From Lepraria neglecta (lineage: Eukaryota > Ascomycota > Lecanoromycetes > Lecanorales > Stereocaulaceae), in assembly GCA_033220425.1 (NCBI GenBank), contig CM065648.1:1054001-1118000 (forward strand): a stretch of 64,000 bases of DNA. The letters are read 5' to 3'. Below the pieces are notes generated by a model. The model worked only from the letters and a program-made list of their open reading frames with translations, had not been told where the DNA came from and searched no databases. Positions 1 through 64,000 of the stretch are shown in pieces; within the stretch, counting starts at the first letter, position 1; each line of letters opens with the position of its first letter. Position numbers and translations under genes: made by a program.

Positions 1-12
1 GAAGTATAGCTG

Positions 13-3000
13 TTGCTGAACTACTCACAACAGGTTCAGGCTATGGTTGATGGCCTCAATTCTATCTCCGATCTTTTACGCTGGTACAGGATTAAAGAAA
101 CCCTCTATCTACAAGCCGTAGATAGACCCGCTCATCCAGACTTTGTACAGGCTGTGGTAGAGCTCTACTCCAAAATATTCGAGTATCAAGCCCGACTGCT
201 CTGTTTTCTATCCCAGAGATCACCCGAGCGAGGCTTTCGGGGCACATTGAAGCTGGATGACTGGGAAGGCATGCTAAAAAAGGTCCAAACCTCCGACAAC
301 AAGTGTACTAGGTACTGTGAACTCTACGACAGAGATGAAGAACGCCGACGCTACGAGGAAGAATCGTGTTACATGTTAAAATCAGTTGATATTCAGAAAC
401 GCGTGCTGAAGATGTTGGAAACCTCTCAAGCACAAAGACACCAAGATCGCCGAGATGACCAAGAGGCGGAATTACTCGAGACTCTTGCATCAGATTATAA
501 GAGTGACAAGGACTTGGTCTCAACGAGGGTCCCCCGTACCTGCGAGTGGTTCTTCGAAGATGATAGGTTCCTGGAGTGGCGTGATAGTAACTTTTCAAGA
601 CTTCTCTGGGTCTCTGCGGGTCCCGGATGCGGAAAGTCAGTGTTAGCACGGGCCTTGATTGATGAGAGAAGGGTCTGCACAAATACTATGACCTCGACCG
701 TCTGCTATTTCTTCTTTAAGGATGGCCAAGAGCAGCGCACTCGTGGTGCTAACGCACTCGGTGCTCTACTCCACCAGCTCTTTGAGAACACCGCTCTTAT
801 CACTCATGCGCTTTCCAGTTATAGGAGCTACGGAAAAAAGCTACGAGACGCATTCAGCGAGCTGTGGGAAATCCTAGTCAAATCCGCTGAGGACTCAGAG
901 GCAGGCGAGATCATTTGTATTTTAGATGCTCTAGACGAATGCGAAAAGAACGCAAGGAATCAGCTTATAGAGAAGCTTGTTCACTTCTTTTCACGAGGAG
1001 AATCTTGCCAGAATCCGTCGTTAAAACTCAAGTTCCTCGTCACTAGCCGTCCTTACGATGATCTGGAGCAGAACTTCCAACGACTTTCAGGTGTCAGCAC
1101 ATATGTGCATTTTGACGGCGACGATAAATCACAGAAAATTGGCCAGGAAATTAACCTAGTGATTGACGCCAGAATCCCATATATTACGGGAGACTTTAAT
1201 GATGAGGATCGCAAGCGTATCTCCAATCGTTTGAAGGAGATGGGCAACCGCACTTATCTCTGGCTTTTCCTTATAATCGATATCATTGAGAAGTCTCCAA
1301 GCAATTTCCGTAGGATATCGAGCATAGATTCACTACTGTCTGACCTGCCCTCGGAAGTCTCTGACGCGTACGAAGTAATTTTGAGTAGGAGCAAAGACGA
1401 GGTCAAAGCTCGAATCCTGCTTCAACTTATTGTCGCTGCGACGAGGCCGCTTAGCCTTGAGGAAGCAAATATGGCGTTGACGATAGCAACTCGAGCAGAA
1501 AGTTGCAGATCACAGAGGGCACTTGAGTTGTGGCCCCTACAGAGTTTTACAACTACTGTCCAAAATATGTGCGGCCTCTTCGTCAGCGTTCACGACGGAA
1601 AGCTATCCTTGATCCATCAGACTGCAAGAGAATTCCTAATCAGGACATCCAAATCGGGCAGTGCGCACTCGCACAAGTGGAAAGGATGCTTGGACATGGC
1701 AACGGCGCATGGCACAATATCCCGAATCTGCCTCGACTACCTCAATTTTCAGGACGTTGCTAGTACTCATCAAAGCCAGCTAGGTCAAGGCCGCCATGCC
1801 GAACCAAAAAATGAATGTTATCTCCTTGACTATGCAGCTAATAATTGGGCCGCTCATTATACTTCTCAACCCGCTGAACTCGCCAAAGATTCACAAAAGG
1901 CCGCTAAAAAGCTATGCAATACATCATCACCGCCAGGATATTGGTTTCCACTCTATTGTGGCTCCAGCTATATGGAGCCTTCAGGGTGGACCGAGCTAGG
2001 CATAGCGTCCCTGCTTGGACTTACGTACGTGACTGAAGGGTTTCTTAATGAAGGAGCTGATGTCAACGCTCAAGGTGGAGACTATGGCAACGCTCTGCAG
2101 GCGGCGTCATATAGAGGTCATGATCGAGTAGTACAGATACTGCTCGACAAAAGGGCCGATATCAACGCTCAAGGTGGAGGCTATGGCAACGCTCTGCAGG
2201 CGGCGTCATACGGAGGTTATGATCGAGTAGTACAGATACTGCTCGACAAAGGGGCCGATATCAACGCTCAAGGTGGAGCCTATGGCAACGCTCTGCAGGC
2301 GGCGTCATCCGGAGGTTATGATCGAGTAGTACAGATACTGCTCGACAAAGGGGCCGATATTAACGCTCAAGGTGGATACTATGGCAACGCTCTACAGGCG
2401 GCGTCATTCGGAGGTCATGATCGAGTAGTACAGATACTGCTCGACAAAGGGGCTGATATCAACGCTCAAGGTGGAGACAATGGCAACGCTCAAGGTGGAG
2501 ACGATGGCAACGCTCAACGTGGAGCCTATGGCAACGCTCTGCAGGCGGCATCATCCGGAGGTTATGATCGAATAGTACAGATGTTACTCGACAAAGGGGC
2601 TGATATTAACGCTCAAGGTGGACGCTATGGCAACGCTCTGCAGGCGGCGTCATCCGGAGGTTATAATCGAATAGTACAGATGTTACTCCATAAAGGGGCT
2701 GATATCAACGCTCAAGGTGGAGGCTATAGCAACGCTCTGCAGGCGGCGTCATCCGGAGGTTATGATCGAGTAGTACAGATGTTACTCGACAAAGGGGCCG
2801 ATATTAACGCTCAAGGTGGAGCCTATGGCAACGCTCTGCAGGCGGCGTCATACGAAGGTCATGATCGAATAGTACAGATGTTACTCGACAAAGGGGCTGA
2901 TATCAACGCTCAAGGTGGAGACTATAGCAACGCTCTACAGGCGGCGTCATGCAGAGGTCATGATCGAGTAGTAGAGATGTTACTCGACAAAGGGGCCGAT

Positions 3001-4691
3001 ATTAACGCTCAAGGTGGAGGCTATGGCAACGCTCTGCAGGCGGCGTCATCCGGAGGTTATGATCGAATAGTACAGATGTTACTCGACAAAGGGGCCGATA
3101 TTAACGCTCAAGGTGGATACTATGGCAACGCTCTGCAGGCGGCGTCATACGAAGGTCATGATCGAGTAGTACAGATGTTACTCCATAAAGGGGCTGATAT
3201 CAACGCTCAAGGTGGAGGCTATAGCAACGCTCTGCAGGCGGCGTCATTCGGAGGTCATGATCGAGTAGTACAGATGTTACTCGATAAAGGGGCTGATATC
3301 AACGCTCAAGGTGGACGCTATAGTAACGCTCTGCAGGCGGCGTCATTCGGAGGTCATGATCGAGTAGTACAGATACTGCTCGACAAAGGGGCCGATATCA
3401 ACACTCAAGGTGGAGACTATAGCAACGCTCTGCAGGCGGCGTCATTCGGAGGTTATAATCGAATAGTACAGATGTTACTCGACAAAGGGGCCGATATTAA
3501 CGCTCAAGGTGGACGCTATAGCAACGCTCTGCAGGCGGCGTCATACGAAGGTCATGATCGAGTAGTACAGATGTTACTCGATAAAGGGGCTAATATTAAC
3601 ACTCAAGGTGGACGCTATAGCAACGCTCTGCAGGCGGCGTCATACGAAGGTCATGATCGAGTAGTACAGATGTTACTCGATAAAGGGGCTGATATCAACG
3701 CTCAAGGTGGATACTATAGCAACGCTCTGCAGGCGGCGTCATTCGGAGGTCATGATCGAGTAGTAGAGATGTTACTCGACAAAGGGGCCGATATTAACGC
3801 TCAAGGTGGACGCTATGGCAACGCTCTGCAGGCGGCGTCATACGAAGGTCATGATCGAATAGTACAGATGTTACTCGATAAAGGGGCTGATATCAACGCT
3901 CAAGGTGGACGCTATGGCAACGCTCTGCAGGCGGCGTCATTCGGAGGTTATAATCGAGTAGTACATATACTGCTCGAAAAAGGGGTTGATATCAACCAGA
4001 AGGATCTGCACGGTAGAACTGCGCTTCATCTCGCCTCTGCCAGAGGACATAAAGCTATTGTTGAAACATTCTTCAGGCTTGCATCCGATCCGAGTTTCAC
4101 CGATATGCAAGGACGAAATTGTCTCCATTTTGCAGCGTCCAATGGTTCTACTGAATTGGTCCGTTGGCTTCTGAGGGAGGGCTTTGACCCCAATCTGACT
4201 GATCGGGATGGCTGGACTCCCATGCATTGGGCTGCCAGGGATGGATCTATTGACACCATCCGTGTCTTGAAAGATGAAGGTGCTGTATCAAGCATTGAGG
4301 CGATCAACTGGTGGAACCCACGTTCAGTTGCAGTATATCACCATAAAGAATCCTCGGCGATTCCAACCACCACTGCCACTTGCGGCACCCTCCAGTCCGG
4401 GCCGGCATTGATACCGACTTTCAGCAGTTCAAACCTTGAAGTAGATTCAACAAGCGAGGGAAATAAGATCAGCCCTGGTGTTTTTCAAGAAGGAGTTTAC
4501 TGCGATGGCTGCTTCTTGGTAAGTTAGAAATCGGATGTGCTGATAGCCTTGTCATCTGATTTTAGCAGGAAATCTACGGCCCACGATATCGATGTCTGAA
4601 TTGTGAAAATTTTGACTACTGCTTCAAATGCAAGCATTCTTCAGATTTCACCCATCCAGGTCATAAATTTGAGGAATCTGGAAATGAATAA
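13..4691 (+). CDS. NACHT-ankyrin NLR-like STAND protein with C-terminal ZZ finger (5' end missing)
   Basis: Large signalling NTPase of the fungal NLR-like (STAND) type, expected in non-self recognition or regulated cell death. Order seen: helical N-terminal region (residues about 1-180), NACHT NTPase with Walker A GPGCGKS near residue 203 and Walker B ICILDALDE near 305, a helical linker, 19 nearly identical 33-residue ankyrin repeats (from about residue 682), three diverged ankyrin repeats, and a ZZ-type zinc finger. The ZZ appears only after splicing: exon 1 ends at 4518 after CDGCFL, the intron is 4519-4568 (GTAAGT...CAG), and exon 2 (4569-4691) gives EIYGPRYRC, LNC, DYCFKC and ends at TAA 4689-4691. 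The frame opens after a TAG at 7-9 and has no ATG until 43. A CAG at 31-33 could be an acceptor, so the first exon probably lies outside the window. Family knowledge: these repeats bind ligand and vary between strains; that role here is inferred. Confidence 0.9.
2056..3984 (+). repeat. 19 near-identical 99-bp ankyrin-coding tandem repeats
   Basis: In-frame tandem array inside the NLR-like gene. Each unit is 99 bp and encodes ADINAQGG-x-Y-x-NALQAAS followed by a second helix ending LLDKG. Units are almost identical in DNA, and differences fall at a few codons: the residue after QGG (D, G, A, Y or R), the G/S before NALQ, the two residues after AAS (Y/S/F/C then G/R/E), H/Y, V/I and I/M. Unit 5 (about 2452-2598) carries a 48-bp insertion made of two extra GGD-x-GNAQ pieces. 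The array is followed by three normal, diverged ankyrin repeats (about 3985-4290). Confidence 0.93.
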
Positions 4692-6003
4692 ATCAAGATC
4701 AGGATGGAATGGTACCCTTTGAACTAACAGTGCTGGACTTGTTAGACTTTTCTCTTTGCTGCAACGAGCACACCAACCCCAATAATGCCTCAGCAGTAGT
4801 ACATAGCTCTTAAATCTAATGCAAAAATACATTACACCTTTGTGAAGGCTTAGAATGGGTACATTCTGAAAACAAGACGTGAGAAGTCCATTTAAGGGGG
4901 AACGTTTCTTAGGGCCAGTGAAGCAAATTGAAACAAGTAATCTATACGCAAAGGGGGAGAGGTCTTCAAAGTGAGCGTTTTGTTCACTAACGCTGCATGA
5001 ATCTATAGGTGTACTTTGCTTATCAGATCAGCTTGGCACTTTGGGTGAGGGCACGCGATCGGCTGATCGTCTGGAAGTGCCTTTTCAGTGTCCTCCGGGG
5101 CGATGCGTTTCGAGAGATCTCAGCTTCGCTCAATAATCACCCGTCCTTTTTAGACGTTCATATCTAAATACTACAATGCTGAGATCTTTAGCACCTGGAC
5201 CTGGACCCCTCTATGTGTAGATGCGTTCATAAACAGTCCGAAGATAAGGTTTCGATGCATTTGGATATGTTGTACTGTGGCTGTCTCTTTGCGATCCGTA
5301 CGATATCAAGACACTGCTCTCTGCGGTTCGTAAATACTTTGACTGCTCAGAAGAGTGCCAGATGTGACCCGTTCAGCCTGGGATTCTGTGTGCAAGCTGC
5401 AACGTAAGAGTCTTTCGTTCCAAGAAGCCACTTCTGCTAGTAGCCTGTCTTGCCATCATCCACCGCCTACCGTACCCCTTATACCCGTTTCATCCATTAG
5501 TCTATATCGCGCAACGAGAGAGAAGACCAGTATCCGCGATGAGCGCGACATTATACAGGCGATCGCGGGCACACTTCGTCCCTTCCAAACCTGAGCAAGC
5601 ATCGATTACCTACCAAGCTTTGAGCGCCCTTCGGAAGGATTGTTGTCGAGTAGAGTCCAACTGCGAACCCTCAACCGTTGATCGGCAGAATTGGGAATTT
5701 GTGAATTACAGGGCAACAGGTAGCCGAACGCAGTCGGCTCGCTTAGCAAGATATTCGTGGCGAAACTCCCCTCGAAATCCCTTGTAGTATTCCCTTAAAT
5801 CATGGGCGTCATTGTCTCTGATGGTGCCAGTCCTAGGCGGGTTTGGTTCTTTCTCATAATTCTTCAGCCTTCCCAGGAGGTCTTTAAGAAATTGAGTATA
5901 TCAACCATATGACAAAGGAATTCGAACAGGGTCTGCGCAGAAGACTTGGCAGTTAATCTTCCTCAGTAATAGATAGTCGCTAGGGAGAGCGGTCTGCTCC
6001 GTA
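4692..6003. other. Gene-free stretch, nothing recognised
   Basis: Downstream of the NLR-like gene. Only short open frames are present (for example 5539-5787) with no family resemblance I can name, and there is no convincing splice structure. It probably contains decayed mobile DNA, as the sequence on its right does. Confidence 0.5.
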
Positions 6004-6615
6004 TCCCCTGCATGGCTGACCAAGCGCCTCCGTAAATTTAGCAACACCAACACACCCAACACTCCCTAAATCAATTAATAAGCCTTAAATGGTCCGAATT
6101 CATCTACCGTAAGCTCTTTATATAGTCCCATCCATACGCATGCCGCTATATAAGCCCTGAGCTCTTTCCAAGTTGTAGGCTTCCAGGGGCGGTAATTTGG
6201 AAATTCGGTAGGATTTAGCTGTTGCAGCGCGGCGTACTTGTTAGTGTGCTCAGCGATCGTTTTGAATATGGAAGCCTCGAAGAATAGGCTGAATATCGTA
6301 AAATGGGACTTGATAGAGGTGTTACTGGGCAGGTTTTAGATACCTATACGGAATGGTTGCTTAATATGTATGGGCTCGTAGTCTGGTAGCGGCCAGGGGT
6401 CTAGAGGGCGCGTTTTGGCGGCATTGGAGGGCTTTGGGTCGGGGATTCCGTGGTCGATATCGTCAGAGGTACGGTTGCGAGGTATAATAAGCTATTTGGG
6501 CGTGTTGAGTGGCTTATAAGTGCTATATAGTTGAAGAAGTTGAAGAAATTGGAGTTGCAAATTAGCCGGCTGAGCCTCGGTAGCCCCTGAATGGAGCGTT
6601 CAGTCATGCAGGGGA
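6004..6615 (-). mobile_element. 612-bp inverted-repeat element with piggyBac-like transposase fragment
   Basis: The ends form a 16-bp inverted repeat: TCCCCTGCATGGCTGA at 6004-6019 and, reversed, TCCCCTGCATGACTGA at 6615-6600, with one mismatch. TA lies directly outside both ends (6002-6003 and 6616-6617). On the minus strand an interrupted frame between about 6430 and 6080 reads LPDYEPIHIKQPFRIG, a stop, then FFEASIFKTIAEHTNKYAAL, NYRPWKPTTWKELRAYIAA and VWMGLYKEL. This resembles the start of the DDE_Tnp_1_7 (piggyBac-type) transposase domain. The catalytic part is absent, so this is a non-autonomous deletion derivative. Classical piggyBac elements have TTAA targets, which are not seen here, so the superfamily call is tentative. 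Confidence 0.65.
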
Positions 6616-7279
6616 TAGTGCCGTTGATTTCAGAAGCCTTGATCTCACTATGCAATGGGGGAAGGACAGGTGGAAAGCTAGCGCTGCCTATTGAGTCAAT
6701 CAATGGAGCCCAACGGCCAGTGAACTCTCAAAGAGCCTTTTTGATGAATTTTCGAAACCTTCAGAATACAGAGATAGATAATATGCAGGGGTTGTGTTGT
6801 TATGCAAGGATGTCACAACCAAATAGTAAAATCAGCGAAACCAGACATGATGATGATTAGATTGAAACTGCACGACAAGCTAAATTAATCCTTTTCAGAT
6901 ATATAGATCCCGTGGACCCTCGCCGCATGATTCCTAAAACGCATCACGCTGTCGAGGGCGACTTAAGCACACTCTGGATGGGGAAAAGGACAGGGCTTGC
7001 CGAACTAGAACGGATGATGGCGGGCGAAATGCCGCCGCAACGAAAATTTGCTGCCTAGGTCCAGAGTCGGTCGTATAATAGTATAGCGGTGTCGCCGAGG
7101 CAATAAAGGCATTAGTAGGGTTCGTATCTTAAAAGGAAGAGGTGGCCTACCGAAGACTCCGACCCGAGCGACTCAGTCTTTACAGGCTCTGAAGCAGTAT
7201 CATCCGGAGAGCTTCCCATTATCTAGGTCTTTCGTGATCGAGGGGGCTTTCGGAACCGACCCTCCCGCTGAGTACATAG
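6616..7279. other. Gene-free stretch between element and DUF3435 relic
   Basis: No intact gene. The 7000-7279 part may contain the decayed C-terminal tail of the DUF3435 pseudogene that lies to the right on the minus strand; the frame is too broken to place an end. Confidence 0.4.
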
Positions 7280-9128
7280 TAACACCATATTATCGACAAT
7301 GGAAATCCGCCAATCCAATTACTATCTATACCCGGCGCAGATAGCGGATCGAAGAACGCCGTAGCGATACGAGATCTTTCCTTAAACGCTTACTTAATAG
7401 GCCCTGAGGTAGGAAGAATTAGATCGATCGAGTCGACGTCTCCTGCCAGCTACGCGCGAATGTCTTGTATAGGAACGATCGCGTCGAAGTCTACTTGAAT
7501 CTGCTTCTTCAGCTCCCGCTTTCGGGCTTTAAGCAGCCGGTCGATAGCGTGTTTAGTTTCCTCGTACCGATCGTAGATCGGTTTACCTTCTACCCGGTAG
7601 AGAAAATCGAAGTCGTTTCGAATCTTCTTATATAATTGGTCTCGACGGTCGATAAGTTCCTTAATTTCCGCGTCCTGGCGGATACCCTCTTTTTGCTCGT
7701 CGGTAACCCTCTTAGATCGTCGTGGATCGATCAGTCGGCTTATCCGGTTGGCCGCTTGGATCAAATCCGTCCGAGACGCCGTCCCTCGATAGGCGGCTTG
7801 GGTATCGTATCAGATCATACAGGACAGGTAGTTGCGTTGAAAGATGGCTGAGTTGGTGTGGTCTATGATCAGGTTATGCACCGCGTCGTTGGAATCGGGG
7901 TTATCTGCTGCTGCTTAAAAATATCACCGCGTGCGGGGGTGAGGAAACCACGACGACCCACCGTTAATCGCGTTCGCAGTCGCCCGCCGAAGACAGTAGG
8001 TGGTCAGGACTTGGATGAGGCAGGTCTTCTCCCCCAAACGCTTTACCTACTCATATAATTTGCCGTAAAGGAGCGCCTCGTCCGGCGAGGTTCGCATTCC
8101 GTCGCTCGTCGGCACCGGTACGCGGAACACAGGCACATCTATCATCTCTTCTTTCCACGGGATCGGTTGGTAGTTCAAGCCCTCGCGCACGCCCAGCATC
8201 AGGACCGTCCGGGGCGTCGTATTAGGGAAACGGTAGGCCTCATCGTCGTAGGCCAGGTAGACAATATAGGAGATAATATAGAAAAGAGGATTCGTGTCGA
8301 TAAAGAACGTGTACGTTTTCCTGTAAGCGGGTCAGATCGAAAGCCCTCGATGTCTGTACCGCGGCCGGTCACTTACGGTCTCTTGCGCTTCTGACGAGAT
8401 TTGGTCCTCTTAAGTCGAACTTGTGTCATAAACGCGACTTCCCCGGTTTTCTTGTCGCGCTAGACGAACAGATCGATATCTCGATAGCTAATCCCTAGAA
8501 GGGCGGACGGTCGCGATCCTATAAACGCGGCAAGTAGGAAGATAGTCGCTACCTAAACGCGCTGTCGTTCGTGAGGGAAGGTATTGGTGTCGGTAACCCA
8601 GTAGCAGCGTAAGACCTCTAAGAAATCTTCCACGTCTAAGAGAGGCTTGTCGGTTTTGCGGTTATCTAAGCCGTACTCCTTAGCCAGTACGCTATAGATA
8701 AACTACCTCGATATCAGTTACAGTCAGGTCCCAATATTGACGGCTGTCGCCTACGTACCTTGAAGATCTGTTTCAAGATTAAAGGATTTATCCGTCGCCC
8801 CTTCTATTTAATATAGAGCTAAGTAAGTTAGTACCAGTGTATCGTAACCGAGCTGACTTTCCCGACGGAGAAATTGTTAGCCAGTGGAAGAAATTCTTAA
8901 TCCGACCCTCGATCGCCCTCTAGAGTATATAATAGGGATCAATCTCGACGATCTTATAGTATCTAGAAACGTACGAGCGTTAGTAGGGATTATTATCTAG
9001 CGACCGTAGGGAAGCCAAAAGCTACGTACTCTCTCTACAATCCCTCGATCCGGTTAATATACTAGTTAATTATATCGACGTAGAGAGCGGTCGATCGATA
9101 CTTTTTATCCTTCTCGTCGAACCTTTTA
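7280..9128 (-). pseudogene. Decayed DUF3435 (FluG-domain) tyrosine recombinase, Starship-captain family
   Basis: A broken minus-strand gene. Reading from right to left, pieces match the DUF3435 family in order. An N-terminal helical region at about 8950-8700 includes SARLRYTGTN. A segment near 8690-8400 includes LAKEYGLDNRKTDKPLLDVE, EVLRCYWVTDTNTFPHERQ and LLGISYRDIDLFV. A catalytic segment near 8010-7800 includes YCLRRATANAIN and IIDHTNSAIFQRNYLS, the R and H...Y parts of the tyrosine recombinase site. A tail at 7764-7450 begins IQAANRISRLIDPRRSKR. In-frame TAG codons at 8555-8553 and 8462-8460 stand where the family usually has Gln, so each needs one C-to-T change; more stops and shifts follow. 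The family includes the captains that mobilise Starship elements, and also unlinked relatives, so captain status is inference. An inverted-repeat element begins four bases beyond its upstream edge. Confidence 0.8.
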
Positions 9129-9131
9129 TTA

Positions 9132-9411
9132 TCCCATCTTTGGCGGAGGCGCGTGTTCGTTGAAATTGGACTTATTATCAACACCACCATGTATTTATCT
9201 ATTGAATAGCCTTTATATGCTCATTCCAACATCTTTTATGATTACATAAGGAGATCTGGCAAAGCTTGCACCCAAATCTGCTCCTTGGCACTGACTCTTA
9301 TAGTGGTTTATGAGTGCTATATCGAAGATATTGAAGAAGTTGGCGTTGCAAATGCGGCGCGGGCGGACCTCGGTTAAACCCCTGAAACGAACACGCCCGC
9401 CAAAGATGGGA
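9132..9411. mobile_element. 280-bp MITE-like element with 15-bp inverted repeats and TA flanks
   Basis: TCCCATCTTTGGCGG at 9132-9146 is repeated exactly, inverted, at 9411-9397. A further 10 bp (GCGTGTTCGT) matches after a 4-bp offset. TA flanks both ends (9130-9131 and 9412-9413). It has no coding capacity. Its right-hand 90 bp (about 9298-9390) resembles 6510-6600 of the 612-bp element in the same orientation, so the two belong to one family. Confidence 0.7.
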
Positions 9412-9413
9412 TA

Positions 9414-9750
9414 GTATAAAGGTATAGGAGTAAAGGCTTCGGTAAAGAGATAGTAGTCACGGGCGAGCTTGCTATATAGAACGGCTGAGTAGAATCGAAT
9501 AAGACTGCTGTATTAACGTATGTAAGGATGTATATGAGGGATGATGTTCTACAAGTCGCATGAGGTCTGCCCGGCGCTCGCTTAGTCAGACTCGCATGAA
9601 CCAACCAGAACCGCAAGACATATCCACTCCACCACACTACTACTAGATATTTTGCTCTAAGTTACAATAGGATATAGTTATTAGATTTTAGATAGATCGG
9701 GCTTAGGATTAAAGGGGGATTGAACCGGGGGATCTGAAAATTTTCAGTCG
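9414..9750. other. AT-rich gene-free stretch
   Basis: No family resemblance recognised. Short minus-strand open frames have no supporting features. Confidence 0.4.
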
Positions 9751-9754
9751 CTGT

Positions 9755-10408
9755 GGTGCCTGCAAAGGAAGAAAGCAGTGGGAGGGCGTCAAAGCTTTCG
9801 TCAATGAGCATCTCAGAGAAGAAGAAGAGCGGCGGCACCAGCTACAGCAGCTTTTCATGATGATAGTAATACCAGAGGTATGCCAAAATGACGATATCGC
9901 GGAAATAGTTGATACAGGAGAGGCATTGAGGGCGCTTCAGGAGCAAACAATCGAAGACTTAGAAAAAATTGAGCGTCTTGGGCTGATATTAGCATTTCTA
10001 GACGAGAATAGTGATGAGGGACCAGAGCTTGCAAATGATATACAAGATCACTTGTCAGCCGAGCCATATGAGATTCTGCAGGTTATGGACGAAGTATAGG
10101 AATCACGTTACGGCTATCTCCATGAAAGTGATAAAGACGAGGAGGGTGAGACCGAGATTGAGGATATTTCAGATGATGACGAGAAGGCAGGTGATGCTCG
10201 GATAGATGTGGACGATGCGCCTGATGAAGTTATCTGATGCTCTCGCGGCCTCCCACACCCTTTACCGGACACGCCAAATTCAGAAAGCTATAGCGATATT
10301 GATGAGGCAGATATTGAAGATGGAAGTAGAGATGAGGATAATGAGGCTAGTGCTGATGACCTACGTACCGGCCGGTACCTAGGGCGCATGGTGCAGATGG
10401 TGCCGTGA
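9755..10408 (+). pseudogene. Acidic, coiled ORF relic of unknown family
   Basis: One frame stays sensible for about 650 bp but is cut by TAG at 10097-10099 and a TGA near 10237. Before the first stop it reads CGACKGRKQWEGVKAFVNEH, a Glu/Arg-rich helix, and EALRALQEQTIEDLEKIERL. After it the frame is very acidic (DEEGETEIEDISDDDEK, SYSDIDEADIEDGSRDEDN). Both stops can be undone by a single T-to-C change (CAG, CGA). The family is not recognised; it may be a host gene or the tail of a transposon gene. Confidence 0.35.
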
Positions 10409-10661
10409 TGAGGGAATACACTATGCAACCAAATTGAGAGTTTGGTAACAGGTTGGTATGAGGAGTCAGTTAGTTAACCAGAAGGAGTTCCAAACACTAA
10501 AGTATAGCTACATACTGGAATCAGAATTGGTTAGATTTGATTCTCACGTCGTATACTCACAGCCAAAGAAGCTACCGTAATTTCAATGACGTAGCAATAT
10601 TTCATACTTTCTTGATCGTCTTATTGGTGCACTTGGCGCAGACTGACGGCAAAGCCTTCAT

Positions 10662-12638
10662 TCAGTAAACGTGAGGAATAGCACTCGGCCAATTAACAGC
10701 TTGGAACAAGCTTGGCGGAGGGTAAGCCAGACAACGAAAGACCTCAACCAAGAGGTACAAGCGTGCTAAGAGATAGATAGGCAGAGTCACATAACCCAGC
10801 GGCCTGAGCCATCCATTCAATTTCGTGTCCGTGGATCTGGACTTCCTAGCAATGTGTTGAGCGACGCAGTAGATGGTAATGCCAATGGGTGGGAAGGCAA
10901 CAAGCCAAGTGCAAGAAGTACGCCAGAGGATGGCTTCTATTTCTGAAGGGAAATGGAAGTTCCATGCGGCAAAGTGGATGCCGCCAAAGATCGCGCCGCC
11001 AAGACCGATACCCACGAAAAGCTGGTTGAGAAATACGGGCTTCTCCATCCCTAGAAGTTGAACTGTGATTCCAGGCGTCCATGGGAACACACTGTCTGCC
11101 ATGGTCCGGATCGCTACGCCGTGAAGCCAAAATTGGTGCACCGACAAGGTGGAGACGGGTGAACGAGCAGCCAACTGAATAATTTGCTCTCTAGTCAGAG
11201 TGTGCGGAATATCAATGTAAATAGGCATTTTCACATCCTGAGGTTTATGCCAGAGTAAAAAGTAGGTGACTGTGGCACAGGCTGCAAATGCAAGGACAGT
11301 AATCTCAAGCTGGGAGATGGCCAGGGATTGGAAGGCGCGAGCAATGGTCTGGACCACAAGCCATGTGATTTGTAGGACGGCAGCTCCTTTGACGAGAGCA
11401 TCGCCTTTGCTCTTGTCGTTCAATTCTTCCCTTGAAACATCTGGTAGGGGTATAAGGCTTTCGTGACATGCGTAGTGCATTTGCATGGACGACAGCGCCC
11501 AGGTAGCCTTCCATGTCTCATGGGGAGCAAGCGTCGTGGTCTCTTTAGCAATAGTGGCTGTAGTGTGATGCTGGTGCACTTCATGCAGTGGGAATGCCTC
11601 ATCAATGGTTTGGTTTTGGGGGTTGGGATCATTGCGTGACGGAATAAGTGCCGTACTGGATAGGAGTGGGTAGGAATGACCATCCAGAGTGGCAGCGGGT
11701 GTAGTATTCATGTGGTATCCACGTCTCTCTACCAGCGGAATATTTGTAGGACTGTTTACCAGGGTACTGGGTGTGAAGGCCATGGAGTCATCTGTCGGCT
11801 GATGGGCTAAGCTGCTTAGTGTCGCCAGTGTCTTAGCCATTCCTCCTGTCCCGTTAGGCCGGGTTGGTAGATCGGTTGTCAATTCACGGGGTTCGTTGTT
11901 TCCAGACTTCATCGCAGTCAGAGCTTTAGGACTTGATCCACGGCCTGCTGTTGTCTCTCTTTCCTTTTCTGGGGCGACAAAAAGGCGACTCTCACAAGTA
12001 AGACCACAAACCTCGTAGCAGTGCTTGATCTCTTCAATTTCAGCCCGTTTGGGATCCTGGGGGATGTAGGGTGAGTCACCTGAAAGGCTAGGTGTGAAAA
12101 AGCTTCGTTCATATTTCGTAGGCGAACAAGGCTCGAGAGGTTTAGGCACAGCGGTTACGTCAAAGCGTAGCACAAAACCCCGCATGTTGGCGAAGAATCC
12201 ATGTGTGGTTGTCCATTCTTTCAGACCGAATTTCTCGAATTTCCTTTTCGAATCTCGTGCTGCTAGCCACTCCGCAAGCGCTTTGGCGAGTATAAACTCT
12301 GGGGCTAGGAGAGATAAAGCCATCCATTTTAGCTTAGTGATATTGAAGTGAAAGTCGTCTAAGAAGGCACTGTAGTGCGCATCCGTGACGAAATGGCGGT
12401 TCCAAGAATGCCCTTTATGCTCCTTGCGAGGAGGAATAGACAAATGCTGAATCGTCCAGGTACATATCAAGAGGACCGAGAAACAGCTCCAGAGTATGTC
12501 CATTGTTCCCCGGATTCGTGGAGAGGCCACCCAATTGACCTGATCGGGTGGAGAGCTGCAGGTAGTCTGGAAAGCGAGGAAGGCATTGGCCAAGCCTGCG
12601 AACAAGGATGCTGTGGCAAGGGTACGTAGCAGAATCAT
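10662..12638 (-). CDS. Multipass membrane protein of unknown function
   Basis: Single-exon gene encoding 658 residues. The open frame continues upstream only to a GTG; the first ATG, at 12638, gives MILLRTLATASLFAGLANAF, a good signal peptide or signal anchor, so I use it. After two or three hydrophobic segments there is a long hydrophilic middle part rich in Thr, Pro and Ser (about residues 190-400). Then come at least four more membrane spans, with HFAAWNFHFPSEIEAILWR between two of them. That last motif is familiar from a large fungus-only family of membrane proteins, but I know of no assigned function. No catalytic motif is visible. A topology of seven to nine spans is an estimate by eye. 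Confidence 0.8.
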   Translation of the reverse strand: MILLRTLATASLFAGLANAFLAFQTTCSSPPDQVNWVASPRIRGTMDILWSCFSVLLICTWTIQHLSIPPRKEHKGHSWNRHFVTDAHYSAFLDDFHFNITKLKWMALSLLAPEFILAKALAEWLAARDSKRKFEKFGLKEWTTTHGFFANMRGFVLRFDVTAVPKPLEPCSPTKYERSFFTPSLSGDSPYIPQDPKRAEIEEIKHCYEVCGLTCESRLFVAPEKERETTAGRGSSPKALTAMKSGNNEPRELTTDLPTRPNGTGGMAKTLATLSSLAHQPTDDSMAFTPSTLVNSPTNIPLVERRGYHMNTTPAATLDGHSYPLLSSTALIPSRNDPNPQNQTIDEAFPLHEVHQHHTTATIAKETTTLAPHETWKATWALSSMQMHYACHESLIPLPDVSREELNDKSKGDALVKGAAVLQITWLVVQTIARAFQSLAISQLEITVLAFAACATVTYFLLWHKPQDVKMPIYIDIPHTLTREQIIQLAARSPVSTLSVHQFWLHGVAIRTMADSVFPWTPGITVQLLGMEKPVFLNQLFVGIGLGGAIFGGIHFAAWNFHFPSEIEAILWRTSCTWLVAFPPIGITIYCVAQHIARKSRSTDTKLNGWLRPLGYVTLPIYLLARLYLLVEVFRCLAYPPPSLFQAVNWPSAIPHVY

Positions 12639-13643
12639 GATCGTCCTTAAAGCATTATAACAACCAAACACTTCAATTAACAGAGACTATCATGATGCAT
12701 TATTGTAGAGAGGTGAGTATGGAAATGCAATCTGGCTCCTTGTTTTCAGCTCTGTCCTGAATTTATGTATTACTTCGCCCCATTGGAGCTAGCGGATGTA
12801 AGAACTACACTATCTCTGGTGTAGCTCCTGGTATGACCACTCGCCAAAAAAAAACAGGGAGATTTGGCGCCTAATATGGGGCTCAAAAATGTTATGGCGC
12901 AATGGCGCAGCTTTAGCACATATACTTTAGCAAATAACTCTTAGCTACTAGAATCTCAACACTTTACAACCCACTTTAAGGTATCTTAACATCTAGTAGC
13001 AACGGTACATACATCTGCAAATCGGGAGCACCGGCTCAGGGTCCAAGGGGCTAGCCCCGGGCGCTAGGGGCCAAGTGCCCGGGGCGGATGGCGCATCTGC
13101 AGCATGCCGCAGATGTTGGCCAACTGTCCATCATGCACTTCCAACACAGACAGCCTTAACCTCATAGGTACAAGGTGCGTTAGTAGATAAACGAAGCCAC
13201 CTCCCCTGTGCATTGGACTCAGTGGGCAAAATTGAGATCGGCCGAACCGACTCGCATGCGTTTACCTTGAAAGAGCCTTAAGAGCTTTAGCAACAAATCC
13301 TATAAGTCTACATCTGGGAACCTGATTTCCCAGGGTTGACACTCATATTTGGTCGTGTCGTTGGATTTTATGAGTTAATTTATTAGGACGACTTATGTAG
13401 GAGTATTGACAAGGAGGCTGGGGAAGGGCCAAGGGGGGTAGTAATCTAGTAATTACGGCAGTCTCATACAGTCTCATGCAGTCTCGTACAGTCTTTGCTC
13501 GGCCTTAATTCATTTTTATCAGACGATAGGGGTCTGTTTTAGTTCCTCCCTCGGCGGAGCCCGTTTTGGCTGCCCTCTCCTTCCCTACTCTTGCAGCCTC
13601 TAAGAAATCCAAATGAAGGCCCACTGTTGATCCCTTTAACTAT
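12639..13643. other. Intergenic stretch with short simple repeats
   Basis: No gene seen. It contains a GC-rich patch with the 12-bp palindrome GGGGCTAGCCCC (about 13047-13058) and, at about 13461-13496, four tandem copies of a CAGTCTCATA-like 10-mer. Confidence 0.5.
13461..13496. repeat. Short tandem repeat, 10-bp unit (CAGTCTCRTA-like), about 4 copies
   Basis: Units CAGTCTCATA, CAGTCTCATG, CAGTCTCGTA and CAGTCTTTGC follow one another directly downstream of the GNAT gene. Confidence 0.6.
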
Positions 13644-14612
13644 CTAGGAGCCTAACTGAGGCCGTGAAGAGGATCGAGATCTCAATCGATTGCGACGTCT
13701 TACCTCAATCATAAGGAGAAACTCGTATCCATCAAGTAACTCTCCAAGAGGCCAATCCAGCCCTTCTCGCACCCATGCTAGAGCCTCGAGCGGTTCAGTA
13801 TGGTCAACAAAAAATTGGGTATAAACAGACGAAATAACCCCACTTGTATCTTCAGGATTAAAGAGGCTGCCGCGGAGCTCAGCGTCTTTAACATAGCTAA
13901 TTGGCGATGATTCCATAATAGCTTCCGCATTGTCGCGAATGAAGCCGACGGCCACCGTATTGATACCGCCTATCAAAATATCAGTGTTAAAGTCACAATA
14001 TGGCAGCATAGTATGCCCCTTACTTCCAAATGCTTTTGCAGCCGCCAGGCAGGCAGCAGGGTGGGAACTCATGAGGCCGTAAATGGCATCGTCATCTTGC
14101 CTGAGCTGATTCAATAGGCCGGCTGCAAGTCCACGCTCCCGAAAGTCGCTATGGACAACCAGCTGAGTAACCCAACATACAGTTCTATCCTTGTAGCTCC
14201 AACGACAGGCAAACGCATTCCCTGCAAGACGGTCCTCGACGGTAACTCTAACGTAGGAGCAGGTGGCATTATTGGGTAGATATTGGGCTCGAAGCCGGTT
14301 CTTGCTCAGCTTCACGCGACTCCCTATCCTTATATCAGTAAATGAGATCAGAGCAGGTCAGCCCGACTTGCCTGGTTTTAGGGTGGGCCTAGGGTTCGTG
14401 GGATCCTCTCCCCAGATTCCGTAGTTTTCATTAAACAGCTGGGCTGCTTCTTCCAACATATTATCCGTGAGCTCGCGTCCATCAAATCTTTCAAAGACTT
14501 GCTTCGCCATATTTGGGCTCTTCCGAGTCTTTAGGCCGGAGGACTTCTCAATATATCGTACCGTAGATTCGACGCTAAACGCGACCTTTCGAGGAGGTTC
14601 GGAGGTGGACAT
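13644..14612 (-). CDS. GNAT-family N-acetyltransferase with GC-AG intron
   Basis: Two exons (14612-14372 and 14323-13644) give about 306 residues. The 48-bp intron 14371-14324 begins GCAAGT and ends ATAG with CTGAT as likely branch site. Only the GC donor keeps the frame, joining TLKPG to SRVKLSKNRLRAQYLP; the nearby GT would shift it. Acetyl-CoA-binding motif A is visible in exon 2 (VTQLVVHSDFRERGLAAGLL, with the R-x-x-G-x-A loop), followed by LMSSHPAACLAAAKAFG. The C-terminus is Arg/Ser-rich. Family: acetyl-CoA-dependent transfer to an amine or protein Lys; the substrate cannot be told. The start ATG is followed by MSTSEPPRK. No neighbour suggests a pathway. Confidence 0.85.
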
Positions 14613-15404
14613 CGGGTCGACCTCAGGTCTCTATATGTAATCCGATGGGATCTGCTCGCATACTTAGCGGCGGGGCTAGGAACCAAAAGGCTCTGTTAAG
14701 TTGCTAGGCAGCAGCTCAAAAAAGCAGAGAGCTGCTGAAACTTTGCGGGACGCGGGCTCGTCAACATCAAAAAAAAGTTAATGTTTTCCCGGCGGGGGAC
14801 CCCATAAGCGAGCCCCCTAAGCTAGCCCCTAAGCGTCATTAGCGCCTAATTAATGGGGGATCTACTGGCAGTTCCGGGGACTGCCTTCCGGGGCTTTTCT
14901 GGGGTTACCATCTGTTTAGTCAGCAATCGCGTCTTACGCATGTTTGACACTCCTTCTCACCTTCAAAGTTCAAGTTTCCAGCTCCTTACTGCCTAAATTC
15001 ATGATAATCTTCGATTCAAGCTAACAGTGAAACGTCATAAAGTCTCAAATGGCTAAGTTCCAGTGCCCAAAAGACAAGCTTGCAAAGAGTCCTATTCTAG
15101 CTTTTTCTGTTCTTCCGCCATCGCGTTCACTCCTCTCATGTTACCACTTGCCTGTCTACCCAATCAGCCGTATTACTCAACTTAAGATCGTGCAGTCTCA
15201 GCAAAAGGAATTAAGTGTTTCTTCTCGTTTTAAAAACGTATTTAGAAGGCAGAAGATAAGCCATGGCAATGCATCTTAAGATTCGTGCTACCAGCGTCCC
15301 TTCTAATTCTTCTGAGATCGTAAGCTAATGCATCATATCACCCTCAATCATAAAAGGGCATCGGTGGCTGACCAACGTGATAGGCGGTGTGTCGTGAGCA
15401 GTCG
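14613..15404. other. Intergenic stretch, no gene seen
   Basis: Contains a C/G-rich block at about 14790-14890 with a small hairpin (GGCAGT, 7-base loop, ACTGCC) and a 76-codon open frame at 15049-15279 that shows no sign of selection. Confidence 0.45.
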
Positions 15405-16423
15405 TTCAGGTTCCTCGACCTTCCCAAAGAAATACGAGCTATAATATTATCCGAATTACTCACCAAGGAAGAAAATCTATGAATGTGACTACGACGAGGA
15501 AGAACAAGTGCACACAGTCTATGTCACACCCGTGTCGCTCACCCTTACAAAGATCCAATAACTAAACTTGACCCAGTCGACAAACCGAAGACATAGGCTG
15601 CATAATTGTTACCCAGCTTGACCCTACAAGATACGACCCCCTAGCAATGAAGCGCACATCATTCCTCACAAACAATCCTCGGAGAGACTGGGAAGGGCGC
15701 CGCACAACCTACGCTCACCCTTCAGGACATCCTTCGCTACGTCTCAGCATCCTACAAACCAACAGACAAATAAACCAAGAAGCATCATCGATCTTCTACT
15801 CCTCGAACACCATCTACCTCACCAATCTCGAAGAAGCCCTACCCTTCCTTCAAGATCGAAGGACTCAAACCCTCAGCCTCATCCGCAGACTATCGATCTT
15901 TTATCCAAGCCCAGCGCGCTTTGCACAAACATAAAGATCAGACGCCGAGCACGAGCGGCACCGGCGTAACGAGCGCATGTGGCAAGATCTCTGTTGCTAT
16001 ATGGATCTGCACCTGCCCAATCTTACTCATCTAGATATGCGAGTTGATAGACATCTTCTCTATCTTTCGAATGCAAGGCGCAAATATAACCTCGTGGAGT
16101 GGCAGAGCCTCCAGACACCGAGCGACTTCCCCGCCAAGCGAAGGAAGGAATTAGCAACATTAGCGCCGAGAGTCAAATTCACGGTATCTGGGCATGATTG
16201 GTGTGCGTTGGACTATCTCGGTAAAATAGAGGGATGTGGCGGGAAAGACCTGTTGTTTTCGCCATTCCTACCGTGGTTGATGGAGGGAATTGCATGATTT
16301 AGGGAGGAACTTGGGCTGGTGCAGGATGCAGAAGTAGCCCGCGAGGAGGCTGTGGAGAGGTTCTGGAAAAGTCACCTCGTTCGAGACGAAGAGCTAGATG
16401 ATAAGGACGATGCTGCTCAATGA
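15405..16423 (+). pseudogene. Broken F-box/2EXR-like fungal protein gene
   Basis: The start reads FRFLDLPKEIRAIILSELL, an F-box-like opening common in fungal proteins. A shift near 15480 is needed to continue as YECDYDEEEQVHTVYVTP. From 15647 one frame runs to TGA 16421-16423 with LSILQTNRQINQEASSIFY, SNTIYLTNLEEALPFLQDR and LHLPNLTHLDMRVD, but it is cut by TAA at 15932-15934 and TGA at 16295-16297. Both stops are one C-to-T step from CAA and CGA. After each stop the same frame goes on with plausible protein (RSDAEHERHRRNERMWQDL; FREELGLVQDAEVAREEAVE). Intron splicing cannot be excluded for the 5' shift. Confidence 0.7.
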
Positions 16424-16674
16424 CAACGGTGGATATACGTGAAGCAATCTGGTGGAACCCTCAAGTGTTCGAATGCCTCGAGACTTGTTCGCCGCTCAAA
16501 GATTCTATCGAGTTAACGAGTCCGCGCTCCAGCTTGCGTCCATCTTCAACAACTGGCACTCAATATTCTGACATACAATACCTTCTCTTTGCAAACTTCC
16601 TTTGTTCGAAAATAGAACAAGCCCACTCATTTTAGGGGTATTCATCAATCATCTAGACATACATAGCACGGTCG

Positions 16675-19141
16675 TCAAATGGCTTGCACCTCGCCAGAAC
16701 TTTTGATAGCGGCCTTAGGCCTCCCCTTCCTATCCACCCTCTCATCCGCAGGATCGAACCCTCCATTCCCCCATGTCGCCCACTCTGGTGTTGGAGGGCC
16801 CATATAATTCTCAGGACTAAATTCCCTCCCGCTCTCCAAACATTCAAAGAATTTCTCATAGTCAATAAGCGTATGCCATTGCCCCTCCACGAGAAACCGC
16901 TTGCTGGCAATGAGTACACAACAACTATGCGCATGCTCGGCCGCAATATCATACTCCAGCCCCCTACGCTCTAATGCTGCGTTGAGCACTTCAACAAAAG
17001 TGGTGATTTCGGAGTAGAAAGGGACGTTTTGCATTGTCAGTCCTGCACCGGCGTTGGAGGAGGTACCGCAGTATGTTACGCCTTTGATTTCCACGAAGCA
17101 GGGGAGACCGAGGGCGACGAGGTCGGCGTAGCCTTCTGCTTCTTCTTCAATGTTGAAGCCTTTAACGAGCGTTAGCCGGAATACGGTGCGCATGCGGAAG
17201 CGCTTTTCGCGCAAGATGTCGAGACAGCGGAGGAATCGCTGCCAGTAGTCTCTGTGCAGTGGCTTGTCGATTTTGCGCAGTGACTCGGCGTTACTGGCGT
17301 CGATGGAGACATAGAGTTGTGTTACTGGTTTAAGTGCCGCGAGTTGGTCTGGATGCTGGGCGTTGCAGACTAGGAAGCTGGAGATGCGCTCTTTGTGTAA
17401 GAGAGCTACGAACTCGTTGATGTGTGGGTAGAAGATTGGTTCGCCTACGAGGCTGAGGGCGCAATGTCTTATCTTCATTGCTTCTTGGAATCTCTCCGCT
17501 CGAACGCCGGGCACGCCTCTCATCATTTTAATCTTCTTGTAATGCCCCTCCTTTGCTCCGTTGAAGATGAGATCTGGCGGGTCGACTTCCCAGCGCCATG
17601 TTGTCCCTACTGGGTTGGTGCCATGACGCCAGCAGAAAACGCATTTGTTGCTGCAGGAGAGGGAGGGTGTGGTCTCCATGCAGAGATGAGATTTGATGCC
17701 GTAGAAGCTGTATTTGTAGCAGGAACCGCGGCCGCGAAGGGCAGATTTTGTCCAACGGCAGATCTTGACGCCTGAGTGTGAGCCTATTATGGTGTAGCCT
17801 TGTTTTGTGAGCGCTGCATGAGTTGGAGAGGAGACGGGGACCATTTGCTTTGGGGCTGGAGGAGAAGTGGATGGAGTAGAGGTGGTGGTAAAGTCGATTG
17901 GTAGAGGTGACGAGGATGGCTCTTGTCTAGAAGCATCGTCGATCTGCGATCGAGCTTTGCTTCCCAGGTCTTCAAGATCGTCAACATTTGACCTTTGCCC
18001 TGGCCTTTTCCGCTTCGAGGGTTTGCGACTAGCTGTCTCAGTGGCCGTATCCAGCTCAACGGACTCTTCTTCGTCGCTCTCTACAGCATCTCCACTGCCC
18101 ATGACTCCTTCCCCGAGGCCTCCATGTGCATCGATGTCTAGCAGGACCTTTGTGACGCCATCTCTCCACTCCTCAAGCCTCTTTACAGCGTCCGACTTGA
18201 CATCGCCTAGCCCAAGCGGAAATGCTCTCTTTCTTCCCGTCAACTTTGCCATCCACTTATCCACTTCAATGGCCTGGGAACAGAAACCCTCTGCTTCCGT
18301 ACTCCATCCTTCCCGATCTCCGAACCCAAAGATAGAGTAGCCGGCCAGACCCGAAAGTGGGGCCGTGTCTATGCGGAAGTCGTGATGCGTTTCTTGAAGG
18401 TGGCTTAGAAAGTTGTCCAAGGCAGTATCAATATTGTAAGACGGTAAGAGTATGAGATAGAGATATTGGACATCTCCGGCGAGTTCACCAGGTTTTGGAG
18501 GCGCGACGAAGAAGTCATCGTAATCGATATAAGATAAATCATGAATCTGAGGCTTCTTTACGGTTTCCCACTGGTCTTTCAACGATTCTTCCAAGCCATT
18601 CAGTAGTACATTCGCATATTTCTCAGTAGTCCCTGTCAGAGACGAGAAGAAGAGCAATGGCTGTATCTTGGTGGTGGGAGATTTGGGGTATTCCTCTAAC
18701 AGTGGCTTTTTCAAGACCTTGGAACCCTTCACTCTTTTAGGCAATTTTGCAACACGAGCACGAGCAATCTCCAACTTCTTTTCAACTCCGTCATCGAAGA
18801 CTGTGGGCTCCCAATTCAAATCTATCTCTTCTTTCACCACTGTGCCAATCTGGGGCTTCCCGTCGAGCCAGCCTGGCTTCTCCGCCGCACTGAATCCTGG
18901 ATCGGGAGATATTGGAAAAGGCGAAGAGGGAACCTTGATCCTTTGAGATCTCCATTCTGTGTAGATGTATATAGCAACACTGGCAATGCATGCCCCGAAG
19001 ACCAAAAGATACCGAAATTCATGCCATATTTCGAGAATTTCTGAAAGTATGGTGAGTCAATTAGATATATGGACAGAAAGGTGAGGTGTACAGACTGGAT
19101 GACAGAGCGAGTACTCCTCCATCCTGGCCAGCTGCCTCCAT
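16675..19141 (-). CDS. TYW1: S-adenosylmethionine-dependent tRNA 4-demethylwyosine synthase (TYW1)
   Basis: Builds the tricyclic core of wybutosine at G37 of tRNA-Phe from N1-methylguanosine and pyruvate, on the cytosolic face. Two exons: 19141-19096 (ATG, MEAAGQDGGVLALSS) and 19040-16675, joined across a 55-bp intron (19095-19041, GTCTGT...TTTCAG), giving 803 residues, close to the yeast enzyme. Order seen: N-terminal membrane span (YLLVFGACIASVAIYIY), flavodoxin-like domain (FFSSLTGTTEKYA), an acidic Ser-rich linker, then the radical-SAM core with the cluster motif CSNKCVFCWRH and GTNPVGTTWRW, and the wybutosine C-terminal region. The continuous open frame starts only at a TTG, so the tiny first exon is needed for an ATG. 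It is divergent to the PQ-loop gene with 230 bp between the starts. Confidence 0.95.
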
Positions 19142-19371
19142 TATCGCGGACCAGGTAGCTGTGGTTTCAAGTAAACTGTACTTGGAAGCGTTGTGTGGAG
19201 GGGTACCAGTAGAGATTCTAGCCCTAACCCTAGTTCTAAATGGGGCTAGCGAATCACGACTCAAAGTTCCGCATGTTTACTCTTTGTTTGCAGCCTCAAC
19301 ATGGGCTGACGCCTGTCACTCCTGCTTCTTTCTGAAGTGTGAATTACTCCCAATATAGGTCTGCTATTATC
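19142..19371. promoter_or_regulatory. Shared divergent promoter region (TYW1 / PQ-loop gene)
   Basis: The 230 bp between two outward-facing ATGs must hold both promoters. I see no clear TATA box or named regulator site. Confidence 0.5.
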
Positions 19372-20393
19372 ATGGCTACATTTGAAGCAATGTACAATGC
19401 AACAACTCCCCACTGCGCCGACCTCTCCTCCCCCAGTTACGTCAACTTCACCCTCTCCATGTACGTCTAATGATCCTTCTCAAGCCTCATTTTTCAGGCA
19501 AACCTGGGCACTAATATCTCGCACCCAGACTCATACTCCTCGGTATTCTCATATCGTACCTCCCACAGCACCACCGCATCATATCCCGCCGGTCCTCTGA
19601 AGGCATATCGCCCTACTTCGTCCTGCTAGGCACCACGTCAGGTACATGCGCTTTCGCCAACATATTGACGCTGCCGGCGAGCCAGAGGGATCTGGCATGC
19701 TGTAGGGAGCTGAGTGGATTTGATTGTGCGGCGGGATTGTTGGGGATTGCGCAGGTGGGGGTGCAGTGGGTTTGTTTTACTGTTATGTGAGTCTGCCTAC
19801 ACGCTCCCTTGGGAGATCTATAGAGTGCAAAGCTGATTTTGAATGTCAGATTACTGCTCTTTCTCCTCTTCTTCCCCACAGCCACGCCCCTCGCACCCCC
19901 TTCCCAGCCCACCAAACAACCCAGCTTCCGCACGGCATTCATTGTCTTCGGAACCTGCATCCTGCACCTTATACTGGTCTTCATCGTCTCTGCCATCATC
20001 CTCTACCGGGTCCCCTCGCACCTCACAGCCTGGGCGCACACCCTTGGCATCCTAGGCACCTGTCTCGCAGCAGTACAATTTCTCCCGCAGATCTACACAA
20101 CATGGAAGCTGCAAGCCGTGGAGAGCCTGAGTATTCCAATGATGTGTATACAGACGCCGGGAAGCTTTGTATGGGTGGGGAGTCTGGCGGCTAGGTTTGG
20201 GTGGGAAGGGTGGAGTACCTGGGGAATTTATCTTGTGACTGGGGTGTTGCAGGGGTGTTTGTTGGGGATGGGAATCACATTTGAGGTGAGGAAGTGGAAA
20301 AAGCGGAAACAAGGGGGTGAAGATGTTGATGGGAATGGACATGCTGGGGATGATGATCATGAGGGGACGAGACTGTTGGATAATGAACGATAG
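19372..20393 (+). CDS. PQ-loop repeat membrane transporter
   Basis: Three exons (19372-19460, 19529-19786, 19850-20393) give 296 residues. Introns 19461-19528 (GTACGT...CAG) and 19787-19849 (GTGAGT...CAG) both split an Ile codon and keep frame exactly. The protein has seven likely spans and two PQ motifs, ISYLPQHHRI in the first half and VQFLPQIYTTWK in the second, followed by SLSIPMMCIQTPGSFVW. It ends in a hydrophilic acidic tail with DDHEGTRLLDNER, which resembles a dileucine sorting signal. Family: PQ-loop proteins export cationic amino acids or cystine from vacuole or lysosome, or act in trafficking; the substrate here is unknown. Confidence 0.9.
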
Positions 20394-22378
20394 CCTTTGA
20401 CATTAGTGAATCGACCTATTTGGATAGTGAGCTACCCTTTTATCTCGAGGCATTTTCTCGTTTCCTTTTCCCACCGGCGTTGATAGTGTTGACAAGAAAA
20501 AAGGCTCGATAAAACAAAGGGTGAACAAAAAGACAAAAAAGATAGGACTATCCCCTGAAAGTCCTATCTCTTAGAGACTGGATAACCCGTGCGCTCAGAA
20601 TGGAATATAATGTGAAACCCACATGAAGCTTTCGTTTCAGCGACCTCAACGTGGAGCCTCGAACCCACGACCGAAATTGCAAGTGACCCACATGGAGCTT
20701 TAGTATATACCCCTTTAACCATTGGTTCAGCGCGAGAGAGTGCGGCTTATTCAATTACTTGAACCTTAATGTGGTAGCAAATCTTGATATCAACACCATG
20801 GCAGCGGCAAATTTGTCTATGGGTGGCGTTGCATTCGGCCAAAGATTCTCGACTTGAGCGGCCCCTCATTTCTCGTGCTTGTACTCACAGGAGCCGTGGT
20901 ATCAGTGCAACGCGAAAACATCTAGAAGTTCCTACAAGGTGCGATTTCGCAGTCGGACAAGGCTATTGAAGCCTTATCGCCCATATGCCTCTTGGAACGT
21001 CGACTGATAGTGCTAGATTCGCTTCGTCATTGTGCAGGCAGTTATTTACGCCCTCATCGATATCCATTTTTGACGTTGACGTGGCATTTCGGAACGTCCG
21101 ACTGAGCAACAGAATCTGACGAATGTAGCCAAAGGTGGTTCAATCTGGCCCCTTACATATCTAATGCGAGCTTGACAATGTTGATCAAGGCATTATCGAC
21201 AATGATATGAGTGGTAAGAAGTGATTCGAAATAAGTTGTAAAAGGACTGGACGCTATCAAGGCGCAATTGCAGGGGTTGGAAACCAATAAAAACTTGTGT
21301 CACATACGCCAGGAAAATTGCCTCGGTAGCAGAAAAGAGGAGATACGAACCCCTGCCAAAAGACAAGTCTTAGGAGCAAAATTGGGGATACGAAAAGCTG
21401 CCTCGGAGCAGAGCTCGTGCCAAAATAAATGTCTCTGGAGCAATGAATAGACGAGTCAGGAGGTGAAGACCCGGAAAAGGCACTTACACCGCCTATTCTC
21501 AGAAGCGAGCGCGAATATTGACCGGCAGCACTGCCGATGGTGTAATGCTGCGAGCTGGAAGATTCAGCAAACAGAGGCCTGACAACCGGCAGGGGCCCTT
21601 AGACCACAACGAGGACAGAGCAGGAACAACAATGAATGGTGCGGGTGTGAAGTTTACTAAACAATCATTGCTTACATTGCTGGAATCGATGGCATCACTA
21701 TGAGCGGATGTTGGAGAGATTCATCACGCAACGAGGTCAGAATCTTGCGTGAGCTGATGCAACCCCAGGAAGATCGGCGCTAGCGGCTTAGCGTATTTTC
21801 CCCCCCGGACGTCCTCTGCTCTTTTGCCCTCCAGCTCTGCCAAAACCGTGCGCGATCACGTCTCAAACAAAATTGAACCTTCGCGAAGCTCTTAACTTCG
21901 CGAATATGCGGATACTGGATGACTTTCTATATTGAAGGCGATCGCCAAAAACTAATGCTGATAGCGCAACCTCGCATTTGCCTAGCTTATGAGTAACAGC
22001 CCAAGCATCATTGTCGCTTGTCATTTCAGCGTCTTTGCACAAAATATGGTTTGCGGTATGTGGGGAAACATCCTCGCAAATTCACGTTTCATAAGTTGAA
22101 CTTCCTTTGTGACGTGCTCGCTCAAAGGAATGATGTGACTGCCGGCTATGGCGATTACGTAGGGGCGTCATCAATGCAGTATGGTTAATGTGCGCTTTCC
22201 ATATAATCAGCGGCTCCTCTTCTGCTTGTCTTTTGCCTTTCGTTTCCTCTAGTGCCAGCAAGGGTTTCTATCTCTACTATACCTGATTTTTTCCTTTTTC
22301 CTTGCCCTGAGAATACCTTTCCTCAAGTCTTTGTCTCCAAACCACGCACAACTTCGATTGGGAAAAACTCGAACAGCG
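20394..22378. other. Long intergenic stretch; tRNA-like SINE trace, otherwise nothing recognised
   Basis: Almost 2 kb without a supportable gene. Open frames at 20784-20969, 21268-21450 and 21518-21703 are short and featureless. Near 20530-20760 there is a possible tRNA-derived sequence on the minus strand. The last 200 bp are pyrimidine-rich and look like a fungal core promoter for the dioxygenase gene. Confidence 0.5.
20520..20760 (-). repeat. Possible tRNA-derived (SINE-like) sequence with A and B box
   Basis: On the minus strand TGGTTAAAGGGG (20721-20710) resembles a pol III A box. About 43 bases later GGGTTCGAGGC (20666-20656) carries the GGTTCGA core of a B box. Downstream it ends in T-rich sequence. 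No full cloverleaf can be folded by eye, so it is not called a tRNA. Confidence 0.3.
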
Positions 22379-23750
22379 ATGGCTCCATTCATGCAAGAGT
22401 CATCCATCTACCCCACGTACGCTAGTACCGAGAAGCTCAATGGCACGCTCCTCTCGTCTCCATCTCCCATCAAGAAGCAAAACGATCTGGTCTACGAACC
22501 TGGCCGCTCGAATATCGAGGACCACTCCGACTATGAGCACGACGACCTTCGCCCAATCTTCCCCAACGTTCACTGGGAGCCATTGACGGAGGTGCCCTAT
22601 CACGACAGAGGTCTTCAAGGTGATCCTCAATTTCGTAATCTCCTAGCCGATGCCACCGATATCTTCGATTACAACCCCAAAATTGGCACGGAAGTTCATG
22701 GCGTGAACCTTGCCAAGCTCACCAATGCGCAGAAGGATGAACTGGCGCGCCTTATTGCGACTCGAGGAGTGGTCTTCTTCCGAGACCAAAAGGACCTTGA
22801 CATTGACGCCCAGCGGCAGCTAGGAGAGTATTTTGGCAAGCTCCACAAGCATGCTACGACATCTGTTCCTCGTCGAGGAGATATCGATGACGTCCATGTG
22901 GTGTACACCGACGAAAAGTCAAAGGAGCAGCGAGCAACTTTTGCGCCTACCTTCTTGTGGCACTCCGATGTAAGCAAGGGGTCTAGCTCATGAGTCACGA
23001 GACTAACATCATATCAGGTGACATACGAGATCCAACCACCATCTTACACTTCACTGAAGCTGCTGTCCGGTCCTCCGCGAGGAGGTGGAGGTGACACTCT
23101 CTGGTCATCCCAGGTAAGCTTCCCCCCTCAAGCGTCGTCTCAAAGGAGCAATTGCTGACTCGAGATCTACATATAGTATGCGGTCTATGATCTCTTGTCT
23201 CCAGGCATGCAGAAATACCTCGAAGGTCTTGAAGCCTTACATTCTGCACATATTCAAGCAGACGGATCCAACGCTCTCGGCCGTGCAGTCCGTCGTGACC
23301 CAGTCGTGACCAAGCACCCTCTAGTCCGGACGAATCCTGTCACTGGATGGAAGTCCGTATTTTTCAATCCTGGCTTTGTCACTGCCATCGTCGGTGTTCC
23401 TAAAGCCGAGTCTAACGCTATCATCAACTATCTCAACGAGCTTATTGCCACTACTCAGGAGATTCACGTTCGCTTCCAATGGCAGAAGAACGACGTTGCG
23501 TTTTGGGACAACCGAGTCTGCGTAAGTACAAGACCGCCCCGCTACTCTTATGGAGGCTGACACTTGATAGAACCACTCGGCCTCTTATGGCTTTGCTCCG
23601 CACCGCCGCCATGCGGTTCGTGTAGCCTGCCATGCCGAGCGCCCAGTCTTCGACCCTGCAGGTAAATCCCAGGAGGAGGAAACAAACGCTCGCTATGGAC
23701 TTCCCAGGGTCAACAAGGATGGCTCGGGCCATCCTAATTACAATGACTGA
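22379..23750 (+). CDS. TauD/TfdA-type Fe(II)/2-oxoglutarate dioxygenase
   Basis: Four exons (22379-22969, 23018-23113, 23177-23521, 23571-23750), all phase 0, give 403 residues. The upstream open frame begins with TTG; the first ATG is MAPFMQESS. The family couples 2-oxoglutarate decarboxylation to hydroxylation, often releasing sulfite from taurine or other sulfonates. Iron ligands are visible: H195 and D197 in WHSDV, at the exon 1 end, and H346 in DNRVCNHSASYG. The 2-oxoglutarate-binding Arg is probably R361 in RRHAVRVACHAERP. Intron 3 falls directly before the codon preceding H346. Other family signatures are GTEVHGVNLAKL and GVVFFRDQ. The substrate is unproven. Confidence 0.92.
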
Positions 23751-24476
23751 GTAATTGCCAGAGTCCTTACTACAAATCTGAAGCAACTCCCGGAGCTCAG
23801 CTGTCCTCGGGCTGCATGAGGTCCTCTTACCAACTCATTAGCTACTTCTTTGTCGATGCGTTACAGCGTGCGTGCGTCATTACGTCGATACCCCAAGTCT
23901 GAAGATTACAAGTGACAGATGACGATAATAGAACTTGCATAGAGCTCAGGCAATCCATAAAATGTATTTATAACTATCTTGCCTACACCCCGAGTGTTAC
24001 CTATTCACTGGCGCCAAGAACGTGCATGAAGGAAACCTAGCCTTGAGACTGGCAAACTTACCACTCGACCTGCCGCATTTTGACGACTTTGTTCCGGTCA
24101 ACTGCCTGATTGTAAGACCATGTAACCTTCAGTAAGTCATTTGACGTGCAAATTTGCTAGGAAGGCGACCCTTCATCATCATTCGCATGAGTTCGAGGAA
24201 CTTTCAAACTGGCCCTCAATTTAGGGATGTTTACCCGAATGTCGTTAGTCTTTCGGATCGAAGACCATAGGAAATTTAACATTTCCTGCGCTAAGGCCCT
24301 TAAACTTGCATGGCAAGGTACGGTTCATTCCCGTATACCCGCTTCGTAACTTGGGAAGTGATTGACCACAAATCTCGGCAAAGGCGTAGCGAGCACGCAA
24401 TTCTCCTTCCTATACGCCACATCAGTTCAACCTCATGCATTGCACTAATACCGGCTAATGCACCCCAGCTTTTACC
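23751..24476. other. Intergenic stretch, nothing recognised
   Basis: 726 bp between two same-strand genes. It should hold the dioxygenase 3' end and the next promoter; no motif stands out. Confidence 0.5.
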
Positions 24477-27284
24477 ATGTCGCGAGGGGAAGAACCTTCA
24501 ATCATAGACTACGCTCGCTTCTACGGCTTGATCCGCGACCACCTTGAGCCTCATCCTCTGCATGGCATTGCAGCACGCGACAGCCTACCGTCATTAGAAC
24601 TAGATGATCATCCAGGACTATCAGACATCGATTTCGCTAAATTCAAGGTCCCAGAGGAGCGCTTGACGGTAGACGCAGGGGCTGCTTCCCTGCTGTCATG
24701 CATCGCAGCCTTAGCGAAAGAAGCCCCATCACGACATGATGACGGGATCGATGCCCATCGGGTTCGGCAAATAAAACATGAGTTACCTCTTCTACGCTCG
24801 GATCATGAGCTTGACGTGCTCAATTTCGCACCTCGGATTATACCTGACCTCGAGCATGAGTTCTTGCCGTTTGAAACGGTAGACGAGGAGGCGGATGAAG
24901 GCCTGACATGGCCATCTAGGTGCTACGAACTACCGAACGAGTACGCCAAGAAGTCGATTTCAGAGAAGCTGCAGGTGTCGAGCGATGAATTCAAGTATCT
25001 ACACGAGACACTGAGATTTCACCTCGAAGGTAGTGATCATGCAGTGTTTGAGTATGATGACCTACCATACAAGAAGGTACGTATTGTCGACAGCCCTCGA
25101 CATTGTGGCCAACCGGTATTGATCATACCATAGAAACCCAAAGTGGAACCCGTATCGCCGCCTCTACTACCTTTATCGCCGAGTCCCCAGCCTTTCGTAC
25201 CGTCATCCGAAACTGGACACCTCGACCTCCTGTCTGACCACACCAGCCCAACTCGACAAGAAGCACACGATGTCGAACGAATGCTTTTCGATGACGATGC
25301 AATCATTGTTCCAAAGAAGCAAGCAGGCTCTAGCTCACAATGCTCAGATCCAATGCTGCTGGATTCAGAGAGCCTTAGTGACATCTACAGCCCACTTAGA
25401 GACATCAAAGATCCACCGTCATCACCTCCACCATTGAGACCGCCATTACAGGACCGCAAAGTCGAGGTACCGCTGTCACCTGCGAGATCAGAGCGGCCGC
25501 CGCTATGGAAGGGGGAAAGTGTAATATTCAGTGAGGCCTTGCCTGAGCTCATTCCAGACCTTCCACGGCCAATCCCAAAGCCCGAGGATACGTCCTCTAG
25601 TGATATTGATGCGTTCTTTGAGGAGGCCATTGCATCGATTGGTATCAAAGTGAAACGAACCATCGAGCAGGAGCAGCTGCAGGAGGAGGATACTACGCTC
25701 AGAGTTGTTGTACCGGTTATGGATTTCTCCTTGCCTATTGCCCGGTGGAAAGCAAGCACCAGAGCCACTACGTCCCGCGAGACAGATGATGTGTACAAGG
25801 AAATGTTGAAGGAGATGAAAGCGCTTCATTTCAGCAATGACCCTTCCAAGAAGCATATCTGGCCCATGAATGGGAAGGCCGAGCGAGAATTGAAATGGGC
25901 AGCCTTCCCTACTGCGCTTGGGAAAGTCGAGACGCAGGAGAGCATTCTGGACGACGGGTCCCTTGCCAAATATCTAGCCCAGCCTGAGAGGGTGAATATC
26001 GACACATTGACTTGGAAGCCTGAAGGTCTGCGTATACTGGATGAGCTGGCTGAATCTGATGAGGAGGTACTTGAAGAGGGAAATTTTCCCGAAGAGAACA
26101 ATATGGAGTCTCTCATTAGGAAGCGGAAACTTGAGTTGGAGGTAGCTGACACCAGCCCATCTTCAGACGGAATCTCCAGAGCAACGAAAGCGAGGCCGTC
26201 AAGTAACCGGGATGTAACCACGGGCCTAGCTGAAGTCAACTTCGAGAATAAGAAAGAAGTTCAAGCGGCTCAAAGGAACGAGAATCCCGGAAGTACATTC
26301 GCAGACAGCTTCTCTGCCATGGGTGCATTGGACGATTTCCTGAACGTACGAAAGGGCATCATTGAGAACCCGAAGCTGAAAGCAGACCATCATTTCCCGG
26401 GTGCGCCGTCTACCAAACAACCAATATTAGTACAGGCAGACACGGCCAAGCCTACCTCGAAGAGCATCGTGCCATCACCAATTGTCACACCACCAATCAC
26501 ACCATGCCCCTTCGTCGTCTCCGCCTCCTTCCTCAGCAACCGAAACCTTTCACGTCAGATCCAGACTTCATTCCCATCTGCAGAGTTCATCGAGCGAGAC
26601 TTCAGCCTCTACCTAGCCTCTCAACAGCGACTACCATCCAAATCCAACACAGCGCCCCCACTTCTGAGCACCATGGCCGACGAAGCAGACATGATCCTCT
26701 CACCAAGTACCGGCCTCATCTGGACGACATTGCAGAAGATCAAACAGCGCTCCCTGCCTGGCAAAGTAGCCCGATCAGCCGTTCGAGAACGCATACTAAG
26801 GGCCAGTCCACGGTATGAGCGATTACTTGTCATGGTCAGCGAAGATCGTCAAGCCAACGACTCGATTGTCCCAAGTCAGCTCGATAACAACGACTGTGAA
26901 GCCTTGGTCGAATTCACGACCCTTTGCTCAAGCCTGCACGGTCAAGTCACCGTCACATTCATAGGCGGCGGTGAAGAAGACCTAACGAAGTGGATCGCGG
27001 CCATAATGGTCAAGTACGGCATCGCAGACCAAGAAGTGAAATTGCTCCAGGATGAAACACTATGGGAAGTGTTCCTCAGGAGAGCAGGCATGAACGCCTT
27101 CGCCGCGCAAGCGATACTAGGTAAGTTGAAGGCGCCAGAGCAGCCGCAGAGCCATGAGGTCGATTCCGGACTCACCGCTTTTGTCAAGATGACATTGGAA
27201 GAGAGACTCGCTAGGTTTGAGACATTGCTCGGGGGCAGACGCCTGTTGAACAGGGTCAGTAAAGTCTTAGATGCTGGATGGTAG
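24477..27284 (+). CDS. Large fungal protein of unknown function (possibly DUF7102, XPF-like C-terminus)
   Basis: Two exons (24477-25076 and 25134-27284) with a 57-bp intron (GTACGT...CATAG) join LPYKK to KPKVEPVSPP and give 916 residues. The N-terminus reads SIIDYARFYGLIRDHLEPH and LSDIDFAKFKVPEERL. The middle is acidic and Pro/Ser-rich, so probably disordered. The C-terminal third (about 640-900) is ordered, with VVSASFLSNRNLSRQIQ, AEFIERDFSLYL, MILSPSTGLIWTTLQKIKQR, RYERLLVMVSED and VTVTFIGGGEEDLTKWIA. That pattern of strands with a conserved acidic ERD and a helicase-like order recalls XPF-type nuclease-like domains such as those of Zip2/SHOC1, but I cannot prove it. No clear catalytic motif is seen. 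The gene model is secure; the function is unknown. Confidence 0.8.
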
Positions 27285-27527
27285 CAAGTTTTGGGACGGG
27301 AGGAGCTGGCTTTGAGACAAACATTGCTCTTTTTCATCCCGATCTAGCTTCAATCTTGTCATATAGCGTATATAATCTTCGCTTTCAATTTTGAGCAGCC
27401 TTAAAAGCTCTCAATCCCAACCGTACCAAAAACCCCCAAAAGTTTGTCCCCCCACCCCATCACTTCCATTCACCCCGAACTCCTATCCATCCTCAGCCAC
27501 ATAAACCTATACACTCCCAAACCAGCA

Positions 27528-29142
27528 ATGGCAACCATAGTCCTCGGCACCCAATGGAGCGACGAAGGCAAAGGCAAACTAGTCGACATCCTCTCCTCAT
27601 CCGCCTCCCTCTGCATCCGAGCCCAAGGCGGCAACAACGCAGGCCACACAATCGTAGCAGATGGCAAAACGCTTCGCTACCACAGCGTACCCAGCGGCCT
27701 CGGTCTTGCGAATCCAAAATGTGTTAATCTGATTGGAGCGGGCTGTGTTGTTCATGTTACCTCCTTCTTTGAAGAATTGGAGAAGTTGAAGGAAGCTGGC
27801 GTGGAGACCGAGGGGAGGATTTTTATTGCGAAGGGGGCACATGTTGTTACTGATTTACATCAGTTGGTTGATGCGTGTGAGGAGAAGGTATTGGGGGAGG
27901 GGAAGTTTGGGACGACTGGGAAAGGTGAGCAAGCGACGGAACGGAGCTGTTGGGCTTACGCTTACCACACTTCTTTTAAAACTTGTAGGCATCGGGCTAG
28001 CATACAGCACCAAGATGAACAGGAGTGGAATCCGCATGGCAGACGTGCTCGACAAAGAGCTTTTCCACAAGAAGCTCATCCGATTGACGGTGGATTTCCA
28101 GCGACGGTTTCCAAACTTGGACTATCATCTGAGTGGCGAGGCTGCGAAGTTCCAAGAGTATCGAGAGAAGCTGCGGCCGTTTCTTGTTGAGCAGGGTCCA
28201 TTGTTGAGGGATGCTAAAGCGGAAGGGAAGAATATCCTTATTGAAGGGGCTACTGGGTTCATGCTCGATATTGGTAGGTGTTGAAATTTGTTGGGGATGG
28301 ATATTGGATTTATAACTGAGCAGATTCGGGTTCGTATCCTTACGTGACATCTTCCATCACTAGCGTTGGTGGTATTCTCAATGGTATCAATCTCGGCTGG
28401 CAATCTATCGGCGAGGTTATCGGTGTGGTGTAAGCACTCTTTGCATCTGCTTCATACTCGTAATCAGGCCATAATGACAGGGGACTAGCAAAGCATATAC
28501 CACAAGGGGTTGGTAGTGGACCGTTTCCGACGGAGCAGCTGAACGCTGTTGGCGAGAAGCTCCAAGTGCTTGGCAGAAAATTCGGCGTGACCACTGGGCG
28601 TAAGCGGCGAACCGGATGGTTTGACGGCGTTGCTTTGCGGTATGTAGTACTTCCGGAACTATGACTTGCTGTAACGGTCTGACTCGACCAGGTACGCTCA
28701 TTCGTCCAACGAGTACACTTGGTTGAACCTGACCAAATTGGAGTTCGTATATCCCTGCTACCACGATAAGGCGATTCCGTGCTAATGGTTCTTCACAGCG
28801 TACTCGGTGGCTTCGAAGAAGTCAAAGTTGCAATTGCGTACTCTCACAAGGGGAATATCTTGGAAGATTTTCCTGAGAGTAGTGATGTCTTCAAGGACCT
28901 CGAAGTCGTATATGAGACATTGCCGGGCTGAAAACAGTCGACCGCTGGTGTGAGCTACGGCAATTTGCCGCTCAACGCGAGGAAGTACGTTGAGTTCATT
29001 GAGGAGTTTATTAGCAAAGGGCTCACAGAGGTGAAGGTCAAATACATTGGGACCGGTAAGTTGGTATTCTCCCGCTACTCTTACACTGTTTCTAAGCCTC
29101 GTGCTTCTAGGTTCAGACAGAGAGCACATGATCGTTCGATGA
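27528..29142 (+). pseudogene. Disabled adenylosuccinate synthetase copy
   Basis: Encodes a recognisable AMP-pathway enzyme (IMP + Asp + GTP to adenylosuccinate), starting [20 protein letters not shown] with [10 protein letters not shown] and ending with REHMIVR and TGA 29140-29142. At least six introns can be placed, for example near 27926-27988, 28274-28323, 28432-28489, 28640-28691, 28747-28799 and 29056-29110. Two lesions break it. One is an extra G in AAGGGGTT at 28505-28510, which shifts the frame inside [16 protein letters not shown]. The other is TGA at 28929-28931 in place of the usual Trp after ETLPG. The GDEG loop also reads SDEG. Rare alternative splicing or a sequencing error could rescue one lesion but hardly both. 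An intact, differently spliced copy lies at 33954-35601. Confidence 0.8.
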
Positions 29143-29483
29143 GTGCCGACATTGAGTGACCTTTCCACATAGCACGAGGTATTTCCCACCATATGGTCAG
29201 CCTTCCCACTACCTCCAGATAGACTTTGTATCCATTATGTTACTTCCTGTCATGAGTTCGTCTCGAGTATGAAATGACAGAACGAAGTCGATATCCATAA
29301 AGCTAAGCACTCCACTGTCCAACGCCTGCCTGGGTGTCATCACCGAAACATCCCGCTTTCCTCGAAAGCTTCAATACGCGTGCTGCACATCCATAAAATA
29401 CATAAGAGATAGAAGTCGTAAATGTCGTATGCTGGGCCAGAATTAGGACCATTGTTTGCATGAAGGTACGTTGATGACGGCGC
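29143..29483. other. Convergent 3' intergenic region
   Basis: Lies between the 3' ends of the broken synthetase and the H4-variant gene; nothing recognised. Confidence 0.5.
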
Positions 29484-30285
29484 TCATTTTGGGTCAAAGC
29501 CTAAAAATCTGAGCTTGACATTGTACAAGGATCAGGGTCAGTGAAAGCTCACCGTAGATCGGTCGGCCAAGCTGCAAAACAAAACAAACACTCGGTCAGC
29601 ATTCCCACCGCAGCAAAGAGTCATATAAAGGGCAAAGGAGGGGTAAAGGTTCGACTTACTCGTTTTAGAGCGAAAATCACCTGCTCTCGTTAGTGTACTT
29701 AAGCAAATGATACGCGGAGACGGTTCACTCACATCTGTAACTGTCACAGCTAAGACAACAAGGACAGAGATTAGCAATCGTAGAGACCAAAGCGCTCTGT
29801 GCCGACTATGACTTACTCTTCCGGTTTGAATGCTGGACGTATGCCGTACAGTCATGTAGTATCTTGAGCAACGAGTCAGCACCGAGGTCGGTAGAAGGAG
29901 ATTATTAGCGGGATTACCAGCTTCAATCTGGCGATCATAGCCTGCCGGACCTCGTCGTATATCGTTCCAGATATGCGTTTCACACCGCCTCGCCGAGCTA
30001 GTCGCCTGCAAAGCCAGTATATTAGCTCAAAGCCCATTGCCCTCCAGTTCCTGGATGCGTACCTAATATCACCTTTCGTTACGCCTCTCACTGAATCCCG
30101 AACGATCTTCCTGTATAGCGCATACCAATCAGCACTGCCTCAGGTCCTCCAAACATCCCCTGGTCCTGTAAATTGTGGTATTCTTCATTGAAAGCCCATC
30201 GCGCCATGCCATGCTGCCCTCATACCCTCTAGCCCACGTACCGATGTCGTTTCATCCCTCCCTTTCCCAAACCTTTCCCGCCCAT
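29484..30285 (-). CDS. Histone H4 variant, eight exons with micro-exons
   Basis: Nucleosome core histone, divergent H4 type. Exons: 30285-30242, 30110-30063, 30005-29918, 29862-29817, 29749-29733, 29680-29660, 29571-29553 and 29500-29484. All junctions have GT donors and AG acceptors and the frame is exact. The product (99 residues) reads [16 protein letters not shown], then [30 protein letters not shown], a helix with [26 protein letters not shown] and LGRPIYGFDPK. Compared with core H4 it lacks the SGRGK start, has Met before K16, and ends FDPK rather than FGG. The same frame continues upstream of the chosen ATG with PRRTLGGKGILGGGKGK and is still histone-tail-like, so the true start may be further up in another exon. 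Some ascomycetes keep a similar divergent H4 beside the canonical one. No single ORF reveals it. Confidence 0.85.
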
Positions 30286-30938
30286 CCCCAACTTGCCCTT
30301 GCCGCCCCCTAAGATTCCTTTTCCGCCGAGGGTGCGCCGTGGTGCGCTCGACGATGGTCTGACCGTGCTGGCTGAAGATGCAGGTGCAGGTGTGGGTGTC
30401 GGTTCCGGTCGAGCTCGTCGTGGTTGCTCACCCCCCAGGTAGGGATCAGGCGGTTGGCTAAGCCCAGATTGACCATGTTGATAACTTTTAGAGAGCCGAA
30501 GGGTGGTACGATGGGTATGCGAGGCACCTGGTGGAGGAAATCTGGTGTTGATGTGAGGTGAAGTGATTTGAGTGGTTGGCGGCTTCTGATTGGACGCGTC
30601 AAGGTCGTGTAAATAGTGGGGTTTCCTACGCGATTATTGCCGGCAAGAGCTTCCAGTCTACCTTCACACTACTTTATTCGTGCTTCAAAGAATTCTTTGA
30701 CTAGCTATGCTTACCGTAAAGGTGAAGTATGTACATGAATCTCAGCGCAATCTAGTCCACCTGCTTGAAATGGCGCTGATTCATTTTGAATATTGACCAT
30801 TTCGGATATTCGCTATGCAATTGCACACATCTCAGTCATACAAATTGTCAAACATGTATAATTGCGGATTAGAGCCAGACCAGCCGGTCATCAAAGGGTT
30901 GCAGTGCTCGGTATTCCTCTTCTGAAAAAACTCGCTTT
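30286..30938. other. Upstream region of the H4 variant; possible extra 5' exon
   Basis: The frame of the H4-variant first exon stays open to about 30550 (PAPASSASTVRPSSSAPRR), so part may be coding. No in-frame ATG is present, and I could not find a splice that supplies one. The rest holds nothing recognised. Confidence 0.4.
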
Positions 30939-32807
30939 CTAATGACGCATCACATGTCCATGATGATAACGGTGTCGATTCAGGTGGGCTACCCTCTTGT
31001 TCTTGGAGCTTCCAGAACATTTCCCGAATTGTGATTGGCACCCCGAGCCGCAGTAATCGTCGGATATACCGCAGTATCTATTCATGTATCAGCATTGAGT
31101 ACAAATGTAGCTGATTTGAGAAGCCTACCCGTGCGAGGAACAGCACAGTTCTTCGGCACAGGTCTGATCCCCCTTGCTGCCACACATATCAATGGATCCG
31201 TTCGTGGGAAGGGAACCTGTATCGGTAATATAGCCAGTAAGTCTTGACGATCCAGGAATGACCGCACTTGGAGGCGCAGAGGCAGGTTCTGCTCCATAGG
31301 ATTGCATCGGTGCGGCGGGATTTGACCCTGACAATGAAGCGGAAGACGGCATTGGGCCAGATGCTGCAGCTACTTTGGACTGGTCAAGCCTCTCTAACGA
31401 TCCTGGCATATAGCTAGAGATCGATGGTGGACCACTGCATGAGAGTGAAGAGCCGCAGTCATCATGAATTGCGGTGCAGAAATCCTCCCAGTTGAAACAA
31501 TTCTTGCTTCCGGTAGGGCCGGCAGCGTTGTAGCAATCGGTTGCTTGTACCGAGCAATTTTGGGAGGTCTGTAAACAAATTAGCAATAGTTCTCAACCCT
31601 TAGAATATCACACTTACCTGGTAACAGCTGCTCTGATCGGTATAGCTCGCTGGCATGAACCCACACCAGTTGACATTTTCCATTACGCAACCCTCAGGCT
31701 TGAGGCCAATTGTTTGGTTCATAGCCCTCGCTTCAATGCTACGTTTGGAGCTGCTACCAGTATACAGTGGTGGGCCGAAGTCGGGGAAAGGAAGTTTGAG
31801 TGGTACGGTCCAAATGTCATAGGTCATGGCTGTTGAGCAATAGGTGTCAGCATTCCCTTTGATTCGGATAATCGGTGCATTATGAGCCATATTTTGGAAG
31901 CACAGAGGGAGTTTAGAAGCCCCTCTTCGCTGCTCGAATAAGTACTGTACCCACTCGCGATGCTGAACAGGGAGGAAAAGGATGTACCTGATGTGCTCAT
32001 GTTGACGTATCCTGGGATCGCAACCGTGTTTGGAGGGGTCGCCGACCCACTGGAGTTCAGAAATATCTGGGCACAGCCCACATAGAATTGTGGGTCGGGC
32101 GGTGTCTTGTCCGCTTGATGCAGCGCGAGAAGCTCGGGACGAACCAGGTAGTACCCAGGAGCAAGGTCGCTAGGCACAGTTGCTGAGAGATGTCCATCAT
32201 TTGGAATGAGCTTTTCGGTACACCACTTGCCAGCTACGCTATCATAGCCATCCTCCATGATCTTGAACCACCCGTCTCCAGCGGCGTTGTTGCTTGCGGA
32301 GGAGTCGGTGACCTTCTTCATGTATATGGCGCAAGGCCCCTTATGGTTGGGGTCGATGGACACTCCTCCAGAGACGGTCGAGACATCAGGCACGGCACGG
32401 TATTCAAATGTGAGCCTGGAACCCGCATTGACGCTGGCAATACGGGCCACGCCAGTCTCGCCATTTACACCTGTCAAGGATTAGTACCGCGTGTGATCAG
32501 AGGGTGAAGTCAAAAGACCAATACAAAAGCACCAGTCTTGGGTAACATCCTATGGAAACAGGACGAAACTGTCCCAAAGGAGCTGCCAAGCATATGAGAG
32601 CACTGGGAGCTTACCGCAAGCCATATCAGGAGTAGTCACATTAGGCAGAGGATACGTTGCCTGCTGAATGTTGTTGCTCATGCGTACAGCAGTACCATCG
32701 CCCTGGTCAACACCGTCGACGAAAAAGTTGGTAAACGTGGTGTGAGCGTTAGTGAGGTGAACAGCGCCAGCTGCCACAAGGAGGATCTTGACCTGCGAGA
32801 AGTGCAT
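30939..32807 (-). CDS. AA9 lytic polysaccharide monooxygenase with C-terminal CBM18
   Basis: Secreted copper enzyme that oxidatively cleaves cellulose or hemicellulose. Five exons (32807-32615, 32470-31988, 31829-31618, 31568-31129, 31077-30939) give 488 residues. The signal peptide ends NA before H22, the copper-binding N-terminal His of HTTFTNFFVDG. The second ligand is probably the His of NHKGPCAIYMKK and the axial Tyr is in DPQFYVGCAQIF; PGYVNMSTSAMTYDIWTVPL appears only after intron 2 is removed. A Cys-rich segment and a Ser/Pro/Ala-rich linker follow. Then comes a chitin-binding CBM18 (hevein-like): MCGSKGDQTCAEELCCSSHG, completed across intron 4 by YCGISDDYCGSGCQSQFGKC. AA9 with CBM18 is much rarer than AA9 with CBM1. 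Chitin binding may serve attachment to, or protection of, fungal walls; that is inference. Confidence 0.92.
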
Positions 32808-33953
32808 CTTGAAAGGGGTCTAGGTTGATGTTTTGGGTGTTGTTAGTGAGAAATGCCTGATCAACAGGCTTTGAAAGATCAGAGTATGATCTGGATTGAC
32901 ACAGTAGTTTGGATCTGAAAGAGAGTGATGAGTTGCTGAACTCAAGAAGAAATGAAAGTGTCGTCGAAAAGTAGGTGGCTGAAGAGAATGTTGTCGTGTG
33001 ATTGTTTATTGTGAGATGGAACAATCCCTTTGTTGATGATTTTGCACGCACTAGCGGCGTCAACGCTGTGCGATGAGTGAAGGGGAATTACCTCTCGGCA
33101 GGGCGAGAATGTGAGGGACTATGATTCAACTTTGAATGGCATTTGGTTCAGAAGTGAAGAAGGGCATGTGATGGCAATGAGAGGTCTCAAGATCGCCATT
33201 TGAGTGCCTGCTTGAAGAGACACAGCCCCTGGAGTTCACGCCGACATTTCGATATTTCGATATTTCGGTATTTCGGTATTTCTCACCCTCAATATCAGCA
33301 GACCTAATTTACGGCTATTTCTGGGTTGCAAAGGTATTTCACTTGTAGCATGATGGCTAGGGGAAGGGGAAAAGGGCCGATATGTTGCATGATCAGTAAG
33401 GAAGAGGGTTCCCAATGATCTAGTGAGCAGAATAAAGCGTCAGCAGGGCAGTTATGCAGCCTTGTAATACTTTCATCGCAGCAATCTGAGACCCTCCAAT
33501 GGTCTTTTTGTGTCACAAGAATTTCGAAACATGTAGGCACCGAACGACTGGCCCTTGCAGGCTCCCCGGCTCCTGCTGCATGGTCAGACCGATGACTTTG
33601 GGGGCCCCCCGAAATTTATCAAACGAAATTGCTTCTCAGAATTACAAAATAGGTAGAGCAGAGTAGTGTGAATGAGGCTCCCACGGCTCCTGAGGCTGAA
33701 CCACGACGGAGCACTCCGCTCTCCAGCTCAGCCCTACCTATGACGTGCCTCCGATTCGCTTTTTAGAAACTTCGCTTCGTGAATCATGCACAATACCATA
33801 GGCTAAATCCCTCAATGTCGCTGTGTACCACTCAATTGACCACTGATACTAGACCTGCCTTCCAGACTTCTTGTTACTCCACTGATTACCACCCATATCG
33901 CTAAGACACACTCTTAATCATGGCCGAACGATAGTAGCTGCAGAACCCCAAAA
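32808..33953. other. Divergent intergenic region between AA9 gene and adenylosuccinate synthetase
   Basis: 1.15 kb that must hold both promoters. It includes an 8-bp tandem repeat near 33246-33282 but no other named feature. Confidence 0.5.
33246..33282. repeat. Short tandem repeat TTTCGATA/TTTCGGTA, about 4.5 copies
   Basis: Two TTTCGATA units are followed by two TTTCGGTA units and a partial one, in the region between the AA9 gene and the adenylosuccinate synthetase gene. Confidence 0.75.
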
Positions 33954-35601
33954 ATGGCTACGATTGTTTTGGGCGCCCAATTCGGCGATGAAGGTGTGTT
34001 CTCTCTAAAGCCACACTTTTGTGGTGAAACATCCTTTCTTTGGGCTGGATGTTCTGTTTCGAAAAACTATGCTGCGGACAGTCAATGGGCCTGAACCCCA
34101 CAAAGATCCCAGTTGGGCACTTGGTCGAAGCAAAATCTTGGTTGCGGCAGCTGATTGATCCCTTGCTGTACCGCTGTGCCGCTTTACAATTCCGTTCAAC
34201 TGACAATTTGTGCAGGGAAAGGCAAGCTCGTCGACATCCTTTGCGCGTCCTCCAACATCTGCGCGCGGTCAGCCGGTGGGAACAATGCGGGTCATACCAT
34301 CGTCGCGAACGGGATCACATACGACTTTCACATACTTCCCTCGGGTCTTGTCAGCCCAAATTGCATGAATTTGATAGGCTCAGGAGTGGTGGTTCATGTC
34401 CCATCGTTCTTCAAAGAGCTGGCAGATTTGAAATCGAAGGGGCTGGATACCGAAGGACGCATCTTCATATCGGATCGCGCCCATGTCGTGTTCGATCTAC
34501 ACCAGCTCGTAGACGGTCTCGAGGAACAAGAGTTGGGAAAAGGAGCAGTTGGAACCACAAAAAAGGGGATCGGACCCGGCTATTCGACAAAAGCTGCGCG
34601 CTCAGGTGTTCGGATATCCGAGATTTTCGACAAGGAGACGCTCGACCGCAAGCTACGAAAAATGGCTCACAGCTTCGAAAAGCGTTACGGTGGCTTGCTA
34701 CAAGGGTATGATGTCGAAGAAGAGATCAAAAGAATGGACGAGTACCGGGCAAAGTTGTCAGATTTCGTCGTGGATGCTGTTCCTTTGATCGAGAGTGCGC
34801 AGTCTTTACCCGATACAAAGCTACTAGTTGAGGGGGCGAATGCCCTGATGTTGGACGTGGATTATGGAACTTACCCCTACGTTACGTCTTCCAATACGGG
34901 CATCGGAGGTGTCTTTACCGGTCTAGCGCTCAACCCATTTAAGATAAAAGAGATCATTGGTGTGGTAAAAGCCTATACAACGAGGGTCGGGGGCGGGCCA
35001 CTACCTACTGAACAACTCAATGAGCACGGGGAGAAGCTGCAGTCAGTTGGCAGGGAGTTTGGGGTAACAACCGGTCGGAAACGAGTAAGTTGGTCTCTTT
35101 TCCTGGTGATCTACGCAGTCTCCGGGGCAGAATCCCCAACATTCACCGTATCGTCGGCTCAATGCCCTTGCAATCCGCGAAATCACACTCGTTTCCCCAG
35201 AACATATAAAAAGCTGCGGGCTCACATATAAATTGTAGCGATGCGGCTGGCTCGATCTCGTGATAGTGAAATACAGCACGGCGGTAAACCACTACACATC
35301 TCTCAACCTCACCAAACTCGACATTCTTGACGATTTTCCCTCGATAGAGGTCGCCACAGCATATAAAGTCGATGGCCAGATACTCGACTCTTTCCCAGCA
35401 GATCTAAACATGCTAGCGAGGGCTGAGGTCGTCTACACCACGCTTCCCGGATGGCAGAAGCCCAGTATGGGGGTGAAAGCCTATTACGATTTACCAAAGA
35501 ATGCCAGGGCTTATGTAGAGTTCATAGAGGAATTTGTGGGAGTCAAGGTCAGGTACATAGGTACCGGGCCAGCGAGAGAAGATATGATTGTACGTCCGTA
35601 A
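33954..35601 (+). CDS. ADE12: Adenylosuccinate synthetase
   Basis: Converts IMP, aspartate and GTP to adenylosuccinate, the first step to AMP; homodimeric cytosolic enzyme. Three exons (33954-33993, 34216-35084, 35239-35601) give 423 residues, the usual length. The first exon has only 40 bp ([14 protein letters not shown]), and the 222-bp intron splits the GDEGKGK phosphate-binding loop. Other signatures are [69 protein letters not shown] joined to RCGWLD across intron 2, and [12 protein letters not shown]. The catalytic Asp and His of these motifs are present. QFGDEG replaces the more common QWGDEG. The symbol follows the yeast orthologue. The disabled copy 5 kb upstream has different introns. 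Confidence 0.93.
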
Positions 35602-36360
35602 AACAGATACCTAGACTCTGAATAGATTCCAATTCATCCAGTCGTTTCTATGTCTGAATTCCTTCCGCTTTCTCATTATTTTTCGCACATCGCTTAGATA
35701 TGCTATCGATTCCAAACTGATCTGTCCTTTCAAACATTGGAGCGATTGACTACAAGAAGCCACCTGTTCTCACACAGATCGCTATGAAGGAATCAGGATG
35801 AATCCAACGAATCCATTCCCAAGCTCCAATACCACAAGGCTCCTCGCCAACCCAAACATAGCCTACTGAAACAAGCGTGGCCAGCCTTCGCCCCGTCCTC
35901 TTCCACCATGCCCCCCGCCTAACCCAATTACAACAACCTAAAATACCCTATAAGTGCGCCAGTCCCCAATCGCAGTCCGTGCACAACCCAGTGTTCAAAT
36001 AATAGCGAGTCTAGGTGAAACTTTACTCGCTCGCTTCCCGCTTGTCTATTGCAAACTACGCCTCACCCGCCCTTATCGCCGCAAGGAGGGGGGCGTCTGA
36101 TACAGCACTGGTTCCAATCCTACCGAGCGGACTAGTGTCTCACGATAAGAATTGGCTGCGTAACCAACCTGGGCTCATGGCGAATGACGAGTACAGCTAG
36201 CTGGGTCTTTGATCCTTTGTGGATCACTGGGCTATCGTCTCCCTATGGTTCCCTGTGGTGGGGTGATTTGTGGTTAGGATAAGTATGCCCTGCATCCATC
36301 CTTCTTTCCATTATCAATGTGCGGGTGGTTTTTCTGGAGGAACACCAGAGATAAAAGTTA
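35602..36360. other. Intergenic stretch, nothing recognised
   Basis: No gene, repeat or named motif seen between the synthetase and the GNAT gene. Confidence 0.5.
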
Positions 36361-37610
36361 ATGATAAGGAGCACGGATGAAGACAAATGGGCGGTGATGG
36401 CACCTAATCTGCCACAGATCCGTGTGGCTGATATCGATCTGTTGAGTGAATGGGATTTGAGTGAGAATGTTAGGGCGCTGGGCGATAGTATTCCTGGATA
36501 TCGATCCAGTGCCAGTAAGTACAAATACAGACATCCTTCTATCCTTACAGCATGCATTTCTCAGTCCTTACTTCCTCCCCGCTACCAGCCCACTATCATG
36601 CTTCAATCTATGCCTTACAGCCACATACACTCCACGTATTTACTGACTCGATTGTGACACAGCATTCCTAACAACCCTCCGCACAAACCTCCACCTCTCC
36701 ACCACCGACCTCTCCCCCTACAACAGCATCGTCTCGACCCCCACCTCCCCCGCCTTCACTTTCACCTCTCAACTCGCGCACCCCACACCCTCTCCTCTCT
36801 CAATCGGCGCCATTGCCCAGCCACCCAACGGCTACTACGACGTCCCAGAACCCAAATCCACGCCTATTCTCAAAACGAGCGCTGCTGGCCCCGAACATAC
36901 CGAGGAGCGGGATACCGCATTGAAGTTGATTGCGGAGAGTGTGAATGAGCAGAGGTGGTTGGCGGGGAAGGCGGCGGTGTTAAATCAGGTTACGGTTGCC
37001 GGTGTGCTGCTGTTCACCAGCATCCTGTGGAAATTCTGCTCGCTGGGGGTTCTTGCTATGATAACTATAACGCTTACGCTCCTCGGCCTGGCAACGCTTT
37101 ACTACATCACTCTCCCCTACGGCCACCTCGCCTTGGATATCGATACCGACTGGCTCGAAATTCCTCGCAAGAACGGCGGTCACGGCAAATGCGAAGATCC
37201 TATCGTGTTGGTATCTCGTTGGGGCGAGGAGATAATCGGAGCGCTGGTCCTCCGAGTAGTAAAAAGAGAACGGAAAGGCTACGTGCGGGCATGGACAGTG
37301 GAGTCCTCGTACCGAGGGAAGGGAATAGGCAGTGGATTATTAGAGGAAGCAGTACGAGTTGCATGGGGGAAGGGAGCTCGGTGTGTGATTTTCGAGGACG
37401 GACATGCTAGTAAGTTCGACCTCGCGATCTCTGAGAGAGAGCAGAAGAATGGCTTATTGGAACCTTGGGCTGATACGATGTCGTTGCGCAGATTCACACC
37501 GTGTGCTCCCAGAATCCTTCAGCGGTAGTTTTGACGACCAGGAAGCAAAAGCGAGGACGCTGCTTGCGTCAACGGTGGCGGAGATTAGGAGGGAGAAGAG
37601 TAGCAGATAG
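36361..37610 (+). CDS. Membrane-associated GNAT-family N-acetyltransferase
   Basis: Three exons (36361-36514, 36663-37409, 37492-37610) give up to 339 residues; a second ATG at 36400 (MAPNLPQIRVADIDLL) is an equally good start. Two adjacent membrane spans (residues about 165-215, VAGVLLFTSILWKF and AMITITLTLLGLATLYYI) precede the catalytic part. Motif A is TVESSYRGKGIGSGLLEEAV, with R-G-K-G-I-G for the CoA pyrophosphate. After the last intron the C-terminus is NSHRVLPESFSGSFDDQEAK and EIRREKSSR. The intron between GHA and NSHRVLP is needed for this conserved ending. The substrate is unknown. The gene converges on dynein heavy chain. Confidence 0.85.
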
Positions 37611-38103
37611 ATGACTTGATGATTTTCAGTTGGATGATACCCCAATGTCTTAGATTAACGAAATAATGCCAATATATTTTCTGAAATAATGCAGTAGTCA
37701 AAGTGCAACAAATGGCGACAGTTGCAAAGGCTGGTGTATTTCATTCTGGTTCAAATATGGGGGGTCCAAGCGGGTGAACTTGACTGCTACCGTGCTACAC
37801 CGAAGCACGTAAAGACTAGAATTCCGCTCTTTAGCATCATATCAGAGGACAGATTGATTGGAAAATTTGACAGCATGTCTAAGCTATGTGCTCGAAGAAA
37901 AATAAAAGCGACCGATTTAGTACAGACGGAGAAAAGCATTTGGGGTATATCCACCGATCCGCAACATGCCTTCCCAACTCCCAGACAATGCATCTATCAT
38001 TCTCGACCTCTTTCGAGAACGCCAGTAATGCTCGCCAAAACGCTATGACATGGCTTGAAAGCATTCTCTCCAACACAACAAAGGAAATATTGTATGATCC
38101 ATC
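37611..38103. other. Convergent 3' intergenic region
   Basis: 493 bp between the 3' ends of the GNAT gene and dynein heavy chain. Nothing recognised. Confidence 0.5.
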
Positions 38104-41100
38104 TCATTTCTCTCCATCCGCTTCAGCTGAGAGCTGCTCGCTCTCATCCAATATCTCTGTGATTCGTGCAAGGTTGGCAATCGTGTCCCTTCCATGGCCC
38201 ACCAGGAGCAACTTCTCTGCGTTTGCTGGAAGCCCGAGGTATGTAGGCGGTTCACGTTCAGGCAAGCGGTTCACCCATTCCATGAAATCCTTCATCTCGT
38301 TCCCTTCGGGAACCGTCAAGCTACCATCTCCCTCAGTGTAGACCTCTGCTTCATCCCTTGGAGCGCCTTTTACCAGCTTGTGGTCATCCTCGAAGGCTTC
38401 TGGTGTCAAGAAAGTGTTGACAAGCTCAGATAGCTGCTTCCAATCGCCTTCATTATCGATCTTGCCGCCGTATGTCTCTGTGATGAGAGTCCGAATCAGG
38501 TCCCAAGGGATCTTGACAGGAGCAACGTTTGTCCTTCCATTAGCGACAGCATCCATCCACGTGTCGATGATGTAGGCCGCACATTCATACTATGCAGATG
38601 TCAGTCTCATTTGGCGTGCTGGGGCATCATAGCTAGCACTTACGTCGCTGTCATTGAACTCCCAGAAGCCTTTCCACCCCAGAGTTGGCGCATACCGCAG
38701 CCGCTCTTGAATCACTGCATGTAGGAAAGACAGCAACAGGTATAGTCTTGCTTTCTCCCTTGGTTGCTGCATGGCTCGAACAGACAGGGTGGATAGGGAA
38801 TCCTTCATGTTTGCTCGCACTCCGGCTGGCTGCTCGTACATCAAGACTCGTGAAGCTCTAAGTAGGTTGACAGGTATCTTGGGACTCGTCTCCATGGAAA
38901 GGAACACTCGGAAGTCAGAATGAGGCTTGAGCGATCCAAGTCGTTTCTCCAGGCTCTGAAGCCAGATTGGTGCAAGGTGTACGTTCTTGATCAGTACCCA
39001 GGATCCGGTGGCGGCCGCGTTGCTGATGGCATTGTCTGCGCTGGCGACACCCTCATTGGATCCCATAGCGATGTACGAGCATTGAGCTTCCTTCTTCTCG
39101 ACCAGATTCTCGACCTTGTAACTTGCATCGAATCCGGGACTTGAGGCTAGCGCAACTGGAGTCGTGGGTGTGACTTGGCCAACAACTTCTTTGAGGTCGC
39201 CTGTGTTCTCGAACAATGACTTGCCGAACACTGCTGCGACGAATTTCTCCGCTGCCGGTACGAAGCGATCAAGCCTAAATAATTTGATCAACAAGAGCGA
39301 TCGAAGCTGCTGGTCTAGAGCGCTGGTCCCTTCCTCCCAAACGACTGGTACGAAATTCTCTGCTAGCTCCTCGGTAAGGAAGCGGTCCCAGTCTTTGGAT
39401 GAGATTTCAGAGATGAACGGCTTCAATGCAGACACACGAGCAGCCTTGGCCTGGGCGTCTCTGTGGATTTGGTCATCTGCTGAGGTATCGTTCCCCTCTG
39501 TGTTTTTGCTGAGGATGCTGTCGACAAGGCCTTTATCCATCAAGTACGGCGAAGCTTGAGCAAGCAGCATGGCGAATGTAACGCGATCCTTTTGCAGTAG
39601 ACTGAGCGAAGTCCTCCGGTACGTATTGACGAATAGATCGCGAAGGATGATTTCTCCCCTACCAGAATAGTCCTTGACTCCTTTGAGGTTCGCATTGCTG
39701 CGTAGTACCGAGTCAAAGATGTCGATAAAGTATTGCAAGGAGAATTGGTAGAAATGATTGAGGTGGTGAAGTTGCTCGAGGATTGCAAAGACAGCACTGC
39801 AGGCGCGAGCAATTGCATCGTATTGCTGGGTGATCATTTCCACTTCAGCCATGACACCATCCGTTTCAGCCACCTTCTTCGATATCTCCCCAGATTCCTT
39901 CTTGAGAGTCTCAAGTGTTTCAATCACAACGTCGTCATCGAGGATGTTACCACGCGATTGGTTGAGCGCTTGAAGTAGTCGCTTCTCGAGACCACGCAGA
40001 TGGGTATTAAATTCGCCTTGCATTTTAACAAGATTCGTGCGCCTCTGATCGACGTCTGGCCTCTCAGACTTGAGCACATCATTCAGTGACTGCGTCTGAA
40101 GACTGCTTTGTGTGACAGTGAAGTTGACGAAGGTAGTTCGACTACAGATGTCTGGCGGGAACATGGCCGAAGGATCTCGAGTGGACAGGTAGAGCTTGAA
40201 TGCTGGCGAGAAGTCGATTTCTTGTTTGCCAAGCTGGATCAATACACGACCACCAGTCTTTTGATATTCTTTGTTCAATACGTGGTTCAGCACTGGATCC
40301 AGGTGCTCGGCGTCTTGTATCAGGATTGGATTACCGAAGCGCAGGGAACTCTCAAGCTGCTTGATGAAAGAGTCGTCCAGGAAGCTGGTGACTGTAAGTC
40401 GACGGTCTTTGCACTCATTCTGCAAGAACTCCGTAGCACGTCCAGAAGGGTCAATGATCAGGGGGTACCGGTTGAAGCGTTTCAAGACGATTGCGTTCTC
40501 CGTGCATAAGTCATCGACGGGCAAGCCGTTCTCTTGCCACTTCAGCCGCTCGTCTGCATTTGACAGATACTCCGTGACTGGGTTGTGCATCTTGTATTTG
40601 ATGCCGGAGAGCCCCAGCTGATCCAGCCAGTCGTCGAGCATTGCTTTGCGTAACACCTGATCGTAGAGACCGCTGTAGGCAATGAAGGCTGCTGCCACCA
40701 GGACATCACCGACAATGGTGCTGATCTGAGTCTCGAATGATCTGCTTCCTGACTCCCATCTTCCCCGTTCTGCTGAAAGACTGTCAAGTAGCTTCACGCT
40801 TCGATTGACTTTGTTCTCGACTCGAGACATCTCTGATTTGATTGACTGCGTTTCGCTGATAAGAGCGGCATATTCTGACTTGTAAGTAGCAATGCTGTTC
40901 TCAAGGTTGTTGATGGTATTCTCAATGGCTTTGGCCTCCGCTTTTGTCTGCAACGCTGCCTCTTCGAGCTGGTCTGCCTCTTCACGCAGAGGACCAATGC
41001 GGTCTAGGATAGCAGAGAAATTGACTTGTGCCTCGACCCACTGGACGAGCGGACCGCAAGCCTTGCTGGCGCGGTTCACCTTCTCGTATGTGAAGTCCTC

Positions 41101-44100
41101 TTTGGAAAGAAACTCGTTCTGCATTCGGGTGCGGTGACTTCGTGTCATCTGGCGCTCATTGTCATAGCCCACAATGCTAGCAATGAAGTCGTCTTTGCGT
41201 ACAATACCCTGTATGGTTTTCCAGCTGTCGATTTTGTGACCGAGCAATGTGCACACGGCTTCCAAGGCAAGCTTAACACCAGATGGAGGGTTGCCCATTG
41301 AACGAACTTCAGTCAAGTGCTGACGCTTGATATTGCTGACGCTTTCTTGTGCACTGATAACAGCCGGTTCGGCCTTCGCAAGGTCCGAATTTACAACTTC
41401 CTTTCGTTTCGCTACCTCTTCTTCTTGCTTGTCAAGGTTGGCCTGGATTTCGAGGGAAGCGGTCTTGCGCTGCTCGGCTTCACGTTGATCGGCGACCATT
41501 CGTTGCAGCTTCTCGTTGGCCTCGGCGTCCTTCTTTTCCAGCTGGCCTTTCTTCTGTGCTAAGCTTGCTCGTAGATCTCGAACTTTGTCGACGGTGTCTT
41601 TCAGTTTTTCCAATCCGACATTGAGATGCCGCTGCTGCTCCTCAAGATCTTCACGCTTTTCGTTGAATAGCCGCACGCACTGATCAACAAAGTCGAGAAA
41701 ATGTCTAGGCGTGAGGAACGTCTTCCTTCCTTGTTGCTTGAGAAGACGTTGATTGAACCGATGGAGTGAGTGGTGCACATAGACCATCGAGTTGACCACT
41801 GCGTCGCGGTGGTTGGCGGGCAGCGTGAGATCGCGGTAGGCAACAGGTATACTGTCAGGCGCAACAAAATCAGGGCGATCGAGATCCACGGATTGGGTTA
41901 GCTCAGATCCGACTTGGAAGAGTGCCTGATCTGACCAATCACCGAACCAGTTCAGCACGCAACGGTTGAACAAAGCTGGGCTTGTTGCAGCCTTTGAGGA
42001 GAGTCCGTCTTCTGGTGGATTCATGGTGAAGACGATGTGCAGGTTTTTGACGATCTGTTGAGTAAACCACTTGTACAGCTCTTCTTGAGAATCGAGAAGG
42101 AGTCCTTGCCGTTGGGCGCCCTCTTTACAGGCAGTCATGAGGGCCTGGAATTCGTCTCCTTCGAAAAGCCCTGGCACTTCTGCGTTCGCGAGTAGCGTGT
42201 TCATGCGTTCAAGGAAGCCGGAGTCCAACACATTCGATTCGTCCATGATGAAGCAGATCTTTTCGCCTTTGCAGCCAGACCGGCGTAGCACATCTCGTAA
42301 GTCGTCGTCAAAGTCGCTTGCAGAATATTTCCCATGCACCTTGATCTGGAACACCTTGAGCCCGTTCATCCACGCAACAAATCTTGAGAGCGTTGTCTTG
42401 CCACTTCCGCTGACACCAATCAGGATCAGATGCCCTTGCGGTTGACGGAACACCCTGTCAATTCGAAGTACATGTTCAAGCGCATCATTGAATAGGATGA
42501 TAGGCGTATCCACCTCTTCCTCGCAGAAAGTCTTCAATCTTGCTTTGACAAATTCTCTAAGTTGTTCTCGCTCCACGGGCACGTAGTTCTTAGAAAGCCA
42601 GTTAGAGAAGAGGATCGGTCCTCTTAAGGCAGATTCCTCGTCCATGTTCGGGAAGTGCTCCAGCGCAACGCGACGAACCACGTCGTAAGTCCATTTGCGT
42701 TCATCTTCTGCTACGAGTCTGTCTTGGAACAATCGTAGAGCTTCGTGGGCCCATATCCTGACAAGCCCCTCCACGGAAAGATTCTCCAATGGTTTGATAG
42801 CTTCGTACAGCCCGCGAACCCACCTCGTCAGTTCACGAGGCGAGTAAACATAATGTGGCTGGATCTTGGGTGTAAAGCGTTGCTGTGTTTCGCTGTAGAA
42901 TTGTACCATCGCTTTGGTAAGAGGATCAGAGTAGCCGCGAAGATTTGGGATAATCTTGAGAACAGCACTGTTAAATGCACCGTAGATTTGCTGAAGGGAG
43001 ACCTCTCCAGGATAGTCGACCATGACCAAAGGAGCATGTCTCAGGAATCGTGCACCCATCGGCGTTCGTCCAGCATCAGTCGGAGGGTTGCAAGCTCCAA
43101 CAAACTGAATTCGTTCGAGTGTGACCCAGGTCTTGTCTGACGTTCGCCAAAATCCATTCTGTTCGACTAGTTGGCGGAGGAAGGCTATAGCTCGTTGCGT
43201 CCCATACTTGTCTAGAGCTGGAAGATTGATTTCATCGCAGAAGAACACCAGCCATTTGCCGATCTGCGTTGGTGACATGACAACCCCGTTTAAAGTTTTC
43301 CGGTATTCACAGTATTGGTCGAATGTCTTAATTAGCAAGTCTGGTGTAGTCGCACTTGAGAAGTTCAATCCAACGACTTCCATGTACGGCAATTTGCGCA
43401 GAGCACTGAAGAGGGTCATGGTCTTGCCAGAACCTGGTGGACCGCAAAGAATGAGAGGCTTGTGTTCGGCAAGCCAGGAGTACAAGACATCCTCGTGGCG
43501 TACTGTGTCCAGTGTCGGAATGACGACGTCGGTTTGAGTGACTGAATGGGTATTGATCTCAATACCTGGGACCTGAGACTGCCAAGGCGTCCACTCCGCC
43601 CTCGGAAGCGAGACATCGTAGTCGATCAAGGAAGATGATTCGCTAAGCAGCGGCGTGTCAAATGTCGTAAGGTTAGCAATGTATTCGCCAAAGGCTTTTC
43701 GTTCTCTGATCGGGCAATCTCCAACTAGTGCCCAGACCAATGCAAGTAGCATTTTCTTGGAGGTAAAAGACTCAACTTGTTCCGGATCCAATGGAAAGTC
43801 CTCGTGCTGTATGTTGTATTCGATAATCGTCCTGCATGCTTTGTTCAGGAGGGAGAACAGAGTATTGAGTGCTCTGATCTCTGTGAATTGCATGATGTGA
43901 CTGTACTTCTGCGCTTCTTTAAGGGCGTTGTCGAGGAGGTGCTCGGTCCCGAAGAAATGCTGAAGCAGATCTGCAACCTGCTCCTGCATTACTAGGGCTT
44001 TAGCTGACGTTTGGCCTGCTGCCTCCTCATCGAGCTCATCAAATGCGGTACTTCGGAGACCTTGGAGATAGTTTGCGACCAGCATATCGGAGGTGACAGT

Positions 44101-47100
44101 ATCGTCGCTGAGCCAAACCATACCGCAACGACTGACAGTCGCCAGAGTGGCATACTTGAGAGTCTCAACCTCAAACAATATGCGAACGTTTGGAGGCAGG
44201 CCGAGACGTTCTCCGTTGGGTAATGTGAGGAGCTTGTTGTCGTCCAAGACACTGTTGAGATTTTCGACCCACTCAGGATCCACGTCACCATCGAACACAA
44301 TCCAGTGTCTCTTTGAATCCTCTCCACGTAAGTTGTCGACTATTTTGCGCAAGATGCTTGTGAATAGACCGTCTGTCCACTCTCGTGTCGTGCTGTCGAG
44401 GCTGCCGTATAGAGCTTCTTTCGACATGACTTTCGAGTCAATGATGTGGCAGACGCCTTCTACACCTTCAGCTCGTTGGAGCGCTCTGAGAAGGACCTTC
44501 CAGATAGCAGATTTGCCGGACCCAGAATCGCCGACCATCATGACTCCGTGGTGGATGCCTTGTATCTGATAGAGTTGTAATATCTTCGTCATCCACGTAT
44601 CATTAATCACAAGGTGTCTCTCCGCAGCTTCGGTGCGAATGGCATTTTCCAATTTCTCCAAATTGGCGGATACGTAATGGACGCCAGGGAAGGCCTCTTG
44701 CTCGACGCGTTTCATTGTTTCCACGTCGCCACGGATAAGCTTCGGTGCTATCGTCTCTCGAATACTCTGCACGATGATTTGATGCTCCAAATCTTCCTCG
44801 GCTTGTGCATCTTTCGTATTTGTTGTGAGTCTGGTCCGCTTCAGGCCACCGGAGCTGACAAGGACGCTTTTCAACGCCCGCAACCCAAAATCGTAGTGAG
44901 CTTGTTTGGTCAATTGAGCTGCACAGCTGTCGAAGAACGGCACGGTCTGCTTGGAGAGCTGCTTTGCTTGCTTGAAACCTTGAGAATAGAGCATGACCTC
45001 AGCGATGAGTTCTTTATCGGGTTTCGACATTGCTACGCTGCGGAAGAGCTTCTTCAGATTGTCTGGCAGATTCGACCGTCCAGCATATCCAGGGTTCATT
45101 GTGATGAATATTCCAGTATTTGCATTTACGGGGAATTGTCGTCCCGCCAGCTCAATCTGCGCATTGCCGGATTCGATGCCGTTCTTCAGGCCTAGTTGGA
45201 TGTTCTGGATCTGCTGAGAGACGGCCGAAAGTATGCGTTCCTCCAAACGATTGAACTCATCAAAGCATCCCCAAGCACCAACCTGGCAGATACCGAGAAA
45301 AATGCGGCCCATTGCCTGGAAGTCGAACGTGTCGTCACAGTTGAACACCAATGTGAACCTGCCAAGCTGCACACCAAGAGCCTTGACCGACTCCGTCTTG
45401 CCGGTACCTGCTGGGCCATAGGGAGATCCACCAAGACGTTGCGCCATTGCTTGCGTGCAAGTAAGGAAACAACGGTCGGTCAATGGGGTTCGAACAAGCC
45501 TGTCCGGAACGCCAAGATACTCGAAGCCATATGCGAGATCAGCATTAGCCATCTTGATACGAAGGCGATCAGCGAAATCACCCTCGGGCTTGTAGATGTA
45601 GCGCATCTGCAGAAGCCACAAGTAATGAGTAGGAGCGGTTGCATTGGCGCTGATCAGCTTTATGATAACATCGCGTTGGTGGACGAATTCCGTGATCAAG
45701 TGCTCGCACTTCTTCCTCATCAGAAGCTCGAGATCTCCCAGAACGGTGGATGCCAAAATTTCGAGCAATTTGACCGACACATCATGTAAGGATTGAAGCC
45801 CGCCACCACCAGAAGTTAGAGCGGTATCGACAGACGAAGTCCAGGCTACTTGAGTGGCAAGTACGACTACTTGTGCTGGAAAAGCGACGAGGTAATTGTG
45901 GAAGGATGTAGTGTCGATTTCTGGCGAGCTTAGCAGTGCTTGAAAAGACTCCACGGCCTCCCCAAGGAGTTCAGCTAATGAGGACTTCATGTTGTTTTCT
46001 AGTGCAGCGAGCCAGTCATTGATCTTGGGGGTCTTGACCAGGGAGATAGGTCTCTTGAGATGAACTTGCTCGCTTTCTTTCGAGGTGAAACCGGTAATGG
46101 TGGCTTCTTCTTCCATCAAAAGCCCGGACAGGCCGGCAAACATCTTCCGGAAGTGCTTCGCAATTCTCATGGTATCGTTGCTGTTACCAATGATCTCAAG
46201 CAGGTCCTCGTCACCAACGAAGTAGAATCTGGGGAATGAGATCCGTTCGCGCTCGAGATATTCTCCTAGAGCCTTTTGAATTTTGTTGAGCAACTCGGCA
46301 AGGCGCTCCAGCGACTTCTGCACACCTGAGATGTTGAGCACGTCAAGGACGAATGGGGATTTGTACACCTTCTTTAGCACTGCAAAGAACTCCGAGTTGA
46401 TGTTCTGAAATCTCGAGGATTCGACCGGTAGCAAATGCTTGATATCGGCGTTGCCAGTGAAAACTCCTTCTAGATAGACCCACTGTCTTTGCACGTCGAT
46501 CCAGACATCGAAGAGCACATGCACGCGATTGAGCTTGTCTTCCCAGGAAGAAGCTTCCTCATCGAACTCTTTATAGTAAGGCGAGTGTCGCATTGCCTGT
46601 AAAGAATTGAGATTCTCGCTGCACTTGGCGAACAGATCGTCCCAGCCTCGTATCAAACGACACTTGTTCTGATAGTTGACCAGCTCCAAAGAGTAGTTTT
46701 GCCAAGTATCACGCACTTGCTTCAGGAACTCTTCCAGCGCCATCTCTCCTTGCGCTTGAGCAATGATATCTCGAATGATAGTTTCGCTCGAAGCAAGTTG
46801 CAGGTCCCAAACGTCGCCGAGGCTCATCGAGACTGGAGAGTATCGTTTTCCAGGCTTCAAAGCTTTGTAAATCTTGTTCCAATGACGTTCGCGAACTGCT
46901 TCTGACTTCATGTCGGAAAGGAGTGGATTGACTTTCAGCAATTGGCGGAGGACTGATTGTATGTGCTCGAAGGCAGCATACTGGCGCATACGGCTCGGCA
47001 TCTCTTTCGTCATTTTTATCAGTCCATCAATTGATTGCCGCAGTTTCCTGGGTTGCACGCTACTCCAGAGAGTCTCCCTTAGATCATTCAGGCTCGTCCA

Positions 47101-50100
47101 TATCGTTGACAGAGCAGCCCATACAGACTGGAAGTCATGGACTTCCTCCAGGATTGCAGGCAATGCATTGTCCGGGTTTCCAGGTAGATTCAAAGCTTCT
47201 TTGGCTTTGAAGACCATGTCTGACTCGGATTGCAAGACTGTGAGGCGACTCTCGAAGGAGCTGAGGGTCGAAGATGCTTCATTCGGAGGGACGTTTCCAG
47301 ATACTGGCTTCTCGTCGTTCCAGTTGGCTATCAAGCCGCTGACCTTTCCACTAACCACTTTGTCCTCAGCTAGGATCTTTGCGCGTAAAGCATCCGTCTG
47401 GTCCTCCACAATTTTCAGTTTTCGATCCAGGATCTCATTCAGAGCAGTCCACTCATGGTCTAACTGGTCGACAAACAGCCAGTCGGACGCAAATTGGTAC
47501 CGTTGTCGAGTGAGAAGTGTCTGGCCTTGGCGAAAGATTTCAATCTCGGGTTGCCAGACTTCCACCTTTCTTCTACATTGCTGAACAACTGTAATGAATG
47601 CGACAGCTTGAGCTGTGGACGAAGCCTCGAGTGACTGGCCCTCAAGATCTCGGCGAGCTTTCTCGATTTCAGCGTAGACTTCGCGCATCCGGTTACCCAA
47701 TCTTCCCGCGAATTTAAGCCGTATCTCATGTTGCCATTGATCGTATCTGCCGGTCACTTTGGTCTGAACCTGCTCGTAGTCGATCGTTACAGTACCGAAA
47801 CTCTTACTTGACTCAGATGTGTCGAAGGTCTCGCGAGTCTTTCGGATCTCTTGCAGTAATTGCAGCCACTTTGCCAAATCAGAGCCCAGAACCTCGTAAA
47901 CATGCTCTGCCTCGAGATCCCACAAGGACTGAAATTGGAGCCATTTGTCGACGTAGCTCACAATTTCGCGCAATTTGTTCTCGACGGTCTGATACACGGT
48001 CGACAGCTCGCCAACGCAGAGACCTGGGAGGTGTGTGAAACGAGACTTTGCAGCACCGGCGCCGCTCATATCGATCTTCATTTCGTATCTCGAAGACAAG
48101 ATGATAGGAAGATTGCAAGCAACACCTAGCCATTCGTGGAATTGAGACAGCCAATTTGCACGAGCAGACTCGACTGGAGGGTCTAGATAGACAGTCTGGT
48201 TCCGCATCAGGACCTCGAGGATAAGGGTGCGCAGGTGCGGCGCATTAGGAGCTTCTTCATGTTCTGTCGAAACCTGTCTCCGCAAACTATCGCCAGTATC
48301 GTTATCTGTTCCAGATTTGGCAAAAGTCTCAACCCAGAGGTGCATTGCATTACGGAGGCGCTCGATCAGTATGCTTTCGATCGACTGGTTCATCTTGTGG
48401 ACCCAGTACGCCAGGTTGGCATAATTCTCCAGGTTCAGCTGATCTACGGCTGTCTGAATCGTCTCTAGCCGTATGCTGAACGCTGATGCTTCGTAGGGAC
48501 AGATTTGCAGTTCATTCATTGCTTTTTCGATCTTGTCGTATATCTCCTGTAGCGCCGCAGTCTTACTCTGTAGGACGGAAGCCGTTGCTGCAAAATCCCG
48601 CACAAATTGTACGTGCTTGCTCTCACCTCGGCCACCAGATGCAGAGCGCGAAGTCGAGGCACCTGCGAGGAGTGGAGCATGCTTCACATGAAGATCGTAG
48701 GAGTGTACGAACGACTCCCATTTGAGGGTTACGCCTGTGACGATAAGGTTCTGTATGTCCTTTTGGTATCCGCTGAGGAGAATGGAGATCTTTGGCATCG
48801 AATCGATGACACGGCTCGTCTGAGCTAGAGTGCGGACGCTTTCCATCAAGCTGACAGCGTATGGGTAGACTCGCTTAGCTTCTTTTGAGATACTGCTGAC
48901 GGCATGCGGTATTTGATAATTTAGCCAGAGTAAGTTTCTTACTTCCTTGAACAATACGATGACTTGCGGGTCGAAGTTGACTGTTAGCTCTAGGGCGTTT
49001 CCAGTTGCACGAGTCCTGACGATCCCAAAGAGCCGGCCGCCAATTGAGATGTTCCGTTGCTGCACATCTCGCAACCATGACTCGAATATGGGTCTAGTGT
49101 CAAGCTTCTTGCGAAACATGCTGCCTTCAGCTTCCAGCTTCTGTCCCTCTGAGTGCAGGGCCCAATCTTGGCCAAGCACATTCTCGACCTTTTTCATATA
49201 GCCATCGAGTTGGCGTTCGATTTGGCGGGCCCATATAATTGCACCTGCTACTGGAGGTAAGTCCCGGAGCTGGGCCATGGCGTGGGCTTCAGAGTGTCCA
49301 TACTGCTGTTTGAAACGTTCGTGTAGAGCAGATATGTCATGTTTGACGTTATCGATGAGCTGCGTCTGGTATTCACTGATGGCGCCACGGATCTTCGGTC
49401 GAACAAACAGGGCGTTGAATTTGGAGAATACGCGGAACATCTCGTTCGCGGTCTTCGCAGTGGCTAAGCGATCTCTGAGTCGAGCAATGATGGAATTTTC
49501 GACTCGTGACGTCCGCTCATTATAAGTCGCCTCTGCCTGTACCCAGATCTGCGTTCCTTCTTCTGACACATCGAGAACATCGACATCTTTCAGAGCTGCG
49601 TATGCCTGAGCCACCTCTTGCACTGCATCGACATCCCCGATCTCTTCCACAAGGACGACCTGATCACCATTGACCTCATCAGCCGCGGCGCTGTTCTGAC
49701 CTTTGTTTCCAAGCACAGTGACAATCGTTCGCTGTAGCTGTTCATGATTCACTCGGAAAGTCCTGACATAGTTCATGCGGTCTTGCGTTTTCGAATGGCG
49801 GCCAACAACTTTGATAGGCATGAACTTCTCAGCTCTCTTCCTCATTAGCTCACGAGCTACGTTCGTAAAATCCTTAGCATGTTCGTCCCATGTGCTCCAG
49901 ATATTCTCAGCTACATCCATCACGGCTTCAAAGTCTTTGAATTCAAGATGCATGAGCGTTCGCCCGTAAAGGAGAGAGTGGAGCTGCGTATCGAGATCTC
50001 CAGAAATAGCATGGACTAGAGGCAGAGCACGCGCGATAGGGTAGGAAGTGAAACGCAGCTTCCGATTGAGATGACCGAAGATTGTGTCCAGAGATTCTTG

Positions 50101-51313
50101 CAATTTCTGTAGAGTCGTTGCGGCTAGCAGGTCGTCCATAGGAAATTCTCGCATCAGTTGATTGTACTTCTGAACGGTGTCTAACGCCTCTTTCAGTCCT
50201 GTGTCTGCATAGAAACTGACTTTGACCTGATAACGTTTGGCATGCTGCAATATATCCAGCGTGAGCTGGACCCCATCGTTCCTTGTCTGCAAGTCGATGC
50301 TCTTCAGCGCTGATTCGAGAGATAGCCAATAGTTGATCTCTTGTGTTGCAGAACCGCTGTCGGGGTCCCGAGACATCTTCGTGATGGCCTGTATAGACTT
50401 GATCCAGTTGTTGACGGTGTTTTGTAAGTCATTCAGAAATCTGGTATCAGATAAAAGCTGAGACGGTATCAACTCCACAGATGGTTTGGCGTTATGCGAA
50501 GCGGCCGTGTCGAGAGCCTCTTGAACAACATCTGGAAACGTAAGAACCAACTCGGGGATCTCGACATTCTGTTGTAAGTGCAGCAGGCTCAGTTCCAGTT
50601 CTGCTAGCTTTTTCTTTGTGCCTGGCACGCCCGATTTAGCATCTGCATCGGACCGGTCATTGCTCCCTGCCAACGACTTCTGACCCCGCGTGTAGGCGTT
50701 GAAATATGGTGCTAAGGCGAGATGTACTATCGAGTGGAGGATCTCGTAGGGTGAGACGGGGCTGCCTTGCGTTGCAGTGCTTTCTGCTAAGGTAGCCACA
50801 CCGGGCAAGTTGATGACCTGTATCTGCGTAGGAAGTGGTATTCGTGGGTCTATGGGTTGTGGGCGTTTGATGAGGGCTACCGAAGCAACAGTGGTGGGTG
50901 AGAAGGATATCTCGGTCGAGAGCAGATAAATGTAATGGAAGGTATGATCTAGGGATTACTGTCAGTACGGTGTCTTAGGCAATCTTGTGGTCGAGTATAC
51001 CTGATGAGACATGACCATTCACGGCCCCATTCGCCAGCTCAGTCGTAACAATAGTTTTCTGAACATAAAGGGCCACTTGCGACTCAGAGGCAAAGCGTGT
51101 GCACCACTGGACTGTGTCGCTCCTCCTCGCCTCTGAAAGTAGACTACCTTTGCGTTCTAAGTCTTCTGTTGATGCCCCCAATGTTATCTCTAGAAGGTCC
51201 ACCAGATGCCGCACCACCAGGTCCGGATCGATAGATGCTGGAGCGGGTGGAGGGGGGTATGCCCGTTGGCAGCCCCTTGCCCTGGAGTGGCTACCTCCAT
51301 GATGGAAGGGCAT
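38104..51313 (-). CDS. DYN1: Cytoplasmic dynein heavy chain
   Basis: Minus-end-directed microtubule motor for nuclear positioning and early-endosome transport in hyphae. Three exons (51313-51001, 50948-38644, 38589-38104) give 4367 residues, the normal fungal size; introns are 52 and 54 bp. Order seen: N-terminal tail ([17 protein letters not shown]), linker, AAA1 with GPAGTGKT near residue 1948, AAA2 GDSGSGKS near 2245, AAA3 GPPGSGKT near 2608, AAA4 GVSGSGKT near 2949, a coiled-coil stalk at about 3200-3500 ([40 protein letters not shown]) around the microtubule-binding domain, then AAA5-6 and a C-terminal domain. All four P-loops look functional. Start: the long exon opens with TTG only; splicing to exon 1 supplies the ATG at 51313. 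The last exon restores [19 protein letters not shown]. Confidence 0.97.
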
Positions 51314-51717
51314 AAGTTATCTCAGGATCTTCATGAGTGTGTGGCGTAGCAGACAAACGTCAGGCCGCTTCCTGCTGCAAGGTAGGGTAACGCCGAAGAT
51401 CCAGGTTGTTGATGATAATAAGAATCATCACTACTTATTGAGCGGCTGCCAAATAATGGGGAACGCGTGCGGAACCTGTTTAGTAAATCAACCAGCTCTT
51501 TGGTGAATCGACAATATACCCCTGCATTGCTATGACCACAGCAAATTGATAAAACCACAACAAACAATTCTGTGCTGTGTATGACTATCTACTATATGCC
51601 ATATCTAGACCAAGTAACCGCAGCTCCATAGTTCTAACATGATCTTTCAACAGACTGCTTAAGCTCTGGATGTGAACACAACGCTATTACTGTACTGAAG
51701 CAATACTTATAACTCTC
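51314..51717. other. Upstream region of dynein gene
   Basis: About 400 bp holding the dynein promoter and the 3' end of the monooxygenase gene; no motif recognised. Confidence 0.5.
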
Positions 51718-53723
51718 TTACAATTGAGCCTGCATACTGGATTTCCCTATTCCCTTCGCGGCAAATGCTCCAAAATACTCATTCAAGGCGTCCACTGTCT
51801 CACTACCCTCAACTAGGCTGACAACACAGGCAACGTGCCCGTCTGGCCTGACAACAACCACGCCTCCTCTCTCCGCGTCCAGACCCATCTTAGCATGAGC
51901 TGCAGCTTTCGCATCTGGGACTCTCGGGTCCCAAACGTCATCAGCGTAAACATGATCACTGTATCTCGCGAGGATTGGAGGCAAGAGACTTGCGACCTCA
52001 AGCTGGGCTCGAGGAGCAGCAAAAGTGGTGCAGATGGTGAAGAAGTGCGAATGAGGGTTATGCCGCTCATGATATGACACGCTAGCAATGTCTTTTCGCT
52101 GGAAGGTCATGTAGAAGCTCCATTTCTTCTGTATATTTGCAGCGAAGTCAGCGACGGCACGCTGGGTAGTCGAAGGTACGCCTGCAAAGAGGAAGATCCT
52201 GAATGAACCATTGAGCGGAATCTCTTGCTCCAATTGGACTTCGTTAGCGTCGACGACCCTTGTCACGTTGGCGGGAGGCATGATCCGGCCTGTACGGAGG
52301 GTATTGCCTTGCGGGTTGAAAAGGTGTGATTGGGCAGAGTGATCTGGCGACCAATTGAATTCATTCGAACCGTAAGCAATGCCATAGCCGGAGGTAAACT
52401 CTGCACTTGACTTGAAGACTTCAACAAATTCGTTGACTTCGCCGCCTTCTTTGCTCTCCGCTGCTGCGCCCACTTCGCCAGCCGAGGGTTTGCGTTGAGA
52501 AAAAAGAGCTGCATACTTGGCGTCAAAGTTGAGGAGGTCTTCGGCGATGAGTTTCCGCTCCGCTTCGTAAGTTTGAAGTATAGACCGATTAGCAAAACCA
52601 GCTTCAACGTGGTGGATCTTCCAAGCTAGATTGAGTGCATCGTGAAAAGCAGTGTTCATACCCTGCCCTGCTTTCGGCTGTCTACCTGTCAGCCAATCCT
52701 GCGCTGGAGGACGGTCTGGGGAAAACCTACGCTATGAGTATGGCAACAGTCACCGCCCATGAACACTCGATGATCCATAGTGTATTTCTCGGCAATGCCT
52801 TGACCGATTGGATACACCGAGTACCATTCCACCCGGTCCCATTCAATGTAGTATGGCTTTAAGATCTTCTTGGCGGATGTTTGAACTTCCTCTGGTGTAG
52901 CTTGTTTTCTAGGGTTGAAATCTTTGTCTGTCGAAGATGCAATTTGTATGTACAGTCGAACCATGTCATTCTCTCTTGGGATGATCATGATTGAGCCGTG
53001 ATCGCTATGTATGGTACATTTCATCTTTCTAAGTCAGCCACCTGGTCTGGAACGTGTTTCGGAACTATTTACCTTGACATCCGGAAAGTCTGTCCTCACA
53101 ACCCCATCCATGACTCCCCATACGTGGGAGATCGGATCTTTGTGGCGTATCTTCACGCCCACTTGATCCCGTATGAAGCTCCTGGCGCCTTCTCCGCTAA
53201 ACAGGTATCTCGTCCGCACGGTCTCCTTTTCATCCGTTTGCACATGCTTGAGATTGACTTCGACCGGGTATATCTTGTCCTGCCCGTCATTCTTGAAGCC
53301 TGTGATCGTCCACGGCCGTTGAACATCGGCTCCATTCTTGTGCAGGTCATCAATGAAGACTCTCTCGATCAGGCCCTGGTGTAGTAGCGTTGTGAACGGA
53401 TATCTTGCGTCGATGAACTTTGGACATGATGCCCAATTCCCCGTCCTCTGTATGCCTTTGCCACCGGAGAGAGGATCCCAGAAAGCCACCTCGTAGACCT
53501 TCGCTGGTTCGTGAGCCATTATTTGCCGCTTGAGGCCCATGTTCCGTAATAGATGGAGAGATCGTGGTTGGATGCCATCAGCACGGCCAGCAAGCGTCGG
53601 GACCTCGCGGTTATCCACGTTCTTGATCTTGTAGCCCCAGCGCGCCAGACATACTGCAAGCAGTAGTCCCACAGGTCCCGCCCCAATTATCACAACATCA
53701 TATTTCTCTTGGGACTCAGGCAT
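51718..53723 (-). CDS. FAD-dependent aromatic monooxygenase (phenol 2-monooxygenase-like)
   Basis: Hydroxylates phenolic compounds using NAD(P)H and oxygen. Three phase-0 exons (53723-53073, 53024-52731, 52677-51718) give 634 residues. The open frame extends further up only to GTG; the ATG at 53723 starts [19 protein letters not shown], placing the FAD dinucleotide loop GAGPVG at residues 14-19. The second FAD motif [17 protein letters not shown] spans intron 2 (52730-52678), so it appears only after splicing. Intron 1 uses an AAAG acceptor. The C-terminal third ([36 protein letters not shown]) is the thioredoxin-like domain typical of phenol hydroxylases. It lies head-to-head with a broken P450, so this may be a small catabolic locus in decay. 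The exact substrate is unknown. Confidence 0.92.
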
Positions 53724-54340
53724 CTTCCGCCTCTCAGTTCTTGTCCTTATTGTCCTGGTTGTCGACGTCGACAAAGCTAAAGGTTTGGTGACTGCAAGAG
53801 GCTTCACTCAAGTGGTGGCGTGAGCTTATTGTAGACAGTGATTGCTACATAGGCGGATGACTGCGGGAACCCAGAGTAGGCGAGATTTGAGGCACCGTTT
53901 GTGGCATATGCGTCGGAAAGGATAGGTGGAGCAAGCAATGAATGCAGTCGAGGACGGACAGCGTTCTCTCTGTTTTGGATGGTAGTTGTCGCAAGAGAGA
54001 GCATTGCGATGCAGTCGGGCTTTGGTGGTGGCCATCGAGCCTTCATTAAGCAATTGTTTGCGGGGTATTAGCGACTCAAAGGATGGTGCTTAGTACCGTA
54101 GGTTGTTGTCGGGAATCTTTTCGGTAGACGTTGGAGGCGCGGGACGGGAGAAAAGGGTCGATGGCGCAGGCTTCGCGCCTTCCCCGCAGAGAACTCGATC
54201 CATCTTGGGTCATTAGACATCTAATGAAAAGAGATGTACATAGCTGGCGTGTGAGATTCGATTGCTGAAAGCATTTTATCTTCTATCAAACCTGAAAACA
54301 CCGCATCACAATTTTGATTGAAGTGAAAGCTTAGTCAAAT
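53724..54340. other. Divergent region between monooxygenase and P450 relic
   Basis: 617 bp likely to have held both promoters. No recognised element. Confidence 0.5.
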
Positions 54341-56346
54341 ATGGCCTCTCCGTCCTTTTGGCCTCCTTAGAACGTTTCCCTAACACTGGCTCAAGCCTTT
54401 GCATTGCTCTCCCTATGTCTGATCCCCGTAGTATTTTATCGTCTATTCAGTGGCCTATCGCAAAAGATTCCCGGGCCTCTCAGTGCACGCCTTTCGAGAT
54501 TGTGGATGGTCAAGCATTCGTGGCAAGGAGACATGCAATGGACAATGATTGAACTCCACGAGAAACATGGAAAGCTTGTCCAGACAGGTCCCAATGAAAT
54601 CAGTGTCTCTGATCTGTCCGCTATTAAGAAGATCTACGGTGCCGGCACCAAATTTGCCAAGTACAGTGTGTGGCAAGGACACCGCAGATTTGATCTTTTG
54701 CCGAACGTGATGAAAACATCCACAGCGCGCAGCGACGGCTTGTGAGCAGAATCTATTCAATGGAGGCCCTCAATGATCTTGAAAAATACGTTGATGATGC
54801 TGTGGCTCATTTCATGACGATTATGCAAACGTGGCAGAACCAGGATACCAATATGGCCTTTTTGTCCAACTATTTGCGTTTGGTAAGTTGCTGACCACAC
54901 CTTTTATCTCACTTCAAGCTAACACCGACAAGATGTAATTGGAGAGGTACAGAATAGACCTCAAAGCACATTCTGCAGACACCTCACTTACTTCTTCAGG
55001 TGACGGTCTCCAAAAGATTCGGGTTCATGGACGCAGGCAAAGACGACGGCTCATTTGAACAAATAGAGGGTGTACTGCGGAGCGCGGTCTGGATAGGTCA
55101 GACACCTGCTCTTTACTAGATCCATGACTTCCTATCTCCTGTTATTGGCAGCCATCTAGGCATCACTGCTCGGCATGGAGGACTACGAAACTTCGCTGCC
55201 AAAGAAATCGAAAGCCGAAAGTGCCGTGGTAGCGACCACCAAGACATACTTGATAAGCTATTTGCGGTACAGAAAGAGAAGCCTGATGAAATGACCGATG
55301 TCAACGTTCTCTCCATGGCCACAAGCAATATCTTTGCCGGCTCCGACACCACTACCATCTCGACCAGGGCTGTCATCTACTATCTGCTGAGAAATCCTAA
55401 TTGCAAGAGGAAGCTATTTGAAGAGCTGGGTACACAAAAGAGGGAAGGCAAATTGACAGAGCTTATCACGCTCAAGCAGACAAAACATATGCCTTACCTT
55501 CAGGCTTGTCTGTACGAGGGTCTTCGTTGTCCAAGGGTCTTCGTTGTCCAAGGGTCTTCGTTGTCCAAGGGTCTTCGTTGTCGCCCAGCTGTAGGAATGA
55601 GTCTGCCACGTGTCATACCGCTTGGTGGTATCAATATCGATGGCCGATATATACCTGAGGGTGTATGTACAGATATCATCTTGTTTGACCCGCGCTGACT
55701 GCAATTGAGACCACCGTTGGGGTCAATCCCTGGGTTGTACACAGAGACACCCACGTCTTTGGGGAGGATGTTAAGCAATTCCGGCCAGAACAATGGCTGG
55801 GAAAGAGCGATTCAAGTGAAACGGGTATGATACTGCAGCGTGCTTCCCCGGTCATGGGCTGACGGAGCTGTTGCATCAGAGCGGTTTTTCTTTGCCTTTG
55901 GTTCAGGGGCACGTGGTAGGTCATTCTTACAGGCCCTTCTCCTCTCGGCTTGACAGAGTTAGGTCGCAGGACAAACATTAGGAGTTTTTTACTCCTTTGA
56001 TTAGTCCGAATTCTTGCTTCAATGACGAGCGCTGACATCAAACCCTTCTAGTGTGTCTGGGTAGAAATATGTCAATAATCTCTCCTGGCAGACCCTTGTG
56101 TTGAAGAAGTAGCTAACGTGGCTGCAGATTTGAGCTGGATGGAAATGTCGAAGTTGATCCCAACGCTCTTCCTCCACTTTGACATCGAGTTTGTAGATCC
56201 CAAGGCTGAATGGAAAGAACTCTGCTGGCATGTAGAATGTCATGCCTATTCCCATACAATCACGAAGAGCTGATGTAGTCTCTAGGTGGTTTGTGAAGCA
56301 AGAGGGTGTCCATGTGATTCTGCGGGCCCGGCAAGGAATGCCATAG
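54341..56346 (+). pseudogene. Broken cytochrome P450 (pisatin-demethylase-like)
   Basis: Haem monooxygenase of the group that includes pisatin demethylase. Recognisable parts: MASPSFWPP, FYRLFSGLSQKIPGPLSAR, I-helix SNIFAGSDTTTISTRAVIYY, K-helix ExxR in YEGLR, GVNPWVVHRDTHVFGEDV, FRPEQWLG, FFFAFGSGAR with CLGRN restored after an intron, and MSKLIPTLFLHFDIEF. Lesions: TAG 54368-54370, a missing base in the T run near 54696, another near 54875, and TAG 55117-55119 where the family has Trp. Three extra 17-bp units lie in the K-helix. The last intron appears to be GC-AG (GCATGT...CTCTAG), giving CWWFVKQEG before TAG 56344-56346. Several true introns lie between the lesions, so not every gap is damage. 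Confidence 0.85.
55518..55582 (+). repeat. 17-bp minisatellite, nearly 4 copies, inside the P450 K-helix
   Basis: GGGTCTTCGTTGTCCAA occurs three times in full from 55518 to 55568, followed by GGGTCTTCGTTGTC. One copy is ancestral (YEGLRCRPAVGM); three extra units add 51 bp, so the frame is kept and 17 residues are inserted. Confidence 0.9.
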
Positions 56347-56565
56347 CCCCGATTAGGCAAGCCGGAAACAAAGGTAAGGCTCTCTTTCACCACGTCGCCG
56401 GACAGCGATGATGCCCATACACCAGACCATCAACAATCAGAAAATTTTCACAATATTCGACTCTACCCTCTCTCTCCTAGCTAGTACCGCGACCACTGCT
56501 ATCAGCACATCCTTGCTCACCACCGAACTCTACAACGCCTATGCCAACTCCCAATATCGCTCATC

Positions 56566-56823
56566 ATGGCTGACCCCGAATCTCAAGAGTCAATGGAATA
56601 CAGTGTGGGGGGACTGCACCCGTTCAAAGAGGCCCGAGCTCAGCATTTTCTAGTGGAGGTTCTACGCAGACGTGAGAGGATACCCATGAAGTTGGACCTC
56701 AACGAAGGAGCAAAGGAAATCGAGATGCGCATGGGCGCTAGATATAGCGCAGCGTACCTACAAGATTGTGCTCGTCTTTTCAAGAATCAGATGGAGTCGT
56801 CGGACGAAGACCAGGAAATCTAG
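56566..56823 (+). CDS. Small protein of unknown family
   Basis: An 85-codon frame from ATG: MADPESQESMEYSVGG, VEVLRRRERIPMKLDL, YLQDCARLFKNQMESSDEDQ. It is charged with an acidic end and looks more protein-like than the surrounding frames, but I recognise no family. A second frame at 57009-57251 (MRTKRKSVVMFPPESDFET, ending GNIKQSLSGVMGKLKSKMP) might be a later exon or a separate gene. Weak support. Confidence 0.3.
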   Translation: MADPESQESMEYSVGGLHPFKEARAQHFLVEVLRRRERIPMKLDLNEGAKEIEMRMGARYSAAYLQDCARLFKNQMESSDEDQEI

Positions 56824-57008
56824 GGATGATGGCGCGCCGAGTACGCAGAACAGTCGGTACTAAGGGTAAGTAACCCACTCTACGAGCCTGAGACATGGTC
56901 GTTAACCTCTTTGAAAAGACCAGCCTGCCGAAATTGCCTACGCTGTTGCCTCAAGATCGCGCATCGTAGTGGCTCGACAGCGCCGACGCTCCTACGATAC
57001 AGCCAACA

Positions 57009-57251
57009 ATGCGGACCAAACGCAAGTCTGTTGTCATGTTTCCACCTGAGAGCGACTTCGAAACGCGCGTTAACAGCTTCCTCGGAAGCATAATTCCCAC
57101 GGATCTCAGTCTCGAGCCGCAAGCACCAAGCTGTTCCTCGCAGCTTTCGCCCAACAAATTGGCATTCGGAGGAGCGAAGATGTCGGCAATAGGCAACATT
57201 AAGCAGTCTTTGAGCGGAGTAATGGGCAAGTTGAAGAGCAAGATGCCCTGA
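57009..57251 (+). CDS. Possible small basic protein or downstream exon
   Basis: An 80-codon frame, basic at both ends, with SFLGSIIPTDLSLEPQAPSC and a helix-like tail GNIKQSLSGVMGKLKSK. No family recognised. An intron joining it to the frame at 56566 would need a donor near 56868 (GTAAGT), which exists. Confidence 0.25.
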   Translation: MRTKRKSVVMFPPESDFETRVNSFLGSIIPTDLSLEPQAPSCSSQLSPNKLAFGGAKMSAIGNIKQSLSGVMGKLKSKMP

Positions 57252-57930
57252 AATATGGACGGAAATGGGGTTTTCAGAGCGATGTATGTATAATAGAAGA
57301 GGTAACGCAGCATGAGAGCGAATAAAATTTTGAAGGTGTCGAGTCACGTGACAACCAAAATCGAGGCATGTATCCATTTCATTCTTGCCAATCACTAGAT
57401 AACTTGAGCTGAGAAGTGTCATTTATCAACATATACATCCCTCCCATTCTTGGCATTTACTAGGTAGTTTAAGCTGAAAAACGTCGTTTCTAGAGGTTGT
57501 TACCCTTTTTCATGTCCAAATCTTTCGAATTCTGAGCGTGAATTTGCAATACCGGAGCGCATGTTTCCTTTGTTGAAGCGCAAAAATTGTTAGTCTATCC
57601 CATCTGTGCACCTCCTGACATATCTGAGCGGAGAGATTGACACTTCCGGTTGGAGTAGACCCGCGCTCTGCGCCATTCCAGGCATGGTTCGAGTCAATAG
57701 GTCGACAATTCGAGGTCAAAGAAGCCAGAAGGGCGCTGATAAGCCGGCAATGGAAGTTGAGGGCTTGCGCAATTTTGAAGATATTGAGTCACCTTCTAGT
57801 TATCAAATAGGTACAAGTCCCTTCTATTCTTTCCGAATTTTGCAAGATTTAGGCTGAGAAGTGTTGGTTTTAAGGGAGATTCGAGCCGTTAGTAGTACTT
57901 CTTCTACGATATTTAAGTAGAGTTCTGTTC
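57252..57930. other. Gene-free flank of the repeat field
   Basis: Contains scattered copies of the TGAGCTGAGAAGTGTC-like motif (near 57410, 57468 and 57853) seen as a regular array further right; otherwise nothing. Confidence 0.5.
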
Positions 57931-58240
57931 TTTTCAAGGGGCAGTCAAGTAGTTTTCTAACCATTTCTGGGCTATTTGAGCAGAAACTTGTTCGTTTCAG
58001 ACGATAGTCAAGCTGTTCTCCGTGCATTTCGTGGGACATTTGAGCTGAGAAGTGTCGATTTCTTAAAATAGTCAAGCCGTTCTGGCACATTGCGTGGGAT
58101 GTTTAAGCTAGGACGTATCGATTTCTTGAGAAGATCAAGCTGTTCTAGTAAGTTGCGTAGGATGTTCGAGCTGAGAAGTATCGGGTTCATGGAACAGTCA
58201 AGTTCTTCTCTACACATTTCCCAAAATGGTTGCGCAGAGT
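57931..58240. repeat. Degenerate tandem repeat, period about 63 bp
   Basis: Units begin AGTCAAGYNGTTCT and continue through a GGGA-TGTTTGAGCTGAGAAGT core to a TCGATTTCTT end. Four consecutive units start near 57945, 58008, 58071 and 58133 and are about 60-70% alike by eye. Weaker copies continue to about 58500 (for example near 58390). Confidence 0.6.
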
Positions 58241-59392
58241 TCTTGCCAACTACTATGGACCTAAGCCGTAAATTGTTGGTTTGAGAGGTAAGCCAAGCTT
58301 CCTTCTATATATTTGCCAAAACATTTGAGCAGGGTTCTTGCTAACTTGCCACAGGACTTGAGTCGCGAACTATTGTTTTAAGGGATGAGTCAAGCTTTCC
58401 TTTCGTGCATTTCCTGAGATGCTCGAGCAGGACTCTTGCTAATTGCGGTAGAACTTGAGCTGAAAAGGGTCGATTTGGGGAACAGTTAACACTTTTTCTA
58501 CACGCTTCTCGAGACATTGAGCGTAGGATATAAAATTTCTAGTAGGAGCACACATCTTTCCGCGACATTCTTCGACTCGAGTCGAGTTCAAAGTAGCATG
58601 TTTACCCCAGAATAGACCCGTTGTCACCGACGTTTTCAACCCAACTGGACTCAAACATGGTATGCTCGTCGAGAAACTTGCTAACCGGGACTTGTTCAAG
58701 TTCGAATTTGGCATACTCGTTAGGGAATTAGAGTTTATCTCTTGCCATTCCCGACTCAAGTAAGCTCGAACATGGTATGAATACCAAGGGAGCTGGCCTG
58801 TGATTGCGACAGCCTTGGATTCGACGTAAGCTCAAGATCGAAAATTTACTACGTGAGTGGCTCATCCTTGTCCTATCTTTGACACAACTCGAGCTCAATG
58901 TAGCAAGTTCAGTATACAAAGCAGAATCATCCTTATAACGATTTCGTGTCGACCGGAGGTCACAATTTCATACCTACTCATTGTCGGAACAGACTCCCTC
59001 TTTTCCCATTCTCTACTTCGCTCGAGCTTCTGCTCAACAATTTCCAACAGGAGTGTACCAATCCTCGTGACATATCCGACACAATTCGAGCTTCAAGATG
59101 ATACGCTTCCCAGGGAGCAGACCCATGTTTTATGACATCCTGGACTTGATTAAAGCTGCAACGTTCCCATCTTTAAGGCGAGTAGACCCACCCTCGTGGC
59201 ATCACGAACTCGACAAATAATCTTATATATCGATATTCCGCGACCCGTCCTTGTCCCATTTTGGCGTCGGCTTGAGCTTGACCGAACCTTCACTTTAGCG
59301 GTTACGCGTCTGCAGTGAAAGCTATTGTTGATCAATTGTTCTTTTGTTGCTATTGTCATTCTCCCGACAATGGGCCTTCTGCTTTAAAGCCC
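58241..59392. other. Decayed repeat field, no gene
   Basis: From 58560 to 59230 another loose motif recurs at irregular spacing: ACTCGAGCT-CAA-TAGCA-GTT followed by AGCAGAC-C. Copies are near 58570, 58650, 58750, 58870, 59080 and 59150. No open frame of note; the last 100 bp lead into the next gene. Confidence 0.45.
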
Positions 59393-61053
59393 ATGGATCA
59401 CAACATCAATGATCTTGATGTCAATCACATGAACTCAGATACAATACTCAGACATTCCTCATCTGCTGAAGCTATCGAGTACTTATCCACCACACCTTCA
59501 TCGTCATCCCTCAGTGATGACCCTAATAAACAAACACTCCTCAACCTAACGCCTGAATTACTTTTACCCGCTACACCAGCAAGAAAAACATTAGACTTCT
59601 TTGACCGTCTCAACGGTCTTGATCCTATCAAGTTCAGTCCTCCAGACTCGATACCAACCCGCAAAAGCGCAGCCATGCCGGACCTGTACGTTCCTTGTCA
59701 ACACATCGCCCTTTAGTTTCGTACCCACAACAAACAACTAACGCATGGCAGACAACTCACGTACAACAACTTTGCCAATCTCAATCCTTTCTCTGAAGAC
59801 CGCTATACACAGATGGAGGACTTCCAAGACGCACGAGCAGTCAGGGATGACACTGTGAATTATGGGAAAAAGTATGGGCATAGGTCCCCCGGCATGCCGC
59901 ATTCGCAATCCGAAGGCAACATCGATTTTCGTGCCACTGCGAGAAATGATCATAGTATTCGTGTGGGCAAGAAGTTCGCAGTCCGTGGTGAGCACAACCG
60001 ATCGAGCGAGGACACCAGTGCAACGTCGTCGTCCTTTTCACGCGGAAGGAGTATTAGGTATGTTACTTTTGTGACTATTGTCCTCGTGTTTACTAGCCAA
60101 ATATGGAATGCTAACTTCATGATACAGTCGTACACCATCTCCAACTAAGCTCTTGGAAAACATCAATGAAGATGAGGCTACTCCAAGCCCTCCCAAACGG
60201 TCTCGCTCCCCGATGAAGCAGTTGTTTGGCGAGCGTGGATGGCTTGGAAAGAGCATGAGTATGAAGGAGTTACCCAGCGCAGAGTATCGCAAAGGGGGGA
60301 TCAAACACTGGGGTGGGAAACTTAAGGAGCGTGTTGAGCATCTGGTAGGTTTGCTTGACCGTCAATGGAATTTCTCAGCGCTAAGGAGCTAAATAGACCG
60401 AGGATGTCTCCAAATTCGTACCTACCACTGTCTATCATCATATGTCGCCATCCAAGTCACCTGCCAAATCGAAATTCTACGTCTCTTTGAGCCCTCCACT
60501 ACAGGCCAAGCTGTACTCCGAGATCGAACTCATGATTTGCGCCACGGCAAACCAATACCTCAGCATCCAACAAGAAGAAGGCCGCATGAGCGTCGAGAGC
60601 CTCACAAAAGTCACGCAATTCTGGGCCAGCAAAAATCGCCCTCAAGTCATCGAGTTCATGTTCGACCAAGCAACCCAGCGGGACCTCGTCCTTTATAACC
60701 TCAAGACCTTCCGCTTCTACGGATCCCATGCCGAAAACATTATCGCCATGAACACAATGATGTCGTCATGGAAGACTCTGGCGCGCGAGATGAGTGTCAG
60801 GACCTTTTGCGCTCCAGACTCGATGATCAAGAAGCATATGACGGACTGCTACAGGATCTTGGAGATGTTGGGCGCACCGCTTGTGACGTTCTTGGCTTTC
60901 CAGGAGATCCAGGTCAAGGCGTTGAAGATCATGAAGGAGGAGCAGGAAAAGAAGAAGCAATACGAGAGTATCAAGTTCGGTGTGGAGAAGAGATGGGAGC
61001 CGCCCAAGAAGACTGCCAAGGAGCTTGAGGAGTTGGAAAATCCGTTTGCCTGA
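59393..61053 (+). CDS. Conserved-looking fungal protein of unknown function
   Basis: Four exons (59393-59685, 59752-60057, 60128-60344, 60397-61053) give 490 residues. The three introns have GTACGT, GTATGT and GTAGGT donors, and every junction keeps the frame. The first half is Ser/Pro-rich and basic with RTPSPTK and PPKRSRSPMKQLFGERG, which look like proline-directed phosphorylation sites. The second half is a compact helical domain (AKLYSEIELMICATANQYLS, WASKNRPQVIEFMFDQATQR, LKTFRFYGSHAENIIAMNTM) ending in a charged helix (IMKEEQEKKKQYESIKFG). No known domain or catalytic motif recognised; no signal peptide. Start ATG is MDHNINDLDVNH; the open frame upstream begins only at GTG. Confidence 0.8.
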
Positions 61054-61521
61054 GAGGGAGGATAGCTTTTCTTGGCTATGCTGCCTTTAAAGGACATCGC
61101 CCTTGGATGGTGGAATCTCAATTGGGTACTGCCTATGGTTCGTACTGGTTTTGCGAAACGATTCTGTTTCGTATTCACATTCTCTCTTTCGAACGATAAG
61201 CCTTGTAATAATATATCGACAGTCCTCTTCTTTACATACCTTTCCTTGCATATTCTCTTTCATGAAGTTGAGAACGATTGCACAGCCTAGCGCCATACCA
61301 AGAAATTTTGACGTGCAGTGGTCAAGCTTTACCGTCCCTCAATAAAGAATATCATCTTCATGTGCAAGTGCCCTATATACCTACCATGAGTCAGACGTGC
61401 CTTCGTTTCATAATTTCCTCGCTCAAATCGACTCTCCTTGATACGTCGCTGAAACCGCTCATTTCCTTCATCTAACACGAAACTCTTCATACCAGCCTTC
61501 GACAACAAGAAGTCGATCACT
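61054..61521. other. Intergenic stretch, nothing recognised
   Basis: No gene, repeat or motif stands out in these 470 bp. Confidence 0.5.
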
Positions 61522-62300
61522 ATGGCCCGGTCCTCGAAGTTCTCTACCAAAAACTGGATCAACGAGGTAACATCCGGCATAGATCTACCTCATAGGCCTG
61601 GTGTGGCCTTCGTCGCAACACTGAGACGCGACAGTCAAGCAGCGTCCAGTTTCTTTGCCTTCCCACCCGAGCCGCGAAATCTTATCTATTACCATCTCCT
61701 GACCACAGGGTACAAAGTGGGTCGAAGTAGACCATCCAGATTCAAGAGAACAATTGACCATGCTAGCAGCTACTGCGAAATTTGGAACCCTCTGCGTTTC
61801 AACGTTCTCCGGGTCTGTCAATGGGCAAGAGATGAGGCTTTACACACCCTCCATAAAAAGGCCGCTTCTACATCCCCATCAGGCGTCAAGAACCAGTTCC
61901 GCCTTATCTGAGCTACGAAGCAGTGTCTCTGCTCCAGAAAATACATTTTCGACTCCACATTGCAAGATTCCCAGTGTCTTCTTCGGAGTCCGAGGACCAA
62001 CGGTAGTTCGTAAGGCAGCTTGGTGCTCTTGGTGACCCGAATATCATGAGGGGGACATGCCATATTACTCTTTGATAGGGATACGCCGAAATTGATACTC
62101 CAGGACAAGTCATACCAGGTCTGCAGACCCTTACCAATTTCCAGACACTCATTATCGACTCAATATCAACATCGATATCAATTTTTCTATCAAAAGTTTG
62201 GGACTTTTCCCAATATTCAAGCAGAGGCTGGAGCCCACACTTGGGCCAGAATACATGGGCGAACATGAAGGGCATGCTTGTTTGATATTGCATCCACGAA
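61522..62300 (+). pseudogene. Broken 2EXR/F-box-like fungal protein gene
   Basis: The first frame (61522-61911) contains FFAFPPEPRNLIYYHLLTTG and FNVLRVCQWARDEALHTLH, the opening and second motif of a common fungal family. The next expected motif is in another frame (PPYLSYEAVSLLQKIHFRLH from about 61899). A later one follows at about 62125-62270 (FQTLIIDSISTS; SKVWDFSQYSSRGWSPHLGQ). Several shifts and stops lie between, so no intact protein is encoded. Confidence 0.6.
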
Positions 62301-62985
62301 AGCACCAGTAGAGAAAAGCCAACTCAGACTCAAAACGTCGAGCATTGCGGAGGAAAATCCTAAGACAATAGACATAAATTGAGAATACCTAGAGTCTAAG
62401 ATCCATATTGCGGGGCTAAATTCCAGGATAGAAGTCATGCTCATGGGCTGTAGTCGTTCTCTTCAGGGACAAATGTTGGGTTTAGGCCGACCAAATTGGC
62501 TGTTGGTATGTAATGAAGAGCAGACAAAGACTAGATGTGTGCTCTTCGATGCTGCTGTTTACCACATTATTCGGGTTCCCCCCCCCCCAAGTACCTATTA
62601 TTATGATATCTTGCCCGTAGTTGTTGCCGGATTTGTTCGTAGAAGGCAGATGATTCTGCTCCGCAGCTGCGGGTTTCCCCCACGCCTTCCCGTCGGTCTG
62701 TTGACCATCCCACACATCATTCTTTCCCTTCTTATGGTACTTTGCCCACTTTTTCCTGCCATTACGATTTTAATGACTCTCCTTTTCTACTCGTATAGAC
62801 TCCATGGACCTTAGCAAACCTCGTTTATTACCTTCTCTACCGATCCTTCTGCGCCAACCTTTAGGCTACAACCCATGTCTACTAATCCACCTGCAGGCAG
62901 GGCTCCTCATACCTAATGCACTAATACGGACTCAAGCCGTTCTTTCTTATTCAGAGTCGGGACTTTAGCCCACAAAAGCCGCACA
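62301..62985. other. Intergenic stretch with poly-C run
   Basis: Holds a 10-base C run near 62579-62588 and presumably the promoter of the last gene. The open frame at 62437-62814 is not supported by any feature. Confidence 0.5.
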
Positions 62986-64000
62986 ATGACAGCTCCAGGC
63001 CATACGTTTGGAGCGGACTGCCTCCTTCAAGCCACCTCCAACGCATTCACTCGCCGAGCTTCAGAAGCGTCTGTCGATCCCCCAAAGATCAGTGCACAGT
63101 TCTTCTACTGTTCCGCTTTACCGATTGATGACCCTCTTTCACCAGTCCCTCCCCCTCTCCTGCCAGCAAATTCTCGAGAGTGCCCCCACGACCATTCTCT
63201 GTACACGATAATATCGCCCTCGAAACGGCATGGCTCAAGCTTCAGAAGTCAGAGCAATCTACAAATCAAGGGAACCTACCCAAGCATATTGCAAAGATCA
63301 TTAGGGATGCCCACAACGAGAAGCCCTCCGAAGAGGGGAAGCCCTCCAAGCAGAAGCCGGGCGAGCAGGGAAAAAGCCCGAAGAGGTCTGCCGAAGGGGG
63401 GGAAGTCGCCCAAGCAAAAGCCAGTTGAGCAGGATAAGAGCCCGAAGAAGTCTGCTGAAGAGGGGAATGCCCCCATCGAAGCTCAAAGTGTCGAGCCCGA
63501 GACCGTGGCTCGCGCTCCAGGTCAACGGGACGAGCCTTGCGATTTTGATGTGACCTTGTCGGACGACCCTCACCACATACCCTTCGATGCAAACATGCCC
63601 GTCACACCGCCAGAGCTTGCCAACGAGGAAAGTGCCGCCACGAGACGCAAAAGCCGAAGTCCTTTTCGTCGGAAAGAGAAGGGCGAGAAGAACGTGGTAT
63701 CCTCCAGGACCTTGCGGAGACTGTCACAAGCTGGGAAGAAAGCCAACGAGCTCGCACTAAGCTCAAGTCCATCAGAGCGAGACACGACCGGCACACCTTT
63801 TCTACGAGTCCCACCCCGTAAGGAGAAACGACCTCGATCGCACTCCCGCTCGCGTTCAGGAGAAGACCAGTCACCGATAACGCAAGCTGATGGGGCTGAC
63901 ATTGTGGAGACTTATAAGCCAACGTATTCATCGCCATTGGGGCCCATGTTTCAAAGGTTCAGCTCCAGCCATTCTGAAGACGGAGGCGGTTCTAGAGGGC
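62986..64000 (+). CDS. N-terminal part of probable DDHD-domain phospholipase, frameshifted, runs off window
   Basis: Reads MTAPGHTFGADCLLQATSN, then SAQFFYCSALPIDDPLSPVP, the usual opening of fungal DDHD (PA-PLA1-like) lipases. The expected continuation PPRPFSVHDNIALETAWLKL lies in another frame from about 63160. After a Lys/Glu/Gly repeat (KPSKQKPGEQGKSPK) the first frame resumes at about 63403 (KSPKQKPVEQDKSPKKSAEE) and runs to the window end with DDPHHIPFDANMPV, RKSRSPFRRKEK and TTGTPFLRVPPRK. The shifts lie in C- and G-runs (near 63150 and in the G7 at 63396-63402) and cancel each other. The catalytic serine and the DDHD domain would be outside the window. It may be a pseudogene or carry assembly errors. 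Confidence 0.6.
   Translation, partial: MTAPGHTFGADCLLQATSNAFTRRASEASVDPPKISAQFFYCSALPIDDPLSPVPPPLLPANSRECPHDHSLYTIISPSKRHGSSFRSQSNLQIKGTYPSILQRSLGMPTTRSPPKRGSPPSRSRASREKARRGLPKGGKSPKQKPVEQDKSPKKSAEEGNAPIEAQSVEPETVARAPGQRDEPCDFDVTLSDDPHHIPFDANMPVTPPELANEESAATRRKSRSPFRRKEKGEKNVVSSRTLRRLSQAGKKANELALSSSPSERDTTGTPFLRVPPRKEKRPRSHSRSRSGEDQSPITQADGADIVETYKPTYSSPLGPMFQRFSSSHSEDGGGSRG

Follow-up and report, generated by a model that had tools for sequence, protein, structure and literature searches.

The gene on the minus strand at positions 29484-30285 of the analyzed window (a stretch of 64,000 nucleotides of Lepraria neglecta contig CM065648.1) is very probably, at roughly 93%, the H4E gene of filamentous ascomycetes (hheA / H4v), an old histone H4 duplicate with its own many-intron structure. 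Its eight exons splice into a histone H4 variant of 99 amino acids, with a coding sequence of 300 nucleotides spread over 802 nucleotides. The first-pass annotation had read a micro-exon H4 gene here, and that observation is confirmed as real and correctly read. The gene is identified as H4E rather than as a lineage-specific variant because its exon lengths (88, 63, 21, and 19 nt), its intron phases, and its linkage to dynein and svf1 genes coincide with those of the family. The accompanying suggestion of a newly found kind of H4 is not borne out, since such genes are already in print as H4E, hheA, or H4v in the consulted parts of PMC10878826 and PMC5307856. H4E is present in most Pezizomycotina and is represented in Aspergillus nidulans by hheA, AN12228 (Flipphi et al. 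2024, PMC10878826). A seven-intron “third” H4 was described in most Aspergillus genomes (De Vries et al. 2017, PMC5307856), and Neurospora crassa H4v (Hays et al. 2002) is the H4E orthologue according to PMC10878826; the function of N. crassa hH4v is given as unknown in PMC6703697.

The gene model was examined with a purpose-built spliced alignment, whose only inputs were canonical H4 and GT-AG introns. The alignment scored 248; 200 dinucleotide shuffles averaged 32.7 and did not exceed 51, and in a tile control the best non-overlapping score among 210 tile-strand combinations covering bases 1-63600 was 53. Junctions 1-6 are reproduced exactly, as is the start of exon 7, while the alignment already sets in one codon before ATG 30285 and overshoots the end of exon 7 by 2 bases. 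Exon 8 was omitted by the alignment because the gain in similarity from its 17 nt is too small to pay for another intron. All seven introns (phases 2, 2, 0, 1, 0, 0, and 1, in order) have GT-AG borders, and all seven contain a CTRAY branch-point-like motif, the one nearest the acceptor lying 13-35 bases from the intron end. By comparison, 9.9% of 5000 random 60-base stretches contain such a motif at −46 to −13, a range chosen after the introns had been seen. The coordinates and the eight exons, four of them of 17-21 nt, that had been proposed before are correct, and the strand is minus (Table 1). Genes made of micro-exons can evade annotation, the longest exon here being 88 nt.

Table 1. Features of the H4 variant locus in window coordinates, with exon lengths in 5'→3' order; remarks on published H4E follow the consulted text of PMC10878826
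Feature	Positions	Strand	Length	Remarks
Exon 1	30242..30285	-	44 nt as proposed	phase-2 donor GTACGT; true 5' end uncertain
Exon 2	30063..30110	-	48 nt	equals 32 + 16 nt of published H4E, with i2 absent
Exon 3	29918..30005	-	88 nt	ends in phase 0; exon 4 of published H4E has 88 nt
Exon 4	29817..29862	-	46 nt	ends in phase 1; with exon 5 equals the 63 nt of H4E between phase-0 introns
Exon 5	29733..29749	-	17 nt	micro-exon
Exon 6	29660..29680	-	21 nt	micro-exon VIFALKR; an exon of 21 nt flanked by phase-0 introns is likewise present in published H4E
Exon 7	29553..29571	-	19 nt	micro-exon; ends in phase 1
Exon 8	29484..29500	-	17 nt	...GFDPK + stop; placed by hand, outside the spliced alignment
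Upstream frame continuous with exon 1	30286..30633	-	116 codons	open, without in-frame ATG; last 20 codons APRRTLGGKGILGGGKGKLG resemble the H4 tail
Upstream ATG (TATCAACATGG)	30474..30476	-		out of frame with exon 1
Dynein heavy chain	38104..50955	-		Pfam domains; taken as nudA orthologue

The best phmmer match of the predicted protein in PDB is histone H4 (E = 6.3e-36, residues 2-96, no gap). In Pfam, the variant matched CENP-T_C at 25.9 bits, below the cut-off of 28.1, and TAF at 23.9, above the cut-off of 21; PF00125 (Histone) and CBFD_NFYB_HMF did not reach E 0.001. Canonical H4 also matched CENP-T_C and TAF, together with CBFD_NFYB_HMF, and its score for PF00125 was 25.2, under that family's own cut-off of 26.4. 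Two canonical H4 genes are found in the 42-Mb genome of 11 contigs (C2:850392-850757 and C4:4566121-4566503), identical to each other across the 99 residues compared. The variant and canonical H4 of this genome are identical at 58 of 98 residues, with no internal gap. The canonical gene on C2 has exons of 10, 138, and 161 nt, with introns in the codons of Arg4 (Met = 1) and Met49 (numbered without Met), and for the one on C4 the alignment recovered exons of 136 and 161 nt but missed the first exon. None of these intron positions is common to the variant and canonical H4. For fungal H4 genes, 98 introns at 22 sites are reported (PMC3029354). The earlier reading, a divergent micro-exon H4 that differs from this genome's canonical H4 genes, is supported.

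The whole genome was searched with the variant exon by exon, with scores for the best candidates only. The 11 matches listed comprise four in the gene itself, four in the canonical genes, one relic, and two weak matches, and no second H4E-like locus is among them. The weak matches to the H4E query (C1:2076107-2076337 and C2:3478111-3478317, E about 0.01) are perhaps other histone-fold proteins. C5:2671774-2671902 was rejected as a second variant: it matches only positions 7-49 of the canonical H4 query, and its spliced alignment scored 121 with no further exon. Within the interval C5:2667000-2676500, this degenerate H4 fragment occupies local positions 4754-4930 on the minus strand; query positions 7-49 fall within the canonical 138-nt exon, and the fragment appears to be the remnant of a canonical H4 copy. 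In a scan of viral_contigs, 10 stretches fit a pattern and none was a relative.

Most core basic residues are retained in the variant, as are K8, K12, K16, and K20 and the basic patch R17-H18-R19. Methionine stands at position 15, before K16, and the C-terminal end is changed to GFDPK, both as the first-pass annotation described; this end is one residue longer than in canonical H4. Of the tail lysines, only K5 could be lost. Changes are concentrated in helix α2, which we take to span residues 49-76: 20 of its 28 residues are changed vs. 16 of the 57 in residues 16-48 and 77-100 (P = 0.0002, Fisher's test, picked after the alignment was seen). The retained lysines and basic patch, together with the extent of change in α2, suggest examining octamer stability rather than lost tail marks. 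In its remaining tail this member is comparatively canonical, because PMC10878826 stresses that many H4Es have lost conserved tail residues, including a change of K16.

The N-terminal end of the protein depends on the start codon. From ATG 30285, the tail would be shorter than in canonical H4, without K5 and also without R3, and with A15 replaced by Met. The context of this ATG is TTGGGGATGG, which we take to be poor by general fungal experience. The 40 codons upstream of it score 33 against the H4 tail (18 of 2000 shuffles are as good), and the other two frames of the same stretch score 15 and 18. No ATG lies in frame within the 116 open codons upstream of ATG 30285. That this frame is open was rejected as evidence of coding, since a frame open over 116 codons also occurred in 189 of 2000 shuffles. 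The shortened tail without K5 that had been proposed holds only if ATG 30285 is the start, and this is doubtful, given the in-frame H4-tail-like codons upstream. A shorter tail would also run counter to the trend of the family, as the N- and C-terminal tails of published H4E are longer than those of canonical H4 (PMC10878826).

ATG 30476 is possibly the true start, through a splice not confidently identified, or it may belong to an upstream ORF. None of the joins that would connect an upstream ATG through an intron to the H4E frame was convincing among the 27 + 44 considered. The set of 27 (consensus-like GT donors, introns of 42-400 nt) contained a single join with a branch motif, one that has a poor acceptor; the set of 44 (from ATG 30476, any GT or GC donor) was judged by eye, with branch motifs unscored. 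The most interesting join has a 47-nt intron directly after ATG 30476 (donor GTCAAT, acceptor GTGAG, CTGAT inside) and would yield the tail MQPRRARPEPTPTPAPASS..., but weak splice sites kept it from being adopted as the start. Codon usage speaks against a long upstream tail: at 30495-30406 the frame of ATG 30476 has the top scores (4.8, 3.1, 3.8), and the H4E frame has −0.8, 0.0, and −2.1. By this measure the H4E frame leads only over the 20 codons directly preceding ATG 30285 (1.0, 2.6) and over some stretches farther upstream. Judged from the sequence, the odds that the tail is longer than that from ATG 30285 are about even.

Codon preference, defined on the two canonical H4 genes themselves, separates the variant, with 25 of 95 canonical-preferred codons, from the canonical genes (64 of 101 and 53 of 98) and from dynein (1537 of 3936). 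A codon choice so unlike canonical H4, and the lack of a well-placed in-frame start codon among the upstream ATGs and joins examined, could be expected of a decaying H4 duplicate whose spliced frame has stayed open by chance. Such a pseudogene is nonetheless improbable here: eight exons remain in frame without a stop, GT-AG borders and a branch-like motif are kept in 7 of 7 introns, core basic residues are mostly kept at 58/98 identity, and the exon lengths are typical of the family. Furthermore, an H4 relic in the same genome looks different, being a fragment without the second half.

Taking the gene as H4E, we infer that it is spliced and translated at a low level, because only 25 of its 95 codons are canonical-preferred. 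By means of its histone fold the product would pair with H3, and it would become part of a minority of nucleosomes. In these nucleosomes the largely conserved tail could still work, and the changed α2 and C-terminal end could alter octamer stability. In A. nidulans, H4E is nuclear, and BiFC shows its interaction with H3; its level increases when nitrogen is lacking at 37 °C, it was unable to substitute for H4.1, and the deletion of hheA has no detected phenotype. The H3 interaction and nuclear location are in print only for this orthologue (PMC10878826). A more specific proposal, which we offer tentatively and consider rather doubtful, is an H4E with kept acetylatable tail lysines and basic patch, a rebuilt α2, and an extended K/G-rich tail from an unannotated upstream first exon. 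If this is true, the special property of the protein would lie in the octamer core, not in tail marks.

The surroundings of the gene also resemble those of published H4E. hheA sits between nudA (dynein) and svf1, as stated for Eurotiomycetes and Dothideomycetes (PMC10878826). Here, dynein lies 8 kb from the H4E gene (C3:1092104-1104955 vs. C3:1083484-1084285), and a match to the svf1 family (PF08622, E = 2.7e-50) lies on the same contig, ~59 kb off, at C3:1143309-1143844. The likeness is one of linkage only: compared with the published order, that found here is hheA-nudA-svf1 with other genes interposed (AA9, a second adenylosuccinate synthetase, and a GNAT protein). Two adenylosuccinate synthetase genes (PF00709) flank H4E in the window, at 27405-28284 and 34155-35231, both on the plus strand; by eye their sequences differ clearly, so one of them may be an old paralogue. 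The plus strand of the window also carries, at 25134-27284, a long ORF in which DUF7102 (PF23394) and a SAM-like domain (PF23395) were recognized and, at 10-4527, an ORF that is NACHT-like by eye, with many near-identical ankyrin-type repeats (NALQAASYGGHDRVVQILLDKGADINAQGG).

Typical H4E has seven introns. The first, i1, is in phase 2; exons of 29-32 and 16 nt come next, then i3, also in phase 2, an 88-nt exon, and introns in phase 0 (PMC10878826). A 63-nt exon bounded by phase-0 introns, split 45 + 18 in Eurotiomycetes, and a 21-nt exon are described as well (PMC10878826). A phase-1 intron follows the last phase-0 intron after 19 nt in early classes and Lecanoromycetes and after 18 nt in Dothideomycetes (PMC10878826). 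The gene described here shares with A. nidulans hheA a divergent H4 fold in eight exons and seven introns, and with published H4E the phase-2 i1, an 88-nt exon preceded by a phase-2 intron, 63 nt of coding sequence bounded by phase-0 introns, and the 21-nt exon. Its phase-1 intron comes 19 nt on, as in H4E of early classes and Lecanoromycetes. It differs from published H4E in lacking i2, with one 48-nt exon in place of 32 + 16. This absence was not treated as excluding H4E because, according to PMC10878826, introns may have been gained and lost in different taxa. Sequence trees of H4E are unstable according to the same paper.

The 63 nt are divided 46 + 17 in phase 1, compared with 45 + 18 in Eurotiomycetes, so that the inner intron lies one base later, with no extra codons. 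By the class patterns that PMC10878826 gives, the exon of 19 nt agrees with early classes or Lecanoromycetes, and the division of the 63 nt is similar to that in Eurotiomycetes; this exact intron combination is not stated in the text of that paper as consulted. An intron set that matches neither published model, with i2 absent and a 46 + 17 split in phase 1, might suggest a recent lineage-specific H4 variant whose micro-exons were gained independently of H4E. We consider this extremely improbable, as exon lengths of 88, 63, 21, and 19 nt with their phases coincide with H4E, and so does the linkage to dynein and svf1.

Few variants of H4 occur in eukaryotes, and what H4E does is still a question without an answer (PMC10878826). 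The H4E gene of L. neglecta is one more member of an already described, still puzzling family, and its intron combination, preserved tail lysines, and uncertain start are points of small interest. Compared with published H4E, it retains the tail lysines K8, K12, K16, and K20, and its C-terminus exceeds that of canonical H4 by only one residue, vs. seven in A. nidulans H4E (PMC10878826).
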